This document shows, piece after piece, positions 1 through 64,000 of a stretch of 64,000 nt of DNA. Source of the DNA: Chloroflexus aurantiacus J-10-fl (lineage in GTDB: Bacteria > Chloroflexota > Chloroflexia > Chloroflexales > Chloroflexaceae). The DNA lies in assembly GCF_000018865.1 (NCBI RefSeq), contig NC_010175.1, positions 1 through 64,000 on the forward strand, read 5' to 3'. The notes below the pieces were generated by a model. It made no database searches and was not told where the DNA came from. It saw only the letters and a program-made list of their open reading frames with translations. How positions within the stretch are numbered: position 1 is the stretch's first letter; each line of letters begins with the position of its first letter. The position numbers and the translations under genes are program-made.

Positions 1-32
1 ATCACTCTTTAACAAACCCTTTCTCCATTGAG

Positions 33-51
33 TTATCCACAATTATCCACA
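33..51 (+). promoter_or_regulatory. Tandem DnaA boxes
   Basis: TTATCCACA occurs at 33-41 and again at 43-51, both matching the 9-mer consensus perfectly. The ten-base step puts the two boxes on the same helical face, as expected for cooperative DnaA binding. Confidence 0.85.
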
Positions 52-161
52 ACTTAATCTCAACATAACATACACCTGGGTTGACGATGATCGCAAGAAA
101 CACGACACTACCACCGCCTATCACTATAAGAAACCGTTATAGATTTCCTGTATCTTGTTGC

Positions 162-190
162 TTGAAATATGAGAACAGATCGAGTATGAT
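162..190 (+). promoter_or_regulatory. Candidate sigma70-type promoter of dnaA
   Basis: TTGAAA (162-167), 17 bases, TATGAT (185-190). This would give a leader of about 140 bases before the GTG start of dnaA. The match to the vegetative consensus is good; no transcription data are available. Confidence 0.5.
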
Positions 191-335
191 GACAACACGT
201 CAAGAGAAGACTTGCTGCCCGCTCTCACCACGAGCGCACTGCAAACACCAACAATGATGTTGCCCTCCCCGCGTCCCGGCGCGGGTCATTCATTATGTGT
301 GCGAAGGCGAAGCGCGGCTCGCAAGGAGGCGCAGG

Positions 336-1775
336 GTGAATCTAACACAAATCTGGAAAGCAACACTATCGGCCCTTCAAACACAGACCTCGCGTCACGA
401 TTACGAGGCGCTGTTGCGACCGGCTACGCTCTTATCTCTCGATAATGGTGCAGCCTTCATTGGAGTTTCCTCACCAGGGCAGAAGGAAGGGCTGGAGAAT
501 CGTTTGCTCATGCCACTGCGTAATGCTCTCGCCCGTGTCGTAGGGTATCCGGTACAGGTGCAGGTGTTGATTGCCAACCTGAACTCGCGTACTGAGCCTT
601 CACCTTCACTTACCCTGAGCAATGGTTCACGCCTGATGAGTGATCCAGAGCCGGTCGTTGCCGAGACTCCGGCACCAGCACTTACGCCGGGTAACGGCAC
701 CGGCGAGCGTGTGGTTCAGCTCGACCTGGCCAGCGCCATGCGATCGGGTATGCTGAACCCTCGCTATACATTTTCCAGTTTCATCGTCGGTTCGAGCAAC
801 CGACTGGCCCACGCGGCCTGCCTGGCTGTTGCCGATAATCCCGGTCAGGCGTATAATCCGCTCTTCCTGTACGGCGGTGTAGGATTGGGCAAGACCCACC
901 TGCTGCACGCTATCGGCAATCGCGTCCTCGACCGCGATCCGGAAATCAATGTTCTGTATGTGTCGTCAGAAAAATTCACAAATGATTTGATTAACGCCAT
1001 TCGTCGGCAGCAGACTGAAGAGTTTCGGATGCGCTATCGCAACATCGATGTCTTGCTGATTGACGATATTCAATTTATTGCTGGCAAAGATGCGACCCAG
1101 GAAGAGTTTTTTCACACGTTTAATACCCTTCATTCAGCAGCCAAGCACATTGTGATTAGTTCTGATCGTCCACCGAAGGCCATTTTAACTCTCGAAGAGC
1201 GGTTGCGTTCTCGCTTTGAATGGGGTCTGATTGTTGATGTGCAACCCCCTGATCTGGAAACGCGCACCGCCATTCTCCGCGCCAAAGCGGAGCAGATGAG
1301 TGTCCATGTGCCCGATGAGGTGATCGACTTTCTGGCCCACAAGATTCAGAGCAATATCCGTGAGCTGGAAGGTAGCCTCAATCGGGTTGCGGCCTACGCC
1401 GAACTTAACCGTGCGCCGATCACCATCGAGACGGCAACCGCTGCCCTGGCCGATTTGCTCGGCAATCAGCGTCGCCGGCGGATCAGCGCCGAAGCCATTC
1501 TCCAGATTGTGAGCGAGCACTACGGGATTGAAGTAGAGCAACTCCGGGCGCGCAATCGCTCGCGCCACGTAGTTGTGCCACGACAGGTAGCGATGTATCT
1601 GCTTCGCGAAGAGACGGAAAGCTCGCTGGTCGATATTGGCAATCTCCTCGGTGGGCGTGACCATACTACGGTAATGTACGGTTGCGAAAAGATTGCCGAA
1701 GAGATCAACAGTGATAGCCGTTTACGTAGCGAAGTAATGGCGATCCGCGAACGCATTCAGATGCTGCGCGGGTAG
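336..1775 (+). CDS. dnaA: Chromosomal replication initiator DnaA
   Basis: AAA+ ATPase that binds DnaA boxes and melts the origin. The GTG at 336 is chosen as start because AAGGAGG (323-329) sits six bases before it; an ATG at 297 in the same frame has no ribosome binding site and adds 13 Arg-rich residues. The product is 479 aa, normal for the family. Domain I starts [14 protein letters not shown]. The AAA+ core carries Walker [14 protein letters not shown] and Walker [10 protein letters not shown]. Domain IV has the signature [17 protein letters not shown], which contacts the DnaA box. The gene stands alone: a terminator follows at 1808 and no dnaN is adjacent, unlike many bacteria. Confidence 0.97.
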
Positions 1776-1807
1776 AAAAACTGTACCATAAACGAACGCC
1801 ACCCCGT

Positions 1808-1840
1808 CAGAGCACTGTTGGACAGTGCTCTGTCTGTTTT
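1808..1840 (+). terminator. Rho-independent terminator after dnaA
   Basis: Perfect 10-bp stem CAGAGCACTG (1808-1817) / CAGTGCTCTG (1823-1832) with loop TTGGA, followed by the T-rich tail TCTGTTTT. Confidence 0.85.
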
Positions 1841-1872
1841 ATCAGGCTAATATCACATCTGTGACTCGATAA

Positions 1873-1881
1873 TGCTATAAT
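1873..1881 (+). promoter_or_regulatory. Extended -10 promoter of the PrpE-like gene
   Basis: TGCTATAAT is a consensus extended -10 with no convincing -35 box. It lies 59 bases before the GTG start at 1940. The same TGCTAYAAT pattern recurs before minC, the mcm small subunit and the ATP-grasp operon. Confidence 0.6.
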
Positions 1882-1939
1882 AAGACAACCTTTTGTCTCC
1901 CGTAAACAGATACCTTGTTACTCGCAGAGGAGGATCGCC

Positions 1940-3841
1940 GTGGGCTACGAAGCCGTTTACCGCCGGTCGATTGAGGAACCCGAAGCGTATTGGGCCGAGT
2001 TCGCCGCTGAACTACACTGGTATAAACCCTGGGAGAAGGTACTCGATAATAGTAATCCCCCTTTTACGCGCTGGTTCGTTGGTGGTGAGACAAATCTTTG
2101 CTACAACGCCGTTGATCGTCACGCCTTGGGCGGCAGGCGCGGGCAGGCCGCCCTGATCTGGGAGAGTGCTGAAACCGGACAATCGCGAACCCTCACCTAC
2201 TTCGAGCTGTACCGGGAAGTGAACCGCCTGGCCGGTCTCTTCCACAACCTGGGTGTGCGAAAGGGAGATCGGATCATCATCTACATGCCGATGGTACCTG
2301 AAGCCATCTTCGCGATGCTGGCCTGCGTGCGCATCGGCGCCATTCACTCGGTCGTCTTCGGCGGCTTCTCGGTAACCTCGTTAGCCTCACGAATTGATGA
2401 TGCTGAACCGGTGCTGATTGTGACGGCTGATGCCGGTATGCGCAAAGGCCAACCGGTACCACTGAAAGAGATTGTTGATAAGGCCCTGGCCGAAGCCAAT
2501 ACTGATAGTGTACGTGATGTGCTGGTGTTGAATCGAGGATTGGTACCGGTAGAGTTGAAGAAAGGTCGCGATCTCGACTGGTACGAGCAACTGGCTAAAC
2601 GCGGTGAGCGCTACGTCGAACCGGTACCGGTTGCCAGCACCGATCCCTCGTACATCCTGTACACGTCGGGTACCACTGGCAAGCCCAAGGGAGTTGTCCG
2701 CGATACCGGTGGCTATATGGTTGCCCTCTACGCCAGCATGAGCACCATCTACAATTGCGGCGATGGCGATGTCTTCTGGAGCACCAGCGATATTGGCTGG
2801 GTGGTCGGACATTCGTACATCGTGTACGCACCACTGCTCAAAGGTGTACCAACAGTCGTCTATGAAGGCCGGCCCGATCACCCTGATCCCGGCGTCTGGT
2901 GGCGGGTGATTGAAAAATACGGTGTGACCCACGTCTTCACAGCACCAACTGCGCTACGGGCACTGCGCAAATTCCCCGAACACTGGATGCGTGACGCCGA
3001 TATTAGTTCACTGAAGCTATTGTATGCCGCCGGTGAACCACTCGATGCCCCAACCTACGAATGGGCAAGCGCAGCGCTCGGAGTCCCGGTGATTGACCAC
3101 TACTGGCAAACAGAGAGTGGCTGGCCGATGGTGACCAATCCGGTCGGCGTCGAGTTGTTACCGATCAAACCCGGTTCTCCAACCAAACCGGCCTTCGGTC
3201 ATCGCCTCGAAGTGGTCGATGCCGACGGCAACCCGGTACCACCCGGTGAAAAGGGCTTTCTGGTTGAACATGGGCCACTCCCGCCGGGAACACTGCTTAC
3301 CCTCTGGAACGACGATGAGCGCTTCGTGAAGGGGTATTGGGGCCACTTCAAGGATAAGCTCCTCTACATGACCGGCGACTATGCGATTAAGGATGCTGAT
3401 GGCTACCTGTTTATGCTCGGACGCGCCGATGAAGTGTTGAATGTGAGCGGTCACCGATTGGGCACGCGCGAGATTGAAGAGGTGGTTTCGGCGCATCCGG
3501 CAGTCGCTGAGGCGAGTGTGATTGGCGTGCGCGACGAACTGAAGGGCGAAGATGTGCTGGTTGTTGCCGTCCTTAAACAGCATATCACTCCTCAGATGCA
3601 AGACGACATCGCCAACGAAATTCGCCAACTGGTGCGCGAACGGATCGGCCCGATTGCAACTCCGAAAGCGGTACACTTTGTGAGTATGTTACCCAAGACC
3701 CGTTCGGGCAAGATTATGCGACGAGTCATCCGTGCCGTGTATCAGGGTGACAACCTCGGCGATCTGAGTACCATTGAAGACGACGCCACCGTCGATATGG
3801 TGCGCGAAGCGATTGAGTTGCTGCGCGGCGATCTCTCATAA
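1940..3841 (+). CDS. PrpE-like AMP-forming acyl-CoA synthetase (propionate/acetate-CoA ligase)
   Basis: Activates a short-chain carboxylate to its acyl-CoA through an acyl-adenylate in the cytosol. The start is GTG at 1940 behind AGAGGAGGA (1926-1934). The 633-aa product has the ANL-superfamily motifs in order: YTSGTTGKPKGVV (about 232), YWQTESGWP (about 394) and the C-terminal PKTRSGKIMRR that carries the catalytic, acetylatable lysine. The residues after the P-loop read RDTGGY, as in PrpE (RDVGGY), not THGGY as in Acs, which favours propionate or a similar acid. Pairing with acs next door and with methylmalonyl-CoA functions at 50.6 kb fits propionyl-CoA metabolism in Chloroflexus. Substrate preference is inferred, not shown. 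Confidence 0.85.
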   Translation: MGYEAVYRRSIEEPEAYWAEFAAELHWYKPWEKVLDNSNPPFTRWFVGGETNLCYNAVDRHALGGRRGQAALIWESAETGQSRTLTYFELYREVNRLAGLFHNLGVRKGDRIIIYMPMVPEAIFAMLACVRIGAIHSVVFGGFSVTSLASRIDDAEPVLIVTADAGMRKGQPVPLKEIVDKALAEANTDSVRDVLVLNRGLVPVELKKGRDLDWYEQLAKRGERYVEPVPVASTDPSYILYTSGTTGKPKGVVRDTGGYMVALYASMSTIYNCGDGDVFWSTSDIGWVVGHSYIVYAPLLKGVPTVVYEGRPDHPDPGVWWRVIEKYGVTHVFTAPTALRALRKFPEHWMRDADISSLKLLYAAGEPLDAPTYEWASAALGVPVIDHYWQTESGWPMVTNPVGVELLPIKPGSPTKPAFGHRLEVVDADGNPVPPGEKGFLVEHGPLPPGTLLTLWNDDERFVKGYWGHFKDKLLYMTGDYAIKDADGYLFMLGRADEVLNVSGHRLGTREIEEVVSAHPAVAEASVIGVRDELKGEDVLVVAVLKQHITPQMQDDIANEIRQLVRERIGPIATPKAVHFVSMLPKTRSGKIMRRVIRAVYQGDNLGDLSTIEDDATVDMVREAIELLRGDLS

Positions 3842-3851
3842 CAATTGACTG

Positions 3852-3884
3852 GAGCGCTCTATGGCAGGCATCCGTAGAGCGCTC
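3852..3884 (+). terminator. Hairpin after the PrpE-like gene
   Basis: Perfect 10-bp stem GAGCGCTCTA (3852-3861) / TAGAGCGCTC (3875-3884) with a 13-base loop, 11 bases after the stop codon. No T-run follows, so it may protect mRNA ends or work as a weak terminator. Confidence 0.5.
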
Positions 3885-3972
3885 TACGATAACGATTTGG
3901 CAAAACTTTACCGTATCTTTAATCTCTGATCACATTTATTCGCTATTGTGAAAATATCCACAGTGCAATGGT

Positions 3973-4002
3973 TTGACACAGATACGCGGCGCAGCCTATA
4001 AT
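3973..4002 (+). promoter_or_regulatory. Consensus sigma70-type promoter of acs
   Basis: TTGACA (3973-3978), 18-base spacer, TATAAT (3997-4002). Both hexamers are perfect, so this is the strongest promoter-like sequence in the window. It gives a leader of about 50 bases to the acs ATG. Confidence 0.8.
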
Positions 4003-4061
4003 CGAAGCATCCGCAATGTAAGCACCCCGCCGCATGGATTCGTAACAAGGAGGTTCGACAC

Positions 4062-5996
4062 ATGACCGAGACTCGCGATGTGGCGCTGCCTGACACCAGT
4101 GAATTGTATTACCCCGATCCGGCGCTGGTTGAGCAATCCAATGTGATGGCGTATGCCCGTAGCAAAGGCTTCAATTCCTACGATGAGCTGTATCAGTGGA
4201 CGATCAGCCATCGTGAGGAGTTTTGGGCCGATATGGCCAGCCAGCTCGAATGGTTCAAGCCATGGGACAAGGTGCTCGACGATAGCAACAAGCCTTTCTA
4301 TCAGTGGTTTGTGGGCGGGAAGACAAACATCGTTTACAACGCGATTGATCGCCATCTCAAAACCTGGCGCAAGAATAAGCTTGCCCTGATTTGGGAAGGT
4401 GAAGATGGCAGTCAGCGCACCTATTCGTACTACCAGCTCAACTACGAAGTATCACGTATTGCGAATGTGCTCAAGAGCATGGGGGTAAAGAAAGGGGACA
4501 TTGTTACCATTTATATGCCCCGCATCCCTGAGTTGATGTTCAGCATGCTGGCCTGTGCGAAAATCGGTGCTGCCCACAGCGTTGTATACGGTGGCTTCTC
4601 GGAAGCGGCCCTCGCCGACCGCCTGGCCGACGCGAAGAGCAAAGTGCTGATCACTGCTGACGGTGGCTACATGCGCGGCAAAGTGGTCGAGCTGAAGAAG
4701 ATCGTCAACGAGGCGCTGTCGCGCACGCCGACTGTTCAAACCTGTCTGGTCTTCCGCCACACCAACCACGGTGCCCCGATGGAGCAGGGCCGTGACTTCT
4801 GGATGCACGATCTGCTCGGCCTGCCAATCGCGAACGGTCATTGCCCCACCGAAGAGATGGACGCGGAGGATATGCTCTTTATCCTCTACACGTCGGGGAC
4901 GACCGGCAAGCCCAAGGGGGTTGTCCATACCCACGGTGGGTACATGGTCGGTACGTACACGACCCTGAAGTTTGTCTTTGATATTAAGGACGAAGACCGT
5001 TACTGGTGCGCCGCCGATCCAGGCTGGATCACCGGTCACTCGTTCATTGTGTATGCACCGCTGATCAATGGCGCGACATCGTTTATGTACGAGGGTGCTC
5101 CCAATTATCCCTATCCCGACCGCTGGTGGAGCATGGTTGCCAAACACGGGATTACGATCCTCTACACCGCTCCTACCGCCATTCGCGGTCTGATGCGGTT
5201 CGGCGACCTCTGGCCGTCACGCCACGATCTGAGTACCTTGCGCCTGCTCGGTTCGGTCGGTGAACCGATTAACCCCGAAGCGTGGAAGTGGTTCTACGAG
5301 AAGATCGGTCATGGCCGCTGCCCGATTATGGATACCTGGTGGCAGACTGAAACCGGTCACTTTATGATTACGCCGACACCCGCCGTGCCACTCAAGCCCG
5401 GCTCGGCGACTCGACCTTTCCTTGGTATCGAAGCTGATGTTGTGCATGAGGACGGTTCACCCTGCGCACCGGATGAGGACGGGTTGCTAGTGATCAAAAA
5501 CCCGTGGCCCGGTATGATGCGCACGATATTGAATGATCCACAGCGCTACGTAGAAGGCTACTGGCAGAAGGTGCCCCCCTACTACGCCGCCGGCGACAGT
5601 GCCCGTAAAGACAAGGATGGCTACATCTGGGTCATTGGCCGGTTGGACGACGTGATTAAGGTGTCAGGCTATCGCCTCGGTACCGCCGAAGTCGAGAGTG
5701 CGCTGGTCAGCCACCCGGCAGTGGCCGAAGCGGCTGCGATTGGTCTGCCGCACGAAGTGAAGGGCAATGCCATTCACGCCTTCGTGATCCTGCGCGCCGG
5801 CTACGAACCGAGCCACGACCTCGAAGAGAAGCTGCGGGCACACGTTGGTCACGAACTCGGCCCAATTGCCCGTCCCGACTCGATCACGTTTGTGACATCG
5901 CTGCCCAAGACGCGCTCCGGCAAGATTATGCGCCGCGTCTTGCGCGCCCGTGCCCTCGGTCTGCCCGAAGGCGATGTCTCAACGCTTGAGGAGTAA
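4062..5996 (+). CDS. acs: Acetyl-CoA synthetase (acetate--CoA ligase, AMP-forming)
   Basis: Converts acetate, ATP and CoA to acetyl-CoA, AMP and pyrophosphate; it lets a photoheterotroph assimilate acetate. The ATG at 4062 follows AAGGAGG (4047-4053). The 644-aa length is standard for Acs. Visible motifs are the N-terminal FWADMASQLEWFKPWDKVLD segment, the P-loop YTSGTTGKPKGVVHTHGGY, the acyl-pocket and adenylation motif TWWQTETGH, and the C-terminal PKTRSGKIMRR with the reversible-acetylation lysine. It is monocistronic: its own consensus promoter precedes it and a strong terminator follows at 6027. The upstream PrpE-like gene is a paralogue with the same overall order of motifs. Confidence 0.95.
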   Translation: MTETRDVALPDTSELYYPDPALVEQSNVMAYARSKGFNSYDELYQWTISHREEFWADMASQLEWFKPWDKVLDDSNKPFYQWFVGGKTNIVYNAIDRHLKTWRKNKLALIWEGEDGSQRTYSYYQLNYEVSRIANVLKSMGVKKGDIVTIYMPRIPELMFSMLACAKIGAAHSVVYGGFSEAALADRLADAKSKVLITADGGYMRGKVVELKKIVNEALSRTPTVQTCLVFRHTNHGAPMEQGRDFWMHDLLGLPIANGHCPTEEMDAEDMLFILYTSGTTGKPKGVVHTHGGYMVGTYTTLKFVFDIKDEDRYWCAADPGWITGHSFIVYAPLINGATSFMYEGAPNYPYPDRWWSMVAKHGITILYTAPTAIRGLMRFGDLWPSRHDLSTLRLLGSVGEPINPEAWKWFYEKIGHGRCPIMDTWWQTETGHFMITPTPAVPLKPGSATRPFLGIEADVVHEDGSPCAPDEDGLLVIKNPWPGMMRTILNDPQRYVEGYWQKVPPYYAAGDSARKDKDGYIWVIGRLDDVIKVSGYRLGTAEVESALVSHPAVAEAAAIGLPHEVKGNAIHAFVILRAGYEPSHDLEEKLRAHVGHELGPIARPDSITFVTSLPKTRSGKIMRRVLRARALGLPEGDVSTLEE

Positions 5997-6026
5997 TCGC
6001 GATAGTCGTACCGTGAGGTAAGGCAG

Positions 6027-6062
6027 ACAGGAGCAGGCTACAATCCTGCTCCTGTTTGTTTA
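6027..6062 (+). terminator. Rho-independent terminator after acs
   Basis: Perfect 11-bp stem ACAGGAGCAGG (6027-6037) / CCTGCTCCTGT (6045-6055), loop CTACAAT, then TTGTTTA. Confidence 0.9.
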
Positions 6063-6172
6063 TGTCATGTTGTGAATGGTATGCAGGTGGGTAAAAGCTC
6101 TCGCTCAAGACCTGCAACCTCCATAAGGCGGCCACACCTTCAGGTAGAGGTAACAAGTCGCGCTGACAGTAG

Positions 6173-7702
6173 CTACGGCGCCGTCACCCAGACTGTGCCG
6201 GTCAAACGTGCCCGGTAGGTAATCTGGTCACCGTCACGGGCAATTTCGGTTGGCGTGCCGACATAACTGATGGGTACGTTAGGGTTGATTTGGGCCTGAT
6301 TGCCAAGTTCGCGCTGTACCCGTTCCTGATACATTGTGCGAAAAACCTCAAGCAGCTCCCTGTTCGATGTTCCAACTGGAACAGTAGCCTCAAGCTCATA
6401 TTCAATAGTTTGCAATTCGCCGGACAAGGAGCCAGAATTACCCAGAATCAGCTCAATGACCGGCGCAGCCCAGGCAGGTCGGGTGACAATCACGTAGCCG
6501 CTAAACAGCGTCAAGGCAATGAGACCAAGCAGGATGAGTGACAGGACGATCTGCCCACCCAATCGCGACCGTGACGATGTTGTCGGCGATGGTGGCGGTT
6601 GTACCGGTGAAACGGTGGCTGGTGGTGCTGACCTTCGAGTACTAGCCGAAGAGGCGGCCCCACCCCCCTGGATCGAGATCGGAGGATCAGCGAAGATTGG
6701 TGGCCGTGGACGTGGTGGCGACACCGAAGCAGCCGACGGTGTCTGCCCTGCCGGACGAGCAGCAGCCGGTGCAGCAGGGGCACGTGGTGATGCGGGTCGG
6801 CTAACCTGTACCTGTACCGGTTGCGGTTGACGAGCAGGGATTAATGCCGCCCGAAACTCGTCCATAGTTGCAAAGCGATCAGCCGGAACTTTCTGCAATG
6901 CCCGTTCAAGGGCAGCACTGGTACGCTCCGAGATCGTCGGTACCAGTGTGCGCGCCGGCGGGAAGGAAAAGGGCATCTCTTGCGTGGGATCACGACCGGT
7001 CAACAGGTGATGCAGTGTGGCTGCCAGTGCGTAGACATCGGACTGTGGCGTTGCCAGCCCCTGGTATTGTTCAGGAGGCGCATAGCCCGGTGTACCAATC
7101 TGCGTCCCACGTTCGGTTGGCTTAAACAGCTTGGCAATCCCAAAATCGATCAGTTTGACATCACCGGATGGCTCGATCATCACATTAGACGGCTTCATGT
7201 CGCGGTAGATAAAGCCTTTGCCATGCAAATAACCGAGCACATCACAGATTTCATCGGCCCAGCGCAGTACCCGCTGCTCATCGATGCGCCCTTCGCGTTC
7301 GATGATCTGTTCGAGATCCTCACCGCGAATAAAATCCATCGTCAGGTAGTGCCGTCCCTCATCGGTAAAGTGGCTATAGACACGCGGGATACGCGGATGG
7401 CGCAGTCGTTGCAATAATTCGGCTTCAGCGTTAAAGCGCTCAACCGCTTCGGCCCGCTCGTTTGGATCGGCAAAGCGGTCGAGCATCTCTTTAATCGCGT
7501 AGACCTGTCCGTCCTGATCGATCCCTTCGTACACAGCGCCCTGGCCACCACGCTTCACAATGCGCGTGATCACGTAACGCCGGCGATCAGTTGGCCGGTC
7601 ATTGTTCAATACCACATCGTGACCACAATGCTGGCAAAATTTCGCCCGCCGTAGATTCGGCTTATGACAGATTGGGCAGAGGATTTCGGTCACCTCAGCC
7701 AT
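6173..7702 (-). CDS. Zinc-ribbon Ser/Thr protein kinase, membrane-anchored (Hanks type)
   Basis: Probable signalling kinase with a cytosolic catalytic domain and an extracytoplasmic tail. The ATG at 7702 is preferred because GGAG precedes it by four bases; an upstream ATG at 7744 lacks a ribosome binding site. From the preferred start (509 aa) an N-terminal zinc ribbon CPICHKPNLRRAKFCQHCG is followed by the kinase domain: glycine loop KRGGQGAVYEG, ATP lysine in YAIKEM, catalytic loop YRDMKPSN (HRD changed to YRD, common in this class), DFG in LIDFGIAK, and APE-like YAPPEQY. A Pro/Ala-rich linker leads to one membrane helix (SLILLGLIALTLFSGYVIV) and a C-terminal domain of about 80 residues with no recognised fold. 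No PASTA repeats are seen. It stands alone on the minus strand; target unknown. Confidence 0.88.
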   Translation of the reverse strand: MAEVTEILCPICHKPNLRRAKFCQHCGHDVVLNNDRPTDRRRYVITRIVKRGGQGAVYEGIDQDGQVYAIKEMLDRFADPNERAEAVERFNAEAELLQRLRHPRIPRVYSHFTDEGRHYLTMDFIRGEDLEQIIEREGRIDEQRVLRWADEICDVLGYLHGKGFIYRDMKPSNVMIEPSGDVKLIDFGIAKLFKPTERGTQIGTPGYAPPEQYQGLATPQSDVYALAATLHHLLTGRDPTQEMPFSFPPARTLVPTISERTSAALERALQKVPADRFATMDEFRAALIPARQPQPVQVQVSRPASPRAPAAPAAARPAGQTPSAASVSPPRPRPPIFADPPISIQGGGAASSASTRRSAPPATVSPVQPPPSPTTSSRSRLGGQIVLSLILLGLIALTLFSGYVIVTRPAWAAPVIELILGNSGSLSGELQTIEYELEATVPVGTSNRELLEVFRTMYQERVQRELGNQAQINPNVPISYVGTPTEIARDGDQITYRARLTGTVWVTAP

Positions 7703-7816
7703 ATGACTCCATGCTGTTGTAATAGGCGAGCGTTGCACCATCATCGTTACCGCGTATTTGAACCAGTGGGCCTGAACCTACAAGATAATACGCAGATAAC
7801 AATGATTGAGTTGCAA

Positions 7817-9226
7817 TCACAGAAAATTCTTCGCCCGGTACCCTAACCAGCCCAATGCGCTCGGATCATCACGCCAGTTTGGACGCACCTTGACCCACAA
7901 ATCGAGGTACACCGGTCGCCCTAGCATGCGCTCAATCGAAGCGCGGGCAGCACTGCCTATTTTCTTCAGCATACCACCACCGGCACCGATCAGGATACCT
8001 TTCTGGCTCTCCTTCTCGACATTAATTGTCATACGGATGTAGGTGGCCGTCTCTTTCTCTTGCCACTCTTCAACTTCAATGGCAATGGCGTGCGGTACCT
8101 CTTGCTGAAGGTAGAAGAGAGCTTTCTCACGCACAAACTCGGCAGCCAGTTGCTGCTCGGTTTGATCGGTCATCTGATCAAGCGGATAGAGTGGTGGGCC
8201 TTCGGGTAAGCGGGCACTAATCTCGCTCAGTAACGCTGTCAGACCTAACCGACGTCGGGCCGAGATCGCAATCTCCATCTCCCACTGACCCAATTCACGA
8301 TAGGCGGGTAGATAGTTCTCACCGGGGCGTTTTGGCTTCTGATCAACCTTATTCAACACCAACAGCTTATGCCCACGAGCACGCTGCACCTGCTGCGCAA
8401 TCATCCGATCAAGCCGAGTAGGCGGTTGACTTATGTCAACCATAAAACAGATCACATCAGCGTTGGGGAGCGTGCGTTCGGCCAGTTCGACCATCAGTTT
8501 TCCCAATCGATGACTGGGTTCGTGAATACCGGGTGTGTCGATGAAGATAATCTGCTCCCCCGGTCGTGAAAGAATACCGCGTACCGGGACGCGCGTCGTC
8601 TGCGGGCGGGGTGAGACGATAGCAACTTTTTCACCCAACAATGCATTGAGCAGGGTACTCTTACCGACATTCGGCTTGCCGACCAGCGCGACAAAACCCG
8701 ACCGCCATTGGAGCGGCTCTTCTGCAACCGGCGTTGCCGGTTCTTCGTCTGAATCAGGCAGATCATCGGCAGAGATTGCCGGCGGCGTGAACACAACCGG
8801 CCCTTCGCCGTCAACCGGTTCATCGTCGAATGTCACCATCAACGGCGTCAACCGTTGCAATCGTTCGGGAGTACGCCACTCTTCCGGCAACGCCAGCTCA
8901 ATCCCCAACACCAGATCATCATCATCAAGATCGAGGATGGCCGTCTCGCTCAACGTGATCGTCTCTACCGGATCCTCATCGGCAATCCGAATGTAGAGAT
9001 GACCATATTCCCCGTCGAGCCAGTTATACGACCCCTCCAGCACCAGTTCGAGCTGGCTAAGAATCACCTCATCGTCGAGATCGAGTCGGCAACCGAAGAT
9101 TGCCCCTTGCGCATCAAGCAACAGGCTAACCGGGTATTCCATTACTGCCGTCGCCTGCCCCTCTTCAATGTCGGTGAAGTAGAGATAGAGGGTACCGACG
9201 TCTGGATCAAGCGAACAATATTTCAT
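7817..9226 (-). CDS. era: Era-family GTPase with N-terminal DUF2283 repeats
   Basis: Era binds the 3' end of 16S rRNA and acts in 30S subunit maturation. The ATG at 9226 is chosen: it follows AGGGA and lies four bases past the stop of the upstream membrane-protein gene; a GTG at 9259 inside that gene is less likely. The product is 469 aa, about 170 longer than normal Era (about 300). The extra N-terminus holds two DUF2283-like beta units (starting MKYCSLDPDVGTLYLYF and YGHLYIRIADED) and an acidic linker. The GTPase follows with G1 GKPNVGKST, G3 DTPG, G4 NKVD and G5 SARR, then the KH domain with GILIGAGGGMLKKIG. All catalytic motifs are intact, so it should be an active Era; the role of the extension is unknown. 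Confidence 0.93.
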   Translation of the reverse strand: MKYCSLDPDVGTLYLYFTDIEEGQATAVMEYPVSLLLDAQGAIFGCRLDLDDEVILSQLELVLEGSYNWLDGEYGHLYIRIADEDPVETITLSETAILDLDDDDLVLGIELALPEEWRTPERLQRLTPLMVTFDDEPVDGEGPVVFTPPAISADDLPDSDEEPATPVAEEPLQWRSGFVALVGKPNVGKSTLLNALLGEKVAIVSPRPQTTRVPVRGILSRPGEQIIFIDTPGIHEPSHRLGKLMVELAERTLPNADVICFMVDISQPPTRLDRMIAQQVQRARGHKLLVLNKVDQKPKRPGENYLPAYRELGQWEMEIAISARRRLGLTALLSEISARLPEGPPLYPLDQMTDQTEQQLAAEFVREKALFYLQQEVPHAIAIEVEEWQEKETATYIRMTINVEKESQKGILIGAGGGMLKKIGSAARASIERMLGRPVYLDLWVKVRPNWRDDPSALGWLGYRAKNFL

Positions 9227-9230
9227 ACGA

Positions 9231-10391
9231 TTATCCCTGTGAACCGAGCGCCACTTCACCGGTCACCGTTTCTTGCTGAGCCGCTGTATGCGGTTGATCG
9301 GTATCAGATGGCGTTTCGGGCTGATCGGTCAATTTTCGATAGATATAACTGAGCAGAATACGAATAACGGCTGCGATAGGAATTGAGATAAAGAGACCGA
9401 AGGCACCAGCCAGAGCACCGCCGGCCAGAATCGCAAAGATGACCACACCCGGATGCAGGCGGACGAGCGGCCCCATCACGTTGGGAATGATAAAATGATC
9501 CTCGATCTGGCGCAACACAAAATAGATGATACCGAGCAACACGGCCAGAGCGACGTTAGAAAGACCAAACGGCGTCACCGGCTGGAAGAGCGCTACGGTC
9601 ATTGCGATGCCGGCAGCCGACCACGGCCCAATGATTGGCAAAATCTCCAACACCCCAGATGCAACCGCTATCACCAGCGCGTATGGTACCTGCAAAATAG
9701 AAAGTGGAATATAGAGCAACACCGACATAATCACGATCAAAATCAACTGACCGCGAATATACGCGCTGAAGACACGATCAATCTGATAGCCGAGGTGCCC
9801 TATTTCGCGTCGGTAAGGTGCAGGAATGAGACTCCGTGACCAGGCTTTCAACTGGGGTGCCTGCAACAACAGATAGAACGTAATGATCAGATACACCAAC
9901 AGATAAATCACACTTTCCAGGGCAGAAAAAACGATCTTGGGTACATTTCCACTCAACCAACCGGCCACATCGCGAATTAAACCGATAACCTGTGCTTCCA
10001 GCGGAGCCAGACTAATCACAAAATCACCGACTTCGATAGTCTGATTTTGCTCAAAAAAGATCGTCAATTCTCGGATGATCACGGGTGCGTTAGCGGCCAG
10101 ATCACGGCTTTGCTGCACAATCCGTGGCCAGAGTGCCGTGAACAGACTATACAGGACGAAAAACGCCACAATGTAGAGCACGATAATCCAGATCGCACGA
10201 CCGATACGAGTACGGCGGTGCAACCAGCCAATCAATGGATTAAACAGATAGGCAGTGATGATCGCACCAATAAATGGCGGCAAAATATGCGTCACTGCAA
10301 ACAACAACCAGATTGTCAGGACGACGATCAGGGCACTACTAATCCATTTCGCCTGATACGAAAAACGAATAGGCCTCTCTTCCTGTCCCAT
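9231..10391 (-). CDS. AI-2E family transporter (PF01594-type membrane protein)
   Basis: Polytopic inner-membrane protein of the family that includes TqsA and PerM; substrates range from AI-2 export to Na+/H+ exchange, so the substrate here is unknown. The ATG at 10391 (MGQEERPIRF) is chosen because GAGGAAG lies six bases upstream; a GTG at 10418 has no such site. The 386-aa product has about seven to eight hydrophobic segments, a soluble loop after helix 3 (residues about 90-145) and the conserved C-terminal region GVLEILPIIGPW and IEDHFIIPNVMG typical of the family. It is the first gene of a two-gene unit with era, whose start lies four bases past this stop. A TATAAT on the minus strand at 10462-10467 may drive the pair. 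Confidence 0.85.
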   Translation of the reverse strand: MGQEERPIRFSYQAKWISSALIVVLTIWLLFAVTHILPPFIGAIITAYLFNPLIGWLHRRTRIGRAIWIIVLYIVAFFVLYSLFTALWPRIVQQSRDLAANAPVIIRELTIFFEQNQTIEVGDFVISLAPLEAQVIGLIRDVAGWLSGNVPKIVFSALESVIYLLVYLIITFYLLLQAPQLKAWSRSLIPAPYRREIGHLGYQIDRVFSAYIRGQLILIVIMSVLLYIPLSILQVPYALVIAVASGVLEILPIIGPWSAAGIAMTVALFQPVTPFGLSNVALAVLLGIIYFVLRQIEDHFIIPNVMGPLVRLHPGVVIFAILAGGALAGAFGLFISIPIAAVIRILLSYIYRKLTDQPETPSDTDQPHTAAQQETVTGEVALGSQG

Positions 10392-10461
10392 TGTGTTCTT
10401 CCTCGATTCCGCTGACACGAAAGGGCGAACGAACCACCCATTGCGTGATTCGTCGCCCTGT

Positions 10462-10467
10462 ATTATA
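10462..10467 (-). promoter_or_regulatory. Candidate -10 box for the AI-2E/era unit
   Basis: TATAAT read on the minus strand, about 70 bases before the AI-2E start. No clear -35 and no TG extension, so the call is tentative. Confidence 0.4.
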
Positions 10468-10489
10468 GCGGCAACAGCGAACGATACAG

Positions 10490-10765
10490 CTACCGGTTCG
10501 GCGGATGATCGGTTGCGCGGCGCAGCGGCACATCAGCCTTGAGCAAATCGTGAGCCTCACCCCGACTCAAGGTGACTTCGATCTGCTCAGCATCAATTGC
10601 CGGCAAGTAGCGCTTTAGCACTTCCGCCAGATCGGCTTTCATCTGCGCCATCATCTCCGGTGTCAATTTGTAACGGTCGTCGATCAGCACCGTCAACAGC
10701 CGTTGCTTGGCCAGTTCGGCGCTGGAGTCACGTTTTCGACCGAAGAGGCCGTTGAGAAACGACAC
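10490..10765 (-). CDS. minE: Cell division topological specificity factor MinE
   Basis: MinE stimulates MinD ATPase and drives MinCD off the membrane at midcell. A GTG at 10765 is preferred as start: AGGAG lies exactly five bases upstream, whereas the GTG at 10771 overlaps that site. The 91-aa product begins SFLNGLFGRKRDSSAELAKQRL, the amphipathic membrane-targeting and anti-MinCD segment, and continues with the topological domain (KADLAEVLKRYLPAIDAEQIEV). Length and order are normal. It is the last gene of minC-minD-minE, starting 15 bases after the minD stop. Confidence 0.93.
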   Translation of the reverse strand: MSFLNGLFGRKRDSSAELAKQRLLTVLIDDRYKLTPEMMAQMKADLAEVLKRYLPAIDAEQIEVTLSRGEAHDLLKADVPLRRATDHPPNR

Positions 10766-10780
10766 AGGCACTCCTTTCGT

Positions 10781-11581
10781 CTATGTTCGTCGCCGCCCGA
10801 ACAAACTAAGCAGGCGATCAAGCATGCCTTGTTGATCAGGAATCGCCATCACCGGCACATCCTCACCGGCCAACCGTTGCGCAATGTTAATATAAGCACG
10901 ACCGGCCAGCGAGTTTGGATCATACACTGCGGCCTCACCGCGATTGGTAGCAATCACAATTGTTTCATCTTCGGGAACAATCCCCAGGAGCGAGATTGCC
11001 AGTAGCTCCAGCACATCCTCAACCGAGAGCATCTCACCACGGCTCACCAGACGCGGTTTGATGCGGTTGATAATCAGCGAAGCCGGCCCTTTCTCGGCGG
11101 CCTCGATCAGACCTACAATTCGATCTGCATCGCGTACCGCCGACACCTCCGGCGTCGTAACAATAATCACCTCATCAGCACCAGCGATAGCATTGCGAAA
11201 GCCAGCCTCGATACCAGCCGGGCTATCAATCAAGACAAAATCAAACTCCGCCCGTAACTGACGGGTCAGATCGATCATTTGTTGGGCACTCACCGCATCC
11301 TTATCACGTGTCTGTGCAGCCGGCAACAAACACAATTCCGGCAGGCGTTTATCTTTAATCAATGCCTGCCGTAAACGGGCACGACCCTCAACCACATCAA
11401 CCAGGTCGTAGACGATGCGATTTTCCAGCCCCATGACGACATCAAGATTGCGCAGGCCAATGTCGGCATCGACCACAGCAACGCGGGCACCACGCATGGC
11501 CAGCGCCGTACCCAGATTGGCGGTGGTTGTCGTCTTGCCAACGCCCCCTTTCCCCGAAGTTACGGTTATGACTCGCCCCAT
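10781..11581 (-). CDS. minD: Septum site-determining ATPase MinD
   Basis: Membrane-associated P-loop ATPase that recruits MinC and oscillates or localises with MinE. The 266-aa product shows the deviant Walker A GKGGVGKTTTTANLG with both lysines, a switch I region DADIGLRNLDVVMGLENR, switch II FVLIDSPAGIE, and a C-terminal amphipathic membrane-targeting helix ending GMLDRLLSLFGRRRT. Middle gene of the min operon, nine bases after minC. Confidence 0.96.
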   Translation of the reverse strand: MGRVITVTSGKGGVGKTTTTANLGTALAMRGARVAVVDADIGLRNLDVVMGLENRIVYDLVDVVEGRARLRQALIKDKRLPELCLLPAAQTRDKDAVSAQQMIDLTRQLRAEFDFVLIDSPAGIEAGFRNAIAGADEVIIVTTPEVSAVRDADRIVGLIEAAEKGPASLIINRIKPRLVSRGEMLSVEDVLELLAISLLGIVPEDETIVIATNRGEAAVYDPNSLAGRAYINIAQRLAGEDVPVMAIPDQQGMLDRLLSLFGRRRT

Positions 11582-11590
11582 AGTACCCCA

Positions 11591-12259
11591 CTAGCGCTTG
11601 AAGGCTTCCCATCCATCAACGATAATCTCGCCGGCAATCACACGCGCAAACTCTGGCCGGCTCAACGCCTGTTGATCTGGTGCGCGTGCAATCAGATCGG
11701 CAATTCGCAATTGCGTCGGGCGCAATTCAAGCGCACAAATAATCGCGCTACGATCACCTAACGCACCGGCATGAACCAGACCACGCAACCGCCCCCAAAC
11801 CACCACGCTGCCGCCAGCAATAATCTCACCGCCTGGATTGACATCACCGATCAGCGTAATGTGGCCGGTATGACGCAATACCTGGCCTGATCGTAATGTA
11901 CGCATGACCAGTAAGGCTTCGGCCTCTGGCATCGGTGTTGCTTCAGGGGAACGCGATAACGGTCGTGCCGTCAAACCAACCGAACGTGCAGCCGCCCGCG
12001 TTGAACGCTCCGTTGAGTCAATAGCTGTGGCCTGCACGCCGTGCTGCCGGATGAGCGCTAACATTTCATCCAATTGTGCCGACGACACTTCGCGTTCACC
12101 CAGATCGATCACCAGGTTGGCGCCGTGAAAGAAGCTTTGACGTTCACCCAGATGAAGATCGAGCCGGTGTAACAATTCCGACCAGGCAACATTGGCATCT
12201 AAGCGAAGTCGTAGCCCGTCGCGGCTACCTTTTATACTGATCAGATCACTCATGGTCAT
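11591..12259 (-). CDS. minC: Septum formation inhibitor MinC
   Basis: Inhibits FtsZ polymerisation away from midcell. The 222-aa product has an N-terminal domain (about 1-100) and the C-terminal beta-helix with the MinC signature GDVNPGGEIIAGGSVVVWGRLRG cut across residues about 140-162, followed by GLVHAGALGD. Two ATGs (12259 and 12253) are possible; neither has a strong ribosome binding site, so the start is uncertain by two residues. First gene of minCDE, with an extended -10 promoter 31 bases upstream. Confidence 0.93.
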   Translation of the reverse strand: MTMSDLISIKGSRDGLRLRLDANVAWSELLHRLDLHLGERQSFFHGANLVIDLGEREVSSAQLDEMLALIRQHGVQATAIDSTERSTRAAARSVGLTARPLSRSPEATPMPEAEALLVMRTLRSGQVLRHTGHITLIGDVNPGGEIIAGGSVVVWGRLRGLVHAGALGDRSAIICALELRPTQLRIADLIARAPDQQALSRPEFARVIAGEIIVDGWEAFKR

Positions 12260-12289
12260 ACTACCAGATAGAACGTATGATTGTTTGCA

Positions 12290-12298
12290 ATTATAGCA
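12290..12298 (-). promoter_or_regulatory. Extended -10 promoter of minCDE
   Basis: TGCTATAAT on the minus strand, identical to the element before the PrpE-like gene. The predicted transcript would have a leader of roughly 25 bases to the minC ATG. Confidence 0.6.
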
Positions 12299-12395
12299 TA
12301 GTGAACGCTTTTTGTACGCTCTATTTTGTCTGAAAACGACAACAGTGCCAGAAGGTAGCCATTGTTAGACCTGAGTTGACGAGGGTGCATGAAGA

Positions 12396-12660
12396 GCTGC
12401 CGCACTCCATATCGGCGAGGCAGGGGTGGGCGTTTCAGGTGACCGCGGGCATCCGAGCGATGTCTGCGCGGCAGCATGGCTGCCGCACTCCATATCGGCA
12501 AGGCAGGGGTGGGCGTTTCAGGTGACCGCGGGCATCCGAGCGATGTCTGCGCGGCAGCATGGCTGCCGCCACTCCATATTCGGATGGGCGGGCGTTCCAG
12601 GTGACCTCGTGCCTCCGAGCGATGTCCTCGCGGCAGCATGGCTGCCGCACTCCAAACTCT
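12396..12660. repeat. Tandem repeat of about 83 bp, three units plus fragments
   Basis: Units begin GCTGCCGCACTCC at 12396, 12479, 12562 and (partial) 12641, giving periods of 83, 83 and 79. The first two are nearly identical; the third has drifted. Each unit ends in GCAGCATGGCTGC, an imperfect palindrome. A degenerate further copy lies at about 12729-12800. The GCGGCAGCATGGCTGCCG core also occurs in the dispersed R1 repeats at 16.3, 39.2 and 40.9 kb. The array fills most of the 700-bp gap between minC and gap and contains no credible gene. Confidence 0.85.
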
Positions 12661-12960
12661 GCGACACATGCAACACTACGATACAACACACATCTGACCG
12701 TGAGTGCGATGGAGGTGGCAGCAGACCAGCCGCACTCCATACCGGCGAGGCAGGGGTGGGCGCTACAGGTGCGCTCGTGGCAGCAGGCCAGCCGCACTCC
12801 ACACCAGAGCAGGCTGACCGATTTACGAAACCAGCCCGCTGTAGCTTCTCTATCAGCTCCTCTATCAGGCACGTACAGGCGTACAAATATCCCCTTGTCA
12901 GATGTCCCGGCATCCCGTACAATTACATCAATTCAGAATGATATAAATCAGGAGCATATC

Positions 12961-13968
12961 ATGGCTGTGCGCGTAGGGATCAACGGATTCGGGCGGATTG
13001 GACGGCTCGCGCTGCGGGCGGCGTGGGCATGGCCCGAACTCGATATCGTCCATATTAACGAGGTTGGCGGTGATGCCGCTACCGCAGCGCATCTCCTCAG
13101 CTTTGATTCGACGCAGGGGCGATGGTCGGTTGAGGTGCACGGTGAAGGCAATCAGTTGCTGATCGATGACAAAACGGTTGGTTACAGTCAGATTCGCGAT
13201 CCCGGTGCTGTGCCATGGGCAGATGCCGGCGTTGACATTGTGCTTGAAGCAACCGGCAAGTTCCGCACTGCGGAGCAACTGGCGGCCTATTTCAGCGCTG
13301 GGGTGAAGAAGGTGATTGTGGCGGCGCCGGTAAAGGGTGAGGCGCTGAATGTGGTTATGGGGGTGAACGATCACTGGTATGAGCCAGATCGCCATCACCT
13401 GCTGACGGCCGCCTCGTGTACGACCAACTGTCTGGCACCGATTGTGAAAGTAATCCACGAAGGGATTGGCATTCGCCATGGCATGATCACAACCATTCAC
13501 AGCTCGACTAACACCCAAACCGTGCACGACCGTCCACACAAAGATTTGCGACGGGCACGAGCGGCTAGTCTGTCACTCATCCCCACTACGACCGGCTCGG
13601 CAACCGCTATCGGTCTGATCTTTCCTGAATTGCAGGGTAAACTCGACGGACAGGCGGTGCGGGTACCGTTGCTGAACGCATCGCTCACCGATTGCGTCTT
13701 CGAGGTACGTCGTCCGACAACTGTTGCCGAGGTGAACGGATTGTTACAGGCAGCGGCAGAGGGTGCGCTGAAGGGGATTCTCGCCTATGAGACGCGCCCG
13801 CTGGTGTCGATTGACTTCCTCGGCAACCCACATTCGGCGATTGTCGACTCGCTGTGCACGATGGTCACCAACGAGACGCAGGTGAAGATTTACGCCTGGT
13901 ACGACAATGAATGGGGATACGCCAATCGGTATGTGGAATTAGCGCGAAAGGTTGCCCTGCTCTTATGA
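12961..13968 (+). CDS. gap: Glyceraldehyde-3-phosphate dehydrogenase of the arsenate (ArsJ) operon
   Basis: Glycolytic-type GAPDH, 335 aa. The ATG at 12961 follows AGGAG by six bases; the open frame extending upstream to 12559 runs through repeats and is not coding. Motifs are the NAD fold [11 protein letters not shown], the catalytic Cys153 in SCTTNCLAP, the phosphate-site [10 protein letters not shown] and the C-terminal [11 protein letters not shown]. The stop overlaps the start of arsJ as ATGA. In characterised arsenic operons the GAPDH next to ArsJ uses arsenate in place of phosphate and makes 1-arseno-3-phosphoglycerate for export. That role is inferred from the linkage; it could also serve in central metabolism. 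Confidence 0.9.
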
Positions 13969-15263
13969 AAACAACGCCTTCCACTGAGGCATCGGCGACC
14001 ATGACCCAACAGCGCGCCGACCGCCGTAACTATGTGCTGGTAACAATCGCCTACTGGGCCGATACGCTCACCGATGGCGCGATTCGGATGCTGGTGTTGT
14101 TTTACTTTGCTCAGCTCGGCTATTCGCCGTTTGCGGTAGCCTCGCTCTTTCTGTTCTACGAAATTTTTGGGGTGATTACTAATCTCTTCGGTGGCTATAT
14201 CGGTGCGCGCTTTGGTCTCAAGCTGACGCTGTTTCTCGGCCTGGCAACCCAACTGGTTGCACTGAGTATGCTGGCTTTTGCTCCACCTTCACTGCTGGTT
14301 GTGCCATACGTGATGGCGGCGCAGGCATTGTCGGGGATCGCCAAAGACCTGACCAAGATGTCGTCGAAGAGTGCGGTGAAGCTGGTGGCCGGCACCGGCG
14401 AAGGTCAGCTTTACCGCTGGGTCAGTGTGTTGACCGGATCGAAGAATGCGATCAAGGGACTGGGCTTCTTTGTCGGTGCACTGTTGCTCAGTCTATTCGG
14501 CTTCCAGACTGCTCTGATCATGCTGGCAGTGCTGGTGCTGACGGCCCTGGTTGGTGCGGTGAGCACAATCAGTGGCGACCTGGGTGTTGCCAACAAGAAA
14601 GCCAAATTCAAGCAGATTTTCTCGCCGAACCGGGCGGTCAATCTGCTGGCGGCAGCTCGCATTTTTCTCTTCGGGGCGCGCGATGTCTGGTTTGTGGTCG
14701 GATTGCCGGTCTTCTTCATCACCGTTTTAGGCTGGGATTTCTGGCTGGCGGGTGGCTTTATGGCTGCCTGGACTATCGGCTACGGCTTTGTGCAGGCTTC
14801 CACACCGGCCCTCATTCGGCGGCGTATCGCCAATGCCCAGGCTCCGGACGGACGTACCGCTATGTGGCTGGCCTTCGCACTGGCAGCCTTCCCGGCAGGG
14901 ATTGCCATCACACTGCATGCGGGTCTGATCCCAACGCTGAGTGTAGTTGGTGGTCTGCTCGCCTTTGGGATCATCTTTGCCCTGAATTCGGCTGTACACA
15001 GCTACCTGATCCTGGCTTACGCCGACGATGCCAAAGTTGCGATGAACGTTGGCTTCTACTATATGGCAAATGCCCTGGGGCGCCTCACCGGCACAGTTCT
15101 CTCTGGCGCACTCTACCAGTGGGGAATGCAGAGCAATCCATTTGGTGGCCTGATCGCATGCCTGTGGGCATCGGCTGGTTTCATTTTAATCGCCGGTTTG
15201 TTGTCGATCCGCTTACCAACGCCAACGCGCACGGTCGTCGGCACGTGGAAGGTAGAGGAATAA
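13965..15263 (+). CDS. arsJ: Organoarsenical efflux permease ArsJ (MFS)
   Basis: Major-facilitator permease that exports 1-arseno-3-phosphoglycerate made by the adjacent GAPDH, giving arsenate resistance. The ATG at 13965 overlaps the gap stop by four bases (ATGA), so translation is probably coupled; the product is 432 aa with about 12 hydrophobic segments. Family hallmarks are [20 protein letters not shown] near the N-terminus, [20 protein letters not shown], and the conserved [20 protein letters not shown] loop. The gene pair order gap-arsJ is the one found in arsenic islands. No promoter is obvious beyond that of gap. Confidence 0.92.
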
Positions 15264-15275
15264 AGGCGGGATCGC

Positions 15276-15677
15276 TCATACCTGGCGATCACGCACCAGC
15301 GCACAGATGCAATCGGTCCAGGGTGTCGCGGCCTGATTGCCGCGCTGACGAAGATCGATCAGCGCAGTACGAAGTTCCTGAAGATCGGCAATGCGCTGAT
15401 CGATAGCTGCAATTTACCGATCCAGGGAGGCAAGCATCTCACCGCACGGGGGTTCGCCGCGATCACTTAGCGCGAGAATAGCAGCAATCTCGCGTAATGA
15501 CAGACCCAGACTGCGCGCATGGGTAATGAAACGTAAGCGGTCAACCATGTCTGGTGAGTAGAACCGATAATTGTTCTCCATCCGCGGCGGGGGTGGCAAC
15601 ACCCCAATCTGCTCGTAAAAACGAATGGTTTTAACCGACACACCGGTTTGGCGGGCAAGTTCACCAATACGCATCAT
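15276..15677 (-). pseudogene. MerR-family metal-responsive regulator interrupted by an in-frame stop
   Basis: Reads MMRIGELARQTGVSVKTIR (wing-helix MerR DNA-binding domain) from ATG 15677 behind GAGG, through YRFYSPDMVDRLRFI to ASLDR, then TAA (15414-15416). The same frame continues past the stop for 45 codons as IAAIDQRIADLQELR and ends WTDCICALVRDRQV at a TGA (15276-15278). That is the expected coiled-coil and C-terminal Cys motif of heavy-metal MerR proteins. A C-to-T change in a glutamine codon (CAA to TAA) is the simplest explanation. The truncated 87-aa form would keep the DNA-binding part but lose the dimer helix and most metal ligands. It sits convergent to arsJ in the arsenic island. 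Confidence 0.8.
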
Positions 15678-15697
15678 CACGCACCTCAAAAGAGCAT

Positions 15698-15717
15698 TGA
15701 CCTATCAGGAGAGGTCA
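15698..15717. promoter_or_regulatory. Candidate MerR operator
   Basis: Perfect inverted repeat TGACCT-8-AGGTCA just upstream of the merR pseudogene start. Position and dyad symmetry fit an autoregulatory MerR site. No divergent gene uses it today: the plus-strand side holds only repeats. Confidence 0.4.
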
Positions 15718-15959
15718 TCGATAAGCCGGATGATCGTGACGAGAACACACCTGATACCTTCACACCCGCACCTGGTATCAAACACGTGGAGCGTGGAAGC
15801 CTGACTTCCGCACTTCACATCACGCTATCCACGCTGTGCCGACCGGTGAGCATCTCTGTTCGCCACATGCGCTGTTCAGGAGACGGTAGCGTTAGACCGT
15901 CATCTCGTTACCTGCGCGCAAGGGAGCAATGATACGCACACTATAGCACATCTCTACAA

Positions 15960-16560
15960 GGTCAGAATAGGAAACCGAATGACAGAAGTTATCTCATTAA
16001 CCCAAGTTGCTACCTTATTTCACCACAGAGGCACGGAGGACACAGAGGATGGGTATGACCTGAGATGCTGCCGTGAGACGTAACGTAGCGCGTCGATGGG
16101 AACTGGATGCTCGCCATATCGTTCATGCAAGTACACCCACGGCGTTACGCGCAATGTCGTGCTGTTCATCCCGGCAGTCAGTCTCCATGGCCTGCTCACA
16201 GCATTGGCGGCAACCTGGGTTATCTCATTAACGACTGACAGACTCCGTGATCGTGACGAACACACACCGCATCCTCATGACCAGTAGGGTCAACGGCATA
16301 ACACGCGCCTGATCGTGAGTACGGCTGCTGCGGCAGCATGGCTGCCGTACTCCAAACTCCGCGACACGCGCATGACGAGCGGGAAAGGTAACTAATCCCA
16401 ATCCAGCGCGTGATGGCACTGGAGATGGTCGTCAGCCATCTTCGCTGCCATACCGGCAGACAGAGAACAGGATATACTGCCTCTCGTGATAGGCAAGCAT
16501 TCATAAGCCTGCGCGATGGTAGCACGACCGCAGCGCTTTTATGAAATAAGTTCAAAGACA
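15960..16560. repeat. Dispersed repeat R1, copy a (interrupted by MITE-like R2a)
   Basis: Matches copy b at 39.07-39.39 kb over its length: flank GGTCAGA, AGTTATCTCATTA, then GTGATCGTGACGAACACACA, the palindromic core GCGGCAGCATGGCTGCCG, CGACACGCGCATGACGAGCG, and the right end GCTTTTATGAAA. The 225-bp R2a lies inside near the left end. No credible protein is encoded. Together with the merR remnant it fills the 1.4-kb gap before arsR. Confidence 0.75.
15998..16222. mobile_element. MITE-like element R2, copy a (225 bp)
   Basis: Bounded by TAACCCAAGTTGCTACC on the left and its imperfect inverted copy GGCGGCAACCTGGGTTA on the right. The 6-bp TCTCAT (within TTATCTCATTAA) is duplicated on both sides (15992-15997 and 16223-16228), as expected for a target-site duplication. 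It shares length and sequence with copy b at 32252-32476, including the internal CACCACAGAGGCAC motif and CAGTCTCCATGGCCTGCTCA. There is no coding capacity, so it would need a transposase in trans. Confidence 0.75.
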
Positions 16561-16676
16561 CCGAACATAGCCAACGCCGAGGCACACTGACTGTTACGAA
16601 GCGTGTCTGAACGCACGTATACCACCGTCAATAGTTGTCTGAAGCGTGGATAAGATGATGGCTTTGCAACTCAAAC

Positions 16677-16692
16677 ATTCAAGAAATTGAAT
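16677..16692. promoter_or_regulatory. Candidate ArsR operator 1
   Basis: Perfect dyad ATTCAA-GAAA-TTGAAT directly before, and adjoining, the ATG at 16693 of arsR. The architecture CAA-4-TTG matches the second dyad at 17360-17379 before the permease gene. This fits autorepression by an ArsR/SmtB dimer. Confidence 0.6.
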
Positions 16693-17049
16693 ATGATAAG
16701 AGCTATGAAAACAACAACGACCGTCAAACAGGCACGCCTGTTCAAGGCCCTCATGCATCCGGTTCGTATTCAGATCCTCGACATTCTGCGCGAGGGTGAG
16801 GCATGTGTCTGCCACATTGAAGCCGTGCTTGGGCTACGGCAGGCGTATGTGTCGCAGCAACTGGCTGTGTTACGTAAAGCAGGTCTGATCCGAGATCGGC
16901 GCGAAGGGCCGAACATCTACTATCGCATCGGGCATCGCGATGTATTCACTATTCTCGATGTGGCCCGCACCCTGGTAGGTGAGGATGAACTGGTGACGCC
17001 GACGACGGTACGTTGTTCATGTCCGCGTTGTACGGCACCAACCGCATAG
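16693..17049 (+). CDS. arsR: ArsR/SmtB-family metalloregulator
   Basis: Winged-helix repressor that releases DNA on binding arsenite or a related thiophilic metal ion. The 118-aa product (from ATG 16693; ATG 16705 is an alternative and neither has a good ribosome binding site) has FKALMHPVRIQILDILREGE, then the metal-binding ACVCHIEAVLG. CVC matches the ArsR alpha-3 thiolate pair, though the third Cys of the E. coli type (CVCDLC) is replaced by Glu. The recognition helix is AYVSQQLAVLRKAGLI. The C-terminus adds a Cys cluster RCSCPRC that may bind metal as well. First gene of arsR-trx, closed by a terminator at 17321. Confidence 0.9.
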   Translation: MIRAMKTTTTVKQARLFKALMHPVRIQILDILREGEACVCHIEAVLGLRQAYVSQQLAVLRKAGLIRDRREGPNIYYRIGHRDVFTILDVARTLVGEDELVTPTTVRCSCPRCTAPTA

Positions 17050-17071
17050 AACCGTTACAGGAGCACAATCT

Positions 17072-17305
17072 ATGGTCAGCGTTAAAGTCCTGGGGCCGGG
17101 ATGCGCCAATTGTCGCAAGCTGGAAGAGCGTGTACGGCATGTCATTCGCCAGCATCAACTGGAAGCCGAGATCGAAAAGGTTACCGATTACGCGCAGATT
17201 ATGCGCTGGAACGTGATGCGCACGCCGGGACTGGTGGTAAACGATGTCCTGGTCGCCGCCGGACGCATTCCCTCGGAAGAGGAGATTGCCGGCTGGTTGA
17301 GATAA
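17072..17305 (+). CDS. Small thioredoxin-like redox protein (thioredoxin_3 type)
   Basis: A 77-aa single-domain thioredoxin fold. The start ATG follows AGGAG by eight bases. The redox motif is CANC in KVLGPGCANCRKLEERV, followed by a TPGLVVNDVLVAAGR strand containing the cis-proline. Such mini-thioredoxins are regularly encoded between an ArsR regulator and a PF03773 permease. A role in reducing or delivering the permease substrate is inferred from that linkage. It lies 22 bases after arsR. Confidence 0.85.
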   Translation: MVSVKVLGPGCANCRKLEERVRHVIRQHQLEAEIEKVTDYAQIMRWNVMRTPGLVVNDVLVAAGRIPSEEEIAGWLR

Positions 17306-17320
17306 ACGTTCATCAAGCAC

Positions 17321-17349
17321 GAGCGGGTGATGCCACAACCCGCTCTTTC
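17321..17349 (+). terminator. Rho-independent terminator after arsR-trx
   Basis: Perfect 8-bp stem GAGCGGGT (17321-17328) / ACCCGCTC (17338-17345) with a 9-base loop, then TTTCT. It separates arsR-trx from the permease, which has its own candidate operator. Confidence 0.7.
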
Positions 17350-17359
17350 TCAACCTGGT

Positions 17360-17379
17360 ATATGCAAAAACTTGCATAT
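17360..17379. promoter_or_regulatory. Candidate ArsR operator 2, before the permease
   Basis: Perfect 8-bp dyad ATATGCAA-AAAC-TTGCATAT. It shares the AT-N-CAA-4-TTG-N-AT layout with operator 1 at 16677-16692. It lies 19 bases before the permease ATG, after the upstream terminator, so the permease is probably its own ArsR-controlled unit. Confidence 0.6.
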
Positions 17380-17397
17380 CTTATGGAGAATAGCATC

Positions 17398-18450
17398 ATG
17401 GCGCAAACCATTTCACCAACCGCTGATCGTCGTCCCGCCTGGCGGATATGGCTGCTGGTAGTTGGCGGAGCCGCAGTCTGGTTGATTGCGTATAACCTGA
17501 TACAACCGCTGGCAAACTGGCTCACCTTCCAGGTCATTGGTCTACAAGAGGGTTCCCATCTGGGTGAGGCAGTTGCCTTCTTTCTGTACGATGTGCCGAA
17601 AATCCTTTTACTCTTGAGCGGTATGATCTTTCTGATCAGCACGATTCGCTCGTTCTTCAGCCCGGAACGCACCCGCGAGTTACTGGGAGGTAAGCGGGAA
17701 GGGGTTGGTAATATCCTGGCAGCCGGTCTCGGTGTACTGACTCCATTTTGTTCATGTTCGGCGGTACCGCTCTTCATCGGTTTTGTTGAGGCCGGCATTC
17801 CGCTTGGGGTCACCTTTTCCTTTCTGATTGCCGCGCCAATGGTGAACGAGGTGGCGCTGGTCATGCTCTTCGGCTTGTTTGGCTGGCAGGTCGCTCTCCT
17901 CTATCTGGTAGCCGGGATGAGTGTCGCTATTCTGGCCGGGATTGTGATCGGACGCCTGCATCTCGAACGGTATGTCGAAGACTTTGTCTGGCAGATTAAA
18001 GGGGGCAACGGTACGGTTGCGCTGGCTACGCCAACGTGGCCAGACCGGTTTGCCATAGCCTGGGCGAACACACGTGAGATTGTCGGGAAGGTCTGGCTCT
18101 TCGTCGTGCTTGGGATTGCGGTTGGAGCCGGCATTCACGGTTACGTTCCCGAAGATGCGCTGGCCGGCATCCTGGGCCGTGAAGCGTGGTGGTCGGTGCC
18201 GATGGGAGTTTTGCTTGGCGTTCCGCTGTACTCGAACGCCGCCGGTGTCATTCCGGTCGTCCAGGCCCTGATGGCGAAAGGGGCCGCTCTCGGCACGGTG
18301 CTGGCCTTTATGATGTCTGTAGTAGCGCTAAGCCTGCCAGAGCTGATCATTTTGCGACGTGTGCTCAAGCTACCGCTGATCGCGACGTTTGTCGGTGTCG
18401 TGGCCAGCGGGATCATCCTGGTCGGCTATCTGTTCAACCTGATGATGTGA
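17398..18450 (+). CDS. ArsP-family permease (PF03773/DUF318)
   Basis: Polytopic membrane permease of the family that includes ArsP, an exporter of trivalent organoarsenicals; other members handle unknown substrates. The ATG at 17398 follows GGAG by nine bases (ATG 17383 is an alternative); the product is 350 aa. The family signature TPFCSCSAVPLFIGFVEAG lies near residue 117, with paired cysteines proposed to act in substrate transfer. It is repeated in looser form as VPLYSNAAGVIPVVQALMAKG in the second half. About eight to ten hydrophobic helices are visible. Its place behind arsR-trx supports arsenic or metalloid export; no arsM methylase is seen nearby. Confidence 0.85.
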   Translation: MAQTISPTADRRPAWRIWLLVVGGAAVWLIAYNLIQPLANWLTFQVIGLQEGSHLGEAVAFFLYDVPKILLLLSGMIFLISTIRSFFSPERTRELLGGKREGVGNILAAGLGVLTPFCSCSAVPLFIGFVEAGIPLGVTFSFLIAAPMVNEVALVMLFGLFGWQVALLYLVAGMSVAILAGIVIGRLHLERYVEDFVWQIKGGNGTVALATPTWPDRFAIAWANTREIVGKVWLFVVLGIAVGAGIHGYVPEDALAGILGREAWWSVPMGVLLGVPLYSNAAGVIPVVQALMAKGAALGTVLAFMMSVVALSLPELIILRRVLKLPLIATFVGVVASGIILVGYLFNLMM

Positions 18451-18462
18451 TCGTAATATAGC

Positions 18463-18495
18463 GATAGAGAGGCGTGGCTATCACGCTTCTCTATT
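18463..18495. terminator. Shared hairpin between convergent genes
   Basis: Stem ATAGAGAGGCGTG / CACGCTTCTCTAT (13 bp with one G-T wobble) and loop GCTAT. It lies just after the permease stop and touches the stop of the convergent 18495-18875 gene, so it probably ends both transcripts. Confidence 0.65.
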
Positions 18496-18875
18496 CACTC
18501 TTGAAGACCTCGCACAAACCAGAATATTCCTACCGACAGGGCAATACCGAGCAGTGAAATCGGCCAGAGATCGCCAAGCGGAATCATGCTCACGGCTATC
18601 GCAAGATGGATAGCGGCTAACACCATCAGCAAAATCCGTGCCCAGGGTCGGTTGTTCCACAAGCCGATAGCCGCAACGATCAACACAACCGCAAACAGGA
18701 TGATCGGCACACTAAAGATGATCGCCAGAAATGCCGCCAACCCACCCAGTCCAACTTCCGAATAGTTGACTAAGCCAAAAAAGATGAGTAATGCACCAAA
18801 TGCGCAAAGCAGGCCACCATAACCACCGGCAATAATTGACAGTATCTGCCGTCGGCCAAACTGGCTACCGGACAT
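18495..18875 (-). CDS. Small four-helix membrane protein, unknown function
   Basis: Product of 126 aa with four hydrophobic segments (about 14-35, 45-70, 80-100 and 105-122) joined by short loops, and NRPWAR between helices 2 and 3. Such proteins are common and poorly characterised in Chloroflexi. An ATG start is present, but the upstream bases TACCAGGAGGGTATATG (read on the minus strand) give a strong AGGAGG site seven bases away, which supports a real gene. It converges on the ArsP-family permease; no functional link is evident. Confidence 0.7.
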   Translation of the reverse strand: MSGSQFGRRQILSIIAGGYGGLLCAFGALLIFFGLVNYSEVGLGGLAAFLAIIFSVPIILFAVVLIVAAIGLWNNRPWARILLMVLAAIHLAIAVSMIPLGDLWPISLLGIALSVGIFWFVRGLQE

Positions 18876-19473
18876 ATACCCTCCTGGTATGGTCTGATTA
18901 CGAGCATTTGGTTGTTATTATATTCACAGCACATCTTATATCAAGACTCATGCAGCTCGCATTCTACGTTCGCTGAATTTCACGGGATATCCTCCCGATG
19001 GATCTGGCATCGTCACATGCATCAGGGCAAGGCGTTGAGCTGGAATGGCTTGCAGGGATCGATAGCGATCAGGAGTCTGGCACGTACCACACACATCCGG
19101 TGTGGAGAGTAGCGAAGCATGGTTTTCGCACATCAAAACTACGACACGGGCATCGCCAGACCCAAAAAGAATCTAACAGAGTTCCATGCCACACGGATGT
19201 ATGGACAGACACCTGCGTATTACGTTAACGTGCAATTCCAGAACGACTAACAGAAGCCTGTCTTATGTCAAATTCCAACTAACACTGGGCATGATTCAGG
19301 TTGTCAGCTCGGTGCAGGAATGATGCCGTGTTAGTGCCGGTGCAGGCATTCTGACCGGTTCACCGCATCCGCGCTCAGATGCGACGTCAGGGTGATGAGC
19401 GGCAAGCGTGGTACGCTAGTCCTACGACCGGCAGGGGTATACGACACGCCCCCATCCGCTCTCGCGCCCTGCG
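18876..19473. other. Gene-free stretch
   Basis: About 600 bases with only short unrelated frames. No recognisable protein, RNA or repeat unit is seen, except that the short motif around 19431-19452 (GGCAGGGGTATACGACACGC) is loosely repeated at 19562-19580. It leads into the decayed mobile-element region. Confidence 0.5.
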
Positions 19474-19929
19474 CTCTGCATTACCTATAAGTCACCCAGC
19501 AGCTAGTATGATGCATCGGTCGTGTCACAGGCCAGCAGGGATCACCCTGACCGCGCCCGATAGGGGTACACGGCCGTGCGCCCCTACCAATACTGATGTG
19601 GGATGATGTCACCATCCACAGGACGACAATTATCACCGGCTGGTACCCAGTGATGCCCGCTCAGGGTGTAGTAGCGCCCAGGGCAGGTATGAGCGCCCAG
19701 CGGGAAAGCGTCCAGCCCTGCCCTATCCGGCACGGCGCCACCGTCCGCCACCATGGTCACCATCCGGATTCCGTCAGTGCGCTCTGCGGCAACGGTCGGG
19801 ATGAACCGGACACCTCCGGCATCACGACCGCGCTGGTGCCATGCAATGATGACTAGGCGAGCGCAGGCTGCGATACTCCCTGATGAGCAACGCAGATGAC
19901 AACTATAGCGTTATAGGTAATGCATAGGG
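19474..19929. mobile_element. Non-autonomous element A bounded by GCATTACC inverted repeats (456 bp)
   Basis: Left end CTCTGCATTACCTATAA (19474-19490), right end TTATAGGTAATGCATAG (19911-19927). The same inverted ends bound element B (which holds a transposase relic) and element C at 40.6-41.07 kb. There is no credible gene inside. Its right end cuts the IS5-like transposase fragment that follows, which suggests insertion there. Confidence 0.65.
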
Positions 19930-20117
19930 CTGCGGGAGCGAGCCTGCCATTGGCAGCCCGTGCAGAGGACGAAGCAGATGGCATCCATCGCCTGGCGATC
20001 AGGCATCCGCGGGCGTCATCCCTTGGGGTACGTCCGCTTAGGCGGAAGGAGGGGCTCGATGCGTGACCACAGCTCGTTGGGAATGCGCCACCCACCGTCA
20101 ACCGGTTGCTCACTCAT
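19915..20117 (-). pseudogene. N-terminal fragment of an IS5-family-like transposase
   Basis: Starting at ATG 20117 behind GGAGGAGG, the minus strand reads MSEQPVDGGWRIPNELWSRI and EPLLPPKRTYPKG, then a TGA. The same frame goes on RPRMPDRQAMDAICFVLCTG and CQWQARS before running into the GCATTACC end of element A. This is the N-terminal domain of IS5-type transposases (usual form: LPPKRTYPKGGRPRMPDR... GCQWNAL). The catalytic part is absent. One stop codon, truncation and a good ribosome binding site together indicate a recently decayed copy. Confidence 0.75.
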
Positions 20118-20214
20118 TTGCCTCCTCCATAGGTTCATCTACGATACGATGATAATACCATATGTTTTCGGATAGGTTCTTAATACGCAGTGCTGCTCAA
20201 AAGTACGTCACAAC

Positions 20215-20499
<285 letters not shown>

Positions 20500-20500
<1 letters not shown>

Positions 20501-20915
20501 CAACGGGGAGCTATACCACACCCACAGCTCGGACAAGTTAACGCTTGCAGATAGCAATAGCCCCTTAACCACAGTGCACTGCGCACATCTCAAAACGGTC
20601 AACCATCGGTGTTTACTGCGGTGTAAGGGCTGCGTAGTACCCTATTGCACCGAGTTTGAACATGAGCCTCCGTTGTTTTAGCACGTAAAGAAGCGCCGCG
20701 AATTGCTCGTCTCCGGCATGATCGTGTATAATCCATAGCATTGTCGCAATCGCTGTATATCATCAACGTCTGATTGTACCTGTTTCCTGATCGGGGCGAC
20801 GTCGCAGGCTTGCACCTGTGCGCTGTACATCTGGCGCGAACAGGACGGTGATACTGCGTTTCGTTGCTGATGATACGTGTTTCGCATACCAGTGTAAACA
20901 GGGAGGACTCTCAGT
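20500..20915. other. Gene-free stretch
   Basis: A 109-aa frame covers the first part, but only its beginning (the pseudogene tail) resembles a protein; the rest has no recognised pattern. Nothing else is seen up to the methyltransferase ribosome binding site GGGAGG at 20900. Confidence 0.5.
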
Positions 20916-21719
20916 ATGGAACCGTCTGGCGCAGTCGAACTATCCCCTTCGGAAACGCCAAATGCCGCCCGTATCTACAGTTATACTCTGGGCGGTTCGT
21001 ACTATCTGCCGGTTGACAGGGCAGCCGCGGAGTACATGTTCTCGCTCGTGCCTTCCACCCCAAAATGGGTGCGTATGCTGCGCAGTTTTCTCCAGCACGC
21101 CGCCCGTCGTCTTTGGGCGGAAGGATTGACCCATTTCATCGACTTCGCTTCTGGTCTGCCGACCGACGATCACATTCATCACGTGCTTCCAGATGCGCGT
21201 GTGGTTTATTCCGACCTGGATCCCGAAACGTACAACCTGGCGCGGCAACTGGTTGAACATCTTCCGAATGTATTGTATTTGAGGCATGATGTGCGCGAGG
21301 CACGGGTGCTGCTCGATTCGCCGGAGGTGCAGAATTTTCTGGGAGGTGAGCGGCGGGTGGCATTCGGGTTGAACGGTATCACCGTCTTTCTCTCTCCTGA
21401 CGAGATTTCACACCTCTTCCATGATCTCTATGAGTGGGCAGCGCCAGGCTCCCGTCTTTACATCACCTACGAAACCAAAATGCCAGGGCTAATGACTCCG
21501 CGTATGGAACAGTTTATCGACATGTTCCGTCAGGCAGGATCACCCTTCTGGCTCTATTCGCTAGAGGAGTGCATCGCGCTCAGTCGACCGTGGCAGATCC
21601 CACCAACGGGATTAATGCCGTTGCACGAGTTCCTTGGGCTTCCCGCCGACTACATCACCGAATCGGATCAGGAAGGCGTCGGGTTGCAGTTCTACGCTGC
21701 GATCCTTACCAAGCCATAG
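20916..21719 (+). CDS. S-adenosylmethionine-dependent methyltransferase, DUF574/Methyltransf_19 family
   Basis: A 267-aa protein with the N-terminal family signature NAARIYSYTLGGSYYLPVDR, a class I SAM-binding fold (FIDFASGLPTDDHIHHV as motif I, VVYSDLDPETYNLARQL as the acidic motif II loop) and LNGITVFLSPDEISHLFHDL further on. The GGGAGG site before ATG 20916 supports the start. This family is abundant in actinomycetes and scattered in Chloroflexi; substrates are generally unknown. It is the only intact gene between 18.9 and 23.5 kb, an island of decayed mobile elements, so it could be acquired cargo. Confidence 0.85.
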   Translation: MEPSGAVELSPSETPNAARIYSYTLGGSYYLPVDRAAAEYMFSLVPSTPKWVRMLRSFLQHAARRLWAEGLTHFIDFASGLPTDDHIHHVLPDARVVYSDLDPETYNLARQLVEHLPNVLYLRHDVREARVLLDSPEVQNFLGGERRVAFGLNGITVFLSPDEISHLFHDLYEWAAPGSRLYITYETKMPGLMTPRMEQFIDMFRQAGSPFWLYSLEECIALSRPWQIPPTGLMPLHEFLGLPADYITESDQEGVGLQFYAAILTKP

Positions 21720-21935
21720 AGACGTTCATATCGGGCGAGCAGGGTGGAGGAAGCGCGGTCGTCACAGGGAAGAGTTTCTCGGCTGGTTCCTGCGTGCCAT
21801 TTCCTGTTCCAGGAGTGATGACACCTTATCTCCCCCTTCTCCCATTCAAGAACAGACAGAACATATGAACCAATGCAACTTCTGTAGCATCGAAACGCCC
21901 CAGCAAAGACAGATGCTCCCCTCTCCCCCCAGCGG

Positions 21936-23100
21936 CTATGCATTACCCATAACTCGGACCCACGTGCGGGTTGTGGTAATCGTATGAGGAGCAATCAACC
22001 AGGAGGCAGCGTGACACGACGATGCCATCGTGGACTGCGCACGATGCGATACGCTCGATGAGGTGATACCCGCAGGAATCGGCGTCTAATTCGCCTAGTC
22101 GAGGCGGTGGCTGCGCAGCCGACCGCCAGCGTGCCGCAGGCGTGCGTGAGCCGGGCAACCACCAACGGGGCCTATCGGCTATGGCGTTCGGATTGGGGTA
22201 GTCCAGCGGCGATTCGGGCGACGCATTGACACGTGACGACGGAACGTGTGCGAGCACATCCGATGATTCTGGTCATCCAGGTACGACTGAGCTGAACGTC
22301 ACCCAACATCCGACTACCCAAGGTCTGGGGCTGTTAGACAATGCAAGCCAGGTATCTGTGGCAGGCCATCCGCCAGCATCCGGCGTGAGGGCACGTTACC
22401 ATTCCGATGCAGCGCACAGATAACCAGCCACTACGTCAGGCACCATCACCGTGCGCACGATACCGCTGACCATCCTTCCCCTGCGACAGCAGTGGCAGCG
22501 GTCCTCGTTATCGTCGCTTCCGCTGCACAGTATCCAGGCAGAAGAGGAGAGTCTACCTCCTGAGGCAACCCCTGTGTGCTGGTTGTCGATCACCACGCTA
22601 CCGGTCACCACACTAGCCGAGGCATGCCAGTGCATCCTCTGGTACCGTCATCGGTGGGTGGTAGAGCGGTATCACGTCGTCCTGAAAAGCGGGTGTCGGC
22701 TGGATGAACTGCAACTGGAAGACGCAGACCGGATTCAGCGAGACCTGGCGACCTAGTGCATCGTCGCGTGACGCTTGCTGTGGCTCACATATGAGGCACG
22801 GCAGAATCCCACTGCCTCGTGTTAGATCGCCCTGGATCCGCACGAGTGGCAAGCACGCTCTTTTATCCACCACACTACCCCGATCCTATCGGCCACGCCA
22901 CCGACACTGAGTGACGCGGTACGATGGATTGCCCACCTGGGCGGGTTCCTGGGGCGAATACACGATGGAGAGCCGGGCGTGACGACGATCTGGCACGGGC
23001 TGCCGGGCTGCGTCGTCTGCACTACATCGCCGATCGCTGGCAACTCCTGTACGCAACCCCACCTGCCGCTGGTGACACGTGACATATGAGTAATGCATAG
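21936..23100 (+). mobile_element. Decayed IS4-family (Tn5/IS50-like) insertion sequence, element B
   Basis: Ends are CTATGCATTACCCATAA (21936-21952) and the inverted ATGAGTAATGCATAG (23086-23100); the flanks AGCGG and CCGCT extend the inverted repeat. The 1165-bp interior encodes on the plus strand the remains of a Tn5-type transposase (see pseudogene entry). Elements A and C have the same ends and are probably internally deleted or replaced relatives. Confidence 0.75.
22079..23085 (+). pseudogene. Tn5-like (IS4 family) transposase remnant
   Basis: Pieces in several frames line up with Tn5/IS50-type transposases. RLIRLVEAVAAQPTASVPQA comes first, then ATTNGAYRLWRSDWGSPAAI (here followed by a stop codon), then RAHPMILVIQ, then TTELNVTQHPTTQGLGLLDN (catalytic Asp region, with a frameshift). 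The YREK-like block WYRHRWVVERYHVVLKSGCR and LDELQLEDADRIQRDLAT carries the catalytic Glu and ends at a TAG. The C-terminal LGGFLGRIHDGEPGVTTIWH and LHYIADRWQLLYATPP follow. Multiple stops and shifts make it non-functional. Confidence 0.8.
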
Positions 23101-23545
23101 CCCGCTAGGGGCGGGGATCACCAATACCGGATAGCATTCGCTGTCGTGCTCTGGTTCAAGGTTGCACGACTCCGTTTGCAGCAGGTACGGAGGGCGGTAG
23201 CAGGTAAGAGCCAGCCAGCGACTCGCGCTCCCAGCGCTTTCAGATGAGCCAGTCAGCGGCGCATACTCCCACCGCTCCCAGATTTGATATTGCCGCTCGC
23301 GCCCACGAGCGCCAGATTCGATCACACAGCATCTGGGTGTCAGCACTGCCGCACTCTCTGGCGGGCAGAACAGCACGGATGGGGCAGGTTTCAGCACCGC
23401 GCTCGCTATCTTCAGGCAGACCTTCCCGAAGATTATCAACGATGCATGTGCCGAATGTCCACCAACAGTTACGATCTCTTTCTGTATCAGGCAAGAGGCA
23501 AATGATATGATCGCTTTGTCACAAAGAATGGCATAGTGACGAGTT
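23101..23545. other. Gene-free stretch upstream of the sensor operon
   Basis: Frames of 80-200 aa exist on both strands but show biased, low-complexity composition and match no pattern I recognise. The lipoprotein gene at 23546 has no strong ribosome binding site (only GACGAG, about seven bases upstream), and no clear promoter is visible. Confidence 0.45.
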
Positions 23546-24463
23546 ATGAAATATTATCTGTTCATCATCTTTATCATACTGCTTGGGATCAGTGGTTGCC
23601 AGCGCACGACAACCTCTCTCATCCAGCTTGACGATCTGCAACCACTGCCAATGCCCACGCCGGTAACGTCACCACCCCTGCGGGTATCGGTGGCATCGGT
23701 CATTTCAGCCCAGGGAACGGTGCAGAGCTACCAACCGTTGCTCGATTACCTGAGCGCCCGGCTTGGCCGTGAAGTAACCTTGATTCAGCGCCGTACCTAC
23801 ACCGAAACGAACGAGTTGATCGGGCGCAATGAAGTCGATGTTGCGTTTGTCTGCACCAGTGCCTACATTGATGGACGTGACCGCTACGGGATGAGTCTGC
23901 TGGTTGCTCCCCAGGTCAACGGTGAAACAACGTACCATTCGCTCCTGATTGTACCGACGGATAGCCCGGCCCGTTCTATGGCCGATCTGCGTGGTAAGGT
24001 CTTTGCCTTTACTGATCCAACGTCGTTTAGCGGGCGCGTCTACCCAACGGCCCTGGTGCAAGAGCTGGGTGATAGTCCAGAGAGCTTTTTCCAGGATACG
24101 TTCTTCACCTACAGTCACGACGCGGCAATCGAAGCAGTGGCTAACGGCCTCGCCGATGGTGCCGCCGTTGATAGTCTGGTGTTCCACTTTGCCCTATCCC
24201 GGCATCCCGAACTACGTGAGCAGGTAAAAGTGATCCACACCTCACCGCCGTTCGGCATTCCACCGGTTGTGGTTGGACCGGGAGTCCGGCCTCAGTTGCG
24301 TGCTGAGCTGCAAAATATTCTGCTGGGCATGGCTGACGATCCTTCACCCCTGGCCCAAACTGCCTTGGAGTCGTTAGGCATTGATCGCTTCGTCATGATT
24401 GACGATGCAGCCTACGCCAGTGCCCGGCTACTACGCTCACAAGTAGGACCGGTATCGCCATGA
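23546..24463 (+). CDS. PhnD-like periplasmic-binding lipoprotein, sensor component
   Basis: Product of 305 aa with a lipoprotein signal (MKYYLFIIFIILLGISGC, lipobox Cys18), so it is anchored at the outer face of the membrane. The body reads as a PhnD/phosphonate-type solute-binding fold: LRVSVASVISAQGTVQSYQP, LLDYLSARLGREV, VDVAFVCTSAYIDGR, DLRGKVFAFTDPTSFSGR. Its stop overlaps the start of the histidine kinase (ATGA), so it belongs to a three-component sensor. In enteric TtrS the same PhnD-like domain is fused to the kinase and senses tetrathionate. Here the two parts are separate proteins. The ligand is inferred from the adjacent ttr-like genes. Confidence 0.85.
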   Translation: MKYYLFIIFIILLGISGCQRTTTSLIQLDDLQPLPMPTPVTSPPLRVSVASVISAQGTVQSYQPLLDYLSARLGREVTLIQRRTYTETNELIGRNEVDVAFVCTSAYIDGRDRYGMSLLVAPQVNGETTYHSLLIVPTDSPARSMADLRGKVFAFTDPTSFSGRVYPTALVQELGDSPESFFQDTFFTYSHDAAIEAVANGLADGAAVDSLVFHFALSRHPELREQVKVIHTSPPFGIPPVVVGPGVRPQLRAELQNILLGMADDPSPLAQTALESLGIDRFVMIDDAAYASARLLRSQVGPVSP

Positions 24464-25935
24464 ACGCAGGGTTCTTGCCACATCAGGTTGTACGATGGGC
24501 GACAACGCTATGGCAGATTGTCGGCTCGGTAAATATTCGCGCCAAAATTCTGGGTATTGTACTGGGACTGGTAGTCTTGATGGGTGTGGCTGCTACCATC
24601 GAAGTACGGACACTGCTGGAGCATACCCTCACTGTGCAAACGCACGAACGGTCAATTGCCATTGCCCGCGACGTTGCCGCCCGCTCTACCGATTTGGTAC
24701 TGATGCGCGATTATTACAGACTCTTCCGCTTGTTGCAAGACACTCAGGAGAATAACCCTGATCTACGCTACGCTTTCATCATTGATTCAGAGGGCACGAT
24801 TGTCGCTCACACTTTTGGCAGCGGCTTTCCGGTCGGTTTGCGCGATGCCAACACGGTAACAGCGCAAGAACATCATCGCAGTGTGCTGCTGGCAACGAAT
24901 GAAGGTGATATTTGGGATACGGCGGTGCCCATGTTCGACGGTCGTGCCGGTATCGCCCGAGTCGGCCTCTCGCTGGCCGCCCGTGAACAGACAGTCGCTG
25001 CCGTCACCGGGCAGTTGTTAATCACCACCATTATGGCGGCAGCTATCGGCATCACTGCCGCAGCGTTTCTAACCTGGCTTCTGACCAGGCCCATCTTACA
25101 ACTGGTAGCGCTCACTAAGGCGGTTGCGCTCGGTGATTTCAGTCAGCGTGCCCGACGTTGGGCCAACGATGAAATTGGGCAGCTCACCGATGCGTTTAAC
25201 GCGATGAGTGAGGCGCTGGCGCAGGCTGAGCGTGAACGGGCCGAACGTGAACATCTACGTGCTCAGTATGTCACGCAAATTATTACCGCTCAGGAAGAGG
25301 AACGCAAGCGGATCGCCCGTGAACTGCACGATAGCACCAGTCAGGCTCTGACCTCATTGCTGGTCGGCTTACGCTCACTCGCCGACCGCCACCGCTCGCC
25401 GGAGATTGCGCAACAGGTAGATGATCTGCGGAGCATCGTCGGGCAAATTCTCAACGATCTCCATGCACTGGCCCGGCAACTACGGCCAAGCGTGCTTGAC
25501 GATCTGGGATTGGCGGCTGCCTTGCAACGGTATGTAGCCGAGTGTCGTGCTCGCAGTGGTTTGATCATTGATCTGGCACTACCGGGGTTAGATGATTTCC
25601 GCCTCGATCCGGTGGTAGAGACAGCACTATACCGGATTGTACAAGAGGGATTAACGAACATCATCCGACATGCCCACGCGAGCACCGCCAGCGTCGTGAT
25701 TGAACGTCGTGCTGATCGAGTGCGTGCGATCATTGAGGATGACGGATGTGGTTTTGATCCGAATGCCCTGCACGGTGACGGTCATCTGGGATTGAACGGC
25801 ATCCGTGAACGGGCAGCGCTTTTGAACGGCCAGCTCATCATCGAGTCGTCTCCCGGTAGTGGCACCACGTTGTACGTGGAAATTCCTTTAACGACCAGGC
25901 ATGAGGAGTGCTATGAGCAGCATTCTCTTAGTTGA
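24460..25935 (+). CDS. NarX-type sensor histidine kinase (TtrS-like partner)
   Basis: A 491-aa membrane kinase. A first helix (about 27-48) and a second (about 185-210) enclose an extracytoplasmic sensor of about 135 residues with LRYAFIIDSEGTIVAHTFG, a single Cache/PAS-like fold. A HAMP segment (TRPILQLVALTKAVALGDFS) and a coiled coil follow. The HisKA_3 box EEERKRIARELHDSTSQALT carries the phosphorylated His, and the HATPase has DDGCGFDP and GHLGLNGIRERA. It overlaps the lipoprotein gene by four bases and the response-regulator gene by 23, so the three are translated together. Confidence 0.92.
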   Translation: MNAGFLPHQVVRWATTLWQIVGSVNIRAKILGIVLGLVVLMGVAATIEVRTLLEHTLTVQTHERSIAIARDVAARSTDLVLMRDYYRLFRLLQDTQENNPDLRYAFIIDSEGTIVAHTFGSGFPVGLRDANTVTAQEHHRSVLLATNEGDIWDTAVPMFDGRAGIARVGLSLAAREQTVAAVTGQLLITTIMAAAIGITAAAFLTWLLTRPILQLVALTKAVALGDFSQRARRWANDEIGQLTDAFNAMSEALAQAERERAEREHLRAQYVTQIITAQEEERKRIARELHDSTSQALTSLLVGLRSLADRHRSPEIAQQVDDLRSIVGQILNDLHALARQLRPSVLDDLGLAAALQRYVAECRARSGLIIDLALPGLDDFRLDPVVETALYRIVQEGLTNIIRHAHASTASVVIERRADRVRAIIEDDGCGFDPNALHGDGHLGLNGIRERAALLNGQLIIESSPGSGTTLYVEIPLTTRHEECYEQHSLS

Positions 25936-26554
25936 TGATCACGCTGTGCTGCGTGCCGGTTTACGGCTTCTGCTCGACGGGCAACCCGATCTGCGCGTTA
26001 TCGGCGAGGCGGAAGATGTACGGACAGCCGTGGTGCAGGCCACTACTCTGCAGCCCGACCTGATCCTGCTCGATCTCAGCCTGACCGGGAGCAGTGGTCT
26101 GGCAGCCATTCCAGCCTTACGCGCAGTAGCTCCGCACAGTCGCATCCTGGTGCTTACCATGCACGATGACGAAGGGTACGTGCGACAGGCTCTGGCTGCC
26201 GGTGCCAACGGCTATGTTCTGAAGCGTGCCGCTGACGCCGAACTGATTGCGGCGATTCGGGCAGTTCTACGCGGGGAACTTTACATCCATCCAGCGCTAA
26301 CCCGTCAGTTACTAGAGGATTTGCTTCCACAGACACCGGCTCTGAATCCCTGGGAAAGTCTGAGCGAGCGCGAACGCGAGGTTCTCTTGCTGGTCGCCCG
26401 TGGCTACACTGCCGCCGAGATTGCCGAACAATTGAGCCTCAGTCCCAAAACGGTCGAAACCTATCGCACCCGTGGCATGGAGAAACTTGGCCTGCGCTCG
26501 CGCGCCGCGCTGGTGCAGTACGCACTCAACCATAACCTGTTGACACCGACCTGA
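25913..26554 (+). CDS. NarL/FixJ-family response regulator (TtrR-like)
   Basis: A 213-aa two-domain regulator. The ATG at 25913 follows AGGAG by four bases, inside the kinase gene. The receiver domain has the acidic pair LLVDDHAVLRAG, phospho-acceptor Asp in PDLILLDLSLTG, and conserved Lys in NGYVLKRA. The LuxR-type HTH is LSEREREVLLLVARGYTAAE, then IAEQLSLSPKTVETY. It ends the sensor operon. The next gene, 158 bases downstream, starts the ttr-like operon, which is the likely target. Confidence 0.93.
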   Translation: MSSILLVDDHAVLRAGLRLLLDGQPDLRVIGEAEDVRTAVVQATTLQPDLILLDLSLTGSSGLAAIPALRAVAPHSRILVLTMHDDEGYVRQALAAGANGYVLKRAADAELIAAIRAVLRGELYIHPALTRQLLEDLLPQTPALNPWESLSEREREVLLLVARGYTAAEIAEQLSLSPKTVETYRTRGMEKLGLRSRAALVQYALNHNLLTPT

Positions 26555-26712
26555 TCCGGTTGCAAGCGGACAATGGCTGTCGGGAAAATCCTGACACAAG
26601 CCGATCAATAACCTGACTTTTCCTGCTACCGGTGGCACCGGCACAGATGTAAAGTGGGATTAGCGGGAATGCCGTAGATAAGCAATCCGCATTAGTACAA
26701 GGAGCCTGGACT

Positions 26713-27669
26713 ATGACCCGGCAACCAACTATCCCCTTAACCCCGGTAAGCCGCAGAGGTTTACTCGGTGCACTGGTAGCCGGCGCCGGTGCCCTCGCTG
26801 CGGCTTCAGTACAGGCAGGTCTCCCTGCCAGCACCGGAAAATCAGCCGACACTATCGATGTGCTTTCGCCTGAAGAAGCCCTGGCCGCCTACGAAGCCGA
26901 GATTGCTCGCCTCCGTGCAACCAAAGTGAGCGGTACACCCCTCGATCATCTGGAGCGGATGCGGGCCGAACTGCTGCGGGCACTCGCCAAACCGGTCGCC
27001 GAACGCCGTTGGGTGATGGTGATTGATCTCCGCGCCTGCGTCGGTTGTCACGGTTGCACCATCGCCTGCGTGGCCGAGAACAAACTGCCACCCGGCGTGG
27101 TCTACCGACCGGTGATCGACGAAGAGATCGGTCGCTACCCCAATGTCACGCGCCGCTTCATTCCCCGACCCTGTATGCAATGCGACAATCCGCCCTGCAC
27201 CGGGGTTTGCCCGGTCTCGGCCACCTTCACCAACGAGCATGGCGTCGTCGAAGTAGACTACGAGCAGTGCATTGGCTGCCGTGCCTGTATCGCTGCGTGT
27301 CCGTATGGTGCGCGCACCTTCGATTTCGGATACACCTACACCGCCGACACCACCGACCCTGGCGTCATGTTTGGCGCCGATCAGGCAGCGACCTACGAGA
27401 CGGTCACCACCTTCGAGTACGGCAAAGCCCACGCACGGCGCAACCTCCACGACTCGCCGGTTGGGAACGTGCGTAAATGCCACTTCTGCATGCACCGGGT
27501 ACTCAACGGTCAACTCCCGGCCTGTGTCACGACCTGCATCGGGCGCGCCACCTTCTTCGGTGATGCCAATGATCCCGATAGCCTGGTTAGCGAACTGATT
27601 GCCAAACCCAATGTCATGCGGTTGAAAGAAGACCTCGGCACCGAGCCGCGTGTCTACTATTTGCAGTGA
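26713..27669 (+). CDS. Tat-exported 4x[4Fe-4S] ferredoxin-like subunit, TtrB-like
   Basis: Electron-transfer subunit of a molybdoenzyme complex on the outer face of the membrane. The 318-aa product starts at ATG 26713 after AAGGAG and has a twin-arginine signal ([19 protein letters not shown]). Sixteen cysteines fall in four groups (109-119, 154-166, 186-196, 256-275), as in DmsB/PsrB/TtrB proteins: [35 protein letters not shown] and [20 protein letters not shown]. The gene order iron-sulfur, NrfD, molybdopterin subunit equals ttrB-ttrC-ttrA of Salmonella, and the PhnD-like sensor upstream fits. Polysulfide or another sulfur oxyanion remains possible. Confidence 0.85.
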
Positions 27670-27680
27670 GGAGCAGACCT

Positions 27681-28826
27681 ATGCTTAAGCGACTCCTCTA
27701 TCTCGCCGGCACCCTTGGCCTGCTCGTCGGCCTGTGGGGATTGTACGACCGCCTTGTCTACGGTCATATGCATGCCAATTACGGCTCATACGTTGTCTGG
27801 GGGCTGTGGGTAGCGCTGTATATGTTCTTCGCCGGGGTAGCAACCGGAGCCTTTATGCTGGCAACCCTCGATCTGCTCTTCGAGCTGCCGATCTTCCGTG
27901 GGAGCGGACGCATGGCACTCTGGGGATCGCTGGTGGCAATGCCGGCAGGGCTGGTAGCAATCGGCCTTGACCTCGGTCACATGACGCGCATCTGGAAAGT
28001 CTATCTCCAGCCCAATTTCGGTTCGGTTATGGCGCAACTGGTCTGGGGCTACACCATCTTTTTGGGTATCGTTGTGATCAGCCTCTGGCTCAGTTTACGG
28101 CCACAACCCTCACGCTGGTTAAAGCCGGTAATGGCAATTGGCCTTATTCTCGCCATCTTCCTCAGTGGTGGGATCGGTGCCCTGCTCGGTGTCAACCAAA
28201 ACCGGATCAGTTGGCACGTCAGCAACTTACCGGCGCAGTTCCCCGTCTTCAACCTCACCTCTGGTGTGGCGCTAATGCTGATCGCCATCGGCTGGTTCGG
28301 CCCACTCCGCGATCCACGCCGCTCGCAACAGTTACGCATTCTCAGCCTGGCGATGGTCGTGCTTTTGCTGGTGAAAGGCTACTACCTCTGGAGCGACGTC
28401 TCGCAAGCCCTCTACCAGAACAGTAGCCACGGCGCAGCAGCGATCAATCTCGTCCTGTTTGGCCCCTACGGCTGGGCATTCTGGCTGTTGCAACTCGGAC
28501 TCGGCATGCTGATCCCGCTCATTGTGCTGACTATGCCGGTTGGACAGCGCGGCTTTGCTGCCGGTTTGATGGGTGTATGTGTGCTGATCGGCCTGGCGGT
28601 AGCGCGTGCCAACATCATCTTCCCGGCTCTCAGCCTGCCCGAACTGCAAGGTCTGGGTGAAGCGTTCCACGGCCCACATCTGAGCTTCACCTACAGCCCC
28701 AGTTTGATGGAATGGGCGGTTACGGCGGGTATCGTCGGTGCTGCAACCATCGGGTTCCTGCTCGGCACAGATCGATTACCGCTCTTCAATCGTCTACCAA
28801 CGGAAGCAAGTAGCGCTGCCGATTAG
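27681..28826 (+). CDS. NrfD/PsrC-family quinol-linked membrane subunit, TtrC-like
   Basis: Polytopic membrane anchor that passes electrons between the quinone pool and the iron-sulfur subunit. The ATG at 27681 follows GAGGAG (27668-27673), which overlaps the stop of the preceding gene; a GTG at 27666 is less likely. The 381-aa product has about nine to ten helices. Family features are NYGSYVVWGLWVALYMFFAG near the N-terminus with GVATGAFMLATL, and conserved polar and charged residues such as DLGHMTRIWK in the third helix region. Spacing to both neighbours is short, so it is part of the ttrBCA-like operon. Confidence 0.85.
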   Translation: MLKRLLYLAGTLGLLVGLWGLYDRLVYGHMHANYGSYVVWGLWVALYMFFAGVATGAFMLATLDLLFELPIFRGSGRMALWGSLVAMPAGLVAIGLDLGHMTRIWKVYLQPNFGSVMAQLVWGYTIFLGIVVISLWLSLRPQPSRWLKPVMAIGLILAIFLSGGIGALLGVNQNRISWHVSNLPAQFPVFNLTSGVALMLIAIGWFGPLRDPRRSQQLRILSLAMVVLLLVKGYYLWSDVSQALYQNSSHGAAAINLVLFGPYGWAFWLLQLGLGMLIPLIVLTMPVGQRGFAAGLMGVCVLIGLAVARANIIFPALSLPELQGLGEAFHGPHLSFTYSPSLMEWAVTAGIVGAATIGFLLGTDRLPLFNRLPTEASSAAD

Positions 28827-28878
28827 ATGACACGTATCATTGGTCGTTATCCCCTGCCCCAACGACAGGAGTGTTGAT

Positions 28879-31800
28879 ATGAAACGGCAACCTGAAACAT
28901 CCACTCGCACCGACCAAAGCATGAGTCGACGCGACTTTCTCAAGACTTCGGCTCTGCTCGGTGGCGGCGCTGCGCTCCTCGGCTTTGGCCCGCTGGCCGG
29001 CCTGGCTCGCGGCGAAGCACCGGCACTCGAACTGCCGCTCGTCGATGCGGCCAACTCTATCCAGACGGTCTGTTTGCAATGCAATACCGGCTGCGGTCTC
29101 AAAGTCAAACTGATCGATGGCGTCGCAGCCAAGCTGGAAGGTAATCCGTACAGCCCGTGGACGATGGAACCGCCATTGCCTTTCAGCACCCCAATTAGCG
29201 CCAGCGGCTCCATTGACGGCGCGCTCTGCCCGAAAGGTCATGCCGGCATCCAGACCGCCTACGACCCGTACCGACTGATGCGGGTGCTCAAACGCAAACC
29301 GGGCACACCGCGCGGTGGCGGCCAATGGATCACCATTGACTTCGACCAGGCAATTACTGAGATTGTGGAAGGTGGCGATCTGTTCGGCGAAGGGCCGGTA
29401 GAAGGGCTGCGCGCGCTCTATGCCCTCAAGGACGCCAAACTGGCCAAAGAGATGGCAAACGCGGTCAATGCAATTTTAGCCGCCAGGCCGGAAGAGAAAC
29501 CGGCCCTCGTCGAGCAATTCAAACGCGACTTTGCCGACCATCTCGATGTACTGATCGATCCTGACCATCCCGATCTGGGGCCAAAGAACAATCAATTCGC
29601 CTTCGTTTGGGGACGGTTGAAGAACGGTCGTGGCGACCTCGTGCAACGCTTCGTCAAGAAAGGCTTCGGTTCGGTCAACGCCAACGGCCACACCACCGTT
29701 TGCCAGGGATCGCTCTATTTCACCGGCAAAGCGATGAGCGAGCAGTTCGATCCCAAGACCGGCAAATTCAGTGGCGGCCAGAAATTCTACTGGCAGGCCG
29801 ATTTGGGTAATGCCGAATTCGTCATCTTTGTCGGTACCAACCACTTTGAAGCCAACTACGGCCCCACTCCACAATCACCACGCATTACGCAAGGCGTGAT
29901 CAACAGTCGGCTGCGGTATGTCGTACTTGATCCACGCTTGAGCAAACTGGCCAGCAAAGCCTGGAAATGGCTACCAATCAAACCGGGCACCGACGCCGCC
30001 TTCGCAATGGCAATGATCCGCTGGATCATCGAACAGCAGCGCTACAACACTCGTTTCCTCGCCGCTGCCAACAAAGCCGCCGCTGCCGCCAACGGCGAAC
30101 CGAGCTGGACCAATGCCACCTGGCTGGTGAAGGTCAAAGACGGCGTACCGGGCAAGTTCCTCCGTGCCAGTGAGATTGGATTGACGACTGTCGTTGAAGA
30201 GACCGATGCCGAAGGGAAGAAGACGAAAGCGTATGTGACGGCTGATGGCACGCGCTTCAGCTTCGATCCTTTCGTTGCCCTGGTCAACGGCGTACCGACC
30301 CCCATCGATCCGAACGATCCCGAAGCCGCCCCGGTGATTGGTGATCTCCTGGTCGATACTGAACTGAATGGCATCGCGGTGAAGAGTAGCTTGCAGGTGA
30401 TCTACGAGGCAGCCAGCACGCATACCATTGAGGAATGGGCGGCGATTGCCGATGTGAAAGCGGAAGACATCATCGAGATCGCTTACGAATTTACCAGCCA
30501 CGGAACGCGCGCAGTGGCCGACATTCACCGGGGCCCATCGCAACACACCAACGGCTTCTACACCAATTTCGCCTTCTACACCCTCAATGCCCTGATCGGC
30601 AACTTCGACCACCGCGGCGGGTTGATCAAGCCTACGACCTACGACCGACTGGGGACGAAGGCAAAGGGGCCATTTGAGGTTGAGAAGATGACGAACGGTG
30701 CCAACGTCCCGTTTGGCATCGACCTGCTGCGCACGAATACCGCCTACGAAAAATCAACGCTATTCAATGGCTATCCGGCGCGCCGACCATGGTTCCCGCT
30801 GGCGACCGATGTCTACCAGGAAGACATCCCCTCGATGGGTGATGCCTATCCGTACCAGATCAAAGTCGCCATGTTCTACATGTCGGCCATCAATTACGCC
30901 TTGCCGGCGGCGCAGACGACCATCGAGATACTGGCCGACCCGAAGAAAATCCCGCTGATCATCACCAGCGACGTCATGGTTGGTGAAACCAGCACCTATG
31001 CCGACTACATCTTCCCCGACCTGAGCTTCCTTGAGCGCTGGGAATTCCACGGCTCACACCCCAGCGTCCCGTGGAAGGTGGAAAACATTCGCCAGCCTGC
31101 GATCAGCTTACCGAACTGGCCAACCGTCAAGGTCTTCGGCGAAGAGATTCCGCTCAGCTTCGAGGCACTGGTGCTCGCGATTGCCGAGCGGCTCGAACTA
31201 CCTGGCTTCGGCCCGAACGGTTTTGGCGAAGGCATCCCCTTCACCCGGCCCGAACACCTCTACCTGAAACTGGCGGCCAACATCGCCTTCGGCGAGAAGG
31301 AAGACGGCAGCGATGGCGTACCTCCAGCCGACTATGCCGAATTAGAGGTCTTCCGCCGGGCACGCCGCTTCCTGCCGCCGAGCGTGTTTGATGAAGCCAA
31401 ATGGCGTGCCGCTATCGGCAATGATGAACAGCTCTGGCGACAAACGGTCTACGTTCTCAACCGTGGTGGCCGCTACCAGGCTTACGAGAAGGGCTGGAAG
31501 GGTGATCTGGCCGGCAACCCATACGCCAAACAGATCAACCTGTATCAAGAGAAGACGGCAACCACCATCAACTCCATGACCGGCGATCATCTGATCGGCT
31601 ACCCGACCTACATCCCGGCTGGTTTGGCTGCCGACGGCACACCAATCGTTGATGAAGGTTACGACCTGCACCTGGTCACCTACAAAGAGGCAATGATGGC
31701 GAAGGCGCGTGGCATTGCCGACTACTGGCTCCTCGCCCTAATGCCCGAAAACGCCATCCTGATCAATCGCCTCGATGCCGAACGTCTCGGTTTACGCAAC

Positions 31801-32139
31801 GGTGATCGGGTACGCATCAGCTCGGCCAGCAACCCCGACGGGGTCTGGGATTTGCAGAACGGTACGCGCAAACCGATGATCGGCAAAGTGAAGGTGATCG
31901 AGGGCATCCGCCCTGGTGTCATCTCCTTCCCGCTCGGTTGGGGCCACTTCGCCAGCGGCGCCAGCGACATCGTTATTGACGGCGTCACCATCCCCGCCGA
32001 CCCGCGCCGGGCTGCCGGCATTCACGCCAATGCTGCCATGCGCGTTGATCCAGTACTGGGCAATGTAACCCTGAGCGACCTGGTCGGCGGCAGTGCCGTC
32101 TTCTACGACACGAAGGTGAAACTGGAGCGAGTTGGCTAA
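28879..32139 (+). CDS. Molybdopterin oxidoreductase catalytic subunit, tetrathionate-reductase-like (TtrA)
   Basis: Large (1086 aa) Tat-exported molybdoenzyme of the DMSO-reductase superfamily. The ATG at 28879 follows AGGAG by seven bases; the Tat motif SRRDFLK is at residues 16-22. A [4Fe-4S] site CLQCNTGC (65-72) is completed by Cys117 in GALCPKGHAG. The likely Mo-ligand cysteine is in HTTVCQGSLYF. Molybdopterin-binding signatures include YADYIFPDLSFLERWE and the C-terminal dinucleotide-binding domain (LNRLDAERLGLRNGDRV-like INRLDAERLGLRNGDRVRI). TtrA is unusually long in its family (about 1000 aa), which fits, and so does the operon order. The substrate could be tetrathionate, polysulfide or another oxyanion; the PhnD-like sensor favours tetrathionate. 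Confidence 0.8.
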   Translation: MKRQPETSTRTDQSMSRRDFLKTSALLGGGAALLGFGPLAGLARGEAPALELPLVDAANSIQTVCLQCNTGCGLKVKLIDGVAAKLEGNPYSPWTMEPPLPFSTPISASGSIDGALCPKGHAGIQTAYDPYRLMRVLKRKPGTPRGGGQWITIDFDQAITEIVEGGDLFGEGPVEGLRALYALKDAKLAKEMANAVNAILAARPEEKPALVEQFKRDFADHLDVLIDPDHPDLGPKNNQFAFVWGRLKNGRGDLVQRFVKKGFGSVNANGHTTVCQGSLYFTGKAMSEQFDPKTGKFSGGQKFYWQADLGNAEFVIFVGTNHFEANYGPTPQSPRITQGVINSRLRYVVLDPRLSKLASKAWKWLPIKPGTDAAFAMAMIRWIIEQQRYNTRFLAAANKAAAAANGEPSWTNATWLVKVKDGVPGKFLRASEIGLTTVVEETDAEGKKTKAYVTADGTRFSFDPFVALVNGVPTPIDPNDPEAAPVIGDLLVDTELNGIAVKSSLQVIYEAASTHTIEEWAAIADVKAEDIIEIAYEFTSHGTRAVADIHRGPSQHTNGFYTNFAFYTLNALIGNFDHRGGLIKPTTYDRLGTKAKGPFEVEKMTNGANVPFGIDLLRTNTAYEKSTLFNGYPARRPWFPLATDVYQEDIPSMGDAYPYQIKVAMFYMSAINYALPAAQTTIEILADPKKIPLIITSDVMVGETSTYADYIFPDLSFLERWEFHGSHPSVPWKVENIRQPAISLPNWPTVKVFGEEIPLSFEALVLAIAERLELPGFGPNGFGEGIPFTRPEHLYLKLAANIAFGEKEDGSDGVPPADYAELEVFRRARRFLPPSVFDEAKWRAAIGNDEQLWRQTVYVLNRGGRYQAYEKGWKGDLAGNPYAKQINLYQEKTATTINSMTGDHLIGYPTYIPAGLAADGTPIVDEGYDLHLVTYKEAMMAKARGIADYWLLALMPENAILINRLDAERLGLRNGDRVRISSASNPDGVWDLQNGTRKPMIGKVKVIEGIRPGVISFPLGWGHFASGASDIVIDGVTIPADPRRAAGIHANAAMRVDPVLGNVTLSDLVGGSAVFYDTKVKLERVG

Positions 32140-32251
32140 CACACAGAGGTGGCACTCCTTAACCGTGACACGATACAGGAAGGCAGGGATAAGCGGGTGC
32201 GACACACCACGAACGTGTGTCGCATCTTCGTTTCAGATAAATCTGGTACCA

Positions 32252-32476
32252 TAACCCAAGCTACTACCTTTATCACCACAGAGACACAGAGGACACAGAG
32301 GATGGGTATAACCTGGGTTGCTACCGCGAGACGTGATGTAGCACGTCTATGGGAACAGGCTGCTACCCACGTTGTTCATTCGGTTACTCTACACAGTGTT
32401 GTGGGCAACGTCATGCTGTTCATTCTGACAGTCAGCCTCCATGACCTGCTCACAGCATAGGTGGCAACTTGAGTTA
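32252..32476. mobile_element. MITE-like element R2, copy b (225 bp)
   Basis: Same length as copy a and same ends (TAACCCAAGCTACTACC on the left, GGTGGCAACTTGAGTTA on the right). It includes the CACCACAGAGACACAGAGG motif, CGTCATGCTGTTCATTCTGA and CAGCCTCCATGACCTGCTCA. No target duplication is visible here. It fills much of the 560-bp gap between ttrA-like and ahpD-like genes; the remaining bases (32140-32251 and 32477-32699) hold nothing recognisable. Confidence 0.75.
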
Positions 32477-32699
32477 TCATACATTCACACTCAACAACTC
32501 AGAACAGGATGCCTGCTCGCTCATTCAGACAACAGGTGAAGCGCATTGTACTGCGCAAGGAACGAGAAGTCATTGCAGATACCATCACAAGGATGCGCGA
32601 CACCGGACGGCGCAATGCGGTATCTATGCCCGTTCTGCATCGCCAGTATTTGCAACTGACATAGAACGTCAAACTGGAATATACACCTGGGAGGCTATC

Positions 32700-33029
32700 A
32701 TGAGTCAACTGCCCGAAGCGTACCGTACCTTTTTGCAAGACTACCCAACGGTAGCCGGCGTGTACGAACAACTGGGTGCAGCAGCAGCCGAGGCCGGCCC
32801 ACTCGACGCCAAAACCCGCGAACTGGTTAAACTGGCAATGGCAGCCGCTCTCGGCTCAGAGGGTGCCGTCCATTCCCACGTGCATCGTGCGCTGGCAGCA
32901 GGCGCAACTGCGGCAGAGATTGAACACACCCTGATCCTGGGCGTAACCACACTTGGCTTCCCAACAATGATGATGGCACTGCGTTGGGCACGTACCGCAC
33001 TACACCAGGCTACATCACCACAAAGCTAG
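32700..33029 (+). CDS. AhpD/carboxymuconolactone decarboxylase-like protein
   Basis: A 109-aa all-alpha protein of the CMD family. ATG 32700 follows GGGAGG by five bases. It has the family helices LDAKTRELVKLAMAAALGSE and AAEIEHTLILGVTTLGFPTM. The peroxidatic CXXC of true AhpD is missing: the corresponding stretch reads GAVHSHVHRALAAGAT, with two His in place of Cys, so alkyl-hydroperoxidase activity is unlikely. The same short type with GAVxSHVxRAL occurs next to molybdoenzyme genes elsewhere (recollection, not checked). It precedes the FmdE-like gene by 13 bases, with which it forms an operon. Confidence 0.8.
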   Translation: MSQLPEAYRTFLQDYPTVAGVYEQLGAAAAEAGPLDAKTRELVKLAMAAALGSEGAVHSHVHRALAAGATAAEIEHTLILGVTTLGFPTMMMALRWARTALHQATSPQS

Positions 33030-33042
33030 AGGAGGAACGACC

Positions 33043-33672
33043 GTGTCGGTTGATGATCTGATCGATACCACATCGCTGGAACTGCTCGTTGCCCCTGCCC
33101 CGTTAGCCGACTTTCTCCGCCAGTCATCGGCAATGCACCGTCATCTCTGCCCACGTCAGGTGCTTGGTGCCCGCATGGGCATGTATGCTGGTGAACTGCT
33201 GGGTCTAACCCTGCCTCAAAAGAACAAACGCCTCTACACCTTTGTCGAAACCGACGGCTGTTTTGCCGACGGCGTAAGCGTAACGACCGGTTGCTGGTTG
33301 GGGCGCCGCACCATGCGGCTGATGGACGAAGGCAAAGTCGCGGCAACCTTCGTAGACACCCAAACCGGGCAGGCATTCCGCATTGCGCCGCGCCCCAATG
33401 TGCGCGATCTGGCCCGGCAGTACGCACCCAACGCCCGCAGCCGCTGGCATGCGTATCTAATCGCCTATCAATTGATGCCACTAACCGATCTCCTCATCGC
33501 CCAACCGATCACCCTGACCGTTGATCTCAAGGCCATCATCAGCCGCAACGGTTTACGGACTACCTGCGACCACTGCGGCGAAGAGATCATCAACGCCCGC
33601 GAAGTAATCCGCGATGGTCAAACCCTGTGTCGGACGTGTGGGGGGGAGGGGTATTACACGATTACCGGGTAA
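33043..33672 (+). CDS. FmdE-family protein with C-terminal zinc ribbon
   Basis: A 209-aa protein with a GTG start behind GAGGAGG. The N-terminal FmdE domain shows the conserved HRHLCPRQVLGARMGMYAGE, followed by ETDGCFADGVSVTTGCWLGR with conserved cysteines; the C-terminus has a zinc ribbon CDHCGEEI...CRTCGG. FmdE is named for formylmethanofuran dehydrogenase subunit E, but many bacterial members stand beside molybdenum or tungsten enzymes with no methanogenic function. A link to the ttrA-like molybdoenzyme (cofactor handling or metal delivery) is inferred from proximity only. Confidence 0.85.
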   Translation: MSVDDLIDTTSLELLVAPAPLADFLRQSSAMHRHLCPRQVLGARMGMYAGELLGLTLPQKNKRLYTFVETDGCFADGVSVTTGCWLGRRTMRLMDEGKVAATFVDTQTGQAFRIAPRPNVRDLARQYAPNARSRWHAYLIAYQLMPLTDLLIAQPITLTVDLKAIISRNGLRTTCDHCGEEIINAREVIRDGQTLCRTCGGEGYYTITG

Positions 33673-33925
33673 AGAGGTCAATCGTTGTAAACACAGGAAG
33701 GCCGACTTCGAGTAGAGATTAGACACAAGAGCACGAATGTGAACAAATAATAATTTTGTTCAGGGTAAAACTATTGCTGCTACGCATATTCGCGGTACAG
33801 CACAGAGGACTGCATTGTGGAACGGCATACCATATATGTCGAGCATGCCACACCACCCAAGCATACGACATGCGCGTTCCCGGTGAACAACAGCATGGTC
33901 ATCCACTCGTAACATACAACACATG

Positions 33926-33954
33926 AAAGGGGCGGCTGAAAAACCCGCCCCTTT
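33926..33954 (+). terminator. Hairpin terminator after the FmdE-like gene
   Basis: Perfect 10-bp stem AAAGGGGCGG (33926-33935) / CCGCCCCTTT (33945-33954), loop CTGAAAAAC. The A and T runs flank the GC stem, so it can end transcripts from either side. The 250 bases before it hold nothing recognisable. Confidence 0.7.
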
Positions 33955-33995
33955 ATGTCCTGCCAGAGATTACCCGGTTCAATGAAACACAAAAC

Positions 33996-34021
33996 CTCCT
34001 CATCATTCAGAAGATGAGGAG
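33996..34021 (-). terminator. Rho-independent terminator of the erpA-like gene
   Basis: Perfect 9-bp stem CTCCTCATC (33996-34004) / GATGAGGAG (34013-34021). Read on the minus strand it is followed by GTTTTGTGTTTC, a T-rich tail, 37 bases past the stop of the minus-strand gene. Confidence 0.75.
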
Positions 34022-34057
34022 ATTTGGGTAAATGATTTAGCCTACCAGATGCTGTGC

Positions 34058-34501
34058 CTACATCCCACACGCACTGCATCCACCGACCGGCGCGTCCTCA
34101 TCGTCTTCGCTGTAGTCGGTGTCGCGGGCGCGGAATGAGTGGCCACAACCGCACGAGGAAACGGCATTCGGGTTGTCAATCTTGAAGCCACCACCCATCA
34201 GCGTATCGACAAAATCAATCGATGCGCCAAACAGGTATTGGGCGCTGATCGGGTCGACCAGTACCCGCAGGTTGCCGGCGTAAAACTCGTTGTCGCCTTC
34301 GCGTACCTCGTCGTCGAAGGTCATGCCGTACTGGAGGCCCGAACAACCACCACCAGCAACAAATACGCGCAAGGCATAGCCTTCCAGTTCTTTTTCCTGC
34401 ATCATCTTGAGCAGACGGCTGCTCGCCGCTTCGCTGATGGTCAGCAGCGGTTGTGGGGTGGCCGGTTGGAATGTGATCTGATTGAGATCAACCGTTGTCA
34501 T
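34058..34501 (-). CDS. Iron-sulfur cluster insertion protein, IscA/ErpA (HesB) family
   Basis: A-type carrier that delivers [4Fe-4S] or [2Fe-2S] clusters to apoproteins. The 147-aa product starts at ATG 34501 behind AAGGAG. It has the three conserved cysteines: GGGCSGLQYGM for the first, and SSCGCGHSF for the C-terminal pair. The body FKIDNPNA is typical. Unusually, the C-terminus is extended by an acidic stretch and a further GGCSACGM motif, which could bind metal. Monocistronic, with its own terminator. Confidence 0.9.
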   Translation of the reverse strand: MTTVDLNQITFQPATPQPLLTISEAASSRLLKMMQEKELEGYALRVFVAGGGCSGLQYGMTFDDEVREGDNEFYAGNLRVLVDPISAQYLFGASIDFVDTLMGGGFKIDNPNAVSSCGCGHSFRARDTDYSEDDEDAPVGGCSACGM

Positions 34502-34622
34502 GGACTACTCCTTGACCATAATGTACAGTCGCCGAAGCGCCTGCCTCCTTCAATATGTGCAGTATACACGATGTTGGCCGAAAATGCTAGTACTATCTTT
34601 CAAAAGTCATCACTGGGCCAGG

Positions 34623-36386
34623 TTAGCCGATGATCAGGCGGTCGGCCACCATCGCGGCAAATACGAGCGCCAGGTAGAGCAACGAGTATTTGTATAGACC
34701 CCAGATCGCTGCCTGATCGCCCACGCGCCACACGGCCCAGGCATCGCGCATGAAGCGTAGACCCAGGACGACTGCCCCGATGAGATATATCCAGCTCATG
34801 GCCCCTATCGCTACCGGCAACAATGATACCGCCACCATGATTGCCGAGTAGACCAGAATCTGCCAGCGCGTTTCGGCTTCACCGGCCACAACCGGTAACA
34901 TTGGCACGCCGGCCCGCGCATAATCCTTCTGCTTCACCAGGGCTAACGCCCAGAAATGGGGTGGAGTCCAGTAGAAAATGATTGCAAACAGCACGACTGC
35001 CATCAGGCTAACCGAACCGGTTACTGCCGTCCAGCCTACGAGTGGCGGAATGGCGCCGGCCCCACCACCAATGATGATGTTTTGCCAGGTTGATCGTTTG
35101 AGCCAGCCCGTATAGAACCAGGCGTAGTAGATGATGCCCAGCAAGGCGAAGAAGGCCGCCAGCGGTGTGGTGAAGACCCAGAGCACAATGATCGATAGCA
35201 CGCTCAAAATCAAACCAAAGATGAACGCCGCCCGCCGCGAGATGCGACCACTCGGTACCGGACGCCGGCTGGTGCGCCCCATGTTGATGTCAATATCGCT
35301 GTCGAAGGCACAATTGATCGCCCCCGCACCGCCGGCAGCCAGATAGCCACCGATCATTGTCCAGATCACCAGCCACCACGATGGTAGCCCGGCTTCGGTG
35401 ATGAACATGGTGGTCAGAGTGGTTACCAGGAGCAGCGAAATAACTTTGGGCTTGGTCAGGCTAATATAGTCGGCTACAACTGTTCGCCAGGCCGGCTGCG
35501 AACGCACACCTGCGGTAGCGGTTGCAAATGAGAATGGTACCCGTTGCAGGATCACGGCAGCGATGATCGTAGCGGCCCAGAGGAGCGCAATGGCGGTCAG
35601 ACTGATCAGATGTCCAGCCACCGGGATGAAGGCGCCAAGAAGGGCAAGTAAGGCCAGCGCCGGCAGGAACAGACTGTAGCGCGGCAACGCCAGCGCCAGT
35701 GCTGGAGTTTCAGCGACGGGTCGTAGCCGCCGTCGCGCTTCCAGGGCCATCCACACCGACAGCAAAGCGGCAAAGCCGACTGCACTGACGCTGTTTGTCG
35801 GCACCGCCGTCATCATCCCAAAGCCGGGAACGACACTGCGTGCGCCGATAGCCAGGGCCGCAACCCCGGCAGCGGCTGCTGACCACCACGCCAGACTGCG
35901 CAGACGGCGCTGCATCTGTGCCGCTCGCCCGGCCAGTCGCTCTGGTGTGGCCGGCGTTGGCACGGCGATGAGGGCAATGGTGAGGCTTTGCGCCCCGAAC
36001 GCCAGTAGCGCGCCACTCAGGTGCCATACATCAGCCACCATCGCCGGAACGCCCCAGACCAGCAACGCGCCTGCCAGAGCCTGTAAGAGAAAGAATGCGG
36101 CAGCTATACCTGCCGTTATGCGCGGTAACCCGGCAGTGTCCGATGACCGCCAGACAGCTACCAGACCGGCGAACACAGCCAGTAGTGCCAGCGCGACGAA
36201 CAGTCGGTGCAAGAGTGATATCCAGACCAATGGATTCTGGCTCTGTACCAGTTCTTCCAGACACAAAGGCCACGACGAACAGACGGTCGCACTGGCCGAG
36301 ATAGTGACCAGTGCACCTGAGATGATTGTGGCCAGCGTTAAGCCTAAACCAACAAGCAAGATTCGCATTAGAGAACGCGCTGCCAT
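34623..36386 (-). CDS. Fused heme A synthase (CtaA-like) and heme O synthase (CtaB)
   Basis: One 587-aa membrane protein. Residues about 1-290 resemble CtaA: helices with His in SLLHRLFVALAL and DVWHLSGALLA, and the CSSWPLC Cys pair of the first extracytoplasmic loop. Residues about 295-587 are protoheme IX farnesyltransferase: LTKPKVISLLLVTTLTTMF, the prenyl-binding NCAFDSDIDINMGRTSRRP, and PVPSGRISRRAAFIFGL. CtaB makes heme O from heme B, and CtaA oxidises it to heme A for cytochrome aa3 oxidase, so fusion joins consecutive steps. The CtaA part looks to lack some of the His ligands of the second half. No cox genes lie beside it except a small membrane protein. Confidence 0.9.
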   Translation of the reverse strand: MAARSLMRILLVGLGLTLATIISGALVTISASATVCSSWPLCLEELVQSQNPLVWISLLHRLFVALALLAVFAGLVAVWRSSDTAGLPRITAGIAAAFFLLQALAGALLVWGVPAMVADVWHLSGALLAFGAQSLTIALIAVPTPATPERLAGRAAQMQRRLRSLAWWSAAAAGVAALAIGARSVVPGFGMMTAVPTNSVSAVGFAALLSVWMALEARRRLRPVAETPALALALPRYSLFLPALALLALLGAFIPVAGHLISLTAIALLWAATIIAAVILQRVPFSFATATAGVRSQPAWRTVVADYISLTKPKVISLLLVTTLTTMFITEAGLPSWWLVIWTMIGGYLAAGGAGAINCAFDSDIDINMGRTSRRPVPSGRISRRAAFIFGLILSVLSIIVLWVFTTPLAAFFALLGIIYYAWFYTGWLKRSTWQNIIIGGGAGAIPPLVGWTAVTGSVSLMAVVLFAIIFYWTPPHFWALALVKQKDYARAGVPMLPVVAGEAETRWQILVYSAIMVAVSLLPVAIGAMSWIYLIGAVVLGLRFMRDAWAVWRVGDQAAIWGLYKYSLLYLALVFAAMVADRLIIG

Positions 36387-36401
36387 ACACTCCTCACGCT
36401 C

Positions 36402-36617
36402 TTACGGCAAAGCCAGATACGCAGCACCAAACAGCGCCAGCGTCGCCAGCGCAGTGAGAATTGTCCACCCCAAATCTGCCCGACCATCACTGCGCGGTAC
36501 GTTGGCCGGTGCCTGCTGGAATGGTTGCCGGTACAGACGCCACGCGGCAAGAATCAACGGAATTTGACCACCGATAGCTACAATCGCTGCGAGCCAGAAA
36601 ATCAACCAGGCAATCAT
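36402..36617 (-). CDS. Small two-helix membrane protein
   Basis: A 71-aa product with hydrophobic segments at about 3-26 and 52-70 around a short polar loop. It lies 15 bases upstream of the CtaA-CtaB fusion and is probably co-transcribed from the extended -10 promoter at 36668. Its composition recalls small oxidase-assembly or subunit II N-terminal segments, but there is no firm family match, so function is unknown. Confidence 0.55.
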   Translation of the reverse strand: MIAWLIFWLAAIVAIGGQIPLILAAWRLYRQPFQQAPANVPRSDGRADLGWTILTALATLALFGAAYLALP

Positions 36618-36998
36618 TGCAGTAACCTAATATTCGTGGATTCTTTCACGATAATGACACTGGCGAAATTATACCATGCCCCGATTTGAGACAACAATGA
36701 ACATTTCAACACCGGATCGCCTTCTATCGCACCAGAAAGCGCTCAATCCGGTTGAGATCTGTTAACTATTGATGTGAGGATGAACTGGTCATAAAGCTGG
36801 TAATGCAACGGTAGAGACATCATCACCACGATAGCGTGATAACTGCGAACACGCAATGCGGGAGATGTCAGCCGGTGACTTTCTGTCCACACCTGGAGTC
36901 TGAACTGAAAATTGGCTGTGTAGATGTATGGCCCGACAAGTTACAGAGAATAAGGGAGCACAGGCTGATGCCCGTGCTACCCCTGGCAAGACCATCCA
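36618..36998 (-). promoter_or_regulatory. Intergenic region with extended -10 promoter for the ctaAB unit
   Basis: TGGTATAAT on the minus strand (36668-36676), about 50 bases before the small membrane protein, with TTGTTG 18 bases upstream of the -10. The rest of the 380-bp gap shows no gene or repeat. Confidence 0.5.
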
Positions 36999-37940
36999 TT
37001 AGCGCAGGCGCACATGATCAATGATGACTGCACTGGTACCAAAGACCTTGGCCGCGTGTTTCATGGCTGCTGCTTCCCGTGACAATTCATCAACGGTCGC
37101 ATCCAGGCGGCTCGAAACCCCACCGACAGCCATCGTAGCCAGTGGAATATGGCGCAAATTACCGGCTCGATCATACCCGACCAGGTAGCCGCGTTGGCGG
37201 TCTTCCTCATCGTAGAGCGATAATGCTGCCTGTTCAAATTGATCAACCAGCCACCGCGCCAGGTCAGCAGCAACTGTACTCGGACAGAGCAGTACAAAAT
37301 CATCACCGCCTATGTGGCCGACAAAGATAGCATGAGGTGCAAAGAATTGTTGTGCCTGCTCGCAAAGTTCGGCTACCAGGCGAATTACCTGGTCACCACG
37401 GGCAAAGCCATACTTGTCGTTAAACGCCTTGAATTCGTTGATGTCTGTGTAAAGTAAAGTAAATGGTTCACCGCGCTGAAGCCGGTAGCGAATTTCCTCA
37501 CCGATGAGCACATTGCCGGGCAAACCGGTCAATGGGTTGCGAACCGGACGCTTCGTTATGCGCCGCAGTAACGAACGAATACGTGCCACAAGTTCGGCTT
37601 CGTTGAACGGCTTGGTGATGTAATCATCGGCACCGGTATCAAAACCGATGACGACATCAGATGGGTTGGCACGTGCAGTCACAATAATGATAGGCAGATG
37701 GGCAGTGCGGGTATCATTCCGCAGTTGCCGAATTGCCTCGTAACCATCAACCCCAGGGAGCATTAGATCAACGAGAATGATGTCTGGTAACTGCTCTTGG
37801 GCAATCCGAATCAACGACAACCCATCTTCGGCAGCCAGTACAGCGAAACCGGCTTGCGTCAATGTATCACTGAGCAAGGTACGAATATGGGGGTCGTCGT
37901 CGGCGAAAAGAACTGTTGGCAGATGAACTTCTTCAGACAC
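36999..37940 (-). CDS. Response regulator with GGDEF-type diguanylate cyclase domain
   Basis: The GTG at 37940 (VSEEVHLPTVLFADDD) is chosen; it overlaps the end of the upstream dehydrogenase gene by eight bases, with AAGG nine bases before. The 313-aa product has an N-terminal receiver domain (FADDDPHIR, phosphorylated Asp in IILVDLMLPG, Lys in YITKPF) and a C-terminal GGDEF domain (DINEFKAFNDKYGFARGD). The active-site loop reads GGDDF in place of GGDEF/GGEEF; an Asp in the fourth position is tolerated rarely, so activity is uncertain. No I-site RxxD is obvious. Probably translationally coupled to the dehydrogenase, a pairing with no evident functional reason. Confidence 0.85.
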   Translation of the reverse strand: MSEEVHLPTVLFADDDPHIRTLLSDTLTQAGFAVLAAEDGLSLIRIAQEQLPDIILVDLMLPGVDGYEAIRQLRNDTRTAHLPIIIVTARANPSDVVIGFDTGADDYITKPFNEAELVARIRSLLRRITKRPVRNPLTGLPGNVLIGEEIRYRLQRGEPFTLLYTDINEFKAFNDKYGFARGDQVIRLVAELCEQAQQFFAPHAIFVGHIGGDDFVLLCPSTVAADLARWLVDQFEQAALSLYDEEDRQRGYLVGYDRAGNLRHIPLATMAVGGVSSRLDATVDELSREAAAMKHAAKVFGTSAVIIDHVRLR

Positions 37941-38877
37941 TGAGCAAAACCTTAAGTTGGCCGGGAGCAGCGGCAAACGCTTGTAAACCTTCAGCAAGTG
38001 GATAACGGGCACTGATCAAGGGAGTGGTGGCAATCAGTCCCCGTTCTAGTAAGCGTAATGCGGGCGCAAATGGCCCACAGCGCGAGCCAATCAATTGAAT
38101 CTCATCAACTACCACCATGCTAAGGTTAAGCTGAGTCTCGGCAGCAAAGGTGCTCTTCAAGATTAATCGACCACGTGGACGAATGATTTGTCGTGCGATA
38201 TTCAAGCCAGATGGATTACCGGTACAATCGACGACGACATCAAATAAGGTGCCGGGAAGGTCTGTACTGCGCACACAGGTTATTCCCTGCTGACGGTAAA
38301 CGTCCCACCGTTCGGGATGCCGACCGATCAGCGTGAGTTCACAACCGGTGAGACGGAGAACTTGAACGATCATAGCACCGAGTTTGCCGTCACCTACGAC
38401 AGCAACCCGCTCGGTTGGACGAATATGGCTCTGTTCGACGATTTCGAGCGCGGCTGCCAGCGGTTCGGTGAAGACCGCAGCTTCATCACTCACCGAGGCA
38501 GGCACTTCGTGCAGGCAGGCCTCGGGTAACGTGAACAGGTCGGCCATCGCTCCATCACGCCGGTAGATACCAAGGGTTGTGCGTTGTGGACAATGGCTGA
38601 CATCGCCGCGCAAACAGGTGGGGCAGCGGCGACAGGCCGCATTAATTTCTCCGACGACGCGCTTCCCCTGCCAGGATGGATCGTCACTGGCGACAACGGT
38701 ACCAACAAACTCATGACCAAGTACGCCGCGAAAATTCATGTAGCCACGAGTGATCTCCAGATCGGTGTTGCAGATACCGACCAGGTGCGGACGAATTAAG
38801 GCCTCACCGGGCTGACGAACGGGGTCAGGATAATCGGTGGTATATTGCAGGTCACCATTGAAAAAAATTGCTCGCAT
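37933..38877 (-). CDS. Zinc-dependent medium-chain dehydrogenase (alcohol/sorbitol-type)
   Basis: A 314-aa MDR enzyme that oxidises an alcohol with NAD(P). Catalytic zinc ligands appear in GICNTDLEITR (Cys) and GVLGHEFVG (His, Glu). The structural-zinc lobe has CRRCPTCLRGDVSHC with the standard 3-3-8 spacing. The Rossmann fold reads VAVVGDGKLGAMIVQVL, with GDGKLG replacing the usual GxGxxG (Lys at the fifth position). It is slightly short for the family (about 340). A TATAAT on the minus strand (38915-38920) may be its -10. Substrate unknown. Confidence 0.85.
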   Translation of the reverse strand: MRAIFFNGDLQYTTDYPDPVRQPGEALIRPHLVGICNTDLEITRGYMNFRGVLGHEFVGTVVASDDPSWQGKRVVGEINAACRRCPTCLRGDVSHCPQRTTLGIYRRDGAMADLFTLPEACLHEVPASVSDEAAVFTEPLAAALEIVEQSHIRPTERVAVVGDGKLGAMIVQVLRLTGCELTLIGRHPERWDVYRQQGITCVRSTDLPGTLFDVVVDCTGNPSGLNIARQIIRPRGRLILKSTFAAETQLNLSMVVVDEIQLIGSRCGPFAPALRLLERGLIATTPLISARYPLAEGLQAFAAAPGQLKVLLSV

Positions 38878-39069
38878 AACAATGCTGTCTTCACGCTTAA
38901 TGACACCGAACTCTATTATACTATATGCTGCTACTCGCTATGTTATGAAGTCAAGGCGAGGAGTTAACTACGATGCCAATCGCTCGGCGATACCTGTGTT
39001 GCGTCATCAGAAGTTTGAAGGCAAGGATTGCAAGCTATCCGTTCAACAATTGCCGCGAAATCAACAGGC

Positions 39070-39390
39070 CAAAGATATGGGCTGATACGTCGAGAGGTCA
39101 GAGATGACTGCCCGGACGACAGTAAAAGTTATCTCATTACCTGCGGACGCCATGATCGTGACGAGCACACACCGTATCTCCGTGACCAGCATGGTCAACG
39201 GCCTAACACGCGCCATATCGCGAGCACGGCTGGTGCGGCAGCATGGCTGACGCACACCAAACGACGCGACACGCGCATGACGAGCGGGCAAGGCAACCAA
39301 TCCAACGAGTGATTGGTCAGCGTTCATGAGTCCGTGCGACGGTCTGGTAGGACGACAGCATAGCTTTTATGAAAGAAGTTCTACGCTGAA
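39070..39390. repeat. Dispersed repeat R1, copy b
   Basis: The best-preserved copy: AGAGGTCAGA, AGTTATCTCATTACC, GATCGTGACGAGCACACACC, TGGTCAACGGCCTAACACGC, core GCGGCAGCATGGCTGACG, ACGCGCATGACGAGCGGGCA, and the right end GCTTTTATGAAAGAAGTTC. It occupies half of the 640-bp gap between the dehydrogenase and fmt; nothing else is seen there. Confidence 0.75.
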
Positions 39391-39514
39391 GAATAGACAC
39401 TACCCGACAGGGAAGCCAGTAAATTCAGACTCAGCAATAGCAGGTAAAAAGCTGCATCATTTATGTTGTTCACCTCTGTTATTCTGTAGCGATTTCTAGC
39501 TGAAAAGGGATGAC

Positions 39515-40447
39515 ATGCGTATTTTATTTCTGGGCAGTCCATCATTCGCCGTTCACGCATTAGAGGCATTAGTTGCCGCCGGACACGAGATTGTCGGTGT
39601 TGTAACGCAACCAGACCGACCGGCCGGTCGTGACCGCCGGCTGACACCACCACCGGTAAAGATTGCAGCAATGGCCCATAACCTGCCGGTGCTCCAACCA
39701 GAGACATTGCGCGATCCGACAGTGGTTGAGACGTTGAGCGCTCTGCAACCAGAAGTTGGGGTCGTCGCTGCCTACGGTGAAATTCTACGTCGGGCTGTGT
39801 TGAGTATTCCGCCATTGGGGTATCTCAACATCCATCCATCGCTGCTGCCGCTATACCGTGGCCCTACCCCGGTAGCGGGCGCTATCCTGGCCGGAGAGAC
39901 GGTAACCGGTGTGACGATTATGTTGCTCGATCCCAGTATGGATAGCGGACCGATCCTGGCTCAGGCTGTCGTTGATCTGCCACCAACCGCACGCGCCGGT
40001 CAATTGACCGATGAACTCTTTCGGATTGGCGCCGATTTGCTGGTGCAAGTGTTGCCACGCTATGCCCGTGGCGAGATTGAGCCTCGTCCACAAGATCACA
40101 GTCGGGCGACCGTGACTAAGATGCTGAAAAAAGAGGACGGTCGTATCGATTGGTCGTTACCGGCGATAGTGATTGAACGGATGACGAGGGCTTATGATCC
40201 GTGGCCTGGTGCTTATACCTTTTGGCGTGGTCAACCACTGCGTATTATCAAAGCGGCGGTAGCTTCGGCTGACGGTACAAACGTGCCGGGTACCGTTATT
40301 GGGCGTAGTGGCAGTGGGCATCCACTGGTGCAAACTGGCAGTGATGCCCTGGAGCTGATTGAAGTCCAGCCGGCCAGTCGCCGCCCCATGAGTGGCTCAG
40401 CCTGGCTGGCCGGTGTTCATGCTGACAACATCCGGCTAGGGGAGTAG
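39515..40447 (+). CDS. fmt: Methionyl-tRNA formyltransferase
   Basis: Formylates initiator Met-tRNA using 10-formyl-tetrahydrofolate. The 310-aa product starts at ATG 39515 after AAGGGA. The catalytic domain has MRILFLGSPSFAVHALEAL, the folate-site signature LNIHPSLLPLYRGPTPV with catalytic His, and the following DSGPILAQ. The C-terminal tRNA-binding domain starts about residue 205 (WPGAYTFWRGQPLRI). No def gene is adjacent. Length and motifs are normal. Confidence 0.95.
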   Translation: MRILFLGSPSFAVHALEALVAAGHEIVGVVTQPDRPAGRDRRLTPPPVKIAAMAHNLPVLQPETLRDPTVVETLSALQPEVGVVAAYGEILRRAVLSIPPLGYLNIHPSLLPLYRGPTPVAGAILAGETVTGVTIMLLDPSMDSGPILAQAVVDLPPTARAGQLTDELFRIGADLLVQVLPRYARGEIEPRPQDHSRATVTKMLKKEDGRIDWSLPAIVIERMTRAYDPWPGAYTFWRGQPLRIIKAAVASADGTNVPGTVIGRSGSGHPLVQTGSDALELIEVQPASRRPMSGSAWLAGVHADNIRLGE

Positions 40448-40603
40448 CACCAGCCTGTTCGCCTTAGAACCCACCCGTAATCCGTGTATTTGATGGGTAG
40501 GAGCTATTTCGTCCATCCACGCAGACATTACGACATCTTCCACGCTCGGTGATGCACGTATCACAGGGTGTGGCGTGCGGACGTCCTGCTTCTACCCCCT
40601 CTT

Positions 40604-41067
40604 CTATGCATTACCCACATGTCACGCTGCATTAGGCCAGGCTGCAAGCCCTCCCCGTGGCAAAGGCTTCCAGCCTGCGTGCAGGCATCATCTCTAGCGC
40701 CGTCAGGTGTTGGCCGTGGCCGTTGGTACACAGGCACGAACCTGGTGCAACAACACCTCTACGCGCAGGTAGCGATTCGTGGCTAACCAACCCGATGATC
40801 GTCACGAGCACGTCCAGCATCCCCGTAACCAGAAGGGGTAACGGCGTACCACGCGCCGGATCGTGAGCACGGCCGGCGCGGCAGCATGGCTGCCGCACTC
40901 CAAACCCTGCGCCACGCACATGATGTGCGCGTAAGGCAACCCATCCAGTACGTGATAGCACGGCTGGAGCTGTGCGCTGCCACCTGGACAGTCGCCCAAA
41001 ATAGCACCCATGGCGATCATACCCGCTGGTACATACGTGGTTGACGCCAGTTATGGGTAATGCATAG
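40604..41067. mobile_element. Non-autonomous element C bounded by GCATTACCC inverted repeats (464 bp)
   Basis: Left end CTATGCATTACCCACATG (40604-40621), right end TTATGGGTAATGCATAG (41051-41067), the inverted form. Its length is close to element A (456 bp). Inside lies R1 copy c. No gene is credible. It fills most of the 845-bp gap between fmt and the SCP2 gene. Confidence 0.65.
40793..40975. repeat. Dispersed repeat R1, copy c (core only)
   Basis: GATGATCGTCACGAGCACG, then GCGCCGGATCGTGAGCACG, core GCGGCAGCATGGCTGCCGCA, and AAGGCAACCCATCCAG align with copies a and b. The left and right arms of copies a and b are missing. It lies wholly inside element C. Confidence 0.7.
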
Positions 41068-41199
41068 GTGTCCGCCGTGTCTCTGCGGTGTAAGATGCGA
41101 ACCACAAAGGCACGGATCAGGTTCAGGACGGGCAGTGCATAACAGATGTCAGCAACTATGTCTCTACCTGCACCTTTTAACGCGATGCGTTATACCCTC

Positions 41200-41228
41200 T
41201 TGCGTTCTCCTGCTGAACCTCGTATAAT
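41200..41228 (+). promoter_or_regulatory. Candidate promoter of the SCP2 gene
   Basis: TTGCGT (41200-41205), 17-base spacer, TATAAT (41223-41228), about 65 bases before the ATG at 41293. Confidence 0.6.
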
Positions 41229-41292
41229 CGTTTTCACAGGATTTTCCTACAGTACAGCACCGTCATTCACAGACGGCAAAGGGAGATGAACA

Positions 41293-41727
41293 ATGCCATT
41301 CTTCAAAGACGAGGCAGAACTGCGTCAAATCTTAGGTGAACTGTATGACCGGGTGAAATGTGATGCCCAGATTGCACCCCGAATTTGTGAAGGACGCATC
41401 GTCATTCAGTTCCGCTACGAAGAACCGCACGGTGTTGTCACCATCGATGCTGCTCACCCGCCAACGCAGCCCGGCGCGTTTTGCGATGTGTTTTGGGGTG
41501 AAGTAGACCTGAAGCCAGATGTTGAAATGAGCATGAAGGCGGATATTGCGCATCAATTCTGGCATGGTAAGATTAATCTGATGACCGCCCTGGCTCGACG
41601 CCAGATTATTGCTAAAGGACCGATTCCCAAGATTCTCAAACTGCTACCCGCGGTTGAACCAATGTACACCCTGTACCCGCGGATGCTGAGAGAGATGGGA
41701 CGCGAAGACCTGGTATTAACCCGGTAG
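41293..41727 (+). CDS. SCP2 sterol-carrier-domain protein
   Basis: A 144-aa single-domain protein with the SCP2 lipid-binding pattern: IVIQFRYEEPHGVVTIDAAH early, DVEMSMKADIAHQFWHGKIN in the middle, and ARRQIIAKGPIPKILKLLP near the end (the KGxIxKxxxL stretch is a family hallmark). Such proteins bind acyl-CoA or hydrophobic ligands in the cytosol. The GGGAG site before ATG 41293 supports the start. The following SH3 gene starts 16 bases after its stop and may be co-transcribed. Confidence 0.85.
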   Translation: MPFFKDEAELRQILGELYDRVKCDAQIAPRICEGRIVIQFRYEEPHGVVTIDAAHPPTQPGAFCDVFWGEVDLKPDVEMSMKADIAHQFWHGKINLMTALARRQIIAKGPIPKILKLLPAVEPMYTLYPRMLREMGREDLVLTR

Positions 41728-41743
41728 TACTCGACATGGATGT

Positions 41744-42337
41744 ATGCCAACCACGAGTGAGATGTATGAACGCGGTGCTGCCGATGCCGAGCGTGGTGAA
41801 TTTAATCCGTTCTACTATCAGCACTACTACTACTACCGGCAAGGGTACGACTCGGTACGGCGCCGTAACCGACCAGGTATAAACCGGGTCGGCATATTAC
41901 TCATAAGTGGCATTGGTGTGGTTGGACTGGTTGCGCTGGTATGGCTGATTGGACGTATTGGCCCGGCTGTCGTAGCGCAGCCAGTAGCATCACCGACAAC
42001 AGTGGCTACAACTCCGCAACCTTCACCAATCCCTCCGACGCCAACACCACTCCCTTCACCCACACCAATTCCAACAGAGGCCCCACCAACCCTCCAGGTT
42101 GGTGGCCGAGCGGTCGTTGTGAATGTCGGTGAAGCTGCCCTGCGTCTACGCGCTTCACCAGGACTGACAGCCCGCGTGATTGCCCGCATCCCTGCCGGAC
42201 GTGAAGTGGTGCTGCTTGAAGGGCCGATTGAGGTCGATGGTTATACATGGTGGCGTGTTGAGGTCGGATCACAAAGCGGTTGGTGCGCTGTCGCGACACC
42301 TGATGGGTTGACCTTTCTGGAACCGGTTGCCCCCTGA
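41744..42337 (+). CDS. Membrane-anchored SH3-domain protein
   Basis: A 197-aa protein. The first 45 residues are polar and Tyr-rich (FNPFYYQHYYYYRQGYDSV), followed by one transmembrane helix (about 49-71) and a Pro/Thr-rich linker (about 77-112). A bacterial SH3 domain follows (ALRLRASPGLTARVIARIP, EVVLLEGPIEVDGYTWWRVE, SGWCAV). The domain would sit outside the membrane, where bacterial SH3 domains bind cell-wall or protein ligands. The ribosome binding site is weak (ATGGATG). Nothing ties it to a pathway. Confidence 0.75.
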   Translation: MPTTSEMYERGAADAERGEFNPFYYQHYYYYRQGYDSVRRRNRPGINRVGILLISGIGVVGLVALVWLIGRIGPAVVAQPVASPTTVATTPQPSPIPPTPTPLPSPTPIPTEAPPTLQVGGRAVVVNVGEAALRLRASPGLTARVIARIPAGREVVLLEGPIEVDGYTWWRVEVGSQSGWCAVATPDGLTFLEPVAP

Positions 42338-42340
42338 TAC

Positions 42341-42379
42341 GCCAACACACCCGTTGTGGATCAAACCGGGTGTTGTGGC
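42341..42379 (+). terminator. Imperfect hairpin after the SH3 gene
   Basis: GCCAACACACCCG pairs with CGGGTGTTGTGGC with two mismatches. No T-run follows; a weak terminator at best. Confidence 0.4.
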
Positions 42380-42444
42380 GCACGCAGGAGAGGCGGGTGA
42401 TCAATCTGCTGCTCGTGGTCGGTGTGGATGCTGCTTTGGCCGAC

Positions 42445-42745
42445 GTTCAACACTCTCTGTGATGGACGGGCCGGGGTGAAGAGGTAGCAGCGCGTAGAGC
42501 GACGAGTTGCCGGAACCTGATTAAGTCTGTTCTTTCACAAGCATCATGCACCGGCAGTTCAGTACTCTTACTTATGGACGGGTCGGGATAAAGAGGCTGG
42601 CCCATAGTGTGACAGGCTACCGAAACCTGAACAAAAACACCTTGCGCCAGCGGTTCAGCACTCTCACCTATGGACGGGCCGGGGTGAAGAGGTGCCGGCC
42701 CGTAGAGCGACGGGTTGACGGAACCTGATCAGACCTGTTCCTTCA
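42445..42745. repeat. Three structured repeats overlapping the plsC 3' end
   Basis: Units start GTTCAACACTC (42445), GTTCAGTACTC (42557) and GTTCAGCACTC (42653), each followed by ATGGACGGGYCGGGRTRAAGAG and ending near CGGAACCTGA. The third contains the perfect stem ACGGGCCGG (42674-42682) / CCGGCCCGT (42695-42703). The first unit also copies the last bases of plsC (CTGTTCTTTCACA), so the array may have grown by duplication of that gene's end. Spacing (112, 96) and drift rule out a CRISPR. Confidence 0.75.
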
Positions 42746-43412
42746 CAGCAGCGGCTTCCAGCAATGCGGCATACGGCCCCCGCTGAGCTGGGGGGAGCAT
42801 GGCGGCAATTTTGAGCATCATCTCGTTCGTCAACTGTTCCATCACATCGGCGGGAATCTTGTTGTCGGGAAGCGGTTCGACACGGTACGGCTCGCCGATG
42901 GTGATATGCACCGGTTTGCGGAGCAGCGTGCCGCGAAAACCGTGCTCGGTACCGGTAATGGCCATTGGTACAAGCGGCACACCGGCCTGCATCGCCAGCC
43001 GCACAGCACCGCCACGTCCGGGTTGCAGGATGCCATTCCGGCTGCGGTGGCCTTCGGGGAAGATCAGCAGTACAGCGCCATTACGGAGCGCTTGTGCTGC
43101 CGCGTCGAGCGCTGCCAGATCGCGTTTGCCGCGCCGGATTGGAATAACGTCCATATTGCGGAAAAACCAGCCGGCCAGCGGGTGGGAGAAAATCTCGATC
43201 TTGGCCAGCCACGAGAGGCGATAGCGAAATGGGAGCATGGCGCCAACGGCAGGGATGTCCACCCAGTTGATATGGTTCATAACCAGGATCATGCCCCCTT
43301 GCTCGCGTGGCGGCAGGCGCTCGATACCGCTGATTGACCAGCGCCACCAGCCGATGAGGCGAAAGAAGTTGATGATGAGGTAGAGAATACCGTATACCAC
43401 GTAGGCAAACAT
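42729..43412 (-). CDS. plsC: 1-acyl-sn-glycerol-3-phosphate acyltransferase (PlsC family)
   Basis: Membrane-bound acyltransferase of phospholipid synthesis. The ATG at 43412 (MFAYVVYGILYL) follows GAGGG and is seven bases past the stop of the upstream gene; the longer frame to 43520 overlaps that gene and is rejected. The 227-aa product has an N-terminal helix, the catalytic NHINWVD (the HX4D motif), FFRNMDVIPIRRGKRD, the substrate-binding FPEGHRSRNG, and PLVPMAITGTE. Its 3' end lies in a three-unit repeat array. Third and last of a run that includes the DUF2231 gene. Confidence 0.9.
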   Translation of the reverse strand: MFAYVVYGILYLIINFFRLIGWWRWSISGIERLPPREQGGMILVMNHINWVDIPAVGAMLPFRYRLSWLAKIEIFSHPLAGWFFRNMDVIPIRRGKRDLAALDAAAQALRNGAVLLIFPEGHRSRNGILQPGRGGAVRLAMQAGVPLVPMAITGTEHGFRGTLLRKPVHITIGEPYRVEPLPDNKIPADVMEQLTNEMMLKIAAMLPPAQRGPYAALLEAAAVKEQV

Positions 43413-43419
43413 AAGACCC

Positions 43420-43860
43420 TCACAAGCGGCCAAGGTTAAACTCGAAGACGAGACGGCCACCCAGCCAGCCCCCAAGCACCAGCAGGACGATTCCGGCGAC
43501 ATGCCAGCCAAGATAGGCATTGCGTTGCGTCGAATCGGTTAACAAGCCCGGCTGGCGACGGCGCATGAGCCAGACGCGACCGTAACACAGGGTTGCCGCC
43601 AGACTGGCCGCAGCGTGACCGTTGATCCACATAATGACCGGATCGTCAGGTGCGATCTGCGGACTTGTGACCTGGCGTGCTGCATCAATGAGGCCGCTGA
43701 CCATAGCAATCACAGCTCCAAGCAAGCCGAAGATCAGGCAGTGGAACGAACTCTGTTCCCACTGCATACGACCGGTGCGCAGGGCAATGAACGTAAAGAG
43801 ACTGCTGGCCAGCAGCAGCCCAATTGGAATATGGACAGTAGCCGGATGCAGTGCGTACAT
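43420..43860 (-). CDS. DUF2231 membrane protein
   Basis: A 146-aa protein with four hydrophobic helices and the DUF2231 N-terminal signature LHPATVHIPIGLLLASSLF, with conserved His in HPATVHIP and INGHAAASLAA that may bind heme or metal. An extended -10 (TGGTATAAT, minus strand 43868-43876) lies only seven bases before the ATG, so its transcript may start at or next to the start codon. It lies between YigZ and plsC on the same strand; function unknown. Confidence 0.85.
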   Translation of the reverse strand: MYALHPATVHIPIGLLLASSLFTFIALRTGRMQWEQSSFHCLIFGLLGAVIAMVSGLIDAARQVTSPQIAPDDPVIMWINGHAAASLAATLCYGRVWLMRRRQPGLLTDSTQRNAYLGWHVAGIVLLVLGGWLGGRLVFEFNLGRL

Positions 43861-43867
43861 CGCTTTT

Positions 43868-43876
43868 ATTATACCA
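43868..43876 (-). promoter_or_regulatory. Extended -10 promoter, possibly leaderless transcript
   Basis: TGGTATAAT on the minus strand. The base seven positions past it is the A of the DUF2231 ATG at 43860. It overlaps the yigZ stop codon. Confidence 0.45.
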
Positions 43877-44489
43877 TAGGCGCTGTCTCAAGCCGTGCGC
43901 GACCGGCACTGATCTCGCCGATCTGGTGGTTGACGACAGCCACGTGATCGGTCGGTAGATCGGCGGTAATGACGACATCGACAGCAAATACTTCTTCGAC
44001 AATTACTGCCGCGTGAGCTTCAAGTAAGCGGCGAATAGCCGTGTAATCGGAATACTGCAAGTGTACGATGATCCGCTGATAGATAACCCGTTGTGTGCGC
44101 GGTACGATTTCTAACACGGCCCGCGTCGCATCACTGTACGCTCGCACCAGCCCGCCGATGCCCAGCAAGGTTCCGCCAAAATAGCGGGTTACCACAACCG
44201 TAACATCACCCAGATCAGCCCCTCGCAAGACTGCCATCATCGGGCGACCGGCACTGCCGGCCGGCTCGCCGTCATCACTCATACCGGCGATGGTACTCTG
44301 CCCATAGCCAACCAGATAGGCATAGCAGTGATGTGTTGCGTCAGGCATTGCTGCGCGCACCATCGCAATTGCTTCCCGTGCAGCATCGACGGTTGGCGTA
44401 GGGAAGAGCTGAGCAATAAAGCGCGAACCACGCACAATCAATTCGGTACGGGCGGTACCGGCAGGAACAGGATAGTGAGGCGACGTCAT
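43869..44489 (-). CDS. YigZ/IMPACT-family protein
   Basis: A 206-aa protein of the UPF0029 family. The ATG at 44489 overlaps the upstream stop as ATGA, so the two are translationally coupled; the frame further upstream is rejected. Signature residues are ATHHCYAYLVG, MSDDGEPAGSAGRPMMAVL and VVVTRYFGGTLLGIGGLVRA. The eukaryotic relative IMPACT binds GCN1; the E. coli YigZ structure suggests nucleic-acid or nucleotide binding. Function in bacteria is not settled. Confidence 0.9.
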   Translation of the reverse strand: MTSPHYPVPAGTARTELIVRGSRFIAQLFPTPTVDAAREAIAMVRAAMPDATHHCYAYLVGYGQSTIAGMSDDGEPAGSAGRPMMAVLRGADLGDVTVVVTRYFGGTLLGIGGLVRAYSDATRAVLEIVPRTQRVIYQRIIVHLQYSDYTAIRRLLEAHAAVIVEEVFAVDVVITADLPTDHVAVVNHQIGEISAGRARLETAPMV

Positions 44490-45361
44490 GGCAATTCTTC
44501 TGGCCACAGTGGATGAACAATCTCATCAATGGCTGCTTCAAGCGCGGCAATTTCAGCCGTCAGTGTGTAGTAGCGGGCACGACCCTCGGTATGGCGGGCC
44601 AGCCAAAAGGGTTGGAACGGTTCTGGGATTGGGTTACGGAGCGCACGGGCAACTTCAGCCAGCAGATCACGAAATTCCAGTTCCCACCAGCGTTCAAGCA
44701 GCGGGCTAAGCGTGCTGCCCGGCGGCCCGAAATCGGCCAACAGCCGGCGGGCAAATTCACGGCTTAGTGTATGTCGTTCGTGGGCCATGGTCACTGCCTG
44801 TGCAGCAAGCTCCGCCAGTCGCCCGCCAATGGCAGTGGGTACCGGCGGCAGGGTAAACGTGTCGTGAGCTTGCCGGATCATCTGCTTTCCTTTAGTCGAA
44901 GCAAGCAGAGCCAGGGTAAGGTGATCGGCAGGTGCCACCATCCGAACCGGCGCCAGAACGACTGCCTGACCGGCATCCCAACTCAGACACACTTGATCAC
45001 CATCGCCGATACATATCCGCGGGGTTGGTGCGGTCAGCACCGCAGTCGCCGCAGCCGGCAATTCCCACCAGTACGGTTCCGGATCATCGGCATACTCACG
45101 CAGATGCCGTTGCAAGCCAGGGTGGTGCCTGACCAGGTCAGCAAACGAATTGATACCCAGACGCTGCGAATATCCGTGTGGCAGCGTCAACAGCCAGCGT
45201 TCACCGGTTGGCGTATACCAGGGCTGCAATGATTCGCGGTCAACAACCGGACGCAGAAGGGGAGCGCAGGCCGGATCGAAAATGACAGCCTGATCGCGTG
45301 CTGCGCGCGAGAAGAAGAGTGCCGGTTTAGGCGTTGGAATACCAGAAATAAATGTGCGCAT
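44486..45361 (-). CDS. Stand-alone protein resembling the C-terminus of type IIG restriction enzymes
   Basis: A 291-aa product, no membrane segment or signal. The last 120 residues read HERHTLSREFARRLLADFGP, LLERWWELEFRDLLAEVARA, and EIAALEAAIDEIVHPLWPEE. This follows the pattern at the end of type IIG/BREX-like restriction-methylase polypeptides (LSREIARRL... WWxLDF... RLEAEIDARVYxLxGL). Upstream residues (PTGERWLLTLPHGYS, PYWWELPAA) resemble the TaqI-type specificity domain. No methyltransferase motif (NPPY) is present and no R-M gene adjoins it. It may be a remnant or a re-used recognition domain. It is coupled to yigZ by an ATGA overlap. Confidence 0.6.
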   Translation of the reverse strand: MRTFISGIPTPKPALFFSRAARDQAVIFDPACAPLLRPVVDRESLQPWYTPTGERWLLTLPHGYSQRLGINSFADLVRHHPGLQRHLREYADDPEPYWWELPAAATAVLTAPTPRICIGDGDQVCLSWDAGQAVVLAPVRMVAPADHLTLALLASTKGKQMIRQAHDTFTLPPVPTAIGGRLAELAAQAVTMAHERHTLSREFARRLLADFGPPGSTLSPLLERWWELEFRDLLAEVARALRNPIPEPFQPFWLARHTEGRARYYTLTAEIAALEAAIDEIVHPLWPEELP

Positions 45362-45521
45362 TCTTAGTGGGTCATGCTACAATAAAGATCATGATATAGT
45401 ATACAACTGTATCATACATGAAAACACAATCAACCGTTTAATGTGTAGTGGCAGCTAGCCAGTTATTGTCACGTGTTGTTTATCGTTCACGGCGCTCTCT
45501 GATAGTCGCAAGGAGCCATCC

Positions 45522-48500
45522 ATGACCGAACTGGCCGAACAGGTGCCATCGGTTGCGGTAAGCGCCCCCCTATTACCTCTGAAAATCACGCCGCCACCGG
45601 TGCGGTCTGATGAGATGCTGCGTCCCGATTTGCAGGCGCTGTTGGCTGAAGTTCGTCTGCTGCCGGCAACAGTGGTTGTCGCGCCGGCCGGCTATGGCAA
45701 GACAACACTCCTCGCCCAATGGGCCGATCAACTAATCCAGACCGGGGCGCAGGTCGCCTGGCTCGGTTTAGAGGCCACCGATCAAGAACCGGCGTTGCTG
45801 CTGGCATATCTCATTGGGGCAATACGGCGGGTCATACCTTCACTAGGCGATCAGGCATCACGAATCTTGCAGAGTATCTCAAGCCTGGATCGGAACTGGC
45901 CGCTGGTAGCAGGTGCATTGCTCAGCGATATTCAACGCGAATTACAATCACTGACTGTCCTGATCCTGGATGATGTACATCTGGTGGCTGATGGGCCGAT
46001 CACTGCCGATTTGCTGGGCTATCTGCTCAGAGCAGCACCACCACATCTTCACATTGTGATGGCTTCACGCCGCCCCCTCACCTTTGCTCCCCTACCTCGC
46101 CTTCGCGCTGAGGGGACATTGCTTGAAGTTGGGGCAAATGATCTCTTGCTACGGCGTCACGAAGTTGTTGAATTATTACAGCGAGCCGGGTTAACTCTTT
46201 CTGATGAAGATATTGATCTCCTGCTCGAACGGACTGGTGGGTGGATGCTTAGTGTGCAGCTCGCCGTCCGCACACTTACCCGCCACGCCCCTTCCCAGCG
46301 CCGCAGCTATTTACAGGGATTGGTGACGAATCAGCACGATCTGTTCGAGTATCTGGCATCCGAGGTCTTGTCCGAGTTGCCTGAACCATTAGTTGATCGT
46401 CTGATTTGCGCAGCACTGCTGGGGCAGGTCAATCCGGCATTGCTCGATGAGGCCCTGAATGTCAGAGATAGCGCCCAATTAATCGAGCAGGCGATTGCTT
46501 TCGGGTTACCGATTACTGTTGACTCCGGCAGCACCAATGGCGAGCGTGTTTTCCGTTTTCATCCGCTCTGGCAGCGGTTGCTGGCCAACCGGGCATTGAC
46601 CCGTTTCAATCGCGTCTTTGTGCGCGAACTTCACGAACGATTCGGTGAAGTGCTGGCCCGCCATGATCAGATCGAAGCCGCATTGCGTCATCTGGCGATG
46701 GCCGAGAATCCGACTGCGATTGCCCGTGCGTTGCGTGAACATGCCTGGCCGTTGATCGATACGTTGCAGCGCGAGAGTCTGCGTAACTGGATCGAACGTT
46801 TGCCACCAGAAGTACGTGATCGAGACCCCGAACTACTCCATATGTACGGCTGGAGTCTCTTTAACACTGATCGGGAACGGGCGTTGCAACTGATCGGTGA
46901 AGCGGCTGAAGCCTACCGCCGCAGCGGCCTACCAGCTCAGGAGTTGCGTGCGCTGCGTGATATGACGGTGCTCCTCTTTTGGGCTGATACACCAGCTCGC
47001 TTTAATCTGGTGTGTCGGCAGGTCATCGATGCAGCGGGGCGTGCCAACGACACCTGGTCACGAGGTGCAGCCCTGATCGGCCTGATGGCGCTGCTTTACA
47101 GTCGTGGTCGCTTCCGGGCAGCGCTGCGCGTGGCACGTTGGGTTGATCGCCGACCGTTGAGTGTGTTGTGGCAATGGCTACTGGCTGTTTTACGTGCGTC
47201 CATCTACATCCAGCAAGGGTATCCCACCGAAGCACTATCAGCAATTCGCGCAGCGCTGGAATTACCGCGTATAGACCGTAACGATCTGCTACGCCAGTCA
47301 CTGCTGCTCTTGCAGGCGATGGCGTTGTATCAACAGGGAAAGCGTGATGATGCGCTTAGTCTCGCTCAAGAGAGTTATACCCGCTTGAATGATTATGCAC
47401 CCGGCAGTGTGCTGGTCGGTAATGCAGCCTTGATACTCACCCTGCTGTTGATTGAACACGAACAGTTTGAGGTAGCCGCGACCTATCTCCAGCGAGTACG
47501 CCAGATAGCCGGACATCTCGATGATCATTTTCTGACGACACGCGCCCGTATTGTTGAGATCTATGCCCTGTTTCGCAGTACCCGCTCAGCAGCCGCTACA
47601 GCGCAGGCACTGACATTATTGCGTCAGCTCCAGGCGAAGGGAGAAAACGTTGAACGATCAGTAGCCGGCAATAACACCGTTCTCTTCTCGCAAGAGCTTT
47701 GGATGCAGAGTCTGCTGCTGATTGTGTTAGGAGAAGGTGGTGAGCCGCAACGTGCGCTCGAACTGGCCAATGAGCTTGTTACGCAGATGGCACAACGAAA
47801 CGATGGTCTGTTCCGGGCGCTTGTTCATATATATCGCGCCTACCTCGTTGCCCAGCAGCGACCTGATGATCCTGCAATTGCCACCGATCTGGCGACGGCA
47901 TGTGCCATTTGTGATCGCACAGGGGTTGAGTCGCTGCCGTTCCTCCCGCAAACGGTTATGAACTGGGCGATCACTGCGGCGCTTCGGATCGGGTTGTCAA
48001 GTCGGGCAATGATCGCTGCCCTTCGCCAATTCGATACGACAACGCTGAGTGTCATATTGATGCCACTGCTGGAAGAGACATTTCCATTAGCGGTGCGCCT
48101 GCGGAGTATCAATCTCGTCGGTGAACTGGGCCTGGTCAATGCGTATGGTACCCTTCGCGGCTTACTGAAAGAACGTTCACCACAGGTACGCGCAGCAGCG
48201 AGCGAGGCGCTGGAGCGCCTGGTCTATCGTCCCCCTTATCGCCTGGTGATCCGCGCATTGGGTAATTTCCAGGTATTGCGCGGCGACCAGGAGATTCGTG
48301 ATCGTGACTGGCGCAGTGTGAAAGCTCGCCATCTGCTACAGTTGCTGCTGATCGAACGGGGGCGCATGCTACCCCGTGAGCAGATTATGGATATGCTCTG
48401 GCCGGGCCTTGACAGCGAGTCGGCGTCGAACAATCTGCGGGTAACAGTGAGTCGGCTGATTAAGGCCCTGGAACCGGATCGACCAGAAGGTGCGCCAACG

Positions 48501-49011
48501 TATTACCTGCTCCAACAAGGCGATACGTATGGGTTCAACGTCGAGAGTGACCATTCGTATGATGTAGCCAGATTCGTGCAGGTTGTCGAACAGGGCCGAC
48601 GTGACCTGCAACTCAAACGCATTAATGAGGCACGCAAGGCATTTCAAGAGGCGGTCAACCTGTACAATGGCCCATTCTTACCGGATAGTCTGTACGAAGA
48701 CTGGTCAGTTGTGGAACGTGAACGGCTGGAATTGCTGTTTATCGAAGCGGCACTCGGCCTGGGTCATTTTCTTTGATGAAGGTCAGTTTCACGAGGCGAT
48801 TAAGCTGGGCTGGCGGGTGCTGGAATACGACAAGGCGCAAGAAGAGGCGTATCAGTTACTGATTAAGGCGTACCATGCTATCGGAGAGCGCAGTACGGCG
48901 ATTCGCCTCTATCAACGCTGCGTTACCGCACTGCGCGAAGAATTGGGGGTTGAGCCATTACCAGAAACGGTCGCTTTGTTTGAGCTGGTGCGCGGTAAGC
49001 GTGCTTCATAA
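45522..49011 (+). CDS. MalT/SARP-like ATP-dependent regulator with BTAD domain, joined by a +1 frameshift
   Basis: A very large STAND-type regulator; ATG 45522 follows AAGGAG. The first frame (1084 aa, to TGA 48774-48776) has the P-loop VVVAPAGYGKTTLLAQWAD, Walker B LTVLILDDVHLV, and NB-ARC/MalT helices. A long TPR-like array (about 400-850) comes next, then an OmpR-type winged helix (LGNFQVLRGDQEIRDRDWRS, LLLIERGRMLPREQIMDMLW) and the start of a BTAD domain. The BTAD continues in the +1 frame from 48775 as DEGQFHEAIKLGWRVLEYDK and ELGVEPLPETVALFEL, to 49011. The shift is at CTT-TGA, the same codon pair as the RF2 (prfB) programmed shift. It could be real recoding or a mutation. Target genes unknown. 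Confidence 0.8.
48771..48776 (+). promoter_or_regulatory. Candidate +1 frameshift site CTT-TGA
   Basis: CTT (48771-48773) then the in-frame stop TGA followed by T. A slip of the Leu-tRNA from CTT to TTT would place GAT in the A site and join the two frames exactly. A weak GGG (48761-48763) lies seven bases upstream; the strong Shine-Dalgarno stimulator of prfB at three bases is not seen. Confidence 0.45.
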
Positions 49012-49108
49012 TCCATCGGCACATTTCCGTTGCACACTGACCACAAACAGAAGACGGGCATCATCTGTGCTGACATCGTGGCAATGCACCAGCTTCTGGC
49101 GTTGCAGA

Positions 49109-49327
49109 CTACCCGGAAGGATTGGTTGACTGACCGGTTACAGGTGCAGGTTCGGCATGACTGAGATGCGTCGTAATAAACGCCAGCAGTTCATCGAGCT
49201 GATCAATCCGGCTCTCCAGGCCGGTACCGATGTGTTGAATGCGCCCATGCCACCGTGGCGACGTAGAATCGCCATTGTCAGCCACTACAATCCGCACCAG
49301 AAATGATTCGACTCGCCGAGTCGCCAT
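49109..49327 (-). CDS. Small conserved-looking protein, unknown function
   Basis: A 72-aa frame with a good GAGGA ribosome binding site seven bases before ATG 49327. It reads [38 protein letters not shown] and [12 protein letters not shown]. The shape (short strand, WxGxIQHxxTGxE, then LxELLAFI) is one I associate with small uncharacterised Chloroflexi proteins. It lies between and opposite to the BTAD regulator and leuB. No partner is evident. Confidence 0.55.
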
Positions 49328-49438
49328 ACATTTTTCCTCGTGTTACCATCTATGACAGGCGTTCGCACACTTAGTAGTATCATACATGCGTGTCCTTACC
49401 GTTTCATAACCATTTTTGAATGTGTTGCGAGGTTTACT

Positions 49439-50515
49439 GTGCAAGCTGTGATTGCTGTCCTTCCCGGCGATGGAATCGGGCCAGAGGTTGTGGCTGAGGG
49501 CGTGAAGGTACTACAGGCGATTGCCAGGCGGTTCGGTCATCAATTCACCTTTCACGAGGCTCTGATCGGTGGGTGCGCGATTGATGCGACAGGAGAGCCA
49601 CTACCAGCGGCTACGATTACATTATGTCAATCCGCCGATGCGGTGCTGCTCGGTGCAGTAGGCGGGCCGAAATGGGACGATCCGCAAGCCCGTGTGCGCC
49701 CAGAGCAGGGATTGTTGGGCATTCGGAAAGCACTCGGCCTGTTTGCCAACCTTCGTCCGGTACGCATCTATCCGCAGTTGATCAACGCCTCGCCGATCCG
49801 ACCTGAACGGTTGCAGGGAGTTGATCTGATTGTCGTCCGTGAACTGACCGGCGGTATCTACTTCGGCGAGAAACGTCGCGAACGCACTGCCGATGGCGAA
49901 TGGGCCAGCGACCTCTGCATCTACACCGAGGAAGAGATTGTGCGCGTTGTGCGCGTTGCAGCACGGCTGGCCCGTCAACGACGCGGTAAAGTTACTCTGG
50001 TTGATAAGGCCAACGTTTTGGAGACGAGCCGTCTATGGCGGAGTATCACCACACGTCTGATGCAAACCGAGTTCCCCGATCTGCAATTTGAGACCATGCT
50101 GGTTGATGCGTGTGCTATGCACCTCATCCGCCGTCCGGCTGATTTCGATGTGATCGTCACCGAGAATATGTTTGGCGACATCCTTACCGATGAAGCCTCG
50201 ATGCTGGCCGGTTCGATGGGTATGCTCCCATCAGCGTCACTGGCTGATGGTCGGCTGGGTTTGTACGAACCGATCCACGGCTCGGCACCGGACATTGCCG
50301 GTCAAGGCAAGGCGAATCCACTGGCAACGATCCTGAGTGTAGCGATGCTCTTGCGCTACTCGCTCGATCTACCCGCCGAAGCCGATTGTGTCGAAGCGGC
50401 AGTTGCCTCGGTGATCGAACGGGGAATTGTGACCGCCGATATTGCTGTGCCGGGACAGGCTGCGTACAGTACCGCAGCCGTCGGTGATGCGGTAGTTGCT
50501 GCGATTGCCGCTTGA
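49439..50515 (+). CDS. leuB: 3-Isopropylmalate dehydrogenase
   Basis: Third step of leucine biosynthesis: oxidative decarboxylation of 3-isopropylmalate with NAD. The GTG at 49439 ([18 protein letters not shown]) is chosen: GAGG lies seven bases before it and the family N-terminus starts there; the frame reaching back to 49340 is rejected. The 358-aa product has GGPKWDDP, the substrate-binding [10 protein letters not shown], catalytic Tyr and Lys in CIYTEEEI and [12 protein letters not shown], and the metal-binding [17 protein letters not shown]. LeuB rather than isocitrate or homoisocitrate dehydrogenase is supported by [13 protein letters not shown]. It stands alone, apart from other leu genes. 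Confidence 0.94.
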
Positions 50516-50526
50516 CTGGCCGGCTA

Positions 50527-50535
50527 TGCTATACT
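50527..50535 (+). promoter_or_regulatory. Extended -10 promoter of the mcm-meaB unit
   Basis: TGCTATACT, 50 bases before the ATG at 50585. TTGACT lies upstream but only 12 bases away, so the TG extension is more likely to matter. Confidence 0.5.
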
Positions 50536-50584
50536 GAAGGCCACGCTACCGAACCAGAATCGTGAACAGCGGAAGGAGCGCTCG

Positions 50585-50992
50585 ATGGAGCGAAAGATTC
50601 GTGTGTTGGTCGCCAAACCCGGTCTCGACGGTCATGATCGTGGCGCGAAGGTGATTGCCCGGGCCTTACGTGATGCCGGAATGGAAGTGATCTACACCGG
50701 CCTTCAGCAAACGCCGCAAATGATTGTTGAAGCGGCATTGCAAGAAGACGTTGACGTGATCGGTCTCTCGATCCTTTCCGGTGCCCACATGACTCTGCTA
50801 CCAAAAGTCATGCAGTTGCTGCGCGAACAAGGGATGACCGATGTGCTGGTCGTTGCCGGCGGTATCATCTCCGATGAAGACGCCGAGATTCTCAAGCGTG
50901 AGCACGGCATTGCCGAGGTGTTCGGCCCCGGTTCGTCAACACAGGCGATCATCGATTTCATTCGTTCTCACGTCGAGTTAACGCGGGGTTGA
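50585..50992 (+). CDS. Methylmalonyl-CoA mutase, small (B12-binding) subunit
   Basis: A 135-aa protein formed only of the cobalamin-binding domain of methylmalonyl-CoA mutase, which interconverts methylmalonyl- and succinyl-CoA. The base-off/His-on motif DGHDRG (DxHxxG) is at about residue 15, followed by [19 protein letters not shown] (SxL) and [13 protein letters not shown] (GG). ATG 50585 follows AAGGAGC. The large catalytic subunit must be encoded elsewhere, as no mutA is adjacent. MeaB follows by three bases. In Chloroflexus the reaction is needed in the 3-hydroxypropionate bi-cycle, which passes propionyl-CoA through methylmalonyl-CoA. Confidence 0.93.
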
Positions 50993-50995
50993 ACC

Positions 50996-51946
50996 ATGAG
51001 TGAACACGAATTGGTGACGCGCCTGCGCAACGGTGAGCGTCGGGCACTGGCGCGTGCCATTTCCCTGGTCGAGCAGGGTGGGCCAACAGCGCGCGCATTA
51101 CTGGCCGCCGCGTACCCTTACGGCTCCGCTCATCGCGTCGGTATTACCGGCCCGCCAGGCGCCGGCAAATCGACCCTGGTCACTGCACTGGCCCAGGAAT
51201 GGCGTAAGCGCGGGGTGCCGGTCGGGATTGTCGCTGTCGATCCCTCGTCACCATTCAGCGGCGGTGCCGTACTGGGTGACCGCATCCGAATGCAGGCCCT
51301 CGGTGGCGATCCGGGCGTCTTCATCCGCAGTATGGCCAGTCGTGGCCGGATGGGAGGACTGGCACGGGCCACGGCTGATGCAGTCACGCTGATTGCCGCA
51401 GCCGGGTTCCCGGTGATATTGATTGAAACCGTCGGCGCCGGTCAGGATGAAGTTGATATTGCGCAAGCCGCTGATACTACCATCGTTGTTGAAGTGCCCG
51501 GCATGGGTGATGATGTGCAGAGCATTAAGGCCGGGATGCTCGAAATCGCCGATGTCTTTGTGGTCAACAAGGCAGATCGCCCCGGCGTCGACCAGACGGT
51601 GCGTCAGCTCCGCACGATGTTGAACCTCGGTGCACCACCAGTCGATGGCTGGATGCCGCCGGTGCTGACGGCAATTGCTACCACCGGTGAAGGGTGTGCT
51701 CAGATCGTTGATGCAGTAGAACAGCACCGTCAACATCTCATCGCGTCGAACAGCCAGTCGCAGCGAGCACTGAGTGCTGCCGAACGAGAACTGACTGCCG
51801 CTGTACAAGAACTCGTTCTCGAACGACTACGCGGTTCACGCTGGAGTGAGCTGGTACAGCAGATTGCTGCCCGTCAGCGTGATCCATACGCCGCAGCGAA
51901 CGAGTTGCTCACAGCCGATGTGATCGTGCGTGATGGGGAAGAGTAG
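50996..51946 (+). CDS. meaB: Methylmalonyl-CoA mutase-associated GTPase MeaB
   Basis: G3E-family chaperone that loads and protects adenosylcobalamin on the mutase. The 316-aa product has the P-loop GPPGAGKSTLVTAL, VGIVAVDPSSPFSGGAVLGD, the switch region FIRSMASRGRMGGLARAT, VILIETVGAGQDEVDIAQ, and NKADRPG. Start ATG 50996 lies three bases after the mutase small-subunit stop. Formerly annotated as ArgK; the neighbour settles the MeaB assignment. Confidence 0.95.
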   Translation: MSEHELVTRLRNGERRALARAISLVEQGGPTARALLAAAYPYGSAHRVGITGPPGAGKSTLVTALAQEWRKRGVPVGIVAVDPSSPFSGGAVLGDRIRMQALGGDPGVFIRSMASRGRMGGLARATADAVTLIAAAGFPVILIETVGAGQDEVDIAQAADTTIVVEVPGMGDDVQSIKAGMLEIADVFVVNKADRPGVDQTVRQLRTMLNLGAPPVDGWMPPVLTAIATTGEGCAQIVDAVEQHRQHLIASNSQSQRALSAAERELTAAVQELVLERLRGSRWSELVQQIAARQRDPYAAANELLTADVIVRDGEE

Positions 51947-51972
51947 ACGATGTGCTCCAGTGGCCTGGAGAT

Positions 51973-52151
51973 ATGCACCACAGAGGCGCAGAGGGCACAG
52001 AGGGATTGGTAGTATCTAAAGGTAAGTCCAATGCACCGTGAAGCAGGTGAGATCAGGCAATTAGCCTTTCTCTGCCTCTCACCATTCAACATCTCCGAGT
52101 GCTCTGTGTCTCTGTGGTGACACAACTCTACCTGTGTCTCTGTGGTGACAA
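51973..52151. repeat. CACAGAGG-type inverted motifs
   Basis: CACCACAGAGGCGCAGAGGG at 51973-51992 faces two direct copies of CTGTGTCTCTGTGGTGACA at 52105-52123 and 52133-52151. The motif also lies inside R2 (16.02 and 32.28 kb) and in degenerate form at 41.07-41.12 kb. Purpose unknown; the spacer between meaB and the mutase contains little else. Confidence 0.6.
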
Positions 52152-52176
52152 CACCTTCTCAGTAAGGAGGAATATT

Positions 52177-53520
52177 GTGCAGGTTAATCCAACCATTTTC
52201 AAAGCCTACGATATTCGTGGCATTTATCCGACCGAGCTTAACGAAGAGGTCGCCTATTTGATTGGTCGGGCGTTCGTCACTTTTCTCGGTGCCGAAACGG
52301 TGATTGTTGGCCGGGATATGCGCACATCAGGGCCAGCCCTGTTCGACGCCGTCACCCGTGGGATTATGGATCAGGGTGCCGATGTGGCCGATATTGGCAT
52401 GGTCAGCACCGATCAGTACTACTTTGCCTGTACGCAACTTGGCTTCCCCGGTATGATGGTGACGGCATCACACAACCCCAAACAGTACAATGGCTTCAAG
52501 ATGGTGCGCCGGATGCCGTACCTCTTGTCGGGTGATGAGGGTATTCAGGATTTGCGCCGGTTAGTCGAGAGTGAAGCCTTTCCGACCCCAACCCGCCGTG
52601 GTCAGCGCCGGGAGTACGACTTCAAAGAGCAATTCGTGCAGAAGGTGCTCTCGTTGATTGATGTAGACGCTATCAAGCCGCTGAAAGTGATTGTTGACAC
52701 CGGTAACGGGATGGTAGGGCCGATTTTGCAGGAGGTGTATGCCCGCTTACCGATCCAATTGACCGGGATGTACCTCGATCCCGATGGTACGCTGCCCAAT
52801 CACGGGCTTGATCCGCTGATGCCGGAAAACCGCGCCGAATTGCAACAGCGTGTGAAAGATGAGGGAGCCGACATCGGCTTCGCATTCGACGGTGACGGTG
52901 ATCGTTTCTTCGCGATTGATGATCGCGGTGAGTTTATTTCCGGTGATTTTCTCACGGCAATTCTGGGGCGTTACCTGCTTGAGAAAGAACCAGGCGCAAA
53001 GATTCTCTACGACGTGCGGGCATCGTGGGCGGTACCCGATGAGGTGCGTGCTGCCGGTGGTGTTCCGCTGGTCGAACGGGTCGGTCACGCCTTCATCAAG
53101 CGCCGCATGGCCAATGAAGACGCAATCTTTGCCGGTGAAGTCTCCGGACATTACTACTTCAAAGCCTTCGCGTTCGCCGACTCAGGCATCATTCCATCAC
53201 TCTACCTGCTCGAAATGCTCTCGAAGCGCGGGGTCAAGATGAGCGAACTGCTCGGTCGGCTGGAGTCGCGCTACTTCATTTCGGGTGAAATCAACTCACG
53301 GGTCAGCGATGTAGCCGCCAAGCTCAATGAGATTGCCGAACGCTACAGTGATGGCAAAATCGAACGAATTGACGGCGTTTCGGTGAGTTACGATACCTGG
53401 CACTTTAATGTGCGCGGGTCGAATACCGAACCGCTGATCCGGCTCAATCTCGAATCGATTGCCTCACGCGAAGAGATGGAGGCAAAACGCGATGAGGTGC
53501 TGGCCGTCATTCGTTCGTGA
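52177..53520 (+). CDS. Phosphomannomutase/phosphoglucomutase (alpha-D-phosphohexomutase)
   Basis: Interconverts hexose 1- and 6-phosphates for polysaccharide or nucleotide-sugar synthesis. The GTG at 52177 follows AAGGAGG by six bases; the frame upstream runs through repeats and is rejected. The 447-aa product has four motifs in order: the phosphoserine loop VTASHNPKQYNG, the Mg-binding FDGDGDR, the sugar-binding GEVSGHYYF, and the phosphate-binding RGSNTEPLIR. Its single N-terminal IFKAYDIRGIYP opening is of the AlgC/ManB type. Substrate preference cannot be told by eye. Confidence 0.93.
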   Translation: MQVNPTIFKAYDIRGIYPTELNEEVAYLIGRAFVTFLGAETVIVGRDMRTSGPALFDAVTRGIMDQGADVADIGMVSTDQYYFACTQLGFPGMMVTASHNPKQYNGFKMVRRMPYLLSGDEGIQDLRRLVESEAFPTPTRRGQRREYDFKEQFVQKVLSLIDVDAIKPLKVIVDTGNGMVGPILQEVYARLPIQLTGMYLDPDGTLPNHGLDPLMPENRAELQQRVKDEGADIGFAFDGDGDRFFAIDDRGEFISGDFLTAILGRYLLEKEPGAKILYDVRASWAVPDEVRAAGGVPLVERVGHAFIKRRMANEDAIFAGEVSGHYYFKAFAFADSGIIPSLYLLEMLSKRGVKMSELLGRLESRYFISGEINSRVSDVAAKLNEIAERYSDGKIERIDGVSVSYDTWHFNVRGSNTEPLIRLNLESIASREEMEAKRDEVLAVIRS

Positions 53521-53601
53521 TGGCTGGTTTGCCCGCACAGCATCGAAATATTATGGTCAGCCAACGAGATTTGCGCATAATGGGTTGACGCTAACTCGAT
53601 A

Positions 53602-53637
53602 CAGGCAGGAGTCATCGGCAATGTCCGCTCCTGCCTG
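53602..53637 (+). terminator. Hairpin after the phosphohexomutase
   Basis: Perfect 10-bp stem CAGGCAGGAG (53602-53611) / CTCCTGCCTG (53628-53637), with a 16-base loop. No T-run follows. Confidence 0.5.
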
Positions 53638-53715
53638 CCTCGATCAGACCGGCATCCTCTGAAATCCAACTTAGTACTCCCTCCCTCACCCCCATTTTGC
53701 GCCTGCGCAACCTTA

Positions 53716-53724
53716 TGCTACAAT
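53716..53724 (+). promoter_or_regulatory. Extended -10 promoter of the ATP-grasp operon
   Basis: TGCTACAAT, 53 bases before the GTG at 53777. Same layout as the elements at 1873, 12290 and 50527. Confidence 0.5.
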
Positions 53725-53776
53725 CAGCCCTGTCAGATCGATATTCCATACTCTTTGCCATATCAGGAGGTTTATT

Positions 53777-54850
53777 GTGAGTGTAAAAAAGATCGGCATT
53801 CTCGTCGGTCGTGAGTGGTCGTGGCCACCGGCATACATCGAAGAGGTCAATCGACGTAACGCCGGGGTACGGGCTGAGTTCATCAAGTTGGGTGGAACCC
53901 GCATGGCTGAATTCTGCGATTACGACGTAATCATCGACCGCATCAGCCATGAGATTCCCTACTATCGCACCTTTCTCAAGACAGCAGCACTCAGCGGTAC
54001 CCGGATTGTCAATAATCCGTTCTGGTGGAGTGCCGACGACAAGTTCTTCGGTGCCTCACTTGCCACCGCTCTCGGCATTCCCCATCCGCGCACAGTAGCC
54101 TTGCCTTCGCACTCCTACATCGAAGGCATCGTCGAGGAGTCGCTGCGCAATCTGCAATACCCCATTCCGTGGAAAGAGCACGTCGACTATGTTGGCGGCT
54201 TTCCGGTGATTCTCAAACCAGCCTGGGGTGGTGGGTTCAAAAAGGTGTACAAAGTCCATTCGTATGAGGAGCTGTGGCGGGCGTACAACGAGACCGGCAT
54301 CGAGTGCATGATGCTGCAAGAGTACATCGCCTGGGAGAAGTATGTGCGCTGTATTGTGATCGGTCGCCGCCATATCATGACGATCAAGTTCGACGCCAAT
54401 GCACCCTGGCCGCACCGCTATTTCCGTGATGACAATTACCTCACGCCTGAGGAGGGGCTTCAGGTGGTCGAAGGTGCGCTCAAGTTGAACCAGGCCCTTG
54501 GCTACGACATGAACACGGTTGAGTTCGCCATCCGTAACGGTGTGGCTTATGCTATCGACTTCACGAATCCAGCGCCCGATTTTGATGTCAACTCACTAAC
54601 GCCCCACTACTTCGACTGGGTGGTGCGCACAATGGCCGATTTCACTATCGAGCTGGCCTTGCAGGGACGAGCCAAACCGGAAGAGTTTGCCTGGCATCGC
54701 CTCCTCAACGGCCCGATGGCACCGGCCACCAGCCCCTCGGCACCGGTAACAACCGACTCGGCCAACAACGACCCACCGGCTGCAGAAGCATCAGCTACGC
54801 CCAAACGGCGGCGCACGACACGGAAGAAGACAGCCGAAGAGCCATCATAA
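53777..54850 (+). CDS. ATP-grasp ligase with basic C-terminal tail
   Basis: A 357-aa protein; GTG 53777 follows AGGAGG. The ATP-grasp fold is visible: pre-grasp segment IGILVGREWSWPPAYIEEV, GGFPVILKPAWGGGFKKVYK (the Gly-rich ATP lid), MLQEYIAWEKYVRCIVIG, and the metal site MNTVEFAIRNGVAYAIDFTN with the expected Glu and Asn. Such enzymes join a carboxylate to an amine, thiol or similar nucleophile through an acyl-phosphate. The C-terminus (about 315-357) is Pro/Ala-rich and ends in a basic stretch KRRRTTRKKTAEE, unlike typical ligases. First gene of a five-gene operon that contains a second, differently built ATP-grasp enzyme. Substrate unknown. Confidence 0.85.
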   Translation: MSVKKIGILVGREWSWPPAYIEEVNRRNAGVRAEFIKLGGTRMAEFCDYDVIIDRISHEIPYYRTFLKTAALSGTRIVNNPFWWSADDKFFGASLATALGIPHPRTVALPSHSYIEGIVEESLRNLQYPIPWKEHVDYVGGFPVILKPAWGGGFKKVYKVHSYEELWRAYNETGIECMMLQEYIAWEKYVRCIVIGRRHIMTIKFDANAPWPHRYFRDDNYLTPEEGLQVVEGALKLNQALGYDMNTVEFAIRNGVAYAIDFTNPAPDFDVNSLTPHYFDWVVRTMADFTIELALQGRAKPEEFAWHRLLNGPMAPATSPSAPVTTDSANNDPPAAEASATPKRRRTTRKKTAEEPS

Positions 54851-54906
54851 TTGCAGCGTGCGTTAATGTGTTGTGCCAGAACGATCATCAATAGAGGTGT
54901 GAAATT

Positions 54907-56289
54907 ATGACCCTCGCCCAGGCAATTGCCGACTATCACGCTTTGCTTGAACCGACGCTGGCGGTCGAGTCGTGGCAGCGACTAACCGCAGAGATGCGTG
55001 CTCGCCGGCTGTATTTTGGTGAACGGCCACTGGCAACCGTCCTCCGGCCACGCCTGATCACCGCCTCGCAGTATGAACTTCTCCGTCGTGGAACGCAGCA
55101 GGTTGCTGAAGCGGCACGTGCCATTGTAGCGGCTGCCCTCGACTCGTCGGAAGCCGGCCAGGCCGTGCGTGAAGTATTGATGCTCACGCCCCTTGAAGAA
55201 CGTCTGATCGAGATGCATCCGGGCTATCTCGAACCGAGTGCTCATTCGCGGATGGACACCTTCCTGACCGTGGATGGGTCATCGTTGCAGTTTGTCGAGT
55301 ACAACGCCGAGAGTCCGGCGGCAATTGCCTATGAAGATCTGCTGGCGCAGGCATTTCTGGCGATGCCGGTGATGCAAGAATTTGCCAAACGCTATCCAAT
55401 TCTGCCCTTACCGGCTCGCCAGTATCTATTGCGCACATTGCTCGATTGCTGGCGAGCGGCGGGCAGCCCCGGTCACGAGCCACAAGTGGCTATTGTTGAC
55501 TGGCACGGTGTACCAACAGCGACCGAGTTCGAGATGTTTCGCCAGTATTTTGTTGAGCACGGCCTGCCAGCCGTCATATGTGCCCCCCAGGACCTCAGCT
55601 TCCGCGATGGTCAATTGCTGGCCCCCACCCCTGATGGTGGTGAAATGCCGGTCACCATTGTGTTCAAGCGGGTGCTAACCAGCGAATTCCTTACTCACTA
55701 CGGTGAAGAGGCACTATCCCATCCGCTGGTACAGGCGTATGCTGCCGGTGCCTGCGTGATTGTCAATTCATTCCGGGCCAAACTGCTGCACAAAAAATCG
55801 CTCTTTGCACTGCTATCCGACGAGCGCTTCCACGATCCGTTGAGCGCTGATCAGCGGGCAGCAGTGGCGGCCCACGTGCCCTGGACGCGCGTCGTGCGAC
55901 CGGGAACAACCACGTACCAGGGCGAACAGATCGATCTCCTATCCTTCGCGCGTGCCAATCGCGAACGGTTGTTGTTGAAGCCGAACGATGAATATGGTGG
56001 CAAAGGGATTACGATTGGCTGGGAGGTCAGCGCCGACGAATGGGATGCCGCCCTGCAAGCGGCACTCAGCTCGCCGTTTGTGGTGCAAGAGCGGGTGACT
56101 ATCGCCTACGAGCCGTACCCCGCCTTGATCGATGGCAAAGTGGTGATTGGCGAGCGTCTGGTTGATAGTGATCCCTTCCTGTTCGGAACAGAGGTGAATG
56201 GCTGTTTGTGCCGCCTCTCAACTGTGACGCTGTTGAATGTGACTGCCGGCGGCGGCAGTACCGTTCCGGTCTTCATCATTGACGAGTAA
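54907..56289 (+). CDS. Circularly permuted ATP-grasp type 2 protein
   Basis: A 460-aa protein that reads like the permuted ATP-grasp family related to glutathionylspermidine synthase. It has MHPGYLEPSAHSRMDTFLTV, FVEYNAESPAAIAYED (metal-binding Glu/Asn), AIVDWHGVPTATEFEMFRQY, VNSFRAKLLHKKSLFALLSD, and late in the chain LLLKPNDEYGGKGITIGWEV (the ATP-binding Lys/Gly loop placed after the metal site, hence permuted), then FVVQERVTIAYEPYP. It starts 56 bases after the first ligase. A pair of unlike ATP-grasp enzymes suggests two successive amide-type couplings on one product. Product not known. Confidence 0.82.
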   Translation: MTLAQAIADYHALLEPTLAVESWQRLTAEMRARRLYFGERPLATVLRPRLITASQYELLRRGTQQVAEAARAIVAAALDSSEAGQAVREVLMLTPLEERLIEMHPGYLEPSAHSRMDTFLTVDGSSLQFVEYNAESPAAIAYEDLLAQAFLAMPVMQEFAKRYPILPLPARQYLLRTLLDCWRAAGSPGHEPQVAIVDWHGVPTATEFEMFRQYFVEHGLPAVICAPQDLSFRDGQLLAPTPDGGEMPVTIVFKRVLTSEFLTHYGEEALSHPLVQAYAAGACVIVNSFRAKLLHKKSLFALLSDERFHDPLSADQRAAVAAHVPWTRVVRPGTTTYQGEQIDLLSFARANRERLLLKPNDEYGGKGITIGWEVSADEWDAALQAALSSPFVVQERVTIAYEPYPALIDGKVVIGERLVDSDPFLFGTEVNGCLCRLSTVTLLNVTAGGGSTVPVFIIDE

Positions 56290-56309
56290 ACGCAACGCAG
56301 GAGTCGGTG

Positions 56310-57092
56310 ATGCTGGTCTACGACGCGCTTGGCCGGGAGATCGAGCTGGCAGGAACACCACAACGAATCGTGTCGCTTGTGCCGAGTGTAACTGAGTGGT
56401 TGTTCAGCGTTGGTGCCGGCGAGCGCGTGATTGGCATCACCGACTACTGTATCGAACCGGCGGCAGCACTCCAGCATCTACCCCGGCTCCGCGGCACCAA
56501 AAATCCTGATCGAGCGGCAATCATTGCGCTTCAGCCCGATCTGATCATCGCCGAACAGGAAGAAAACCGGGAACGCGATGTACAGGCACTGACAGCAGCC
56601 GGCCTGGCAGTGTATGTCACCGCAATTCGGAGTGTCGCCGACGCAATGACGCAACTGGCGGCGCTGGCCGAGGTGCTGGACGTAACAGATGGTGCTGCAC
56701 CGATCACTCAGGCCATCGAACAGACAGTGACTGCACCGCCACCTCCCTCCCGACGAGTCCTGGCCCTGATCTGGCGCGATCCGTGGATGGCTATCGGGCG
56801 CGACACCTACGCCGGTGACTTGCTTCGCCTGAGCGGTGGGTTCAACGTCGCGGCCACGTTACCCGGACGCTATCCACGGGCAGCGCTGGCCGACTTTCTG
56901 GCCCTCGATCCCGACATTATCTTGTTGCCCAATGAACCATACCCGTTCAGCGAACGCGACCTGCCGGCATTCAACGCCGTAGCATATCGTGGCCGGATCG
57001 TGCTGTGTGATGGGATGGCGTTGACCTGGCCCGGCCCACGCACAGCCACTGCCATCACAACATTTCGGCGCATTCTGGAGCAGACTACATGA
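56310..57092 (+). CDS. Cytosolic TroA/BtuF-like metal-receptor protein
   Basis: A 260-aa helical-backbone metal-receptor fold (YDALGREIELAGTPQRIVSL, VPSVTEWLFSVGAGERVIGI, DYCIEP, LPRLRGTKNPDRAAIIALQP, DPDIILLPNEPYPF). The start ATG 56310 follows AGGAG by six bases. No signal peptide or lipobox is present, unlike true BtuF/FecB, so it is predicted in the cytosol. Proteins of this type may bind cobalamin, siderophore or another chelate. No transport genes adjoin it. The gene is coupled to the next by an ATGA overlap. Confidence 0.8.
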   Translation: MLVYDALGREIELAGTPQRIVSLVPSVTEWLFSVGAGERVIGITDYCIEPAAALQHLPRLRGTKNPDRAAIIALQPDLIIAEQEENRERDVQALTAAGLAVYVTAIRSVADAMTQLAALAEVLDVTDGAAPITQAIEQTVTAPPPPSRRVLALIWRDPWMAIGRDTYAGDLLRLSGGFNVAATLPGRYPRAALADFLALDPDIILLPNEPYPFSERDLPAFNAVAYRGRIVLCDGMALTWPGPRTATAITTFRRILEQTT

Positions 57093-57967
57093 ACCCATTC
57101 ATCCGGTTGCGCGAAGCGGTGATCGATACCGTATTGAGCATAAACGAGCAGCAGGTGCTCAATGCCGGCACCGGAACCGTACCTGCACCTACCGACGACG
57201 GCGTAGCCCTGGCAGCCGCGCTCAGGCAGGCGATGCAGCAATTCAAAGCCCAGGCCATGGATGAAGAAGGGAAGCTGGTGGCGTATCAGCGCCTGCGCAA
57301 CGATCCGGCGTACCTTGCCTACCGTTCAGAACTAACCCCACAACTGCAACGGTTTGATCCGGCGTCACTTCCTGATCGCGCCACTCGTCTCGCCTTCTGG
57401 ATCAACCTGTACAACGCCCTGGTGATAGATGCGGTGATCGCCTTTGGCATCACAACCAGCGTCGCCGATCAATGGTCGGGCTTACGCTTCTTTCGAGCGG
57501 CTGCCTACCAGATCGGTGGTCTACGCTGTTCACTCGACGACATCGAACACGGTATTCTACGCGCCAATCGCGGCCACCCCTTCATTCCCGGCCCACAATT
57601 TGCCGCCAGCGATCCACGGCTAGGCTGGATCATCGATCCACCAGATCCACGCATCCACTTTGCGCTCAACTGCGCCAGCCTCTCGTGTCCGCCGATTGGG
57701 GTATATCGCGCAGAACAGATAGACCAGCAACTCGACCTGGCGCTGCGCGCCTTCGTAGCCGCCGATGTAGCAATTGACCCGACGCGCGCCGAGATTCATC
57801 TGTCACGCATTTTTGACTGGTACCGGGAAGATTTTGGGGGAACGGATGGGATTATTCAACTCTTACGACAGGCACTCCCCGCCGACGAACGACGCGCCTG
57901 GCTCTTGCAGGCACGACAGGCCCGTCTCATCTACCGCCCATACGACTGGCGATTGAACCTGGCCTGA
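57089..57967 (+). CDS. DUF547 family protein
   Basis: A 292-aa protein with the DUF547 pattern: FWINLYNALVIDAVI near residue 105, LRCSLDDIEHGILRANRG, and the conserved Cys motif IHFALNCASLSCPPIGVYRA. The Cys-x4-Cys and the conserved His and Asn look like a cysteine-based active site. No signal peptide. DUF547 proteins are often next to thioredoxin-like or glutathione-linked genes, and function is unestablished. Its start overlaps the upstream stop (ATGA), and it precedes the selenoprotein gene by ten bases. Confidence 0.85.
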   Translation: MNPFIRLREAVIDTVLSINEQQVLNAGTGTVPAPTDDGVALAAALRQAMQQFKAQAMDEEGKLVAYQRLRNDPAYLAYRSELTPQLQRFDPASLPDRATRLAFWINLYNALVIDAVIAFGITTSVADQWSGLRFFRAAAYQIGGLRCSLDDIEHGILRANRGHPFIPGPQFAASDPRLGWIIDPPDPRIHFALNCASLSCPPIGVYRAEQIDQQLDLALRAFVAADVAIDPTRAEIHLSRIFDWYREDFGGTDGIIQLLRQALPADERRAWLLQARQARLIYRPYDWRLNLA

Positions 57968-57977
57968 AGGAGCGGCT

Positions 57978-58823
57978 ATGACCGACGACTGGCGCAAGCA
58001 GTCACTCAAAGAATTGTACCGCCTGACCGGACAGATCTTCTCGCAGATACCGGCACTGGCCCGGCTATGGGGCAGCGCGTACCGGGCGCTCAACTTCGAC
58101 GAAATTCCGTTCACACCATTCCGCAAACCCCTGCATGAGGCTCGACTGGCCCTGATCACGACCGGCGGGGTACATCTGCGGGATCAGCCACCGTTCGACA
58201 TGGCCGATCCCCGTGGCGACCCGACCTACCGCCGCATTCCGGCCACAACCCCGCTGAGCGATCTGACCATCACCCACGACTACTACGATCACAGCGACGC
58301 CGAGCGCGATCTCAACATCCTCTTCCCGCTCGACCTGGTGCGCACACTGGTACAGCGCGGCATCATCGGCAGCCTCGCCGATTGCTACGGCTTCATGGGC
58401 CATATCGAACCACCCCACCTGACGACACTGCTGCAACAGACGGCACCGGAAGTAGCAACGTTCCTCAAACAAGAACAGGTTGACGCCGTACTCCTCACCC
58501 CGGCTTGAGGGTTATGCAATCAGTCCGTGGGACTGATCGCACGCATCATCGAAGCAGCCGGCATCAGCACAGTCTGCATCGTCAGCCTGAAACCGATTGC
58601 CGAACAGGTACGACCGCCGCGCACCCTGCACCTGGCCTGGCCATTCGGCCATCCGCTGGGTGAACCGGGCAACCGCGCCCAACAGCTCTCTGTCCTCCAC
58701 GCCGCACTCCAGGCCCTGGCAACCGCCGAACCGGGAGCCATCATCGAACCGGGCTGGCGCTGGCGACGGGAAATCTACACACCACCACCTGACTGGCTGG
58801 GTGAGGGGAAAGAGAGGCTATAA
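57978..58823 (+). CDS. Probable selenoprotein, glycine/betaine/sarcosine-reductase selenoprotein B family (Sec at codon 177)
   Basis: ATG 57978 follows AAGGAG. The frame runs 176 codons to TGA (58506-58508) and continues unbroken to TAA 58821-58823, giving 281 aa if TGA is read as Sec. Across the TGA it reads VDAVLLTPA-U-GLCNQSVGL, a UxxC redox motif. Relatives I recall have VDAVLLVPVCPVCHQSVGL, so Sec stands where others have Cys. A hairpin with 8-bp stem and GTG loop lies just downstream, at SECIS distance. Other family features are ALITTGGVHLRDQPPF, DLNILFPLDLVRTL and YGFMGHIEPPH. The role may be a redox or reductive step tied to the ATP-grasp operon, in which it is last. Whether the genome encodes SelA-D is not visible here. 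Confidence 0.8.
58516..58540 (+). promoter_or_regulatory. Bacterial SECIS-like hairpin
   Basis: Perfect 8-bp stem ATCAGTCC (58519-58526) / GGACTGAT (58530-58537), loop GTG (58527-58529), extended by a G-C and C-G pair past one A-C mismatch. The loop starts 18 bases after the TGA, within the 16-37 range for bacterial SECIS, and has G in its first position as required. Confidence 0.75.
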
Positions 58824-59000
58824 ATCATCACACCTGCATTGTGTCCAACAAAAACGTATGTTATCCTGAAACCACATACAACAACTCGGTGGCAAGGTAC
58901 ACATCGAATGGTAAACAAAGATCATCCACTCAGTATTGGACGCACTATTCGTCATGCAATCTTCTTCAATGCCAGAAACTGGCAAAGCGGACGACCGATC

Positions 59001-59567
59001 ATGGATGAATTACTGCAATCGGTTAACGAACTATTCGCAATGCTAACGGAACGAAATGTCAGATACACATTAGTTGGCGGTATTGCCATGCTCCAGTACA
59101 TTCAGGGGAGAAATACAGAAGATATTGACATTGTCATAAGTATCACCTCGCTACGCAAACTCCCAGAAGTCACTATCACCCAAAAAGACATATTCTTCGC
59201 AAGAGGCATGTACCGACAACTGCAAATCGATTTTCTTTTAACAAAAAATCCATTATTTGCTCATATCCAGAAACATCACGTTGTTGAACTGCCATTTGCT
59301 GAGCGAACTATCCCAACAGCAACAGTACGTGGATTAATCTTGCTCAAATTATACGCCTTACCATCACTCTACCGACAGGGTGATTTTGCCCGCGTAGGAC
59401 TCTACGAAAACGATATTGCAACGCTCATGTTCGCCTACGCCCCACCCATCGACGACATCTTGCACGAACTGAGTGCATTTATCAGCCAGCCAGATCGGGA
59501 TATTGCCCAGGGGATTGTTCATAATCTGGAGCAGCGTATTCTGCGCTTCAAGGCGTTGAGAGGATAG
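59001..59567 (+). CDS. Nucleotidyltransferase-fold protein (DUF6036-like)
   Basis: A 188-aa protein with the pol-beta-type motif [20 protein letters not shown] then IVIS (GG and DxD). The start at ATG 59001 (MDELLQSVNELF) is chosen from the pseudogene paralogue at 20215, which starts MDKLL; an ATG at 58908 in frame would add 31 residues. The ribosome binding site is weak either way. The gene is AT-richer than its neighbours, which with the pseudogene copy suggests horizontal transfer. Many relatives are antitoxin or toxin-linked nucleotidyltransferases; no partner toxin is seen here. Confidence 0.75.
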   Translation: MDELLQSVNELFAMLTERNVRYTLVGGIAMLQYIQGRNTEDIDIVISITSLRKLPEVTITQKDIFFARGMYRQLQIDFLLTKNPLFAHIQKHHVVELPFAERTIPTATVRGLILLKLYALPSLYRQGDFARVGLYENDIATLMFAYAPPIDDILHELSAFISQPDRDIAQGIVHNLEQRILRFKALRG

Positions 59568-60075
59568 AGCGTACAACGGCACGGCTGATGCAGCAGCGTG
59601 GCTGCGCCACTCCACACTACGCGATACAGTCAAGCAAGGCCGAAAACGGCATCCTCAACGGGAGTTTTTCCTTCTTTTGTATTGCATAATTAAGAAATTT
59701 CACGGTCAATATCCATTAGCCTGTGCTGCCGTAAGGCACTACAACGGCTCGTCCATAAGCAGAGGAATAAACCCCGGCTCTAGGCCAATTCCCCCTTTGA
59801 GAAACTATATATGCAATATATTTGCAGGGAATCGGTATAGATTTCAGCCAAAAGCATGACTTTAATCTCCCAGTGTAAAGTACTCTGGTTGTCGAACACA
59901 ACATGTCACCACTAAAAACACGCTTTACCCTATTGACGAAATGCGATGCATTTGCTAATCTACACATTAGTAGAAATTTGTGTTTCTATAACTCCAGATT
60001 TCTACTAAAGGGCGGTTTTGTGATAGCGTGGAACCGCCCAAAATTGTTATCTAAACCCATGTAAAGGAAGGTCAA
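59568..60075. other. AT-rich intergenic region with two inverted repeats
   Basis: An R1 core fragment (GCAGCAGCGTGGCTGC) lies at 59588-59603. A perfect 11-bp dyad TTAGTAGAAAT (59967-59977) / ATTTCTACTAA (59998-60008) and then GGGCGGTT (60010-60017) / AACCGCCC (60032-60039) stand just before the lipoprotein gene. Either may be an operator or a leader hairpin. No gene is seen. Confidence 0.5.
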
Positions 60076-61117
60076 ATGAAAAAAAGCAGCCCACCTTCTG
60101 CTGATCTTCCTTGCTACCCTGCAAGCCTGCGCTACCAGCGGCAGCCCTGACGGGGGCATGGAAGGTACAACCAACCCCACCACCGCCCCAACCGCACAAC
60201 TCGCACCAGCCGAAGCCATCGACCCACGTCCGTTAGACACTGCCGGAATGGAAGAGTGTTCCATCATTTCAGATTCAGACCTGGAGTCTATCGTGAATTC
60301 TGTACCCATATACAGCCAACCCACTTATGCCGAATACGGCACACTAGGCTGTACGTACACGTTTGAAGGCGATAAAGACGTTTCGATCAGGATTGAGCTG
60401 GATAGTCCTGGCAGGCAAGTGTACGATAGCGTGATGCAATATGTTGACGTATCGGCAGACGCAGAACCGGTAAACATAGGAGACATTGCAGTCATCAAAG
60501 AAAAGGACGGGCTGGTCTCACTGGATGCGGTTCTCAATGGCTGGTATGTATCCCTATCGACACGTGGCTTTCCCCGCGCAAGCGCTTTGACACTCGCCCA
60601 ATGGCTCACCGGGCGGCTCATTCCACGCCCTGACGACATCGTCGCGGAACAACCAACGGCCACTGCTCCAGGCCCTGTCTCCGGATCATTGATAGACATG
60701 CAAGTAACCATCGAAAGCCCGGCGGAAGCAGCCGGCGTCACCACCCTGGCGGAGATCAAAGCCATTGGCTTCATGGGATTTTCCATGTGTTCGAGGCCAT
60801 ATAATGTCCCATTCATTGTCGCCTTCAATGCACCCCCTGGTACACAGCCACCCACCCCTGTTGGAGTCTTCTCCATCACCGCCGAAGCAGGTGTCACCCC
60901 CGGCCAGCCCTCACCAGCGACGATCATCATTGGCATCGGGCCATCGGACGCAGCAGAAGAAACGTTGTGGCAAGGCACGATTGTAGTTGCCGCCGATGGA
61001 ACGTCAGGCACGTTTGAAGTGCCAGGGCAAGTGAAAGTTCCTGGTCGTGCGTGTTTGCGCCGTGAGAGGGGTACAACGATTTCAGTGATCCTGGTCTGGC
61101 GTGGCATTGAAGCCTAA
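60076..61117 (+). CDS. Putative lipoprotein, start and signal peptide separated by an A7-tract frameshift
   Basis: A strong AAGGAAGG site precedes ATG 60076, followed at once by seven A (60079-60085). In the ATG frame the protein is out of register. In the -1 frame it reads KKAAHLLLIFLATLQAC, a signal peptide with lipobox Cys, and continues to 61117. Six A would give a normal lipoprotein of about 346 aa. The mature part has a Pro/Thr linker, GCTYTFEGDKDVSIRIE, LDAVLNGWYVSLSTRG and a second domain from about residue 205 (MQVTIESPAEAAGVTTLAEI) with beta-sandwich character. I do not recognise a family. The odd base may be mutation, sequencing error, or slippage/phase variation. Confidence 0.65.
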
Positions 61118-61126
61118 CGCTGCCAA

Positions 61127-61144
61127 TAAACAGGGAACTGTTTA
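61127..61144. terminator. Short hairpin between convergent genes
   Basis: TAAACAG-GGAA-CTGTTTA, a 7-bp dyad between the lipoprotein stop and the stop of the methyltransferase-HNH gene. Confidence 0.35.
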
Positions 61145-61180
61145 CAGTCGAATGGAGAAGTGGTAGTACGGTAACAGATC

Positions 61181-62830
61181 TTACGGCGACCAACGTGGAA
61201 GTCCGCGCACTATTGCTGTACGCTCTACCACTTCTTCAAGTCCAGCAAATGCCAGCTTTGGCCAATCGGCATGACGAAGATTGCAACCTAATGCCCGATG
61301 GATTTGCACCGCAAACCTTGGCTGAAACACATCAATCTGCGCATATCGCTGCCAGTAATCAATAATGGCTTCGCGACGGGCAAGCAAGATTGAGCGCGCT
61401 GGCAGGGCATCACGTTTTGTCTGATTGATGCGTGGGTGAGCTGGAAGCAGATTCCAGAGATCGTTATTACCCCAGACTGAATAGGGAATAACATGATCAA
61501 CCTCGTAGCCATGCCCCAAACGCTGTCCGGTCCACACACAAAAAAGTTCGGGGCTACGGTTAAGCGCTTGACGCACCTCCTGCGTATCTCGTTCATGTAA
61601 AGGCTTTGCAACGAGCAGAGATAGATAACGTCCGGGATCTGCTGTTCGATTCAATTCATCGGTTAGATATGCCCACCGTAGCACGATACTATCTTCAATC
61701 CAATGGTTAAACCGACAAATATCAAGCCAAATATCAATCGGAACAGCAACCCAACCAAATGTATCACTTTTCCCTGGACGATAGCTAAAAATTGGGCTAT
61801 GTATACTTCCAGAATAGGTAACCGGCCCCTTTCGGATAGTATTCGCAATCAGTTTGAGAATATCATCGTAACGATGTGGATCTTCTTCCAGTATTCGCAA
61901 GACATTGTAGAGTCCTGCTGCACCGCCAAGCTGTTTTGCCAGCGAGGTAATCGCCGGTCGAAAGGCTATTGGCTTCGGTGAGAGTGGATGTTCACCGCGA
62001 ATTTGAGCAATAAACTCGCTACTTGTCAATAGTGGCCAATAGAAAATAAGCCACTGTGTTGCGATTGCCCGTAATAGAACATACACAACATCAGAAGACC
62101 ACTCAACCAGGTTAAAAGCGTTACGCGCAATAATGCACAATGCTCGCAGGAGAGCGAGTTTATAGGTTGCTGTCTTGCGGTCGTGAGCCAACACGGACCC
62201 AACCCGTTCCAGACCACGTGAAACATCTCGATCACTCTTCTCCGCCACCATATTAAACCAGCGAATGGATGGCCGGTGCGGATCGGGCAGGTCTTCGGAG
62301 AATAAGATTTGTAATCCGCTCGATTCGAGGAGTAACATCAGGCGGGCGGGTGGGATGACGGTGTAGAGGCGGCCATCGTGTGCGCGTTCGCCCTCTGGCG
62401 GTGGGGTGCGGTACGAGACGATGAGCCGGCCACCGGGACGCAAGATGCGTGCCAGGTTGATTACAGCGCCAATGAGTTCAGCAGCCGGCAAGTGCATCAG
62501 TACGGCTACGCACAGGACGTTGTCGAAGCTGGCATCGGCGATCCCGGCCAGGTCGGGGAGTGCTCCCTGTCGTATTTCGATCCCGGCGTAGGCGGCACGG
62601 GCTTCGGCGATCATCCCCGCCGACGGCTCCAATCCAATTGCCTGGTAGCCGTGTTGGTTCAGCCAGGCCACGTCGCGCCCACTGCCACTGCCAATGTCAA
62701 TCGTGGGCCGACCGGGGTGAAAGAAGGTCTCCACCAGCCGATAAATGGCCGTTGGCTGGAGATGCCGTTGAAACGCTGCCTGTTCACGGGCCAGTTGATC
62801 GTAGCTGCGAATGGTTTCTGCATCGGCCAT
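61181..62830 (-). CDS. Methyltransferase-HNH endonuclease fusion
   Basis: A 549-aa protein. Residues about 1-215 are a class I SAM methyltransferase (IDIGSGSGRDVAWLNQHGYQ, LEPSAGMIAEARA, DNVLCVAVLMHLP). A middle helical region (about 215-420; DRKTATYKLALLRALCIIAR) resembles that of HNH-containing defence-like proteins. The C-terminus is an HNH nuclease: CVWTGQRL, YEVDHVIPYSVWGNNDLWNL (DH plus N) and LPAHPRINQTKRDALPARS. The fused arrangement could be a single-chain modification-restriction factor, but the methyltransferase is of the Methyltransf_11/25 type with no DNA-base motif visible, so nucleic-acid methylation is unproven. Start ATG 62830 follows AGGT by five bases. A few bases later lies the stop of the next minus-strand gene. 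Confidence 0.8.
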   Translation of the reverse strand: MADAETIRSYDQLAREQAAFQRHLQPTAIYRLVETFFHPGRPTIDIGSGSGRDVAWLNQHGYQAIGLEPSAGMIAEARAAYAGIEIRQGALPDLAGIADASFDNVLCVAVLMHLPAAELIGAVINLARILRPGGRLIVSYRTPPPEGERAHDGRLYTVIPPARLMLLLESSGLQILFSEDLPDPHRPSIRWFNMVAEKSDRDVSRGLERVGSVLAHDRKTATYKLALLRALCIIARNAFNLVEWSSDVVYVLLRAIATQWLIFYWPLLTSSEFIAQIRGEHPLSPKPIAFRPAITSLAKQLGGAAGLYNVLRILEEDPHRYDDILKLIANTIRKGPVTYSGSIHSPIFSYRPGKSDTFGWVAVPIDIWLDICRFNHWIEDSIVLRWAYLTDELNRTADPGRYLSLLVAKPLHERDTQEVRQALNRSPELFCVWTGQRLGHGYEVDHVIPYSVWGNNDLWNLLPAHPRINQTKRDALPARSILLARREAIIDYWQRYAQIDVFQPRFAVQIHRALGCNLRHADWPKLAFAGLEEVVERTAIVRGLPRWSP

Positions 62831-62848
62831 AGCAACCTGAATTTGTGA

Positions 62849-64000
62849 TCACGACCTGTGATGCTTTTCGCCAAAAAGACGGTAATTCAGCACTGGAAAG
62901 ATGGAGTCGTGGCTCTCGATCTGCTCCAGTGCGAAGAGGTCTGTTGCACTAAGCGATTCCTGACGGGCAAGGAGCAGAAGGTGATCAAAGCGATCAAGAT
63001 ACCGTTGCCAACCGGGATCACTCTCCATCAGCCAGTCACTCATCTCAGCCAGCAATAGCTCACGCGCCGCCTGGGTTAAGACTCGTTCACGCAAGCCTTC
63101 AGCAGCCGGATAGTAGGTCACCAGTTCGGCAAAACGACGTTCGGCCTCATACAATGACTGCCGGTAATGGTCGGTGAATGGCGATTGCCAGGAGGTCGCA
63201 GATGCGTCTGCCTGCGCTGTAGCCTGTAGGACAACCGTATCATTGCTGGAGAGATGGTGCAGTAGACTACCCGGCTGGGTCAGACGCAGACGGGGATCGG
63301 TGGCACAGCGTGTTAATACTGCCTGCAACCAGGTAGGCCCCTCAAACCAGTTCCTGCTCCAAAGCCGTGCATCTATCGGTACTACCAGCGTTGTCTCTGA
63401 TGGAAGCTGGCTCAATCGGAAAAGCAATTGATCGACGAAGTGATTGGCATGTTCCTGGGCACGCCGTAGCGCATCATACGGATCGTATGGCTGCGGGGCA
63501 TCGGCTCCATTGGCGGTATAACCGGTTGGATCGGCAGGGTTGCGGTAGAGCGGATCGCCAGGGTAACCCAGTTCCACCGACCAAATGTGGCGAGCGAGGT
63601 CAGCCTCTACCCCAATCGCAGCCAGCCGACGTGGTACAAGCCAGCCGGGTAGGTGACCGTGTTGGAGTTGGACATTGGAAGGATCGACGATCACATATCG
63701 TAGATCGAGTTCTAGAATAATGCGCTCTAACCCATCACGCCAGGCACTACCGGGCAGCCAGAGTCCTTCCGGTCGCTTGAGGTAGCGCGAGATGTAGAGC
63801 AAGCCGTGCTCAAGTTGGGCGCGAACCATGCCCTCGTGCCCAAGGAAAGGCAGGATTGCATAACTGGCTGGTACGCAGAGTGGGGTAATCAGCCCGGCTG
63901 CTACCAGCTCCTGAAGCCGGCCAAGCGGATTGCGCTGATAGCGGATGGTGAAACTACGCAGTAGTTGACGGTCCCAATCGAGGTAAAAACGGGCCAGATA
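62849..64000 (-). CDS. GH57-like glycosidase/branching-enzyme homologue, 5' end outside window
   Basis: The frame is open from the window edge: 383 residues are seen, starting YLARFYLDWDRQLLRSFT in the edge fragment. The pattern is that of GH57: PLCVPASYAILPFLGHEGMV, YLKRPEGLWLPGSAWRDGLE, VIVDPSNVQLQ, TTLVVPIDARLWSRNWFEGP. In active GH57 enzymes the third motif is WLPECAY with Glu as nucleophile. Here it is WLPGSAW, so the Glu is missing, and GHWW of region 4 reads SRNW. The protein may be inactive or have changed activity. The C-terminal helical part (about 240-383) fits a branching-enzyme C-domain. It precedes the methyltransferase-HNH gene by 18 bases. Confidence 0.75.
   Translation of the reverse strand, partial: YLARFYLDWDRQLLRSFTIRYQRNPLGRLQELVAAGLITPLCVPASYAILPFLGHEGMVRAQLEHGLLYISRYLKRPEGLWLPGSAWRDGLERIILELDLRYVIVDPSNVQLQHGHLPGWLVPRRLAAIGVEADLARHIWSVELGYPGDPLYRNPADPTGYTANGADAPQPYDPYDALRRAQEHANHFVDQLLFRLSQLPSETTLVVPIDARLWSRNWFEGPTWLQAVLTRCATDPRLRLTQPGSLLHHLSSNDTVVLQATAQADASATSWQSPFTDHYRQSLYEAERRFAELVTYYPAAEGLRERVLTQAARELLLAEMSDWLMESDPGWQRYLDRFDHLLLLARQESLSATDLFALEQIESHDSIFPVLNYRLFGEKHHRS

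Follow-up and report, generated by a model that had tools for sequence, protein, structure and literature searches.

The window analysed was the 64,000-nucleotide stretch at positions 1 to 64,000 of contig NC_010175.1 of Chloroflexus aurantiacus J-10-fl. Six open reading frames, designated here X, S, R, B, C, and A, follow one another within it; all were found intact on the plus strand, where the sequence-only reading had placed them. Arsenic genes at 12.5-18.5 kb, a palindrome at 26578, and a conserved downstream FmdE-like gene had been missed in that reading and are included among the features below.

12961..13968, plus strand: ArsJ-associated glyceraldehyde-3-phosphate dehydrogenase (NF033735, 552 bits, cut-off 450)
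14025..15263, plus strand: ArsJ organoarsenical efflux MFS transporter (NF033734, 554 bits, cut-off 400)
16687..17049, plus strand: ArsR-family repressor (PF01022)
17072..17305, plus strand: Thioredoxin_3 small redox protein (PF13192)
17401..18450, plus strand, start approximate: ArsP_1-family permease (PF03773, E 9e-73)
23546..24463, plus strand: X, ArrX/AioX/ArxX-type periplasmic oxyanion-binding lipoprotein and putative sensor (305 aa, lipobox LGISGC)
24460..25935, plus strand: S, membrane sensor histidine kinase (sCache_3_2, HAMP, HisKA_3, HATPase_c)
25901..26554, plus strand: R, LuxR/NarL-type response regulator (Response_reg and GerE)
26578..26596, plus strand: candidate operator of R, palindrome TGTCGGG-AAAAT-CCTGACA, upstream of B
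26713..27669, plus strand: B, electron-transfer subunit of the four [4Fe-4S] type (Fer4 domains; twin-arginine start SRRGLLGA)
27666..28826, plus strand: C, NrfD-like membrane quinol-binding subunit (PF03916)
28879..32139, plus strand: A, Mo-bisPGD catalytic subunit of the Ttr superclade, 1086 aa (Molybdopterin, Molydop_binding, and Fe4S4 domains)
32544..33029, plus strand: carboxymuconolactone-decarboxylase-like protein (PF02627)
33043..33672, plus strand: FmdE-like protein with a C-terminal zinc ribbon (PF02663)

The B-C-A gene order and the Tat signals on B and A, both noted previously from the sequence, were confirmed, and the two are known from the literature as features of the Ttr clade (Duval 2008, PMC2500031). 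The signal of A reads SRRDFLK, and its FS0 cysteines are C65, C68, C72, and C117. The kinase core of S was nearest to the DesK/NarX type, and B was related in NCBIfam to DsrO/TtrB/ArrB, with 37% identity to the TtrB of an E. coli plasmid. Because the genes of the locus are ~81-91% identical in other Chloroflexus genomes, the six genes were regarded as maintained rather than as chance ORFs; A together with X was found in 5 of 8 Chloroflexus genomes. No RNA element was identified at the window by Rfam search.

The tree of the catalytic subunit was based on a careful set of 41 rows, with SrdA and Pyrobaculum sequences not among them. A was placed inside the TtrA superclade (31 rows, support 100/100), apart from ArrA/ArxA and Psr/Phs, and it has the Cys Mo ligand (C275) and, at its locus, the gene order of that superclade. 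Grouping of A with enteric TtrA was rejected (AU p = 4.9e-8), its score against the NCBIfam TtrA model was 485 bits (cut-off 1750), and its Mo-site motif is NGHTTVCQGSLYF, versus GAHG[AS]YCGLAYR in enteric TtrA. The tree, which the sequence-only reading had proposed as a check on its assignment of the 1086-aa subunit to tetrathionate reductase, thus upheld the Mo-bisPGD TtrA superclade but not enteric TtrA itself. Canonical ArrA was ruled out by a score of 121 bits against a cut-off of 1600 and by its separate clade, and ArxA was ruled out by tree and score. Within the superclade, a bacterial clade supported at 100/99 unites A with the two TtrA homologs of Anaeromyxobacter PSR-1 and with an Ignavibacteriales row; the PSR-1 and Ignavibacteriales enzymes share this larger clade with A, yet are not its sisters. 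Identity of A was 57% and 53% to the two PSR-1 enzymes and 60% to a homolog in a Desulfocapsa MAG. By this placement, A is a member of the broad TtrA/SrdA/alternative-arsenate-reductase clade. The superclade of A also includes tetrathionate and selenate reductases.

The lipoprotein X had been read as the PhnD-like domain of TtrS, split off as a separate protein. As a detached TtrS domain it was ruled out, the match to the TtrS model being partial and scoring 27 bits against a cut-off of 750. The best solved match in a phmmer search of the PDB was instead ArrX 6x6b (E 2.9e-62), with AioX at 4e-34. The predicted structure of X (AF2, pLDDT 89) had ArrX as its top Foldseek match (41% identity, VIA Z 35.9, rmsd 1.3, 251 aligned), and ranks 1-11 among solved periplasmic binding proteins were all ArrX and AioX, the VIA Z gap between these and the PhnD matches being small. 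All seven AioX ligand residues (Y88, C106, Y131, S161, S163, H192, and D210 in AioX numbering; Badilla 2018, PMC5908839) are present in X as Y85, C103, Y130, S160, S162, H191, and D209, and they are also retained in X of 45/45 relatives, with one S/T swap. At these positions X has YCYSSHD, the phosphite protein PtxB has YGYSSHS, without the Cys and Asp of the arsenic pocket, and TtrS has LNIAGAP, which keeps 0/7. The split-TtrS reading was rejected on two grounds: none of the compared pocket residues is common to X and TtrS, and the closest match of X is ArrX. The best plasmid homologs of X are encoded beside genes of aio or arx type, together with ars operons. As judged by family and pocket, X is an ArrX/AioX/ArxX-type arsenic-oxyanion sensor, for which arsenate/arsenite binding is predicted.

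Among relatives with adequate flanks, the sensor accompanies B-C-A in 26/35 and was not nearby in the remaining 9; a genome-wide search located it elsewhere in 3 of 13 sensor-less relatives. The palindrome has a 7-5-7 layout and is kept between R and B in 6/6 Chloroflexus-type loci. It was present upstream of B in 29 of 43 loci with the sensor versus 8 of 40 loci without it, and in 0.4% of shuffles, and its exact match is single in the 5.26 Mb genome. The palindrome is likely to be the operator of R and is proposed as a candidate for that role.

The gapdh-arsJ pair, arsR, and the ArsP-type permease are located 5-11 kb upstream of the locus. In two other Chloroflexus genomes arsJ is ~5 kb from the X gene; in another (G008) the BCA cluster is far from arsJ, so the arsJ-BCA linkage is not obligatory. 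Genes of the ars type were near 15/44 loci versus 0/26 control stretches (p 5e-4), the controls being few (n = 26) and consisting of first contigs from these genomes rather than random draws. The FmdE-like gene was found <=1.8 kb downstream of A on the same strand in 25 of the 63 A genes with room for it and in 0/26 control stretches, and the carboxymuconolactone-decarboxylase-like gene is a recurrent yet variable neighbour, present in 17/80 relatives' loci.

Related systems have already been published. The TtrA homologs of Anaeromyxobacter sp. PSR-1 are proposed as arsenate reductases (Muramatsu 2020), and no match to ArrA was found in PSR-1 at 1e-30. In Melioribacter roseus (Gavrilov 2017), transcription of ttrA, which adjoins ArrTSR and arsRPCB, was increased with arsenate, and the increase was not statistically clear (PMC5492636). 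Both resemble the present system in the clade of A (for the M. roseus lineage, via the Ignavibacteriales row) and in having an ArrX-like sensor and ars genes nearby. PSR-1 differs in having two copies of A that flank an oppositely oriented sensor gene, and Chloroflexus differs from both in its contiguous X-S-R-B-C-A arrangement, NarL-type regulator, operator conserved in Chloroflexota, and FmdE neighbour. The ArrX/ArrS/ArrR, AioX/AioS/AioR, and ArxXSR systems share with the Chloroflexus genes the X family, an identical ligand set, and X-S-R order; however, the aio/arx plasmid modules use AioR or sigma-54-dependent regulators rather than the LuxR/NarL type, and the enzyme served by XSR in Chloroflexus is of the TtrA clade rather than of the Arr, Arx, or Aio type. 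Enteric TtrBCA/TtrSR is similar in superclade, B-C-A order, Tat signals on B and A, and an NrfD-type C, but belongs to another subclade, and the PhnD-type domain of TtrS is fused and without the arsenic pocket. Wells 2020 placed the SrdBCA selenate reductase and, among archaea, the Pyrobaculum aerophilum arsenate reductase (PAE1263-1265) in the TtrA/SrdA/archaeal Arr lineage, and it is through that published lineage that Chloroflexus A is likened to them.

Features of the DNA itself are the family and full ligand set of X, the association of XSR with BCA, the palindrome, the placement of A in its clade, and the nearby arsenic genes. From them the locus is interpreted, with good though not full confidence, as an arsenic-oxyanion-controlled respiratory operon encoding a putative arsenate-induced menaquinol:arsenate reductase of Ttr type. 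Arsenic genes and an arsenic-type sensor provide the context of a Ttr-type alternative arsenate reductase, for which activity is predicted. Under this proposal, X would bind arsenate, and possibly arsenite, outside the membrane and, once loaded, would activate S, which would phosphorylate R; R would then bind the palindrome at 26578-26596 and switch on B-C-A. C. aurantiacus uses menaquinone (PMC3150298), and menaquinol would donate electrons to the NrfD-type C, from which the Fe-S chain in B would relay them to the periplasmic Mo centre of A for the reduction of arsenate to arsenite. Arsenic entering the cell may be handled by the nearby ars genes, and the FmdE-like protein may have a role in the same system.

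Anaerobic respiration in this phototroph, as suggested in the sequence-only reading, is plausible, but the acceptor is likely arsenate rather than a sulfur oxyanion, given the sensor and the ars genes. A genuine tetrathionate or other sulfur-oxyanion reductase with a sensor answering a sulfur oxyanion would agree with the position of A in the TtrA superclade, the B-C-A order, and the Tat signals, and a Ttr-type complex of Desulfolithobacter dissulfuricans is induced by thiosulfate disproportionation (PMC9751629); the Desulfocapsa homolog of A may be counted on the same side. Against it stand the exclusion of A from the enteric TtrA clade, the arsenic-type pocket of X, the neighbouring ars genes, and the observation that neither tetrathionate nor thiosulfate was bound by AioX, ArxX, or ArrX in ITC (PMC5908839). 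The sulfur reading is probably wrong, and such an enzyme is considered unlikely here. Reduction of some other oxyanion related to arsenic or sulfur (e.g., hot-spring thioarsenates, selenate, or antimonate) under an arsenic-type sensor is rated slightly lower still: the clade is catalytically versatile, SrdA being a selenate reductase (PMC10100899), but ArrX in ITC bound arsenate and phosphate and not selenate (PMC5908839), and thioarsenate as a substrate is without direct support.

That the complex works oxidatively, as an arsenite:quinone oxidoreductase of Arx-like type delivering electrons to the photosynthetic chain, is judged very improbable. Arsenite oxidation is the process served by AioX/ArxX sensors (PMC5908839), and the host is a phototroph with reported arsenite use (PMC7331816); however, A is not within the ArxA/ArrA clade, the low-potential menaquinone of the host would favour arsenate reduction, and the J-10-fl genome already encodes an AioA-type oxidase (1025 bits, cut-off 359). 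AioA was found in 4/5 Chloroflexus genomes with A and X and in 0/3 of the remaining genomes. Since no sensor gene was located near AioA and no operator match at <=3 mismatches near aioBA, regulation of the distant aioBA by XSR is unlikely. Arsenate respiration was preferred as the most likely function because an arsenic-type sensor and adjoining arsenic-resistance genes occur together.

Neither arsenic nor tetrathionate is mentioned in the C. aurantiacus genome paper. What makes the Chloroflexus case notable is that the host is a phototroph that also has an arsenite oxidase. It is conceivable, and offered tentatively, that a single anoxygenic phototroph has a full arsenic redox cycle, in which AioBA would oxidise arsenite in the light and the Ttr-type complex would respire the resulting arsenate in the dark under an ArrX-type sensor, a NarL-type regulator, and the conserved 7-5-7 operator, with the FmdE-type protein as a dedicated partner. 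Annotation pipelines routinely label genes of this kind tetrathionate reductase, and arsenic respiration may therefore be counted as part of the sulfur cycle throughout Chloroflexota and in a number of further phyla. Inspection of the sensor pocket and the operator offers a simple sequence test for distinguishing arsenic from sulfur systems. For Chloroflexus, a model phototroph with reported arsenite oxidation, the prediction is that arsenate is respired in the dark, which would bear on arsenic cycling in hot-spring mats.

The window is the opening 64 kb of a genome of 5,258,541 bases in a single contig. All six ORFs of the sequence-only reading were found uninterrupted on the same strand, and were assigned by domain scan.

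Features of the window (strand given for the six cluster genes)
12559-15263: ArsJ-associated GAPDH and ArsJ efflux pair, both over curated cut-offs
20916-21719: Methyltransf_19 protein, apparently unrelated
near 22451-22756: short transposase-like ORF
23546-24463 (+): X, sensor lipoprotein, phosphonate-type binding protein
24460-25935 (+): S, histidine kinase with sCache_3_2 and HAMP
25901-26554 (+): R, LuxR-type response regulator
26713-27669 (+): B, four-cluster ferredoxin subunit
27666-28826 (+): C, NrfD membrane subunit
28879-32139 (+): A, Mo-bisPGD catalytic subunit with Tat signal
33043-33672: FmdE-like protein with zinc ribbon, conserved neighbour downstream of A in Chloroflexota

Because these six genes are about 81-91% identical to their counterparts in other Chloroflexus genomes, they are maintained. 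A locus 89% identical to the cluster (L063, on a contig shared with genome G069) was found in a MAG labelled Roseiflexus; the contig may be misbinned Chloroflexus.

Among all PDB sequences, the top match of X was ArrX of Chrysiogenes arsenatis (E 2.9e-62), followed by AioX (E 4e-34), and X scored only 27 bits against the NCBIfam TtrS model, which has a cut-off of 750 bits. In ITC, arsenite was bound by AioX and ArxX and arsenate (phosphate weakly) by ArrX, and none of the three bound tetrathionate, thiosulfate, sulfate or selenate (PMC5908839). All seven residues listed for the AioX pocket (PMC5908839) are kept in X (Y85, C103, Y130, S160, S162, H191, and D209) and in the X of 45 of 45 relatives, some with T for S162, and pocket residues make up 6 of the 16 invariant columns in a 28-sequence alignment. 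In contrast, TtrS from an E. coli plasmid has none of the seven, and the pocket Cys and Asp are missing from the phosphite binder PtxB. The AlphaFold2 model of X (pLDDT 89) had ArrX as its first-ranked Foldseek match (41% identity), with a VIA Z of 35.9 and rmsd of 1.3 over 251 aligned positions, PhnD structures being only slightly lower in Z. X therefore has an arsenic-type pocket with ArrX-like sequence and fold, and the proposal that it is a sensor domain split from TtrS was ruled out.

The R-B intergenic region is poorly conserved, save for the palindrome TTGTCRGGAAAAhCCTGACA and a downstream TTTTCCTGCTA element. At a threshold of 15/20 matching positions, 29 of 43 sensor loci have the palindrome upstream of B, versus 8 of 40 loci without a visible sensor (0.4% in shuffled sequence). 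Since it is conserved with the sensor, its half-sites change jointly in several variants (e.g. TTGTAGGG...CCCTACA), and its single exact genome match lies at 26578-26596, the palindrome is, judged from sequence, a good candidate operator of R. Across the whole genome, no exact match was located near aioA.

The assignment of A as TtrA held in part: TtrA was the top NCBIfam model, at 485 bits, well below the 1750 cut-off. In a 41-row tree (support as UFBoot/SH-aLRT), one clade (100/100) holds every TtrA-like row, and ArrA/ArxA and Psr/Phs lie outside it. Inside that clade, A of C. aurantiacus belongs to a group of 23 rows (100/99) that also contains Chloroflexota, Ignavibacteriales, and the two TtrA homologs of Anaeromyxobacter sp. 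PSR-1, and enteric TtrA forms a different clade (100/100); a constraint grouping A with enteric TtrA was rejected (p-AU 4.9e-8). The Mo-cysteine motif is NGHTTVCQGSLYF in this A, whereas it is GAHG[AS]YCGLAYR in enteric TtrA. According to published trees, the superclade of A includes reductases for tetrathionate and selenate as well as archaeal arsenate reductases (PMC7331816, PMC10100899), so membership alone is insufficient to fix the substrate.

Several loci of the A clade, in Ignavibacteriales and other phyla (L121, L113, L106, L107, L122, L120), carry B-A without a detectable adjoining NrfD-type C gene and likely use a different electron donor. Two A genes stand side by side in L070, L077, and L123, and two X-S-R modules in L127 and L135, which suggests paralogous systems that differ in ligand or substrate. 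In 25 of 63 cases, the A gene has an FmdE-like gene on its strand no more than 1.8 kb downstream; because a TorD chaperone is encoded in other clusters of Ttr or Arx type, a role in maturation may be guessed by analogy.

The ArsJ-associated GAPDH and ArsJ lie 5-11 kb upstream of the cluster, together with MerR-type and ArsR-type regulators, a thioredoxin, and an ArsP_1 permease; the longest ORF of the GAPDH starts about 400 bases 5' of where the domain begins. Few good genes occur at 18.5-23.5 kb, between the ArsP-type permease and X. This stretch (18500-23500) is probably an insertion, because the permease end lies ~2.2 kb from X in other Chloroflexus genomes. The arsJ-to-X distance is about 5 kb in two of these, and TauE-type and SBF-type transporters separate permease and X in the Chloroflexus locus L050.

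The main counter-evidence to the arsenate reading is twofold: a Ttr-type complex in Desulfolithobacter is induced during thiosulfate disproportionation (PMC9751629), and roughly one in four relatives with sufficient flanks has A without the sensor. Among 80 relatives, the sensor lies upstream on the same strand in 26, and of the 35 whose flanks reach 5.5 kb or more on both sides, 26 have it; a genome-wide search located it elsewhere in 3 of 13 sensor-less relatives. Of 44 relatives' loci spanning at least 15 kb, 15 contain ars genes, versus 0 of 26 control stretches taken from a subset of these genomes (Fisher p 5e-4). Two citing papers describe PSR-1 as arsenate-reducing and its TtrA homolog as lacking tetrathionate reductase activity and possibly being the As(V) reductase (PMC9751629, PMC10149662). 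Its genome contains exactly two A homologs (57 and 53%), which share a contig and flank an ArrX-like gene; ACR3, ArsC, and ArsD lie upstream, and the genome gave no match to the ArrA model at E 1e-30. The ttr locus of Melioribacter roseus adjoins ArrTSR and arsRPCB, and its ttrA transcript was higher with arsenate, the only statistically clear increase being that of psr/phsA (PMC5492636). A distant B-C-A cluster lies within an arsRDABC operon on a Citrobacter arsenatis plasmid (L040:7013-11817), its A being 32% identical to Chloroflexus A and sister to enteric TtrA.

We infer the ligand of X, and the substrate and direction of A-B-C, as follows: arsenate would be detected by X, S and R would then turn on B-C-A, and electrons would pass from menaquinol through the complex to periplasmic arsenate. 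Earlier publications already cover Ttr-type arsenate reductases and an ArrX-like sensor adjoining one. As far as our searches reached, the recognition of such a system in a model phototroph, the conserved candidate operator, and the likely FmdE partner are new, as is a sequence criterion to tell the family's arsenic members from its sulfur members. Given the arsenate-reductase reading, an AioA in the genome (1025 bits), and the reported use of arsenite in light (PMC7331816), a full light-dark arsenic cycle is possible in C. aurantiacus.
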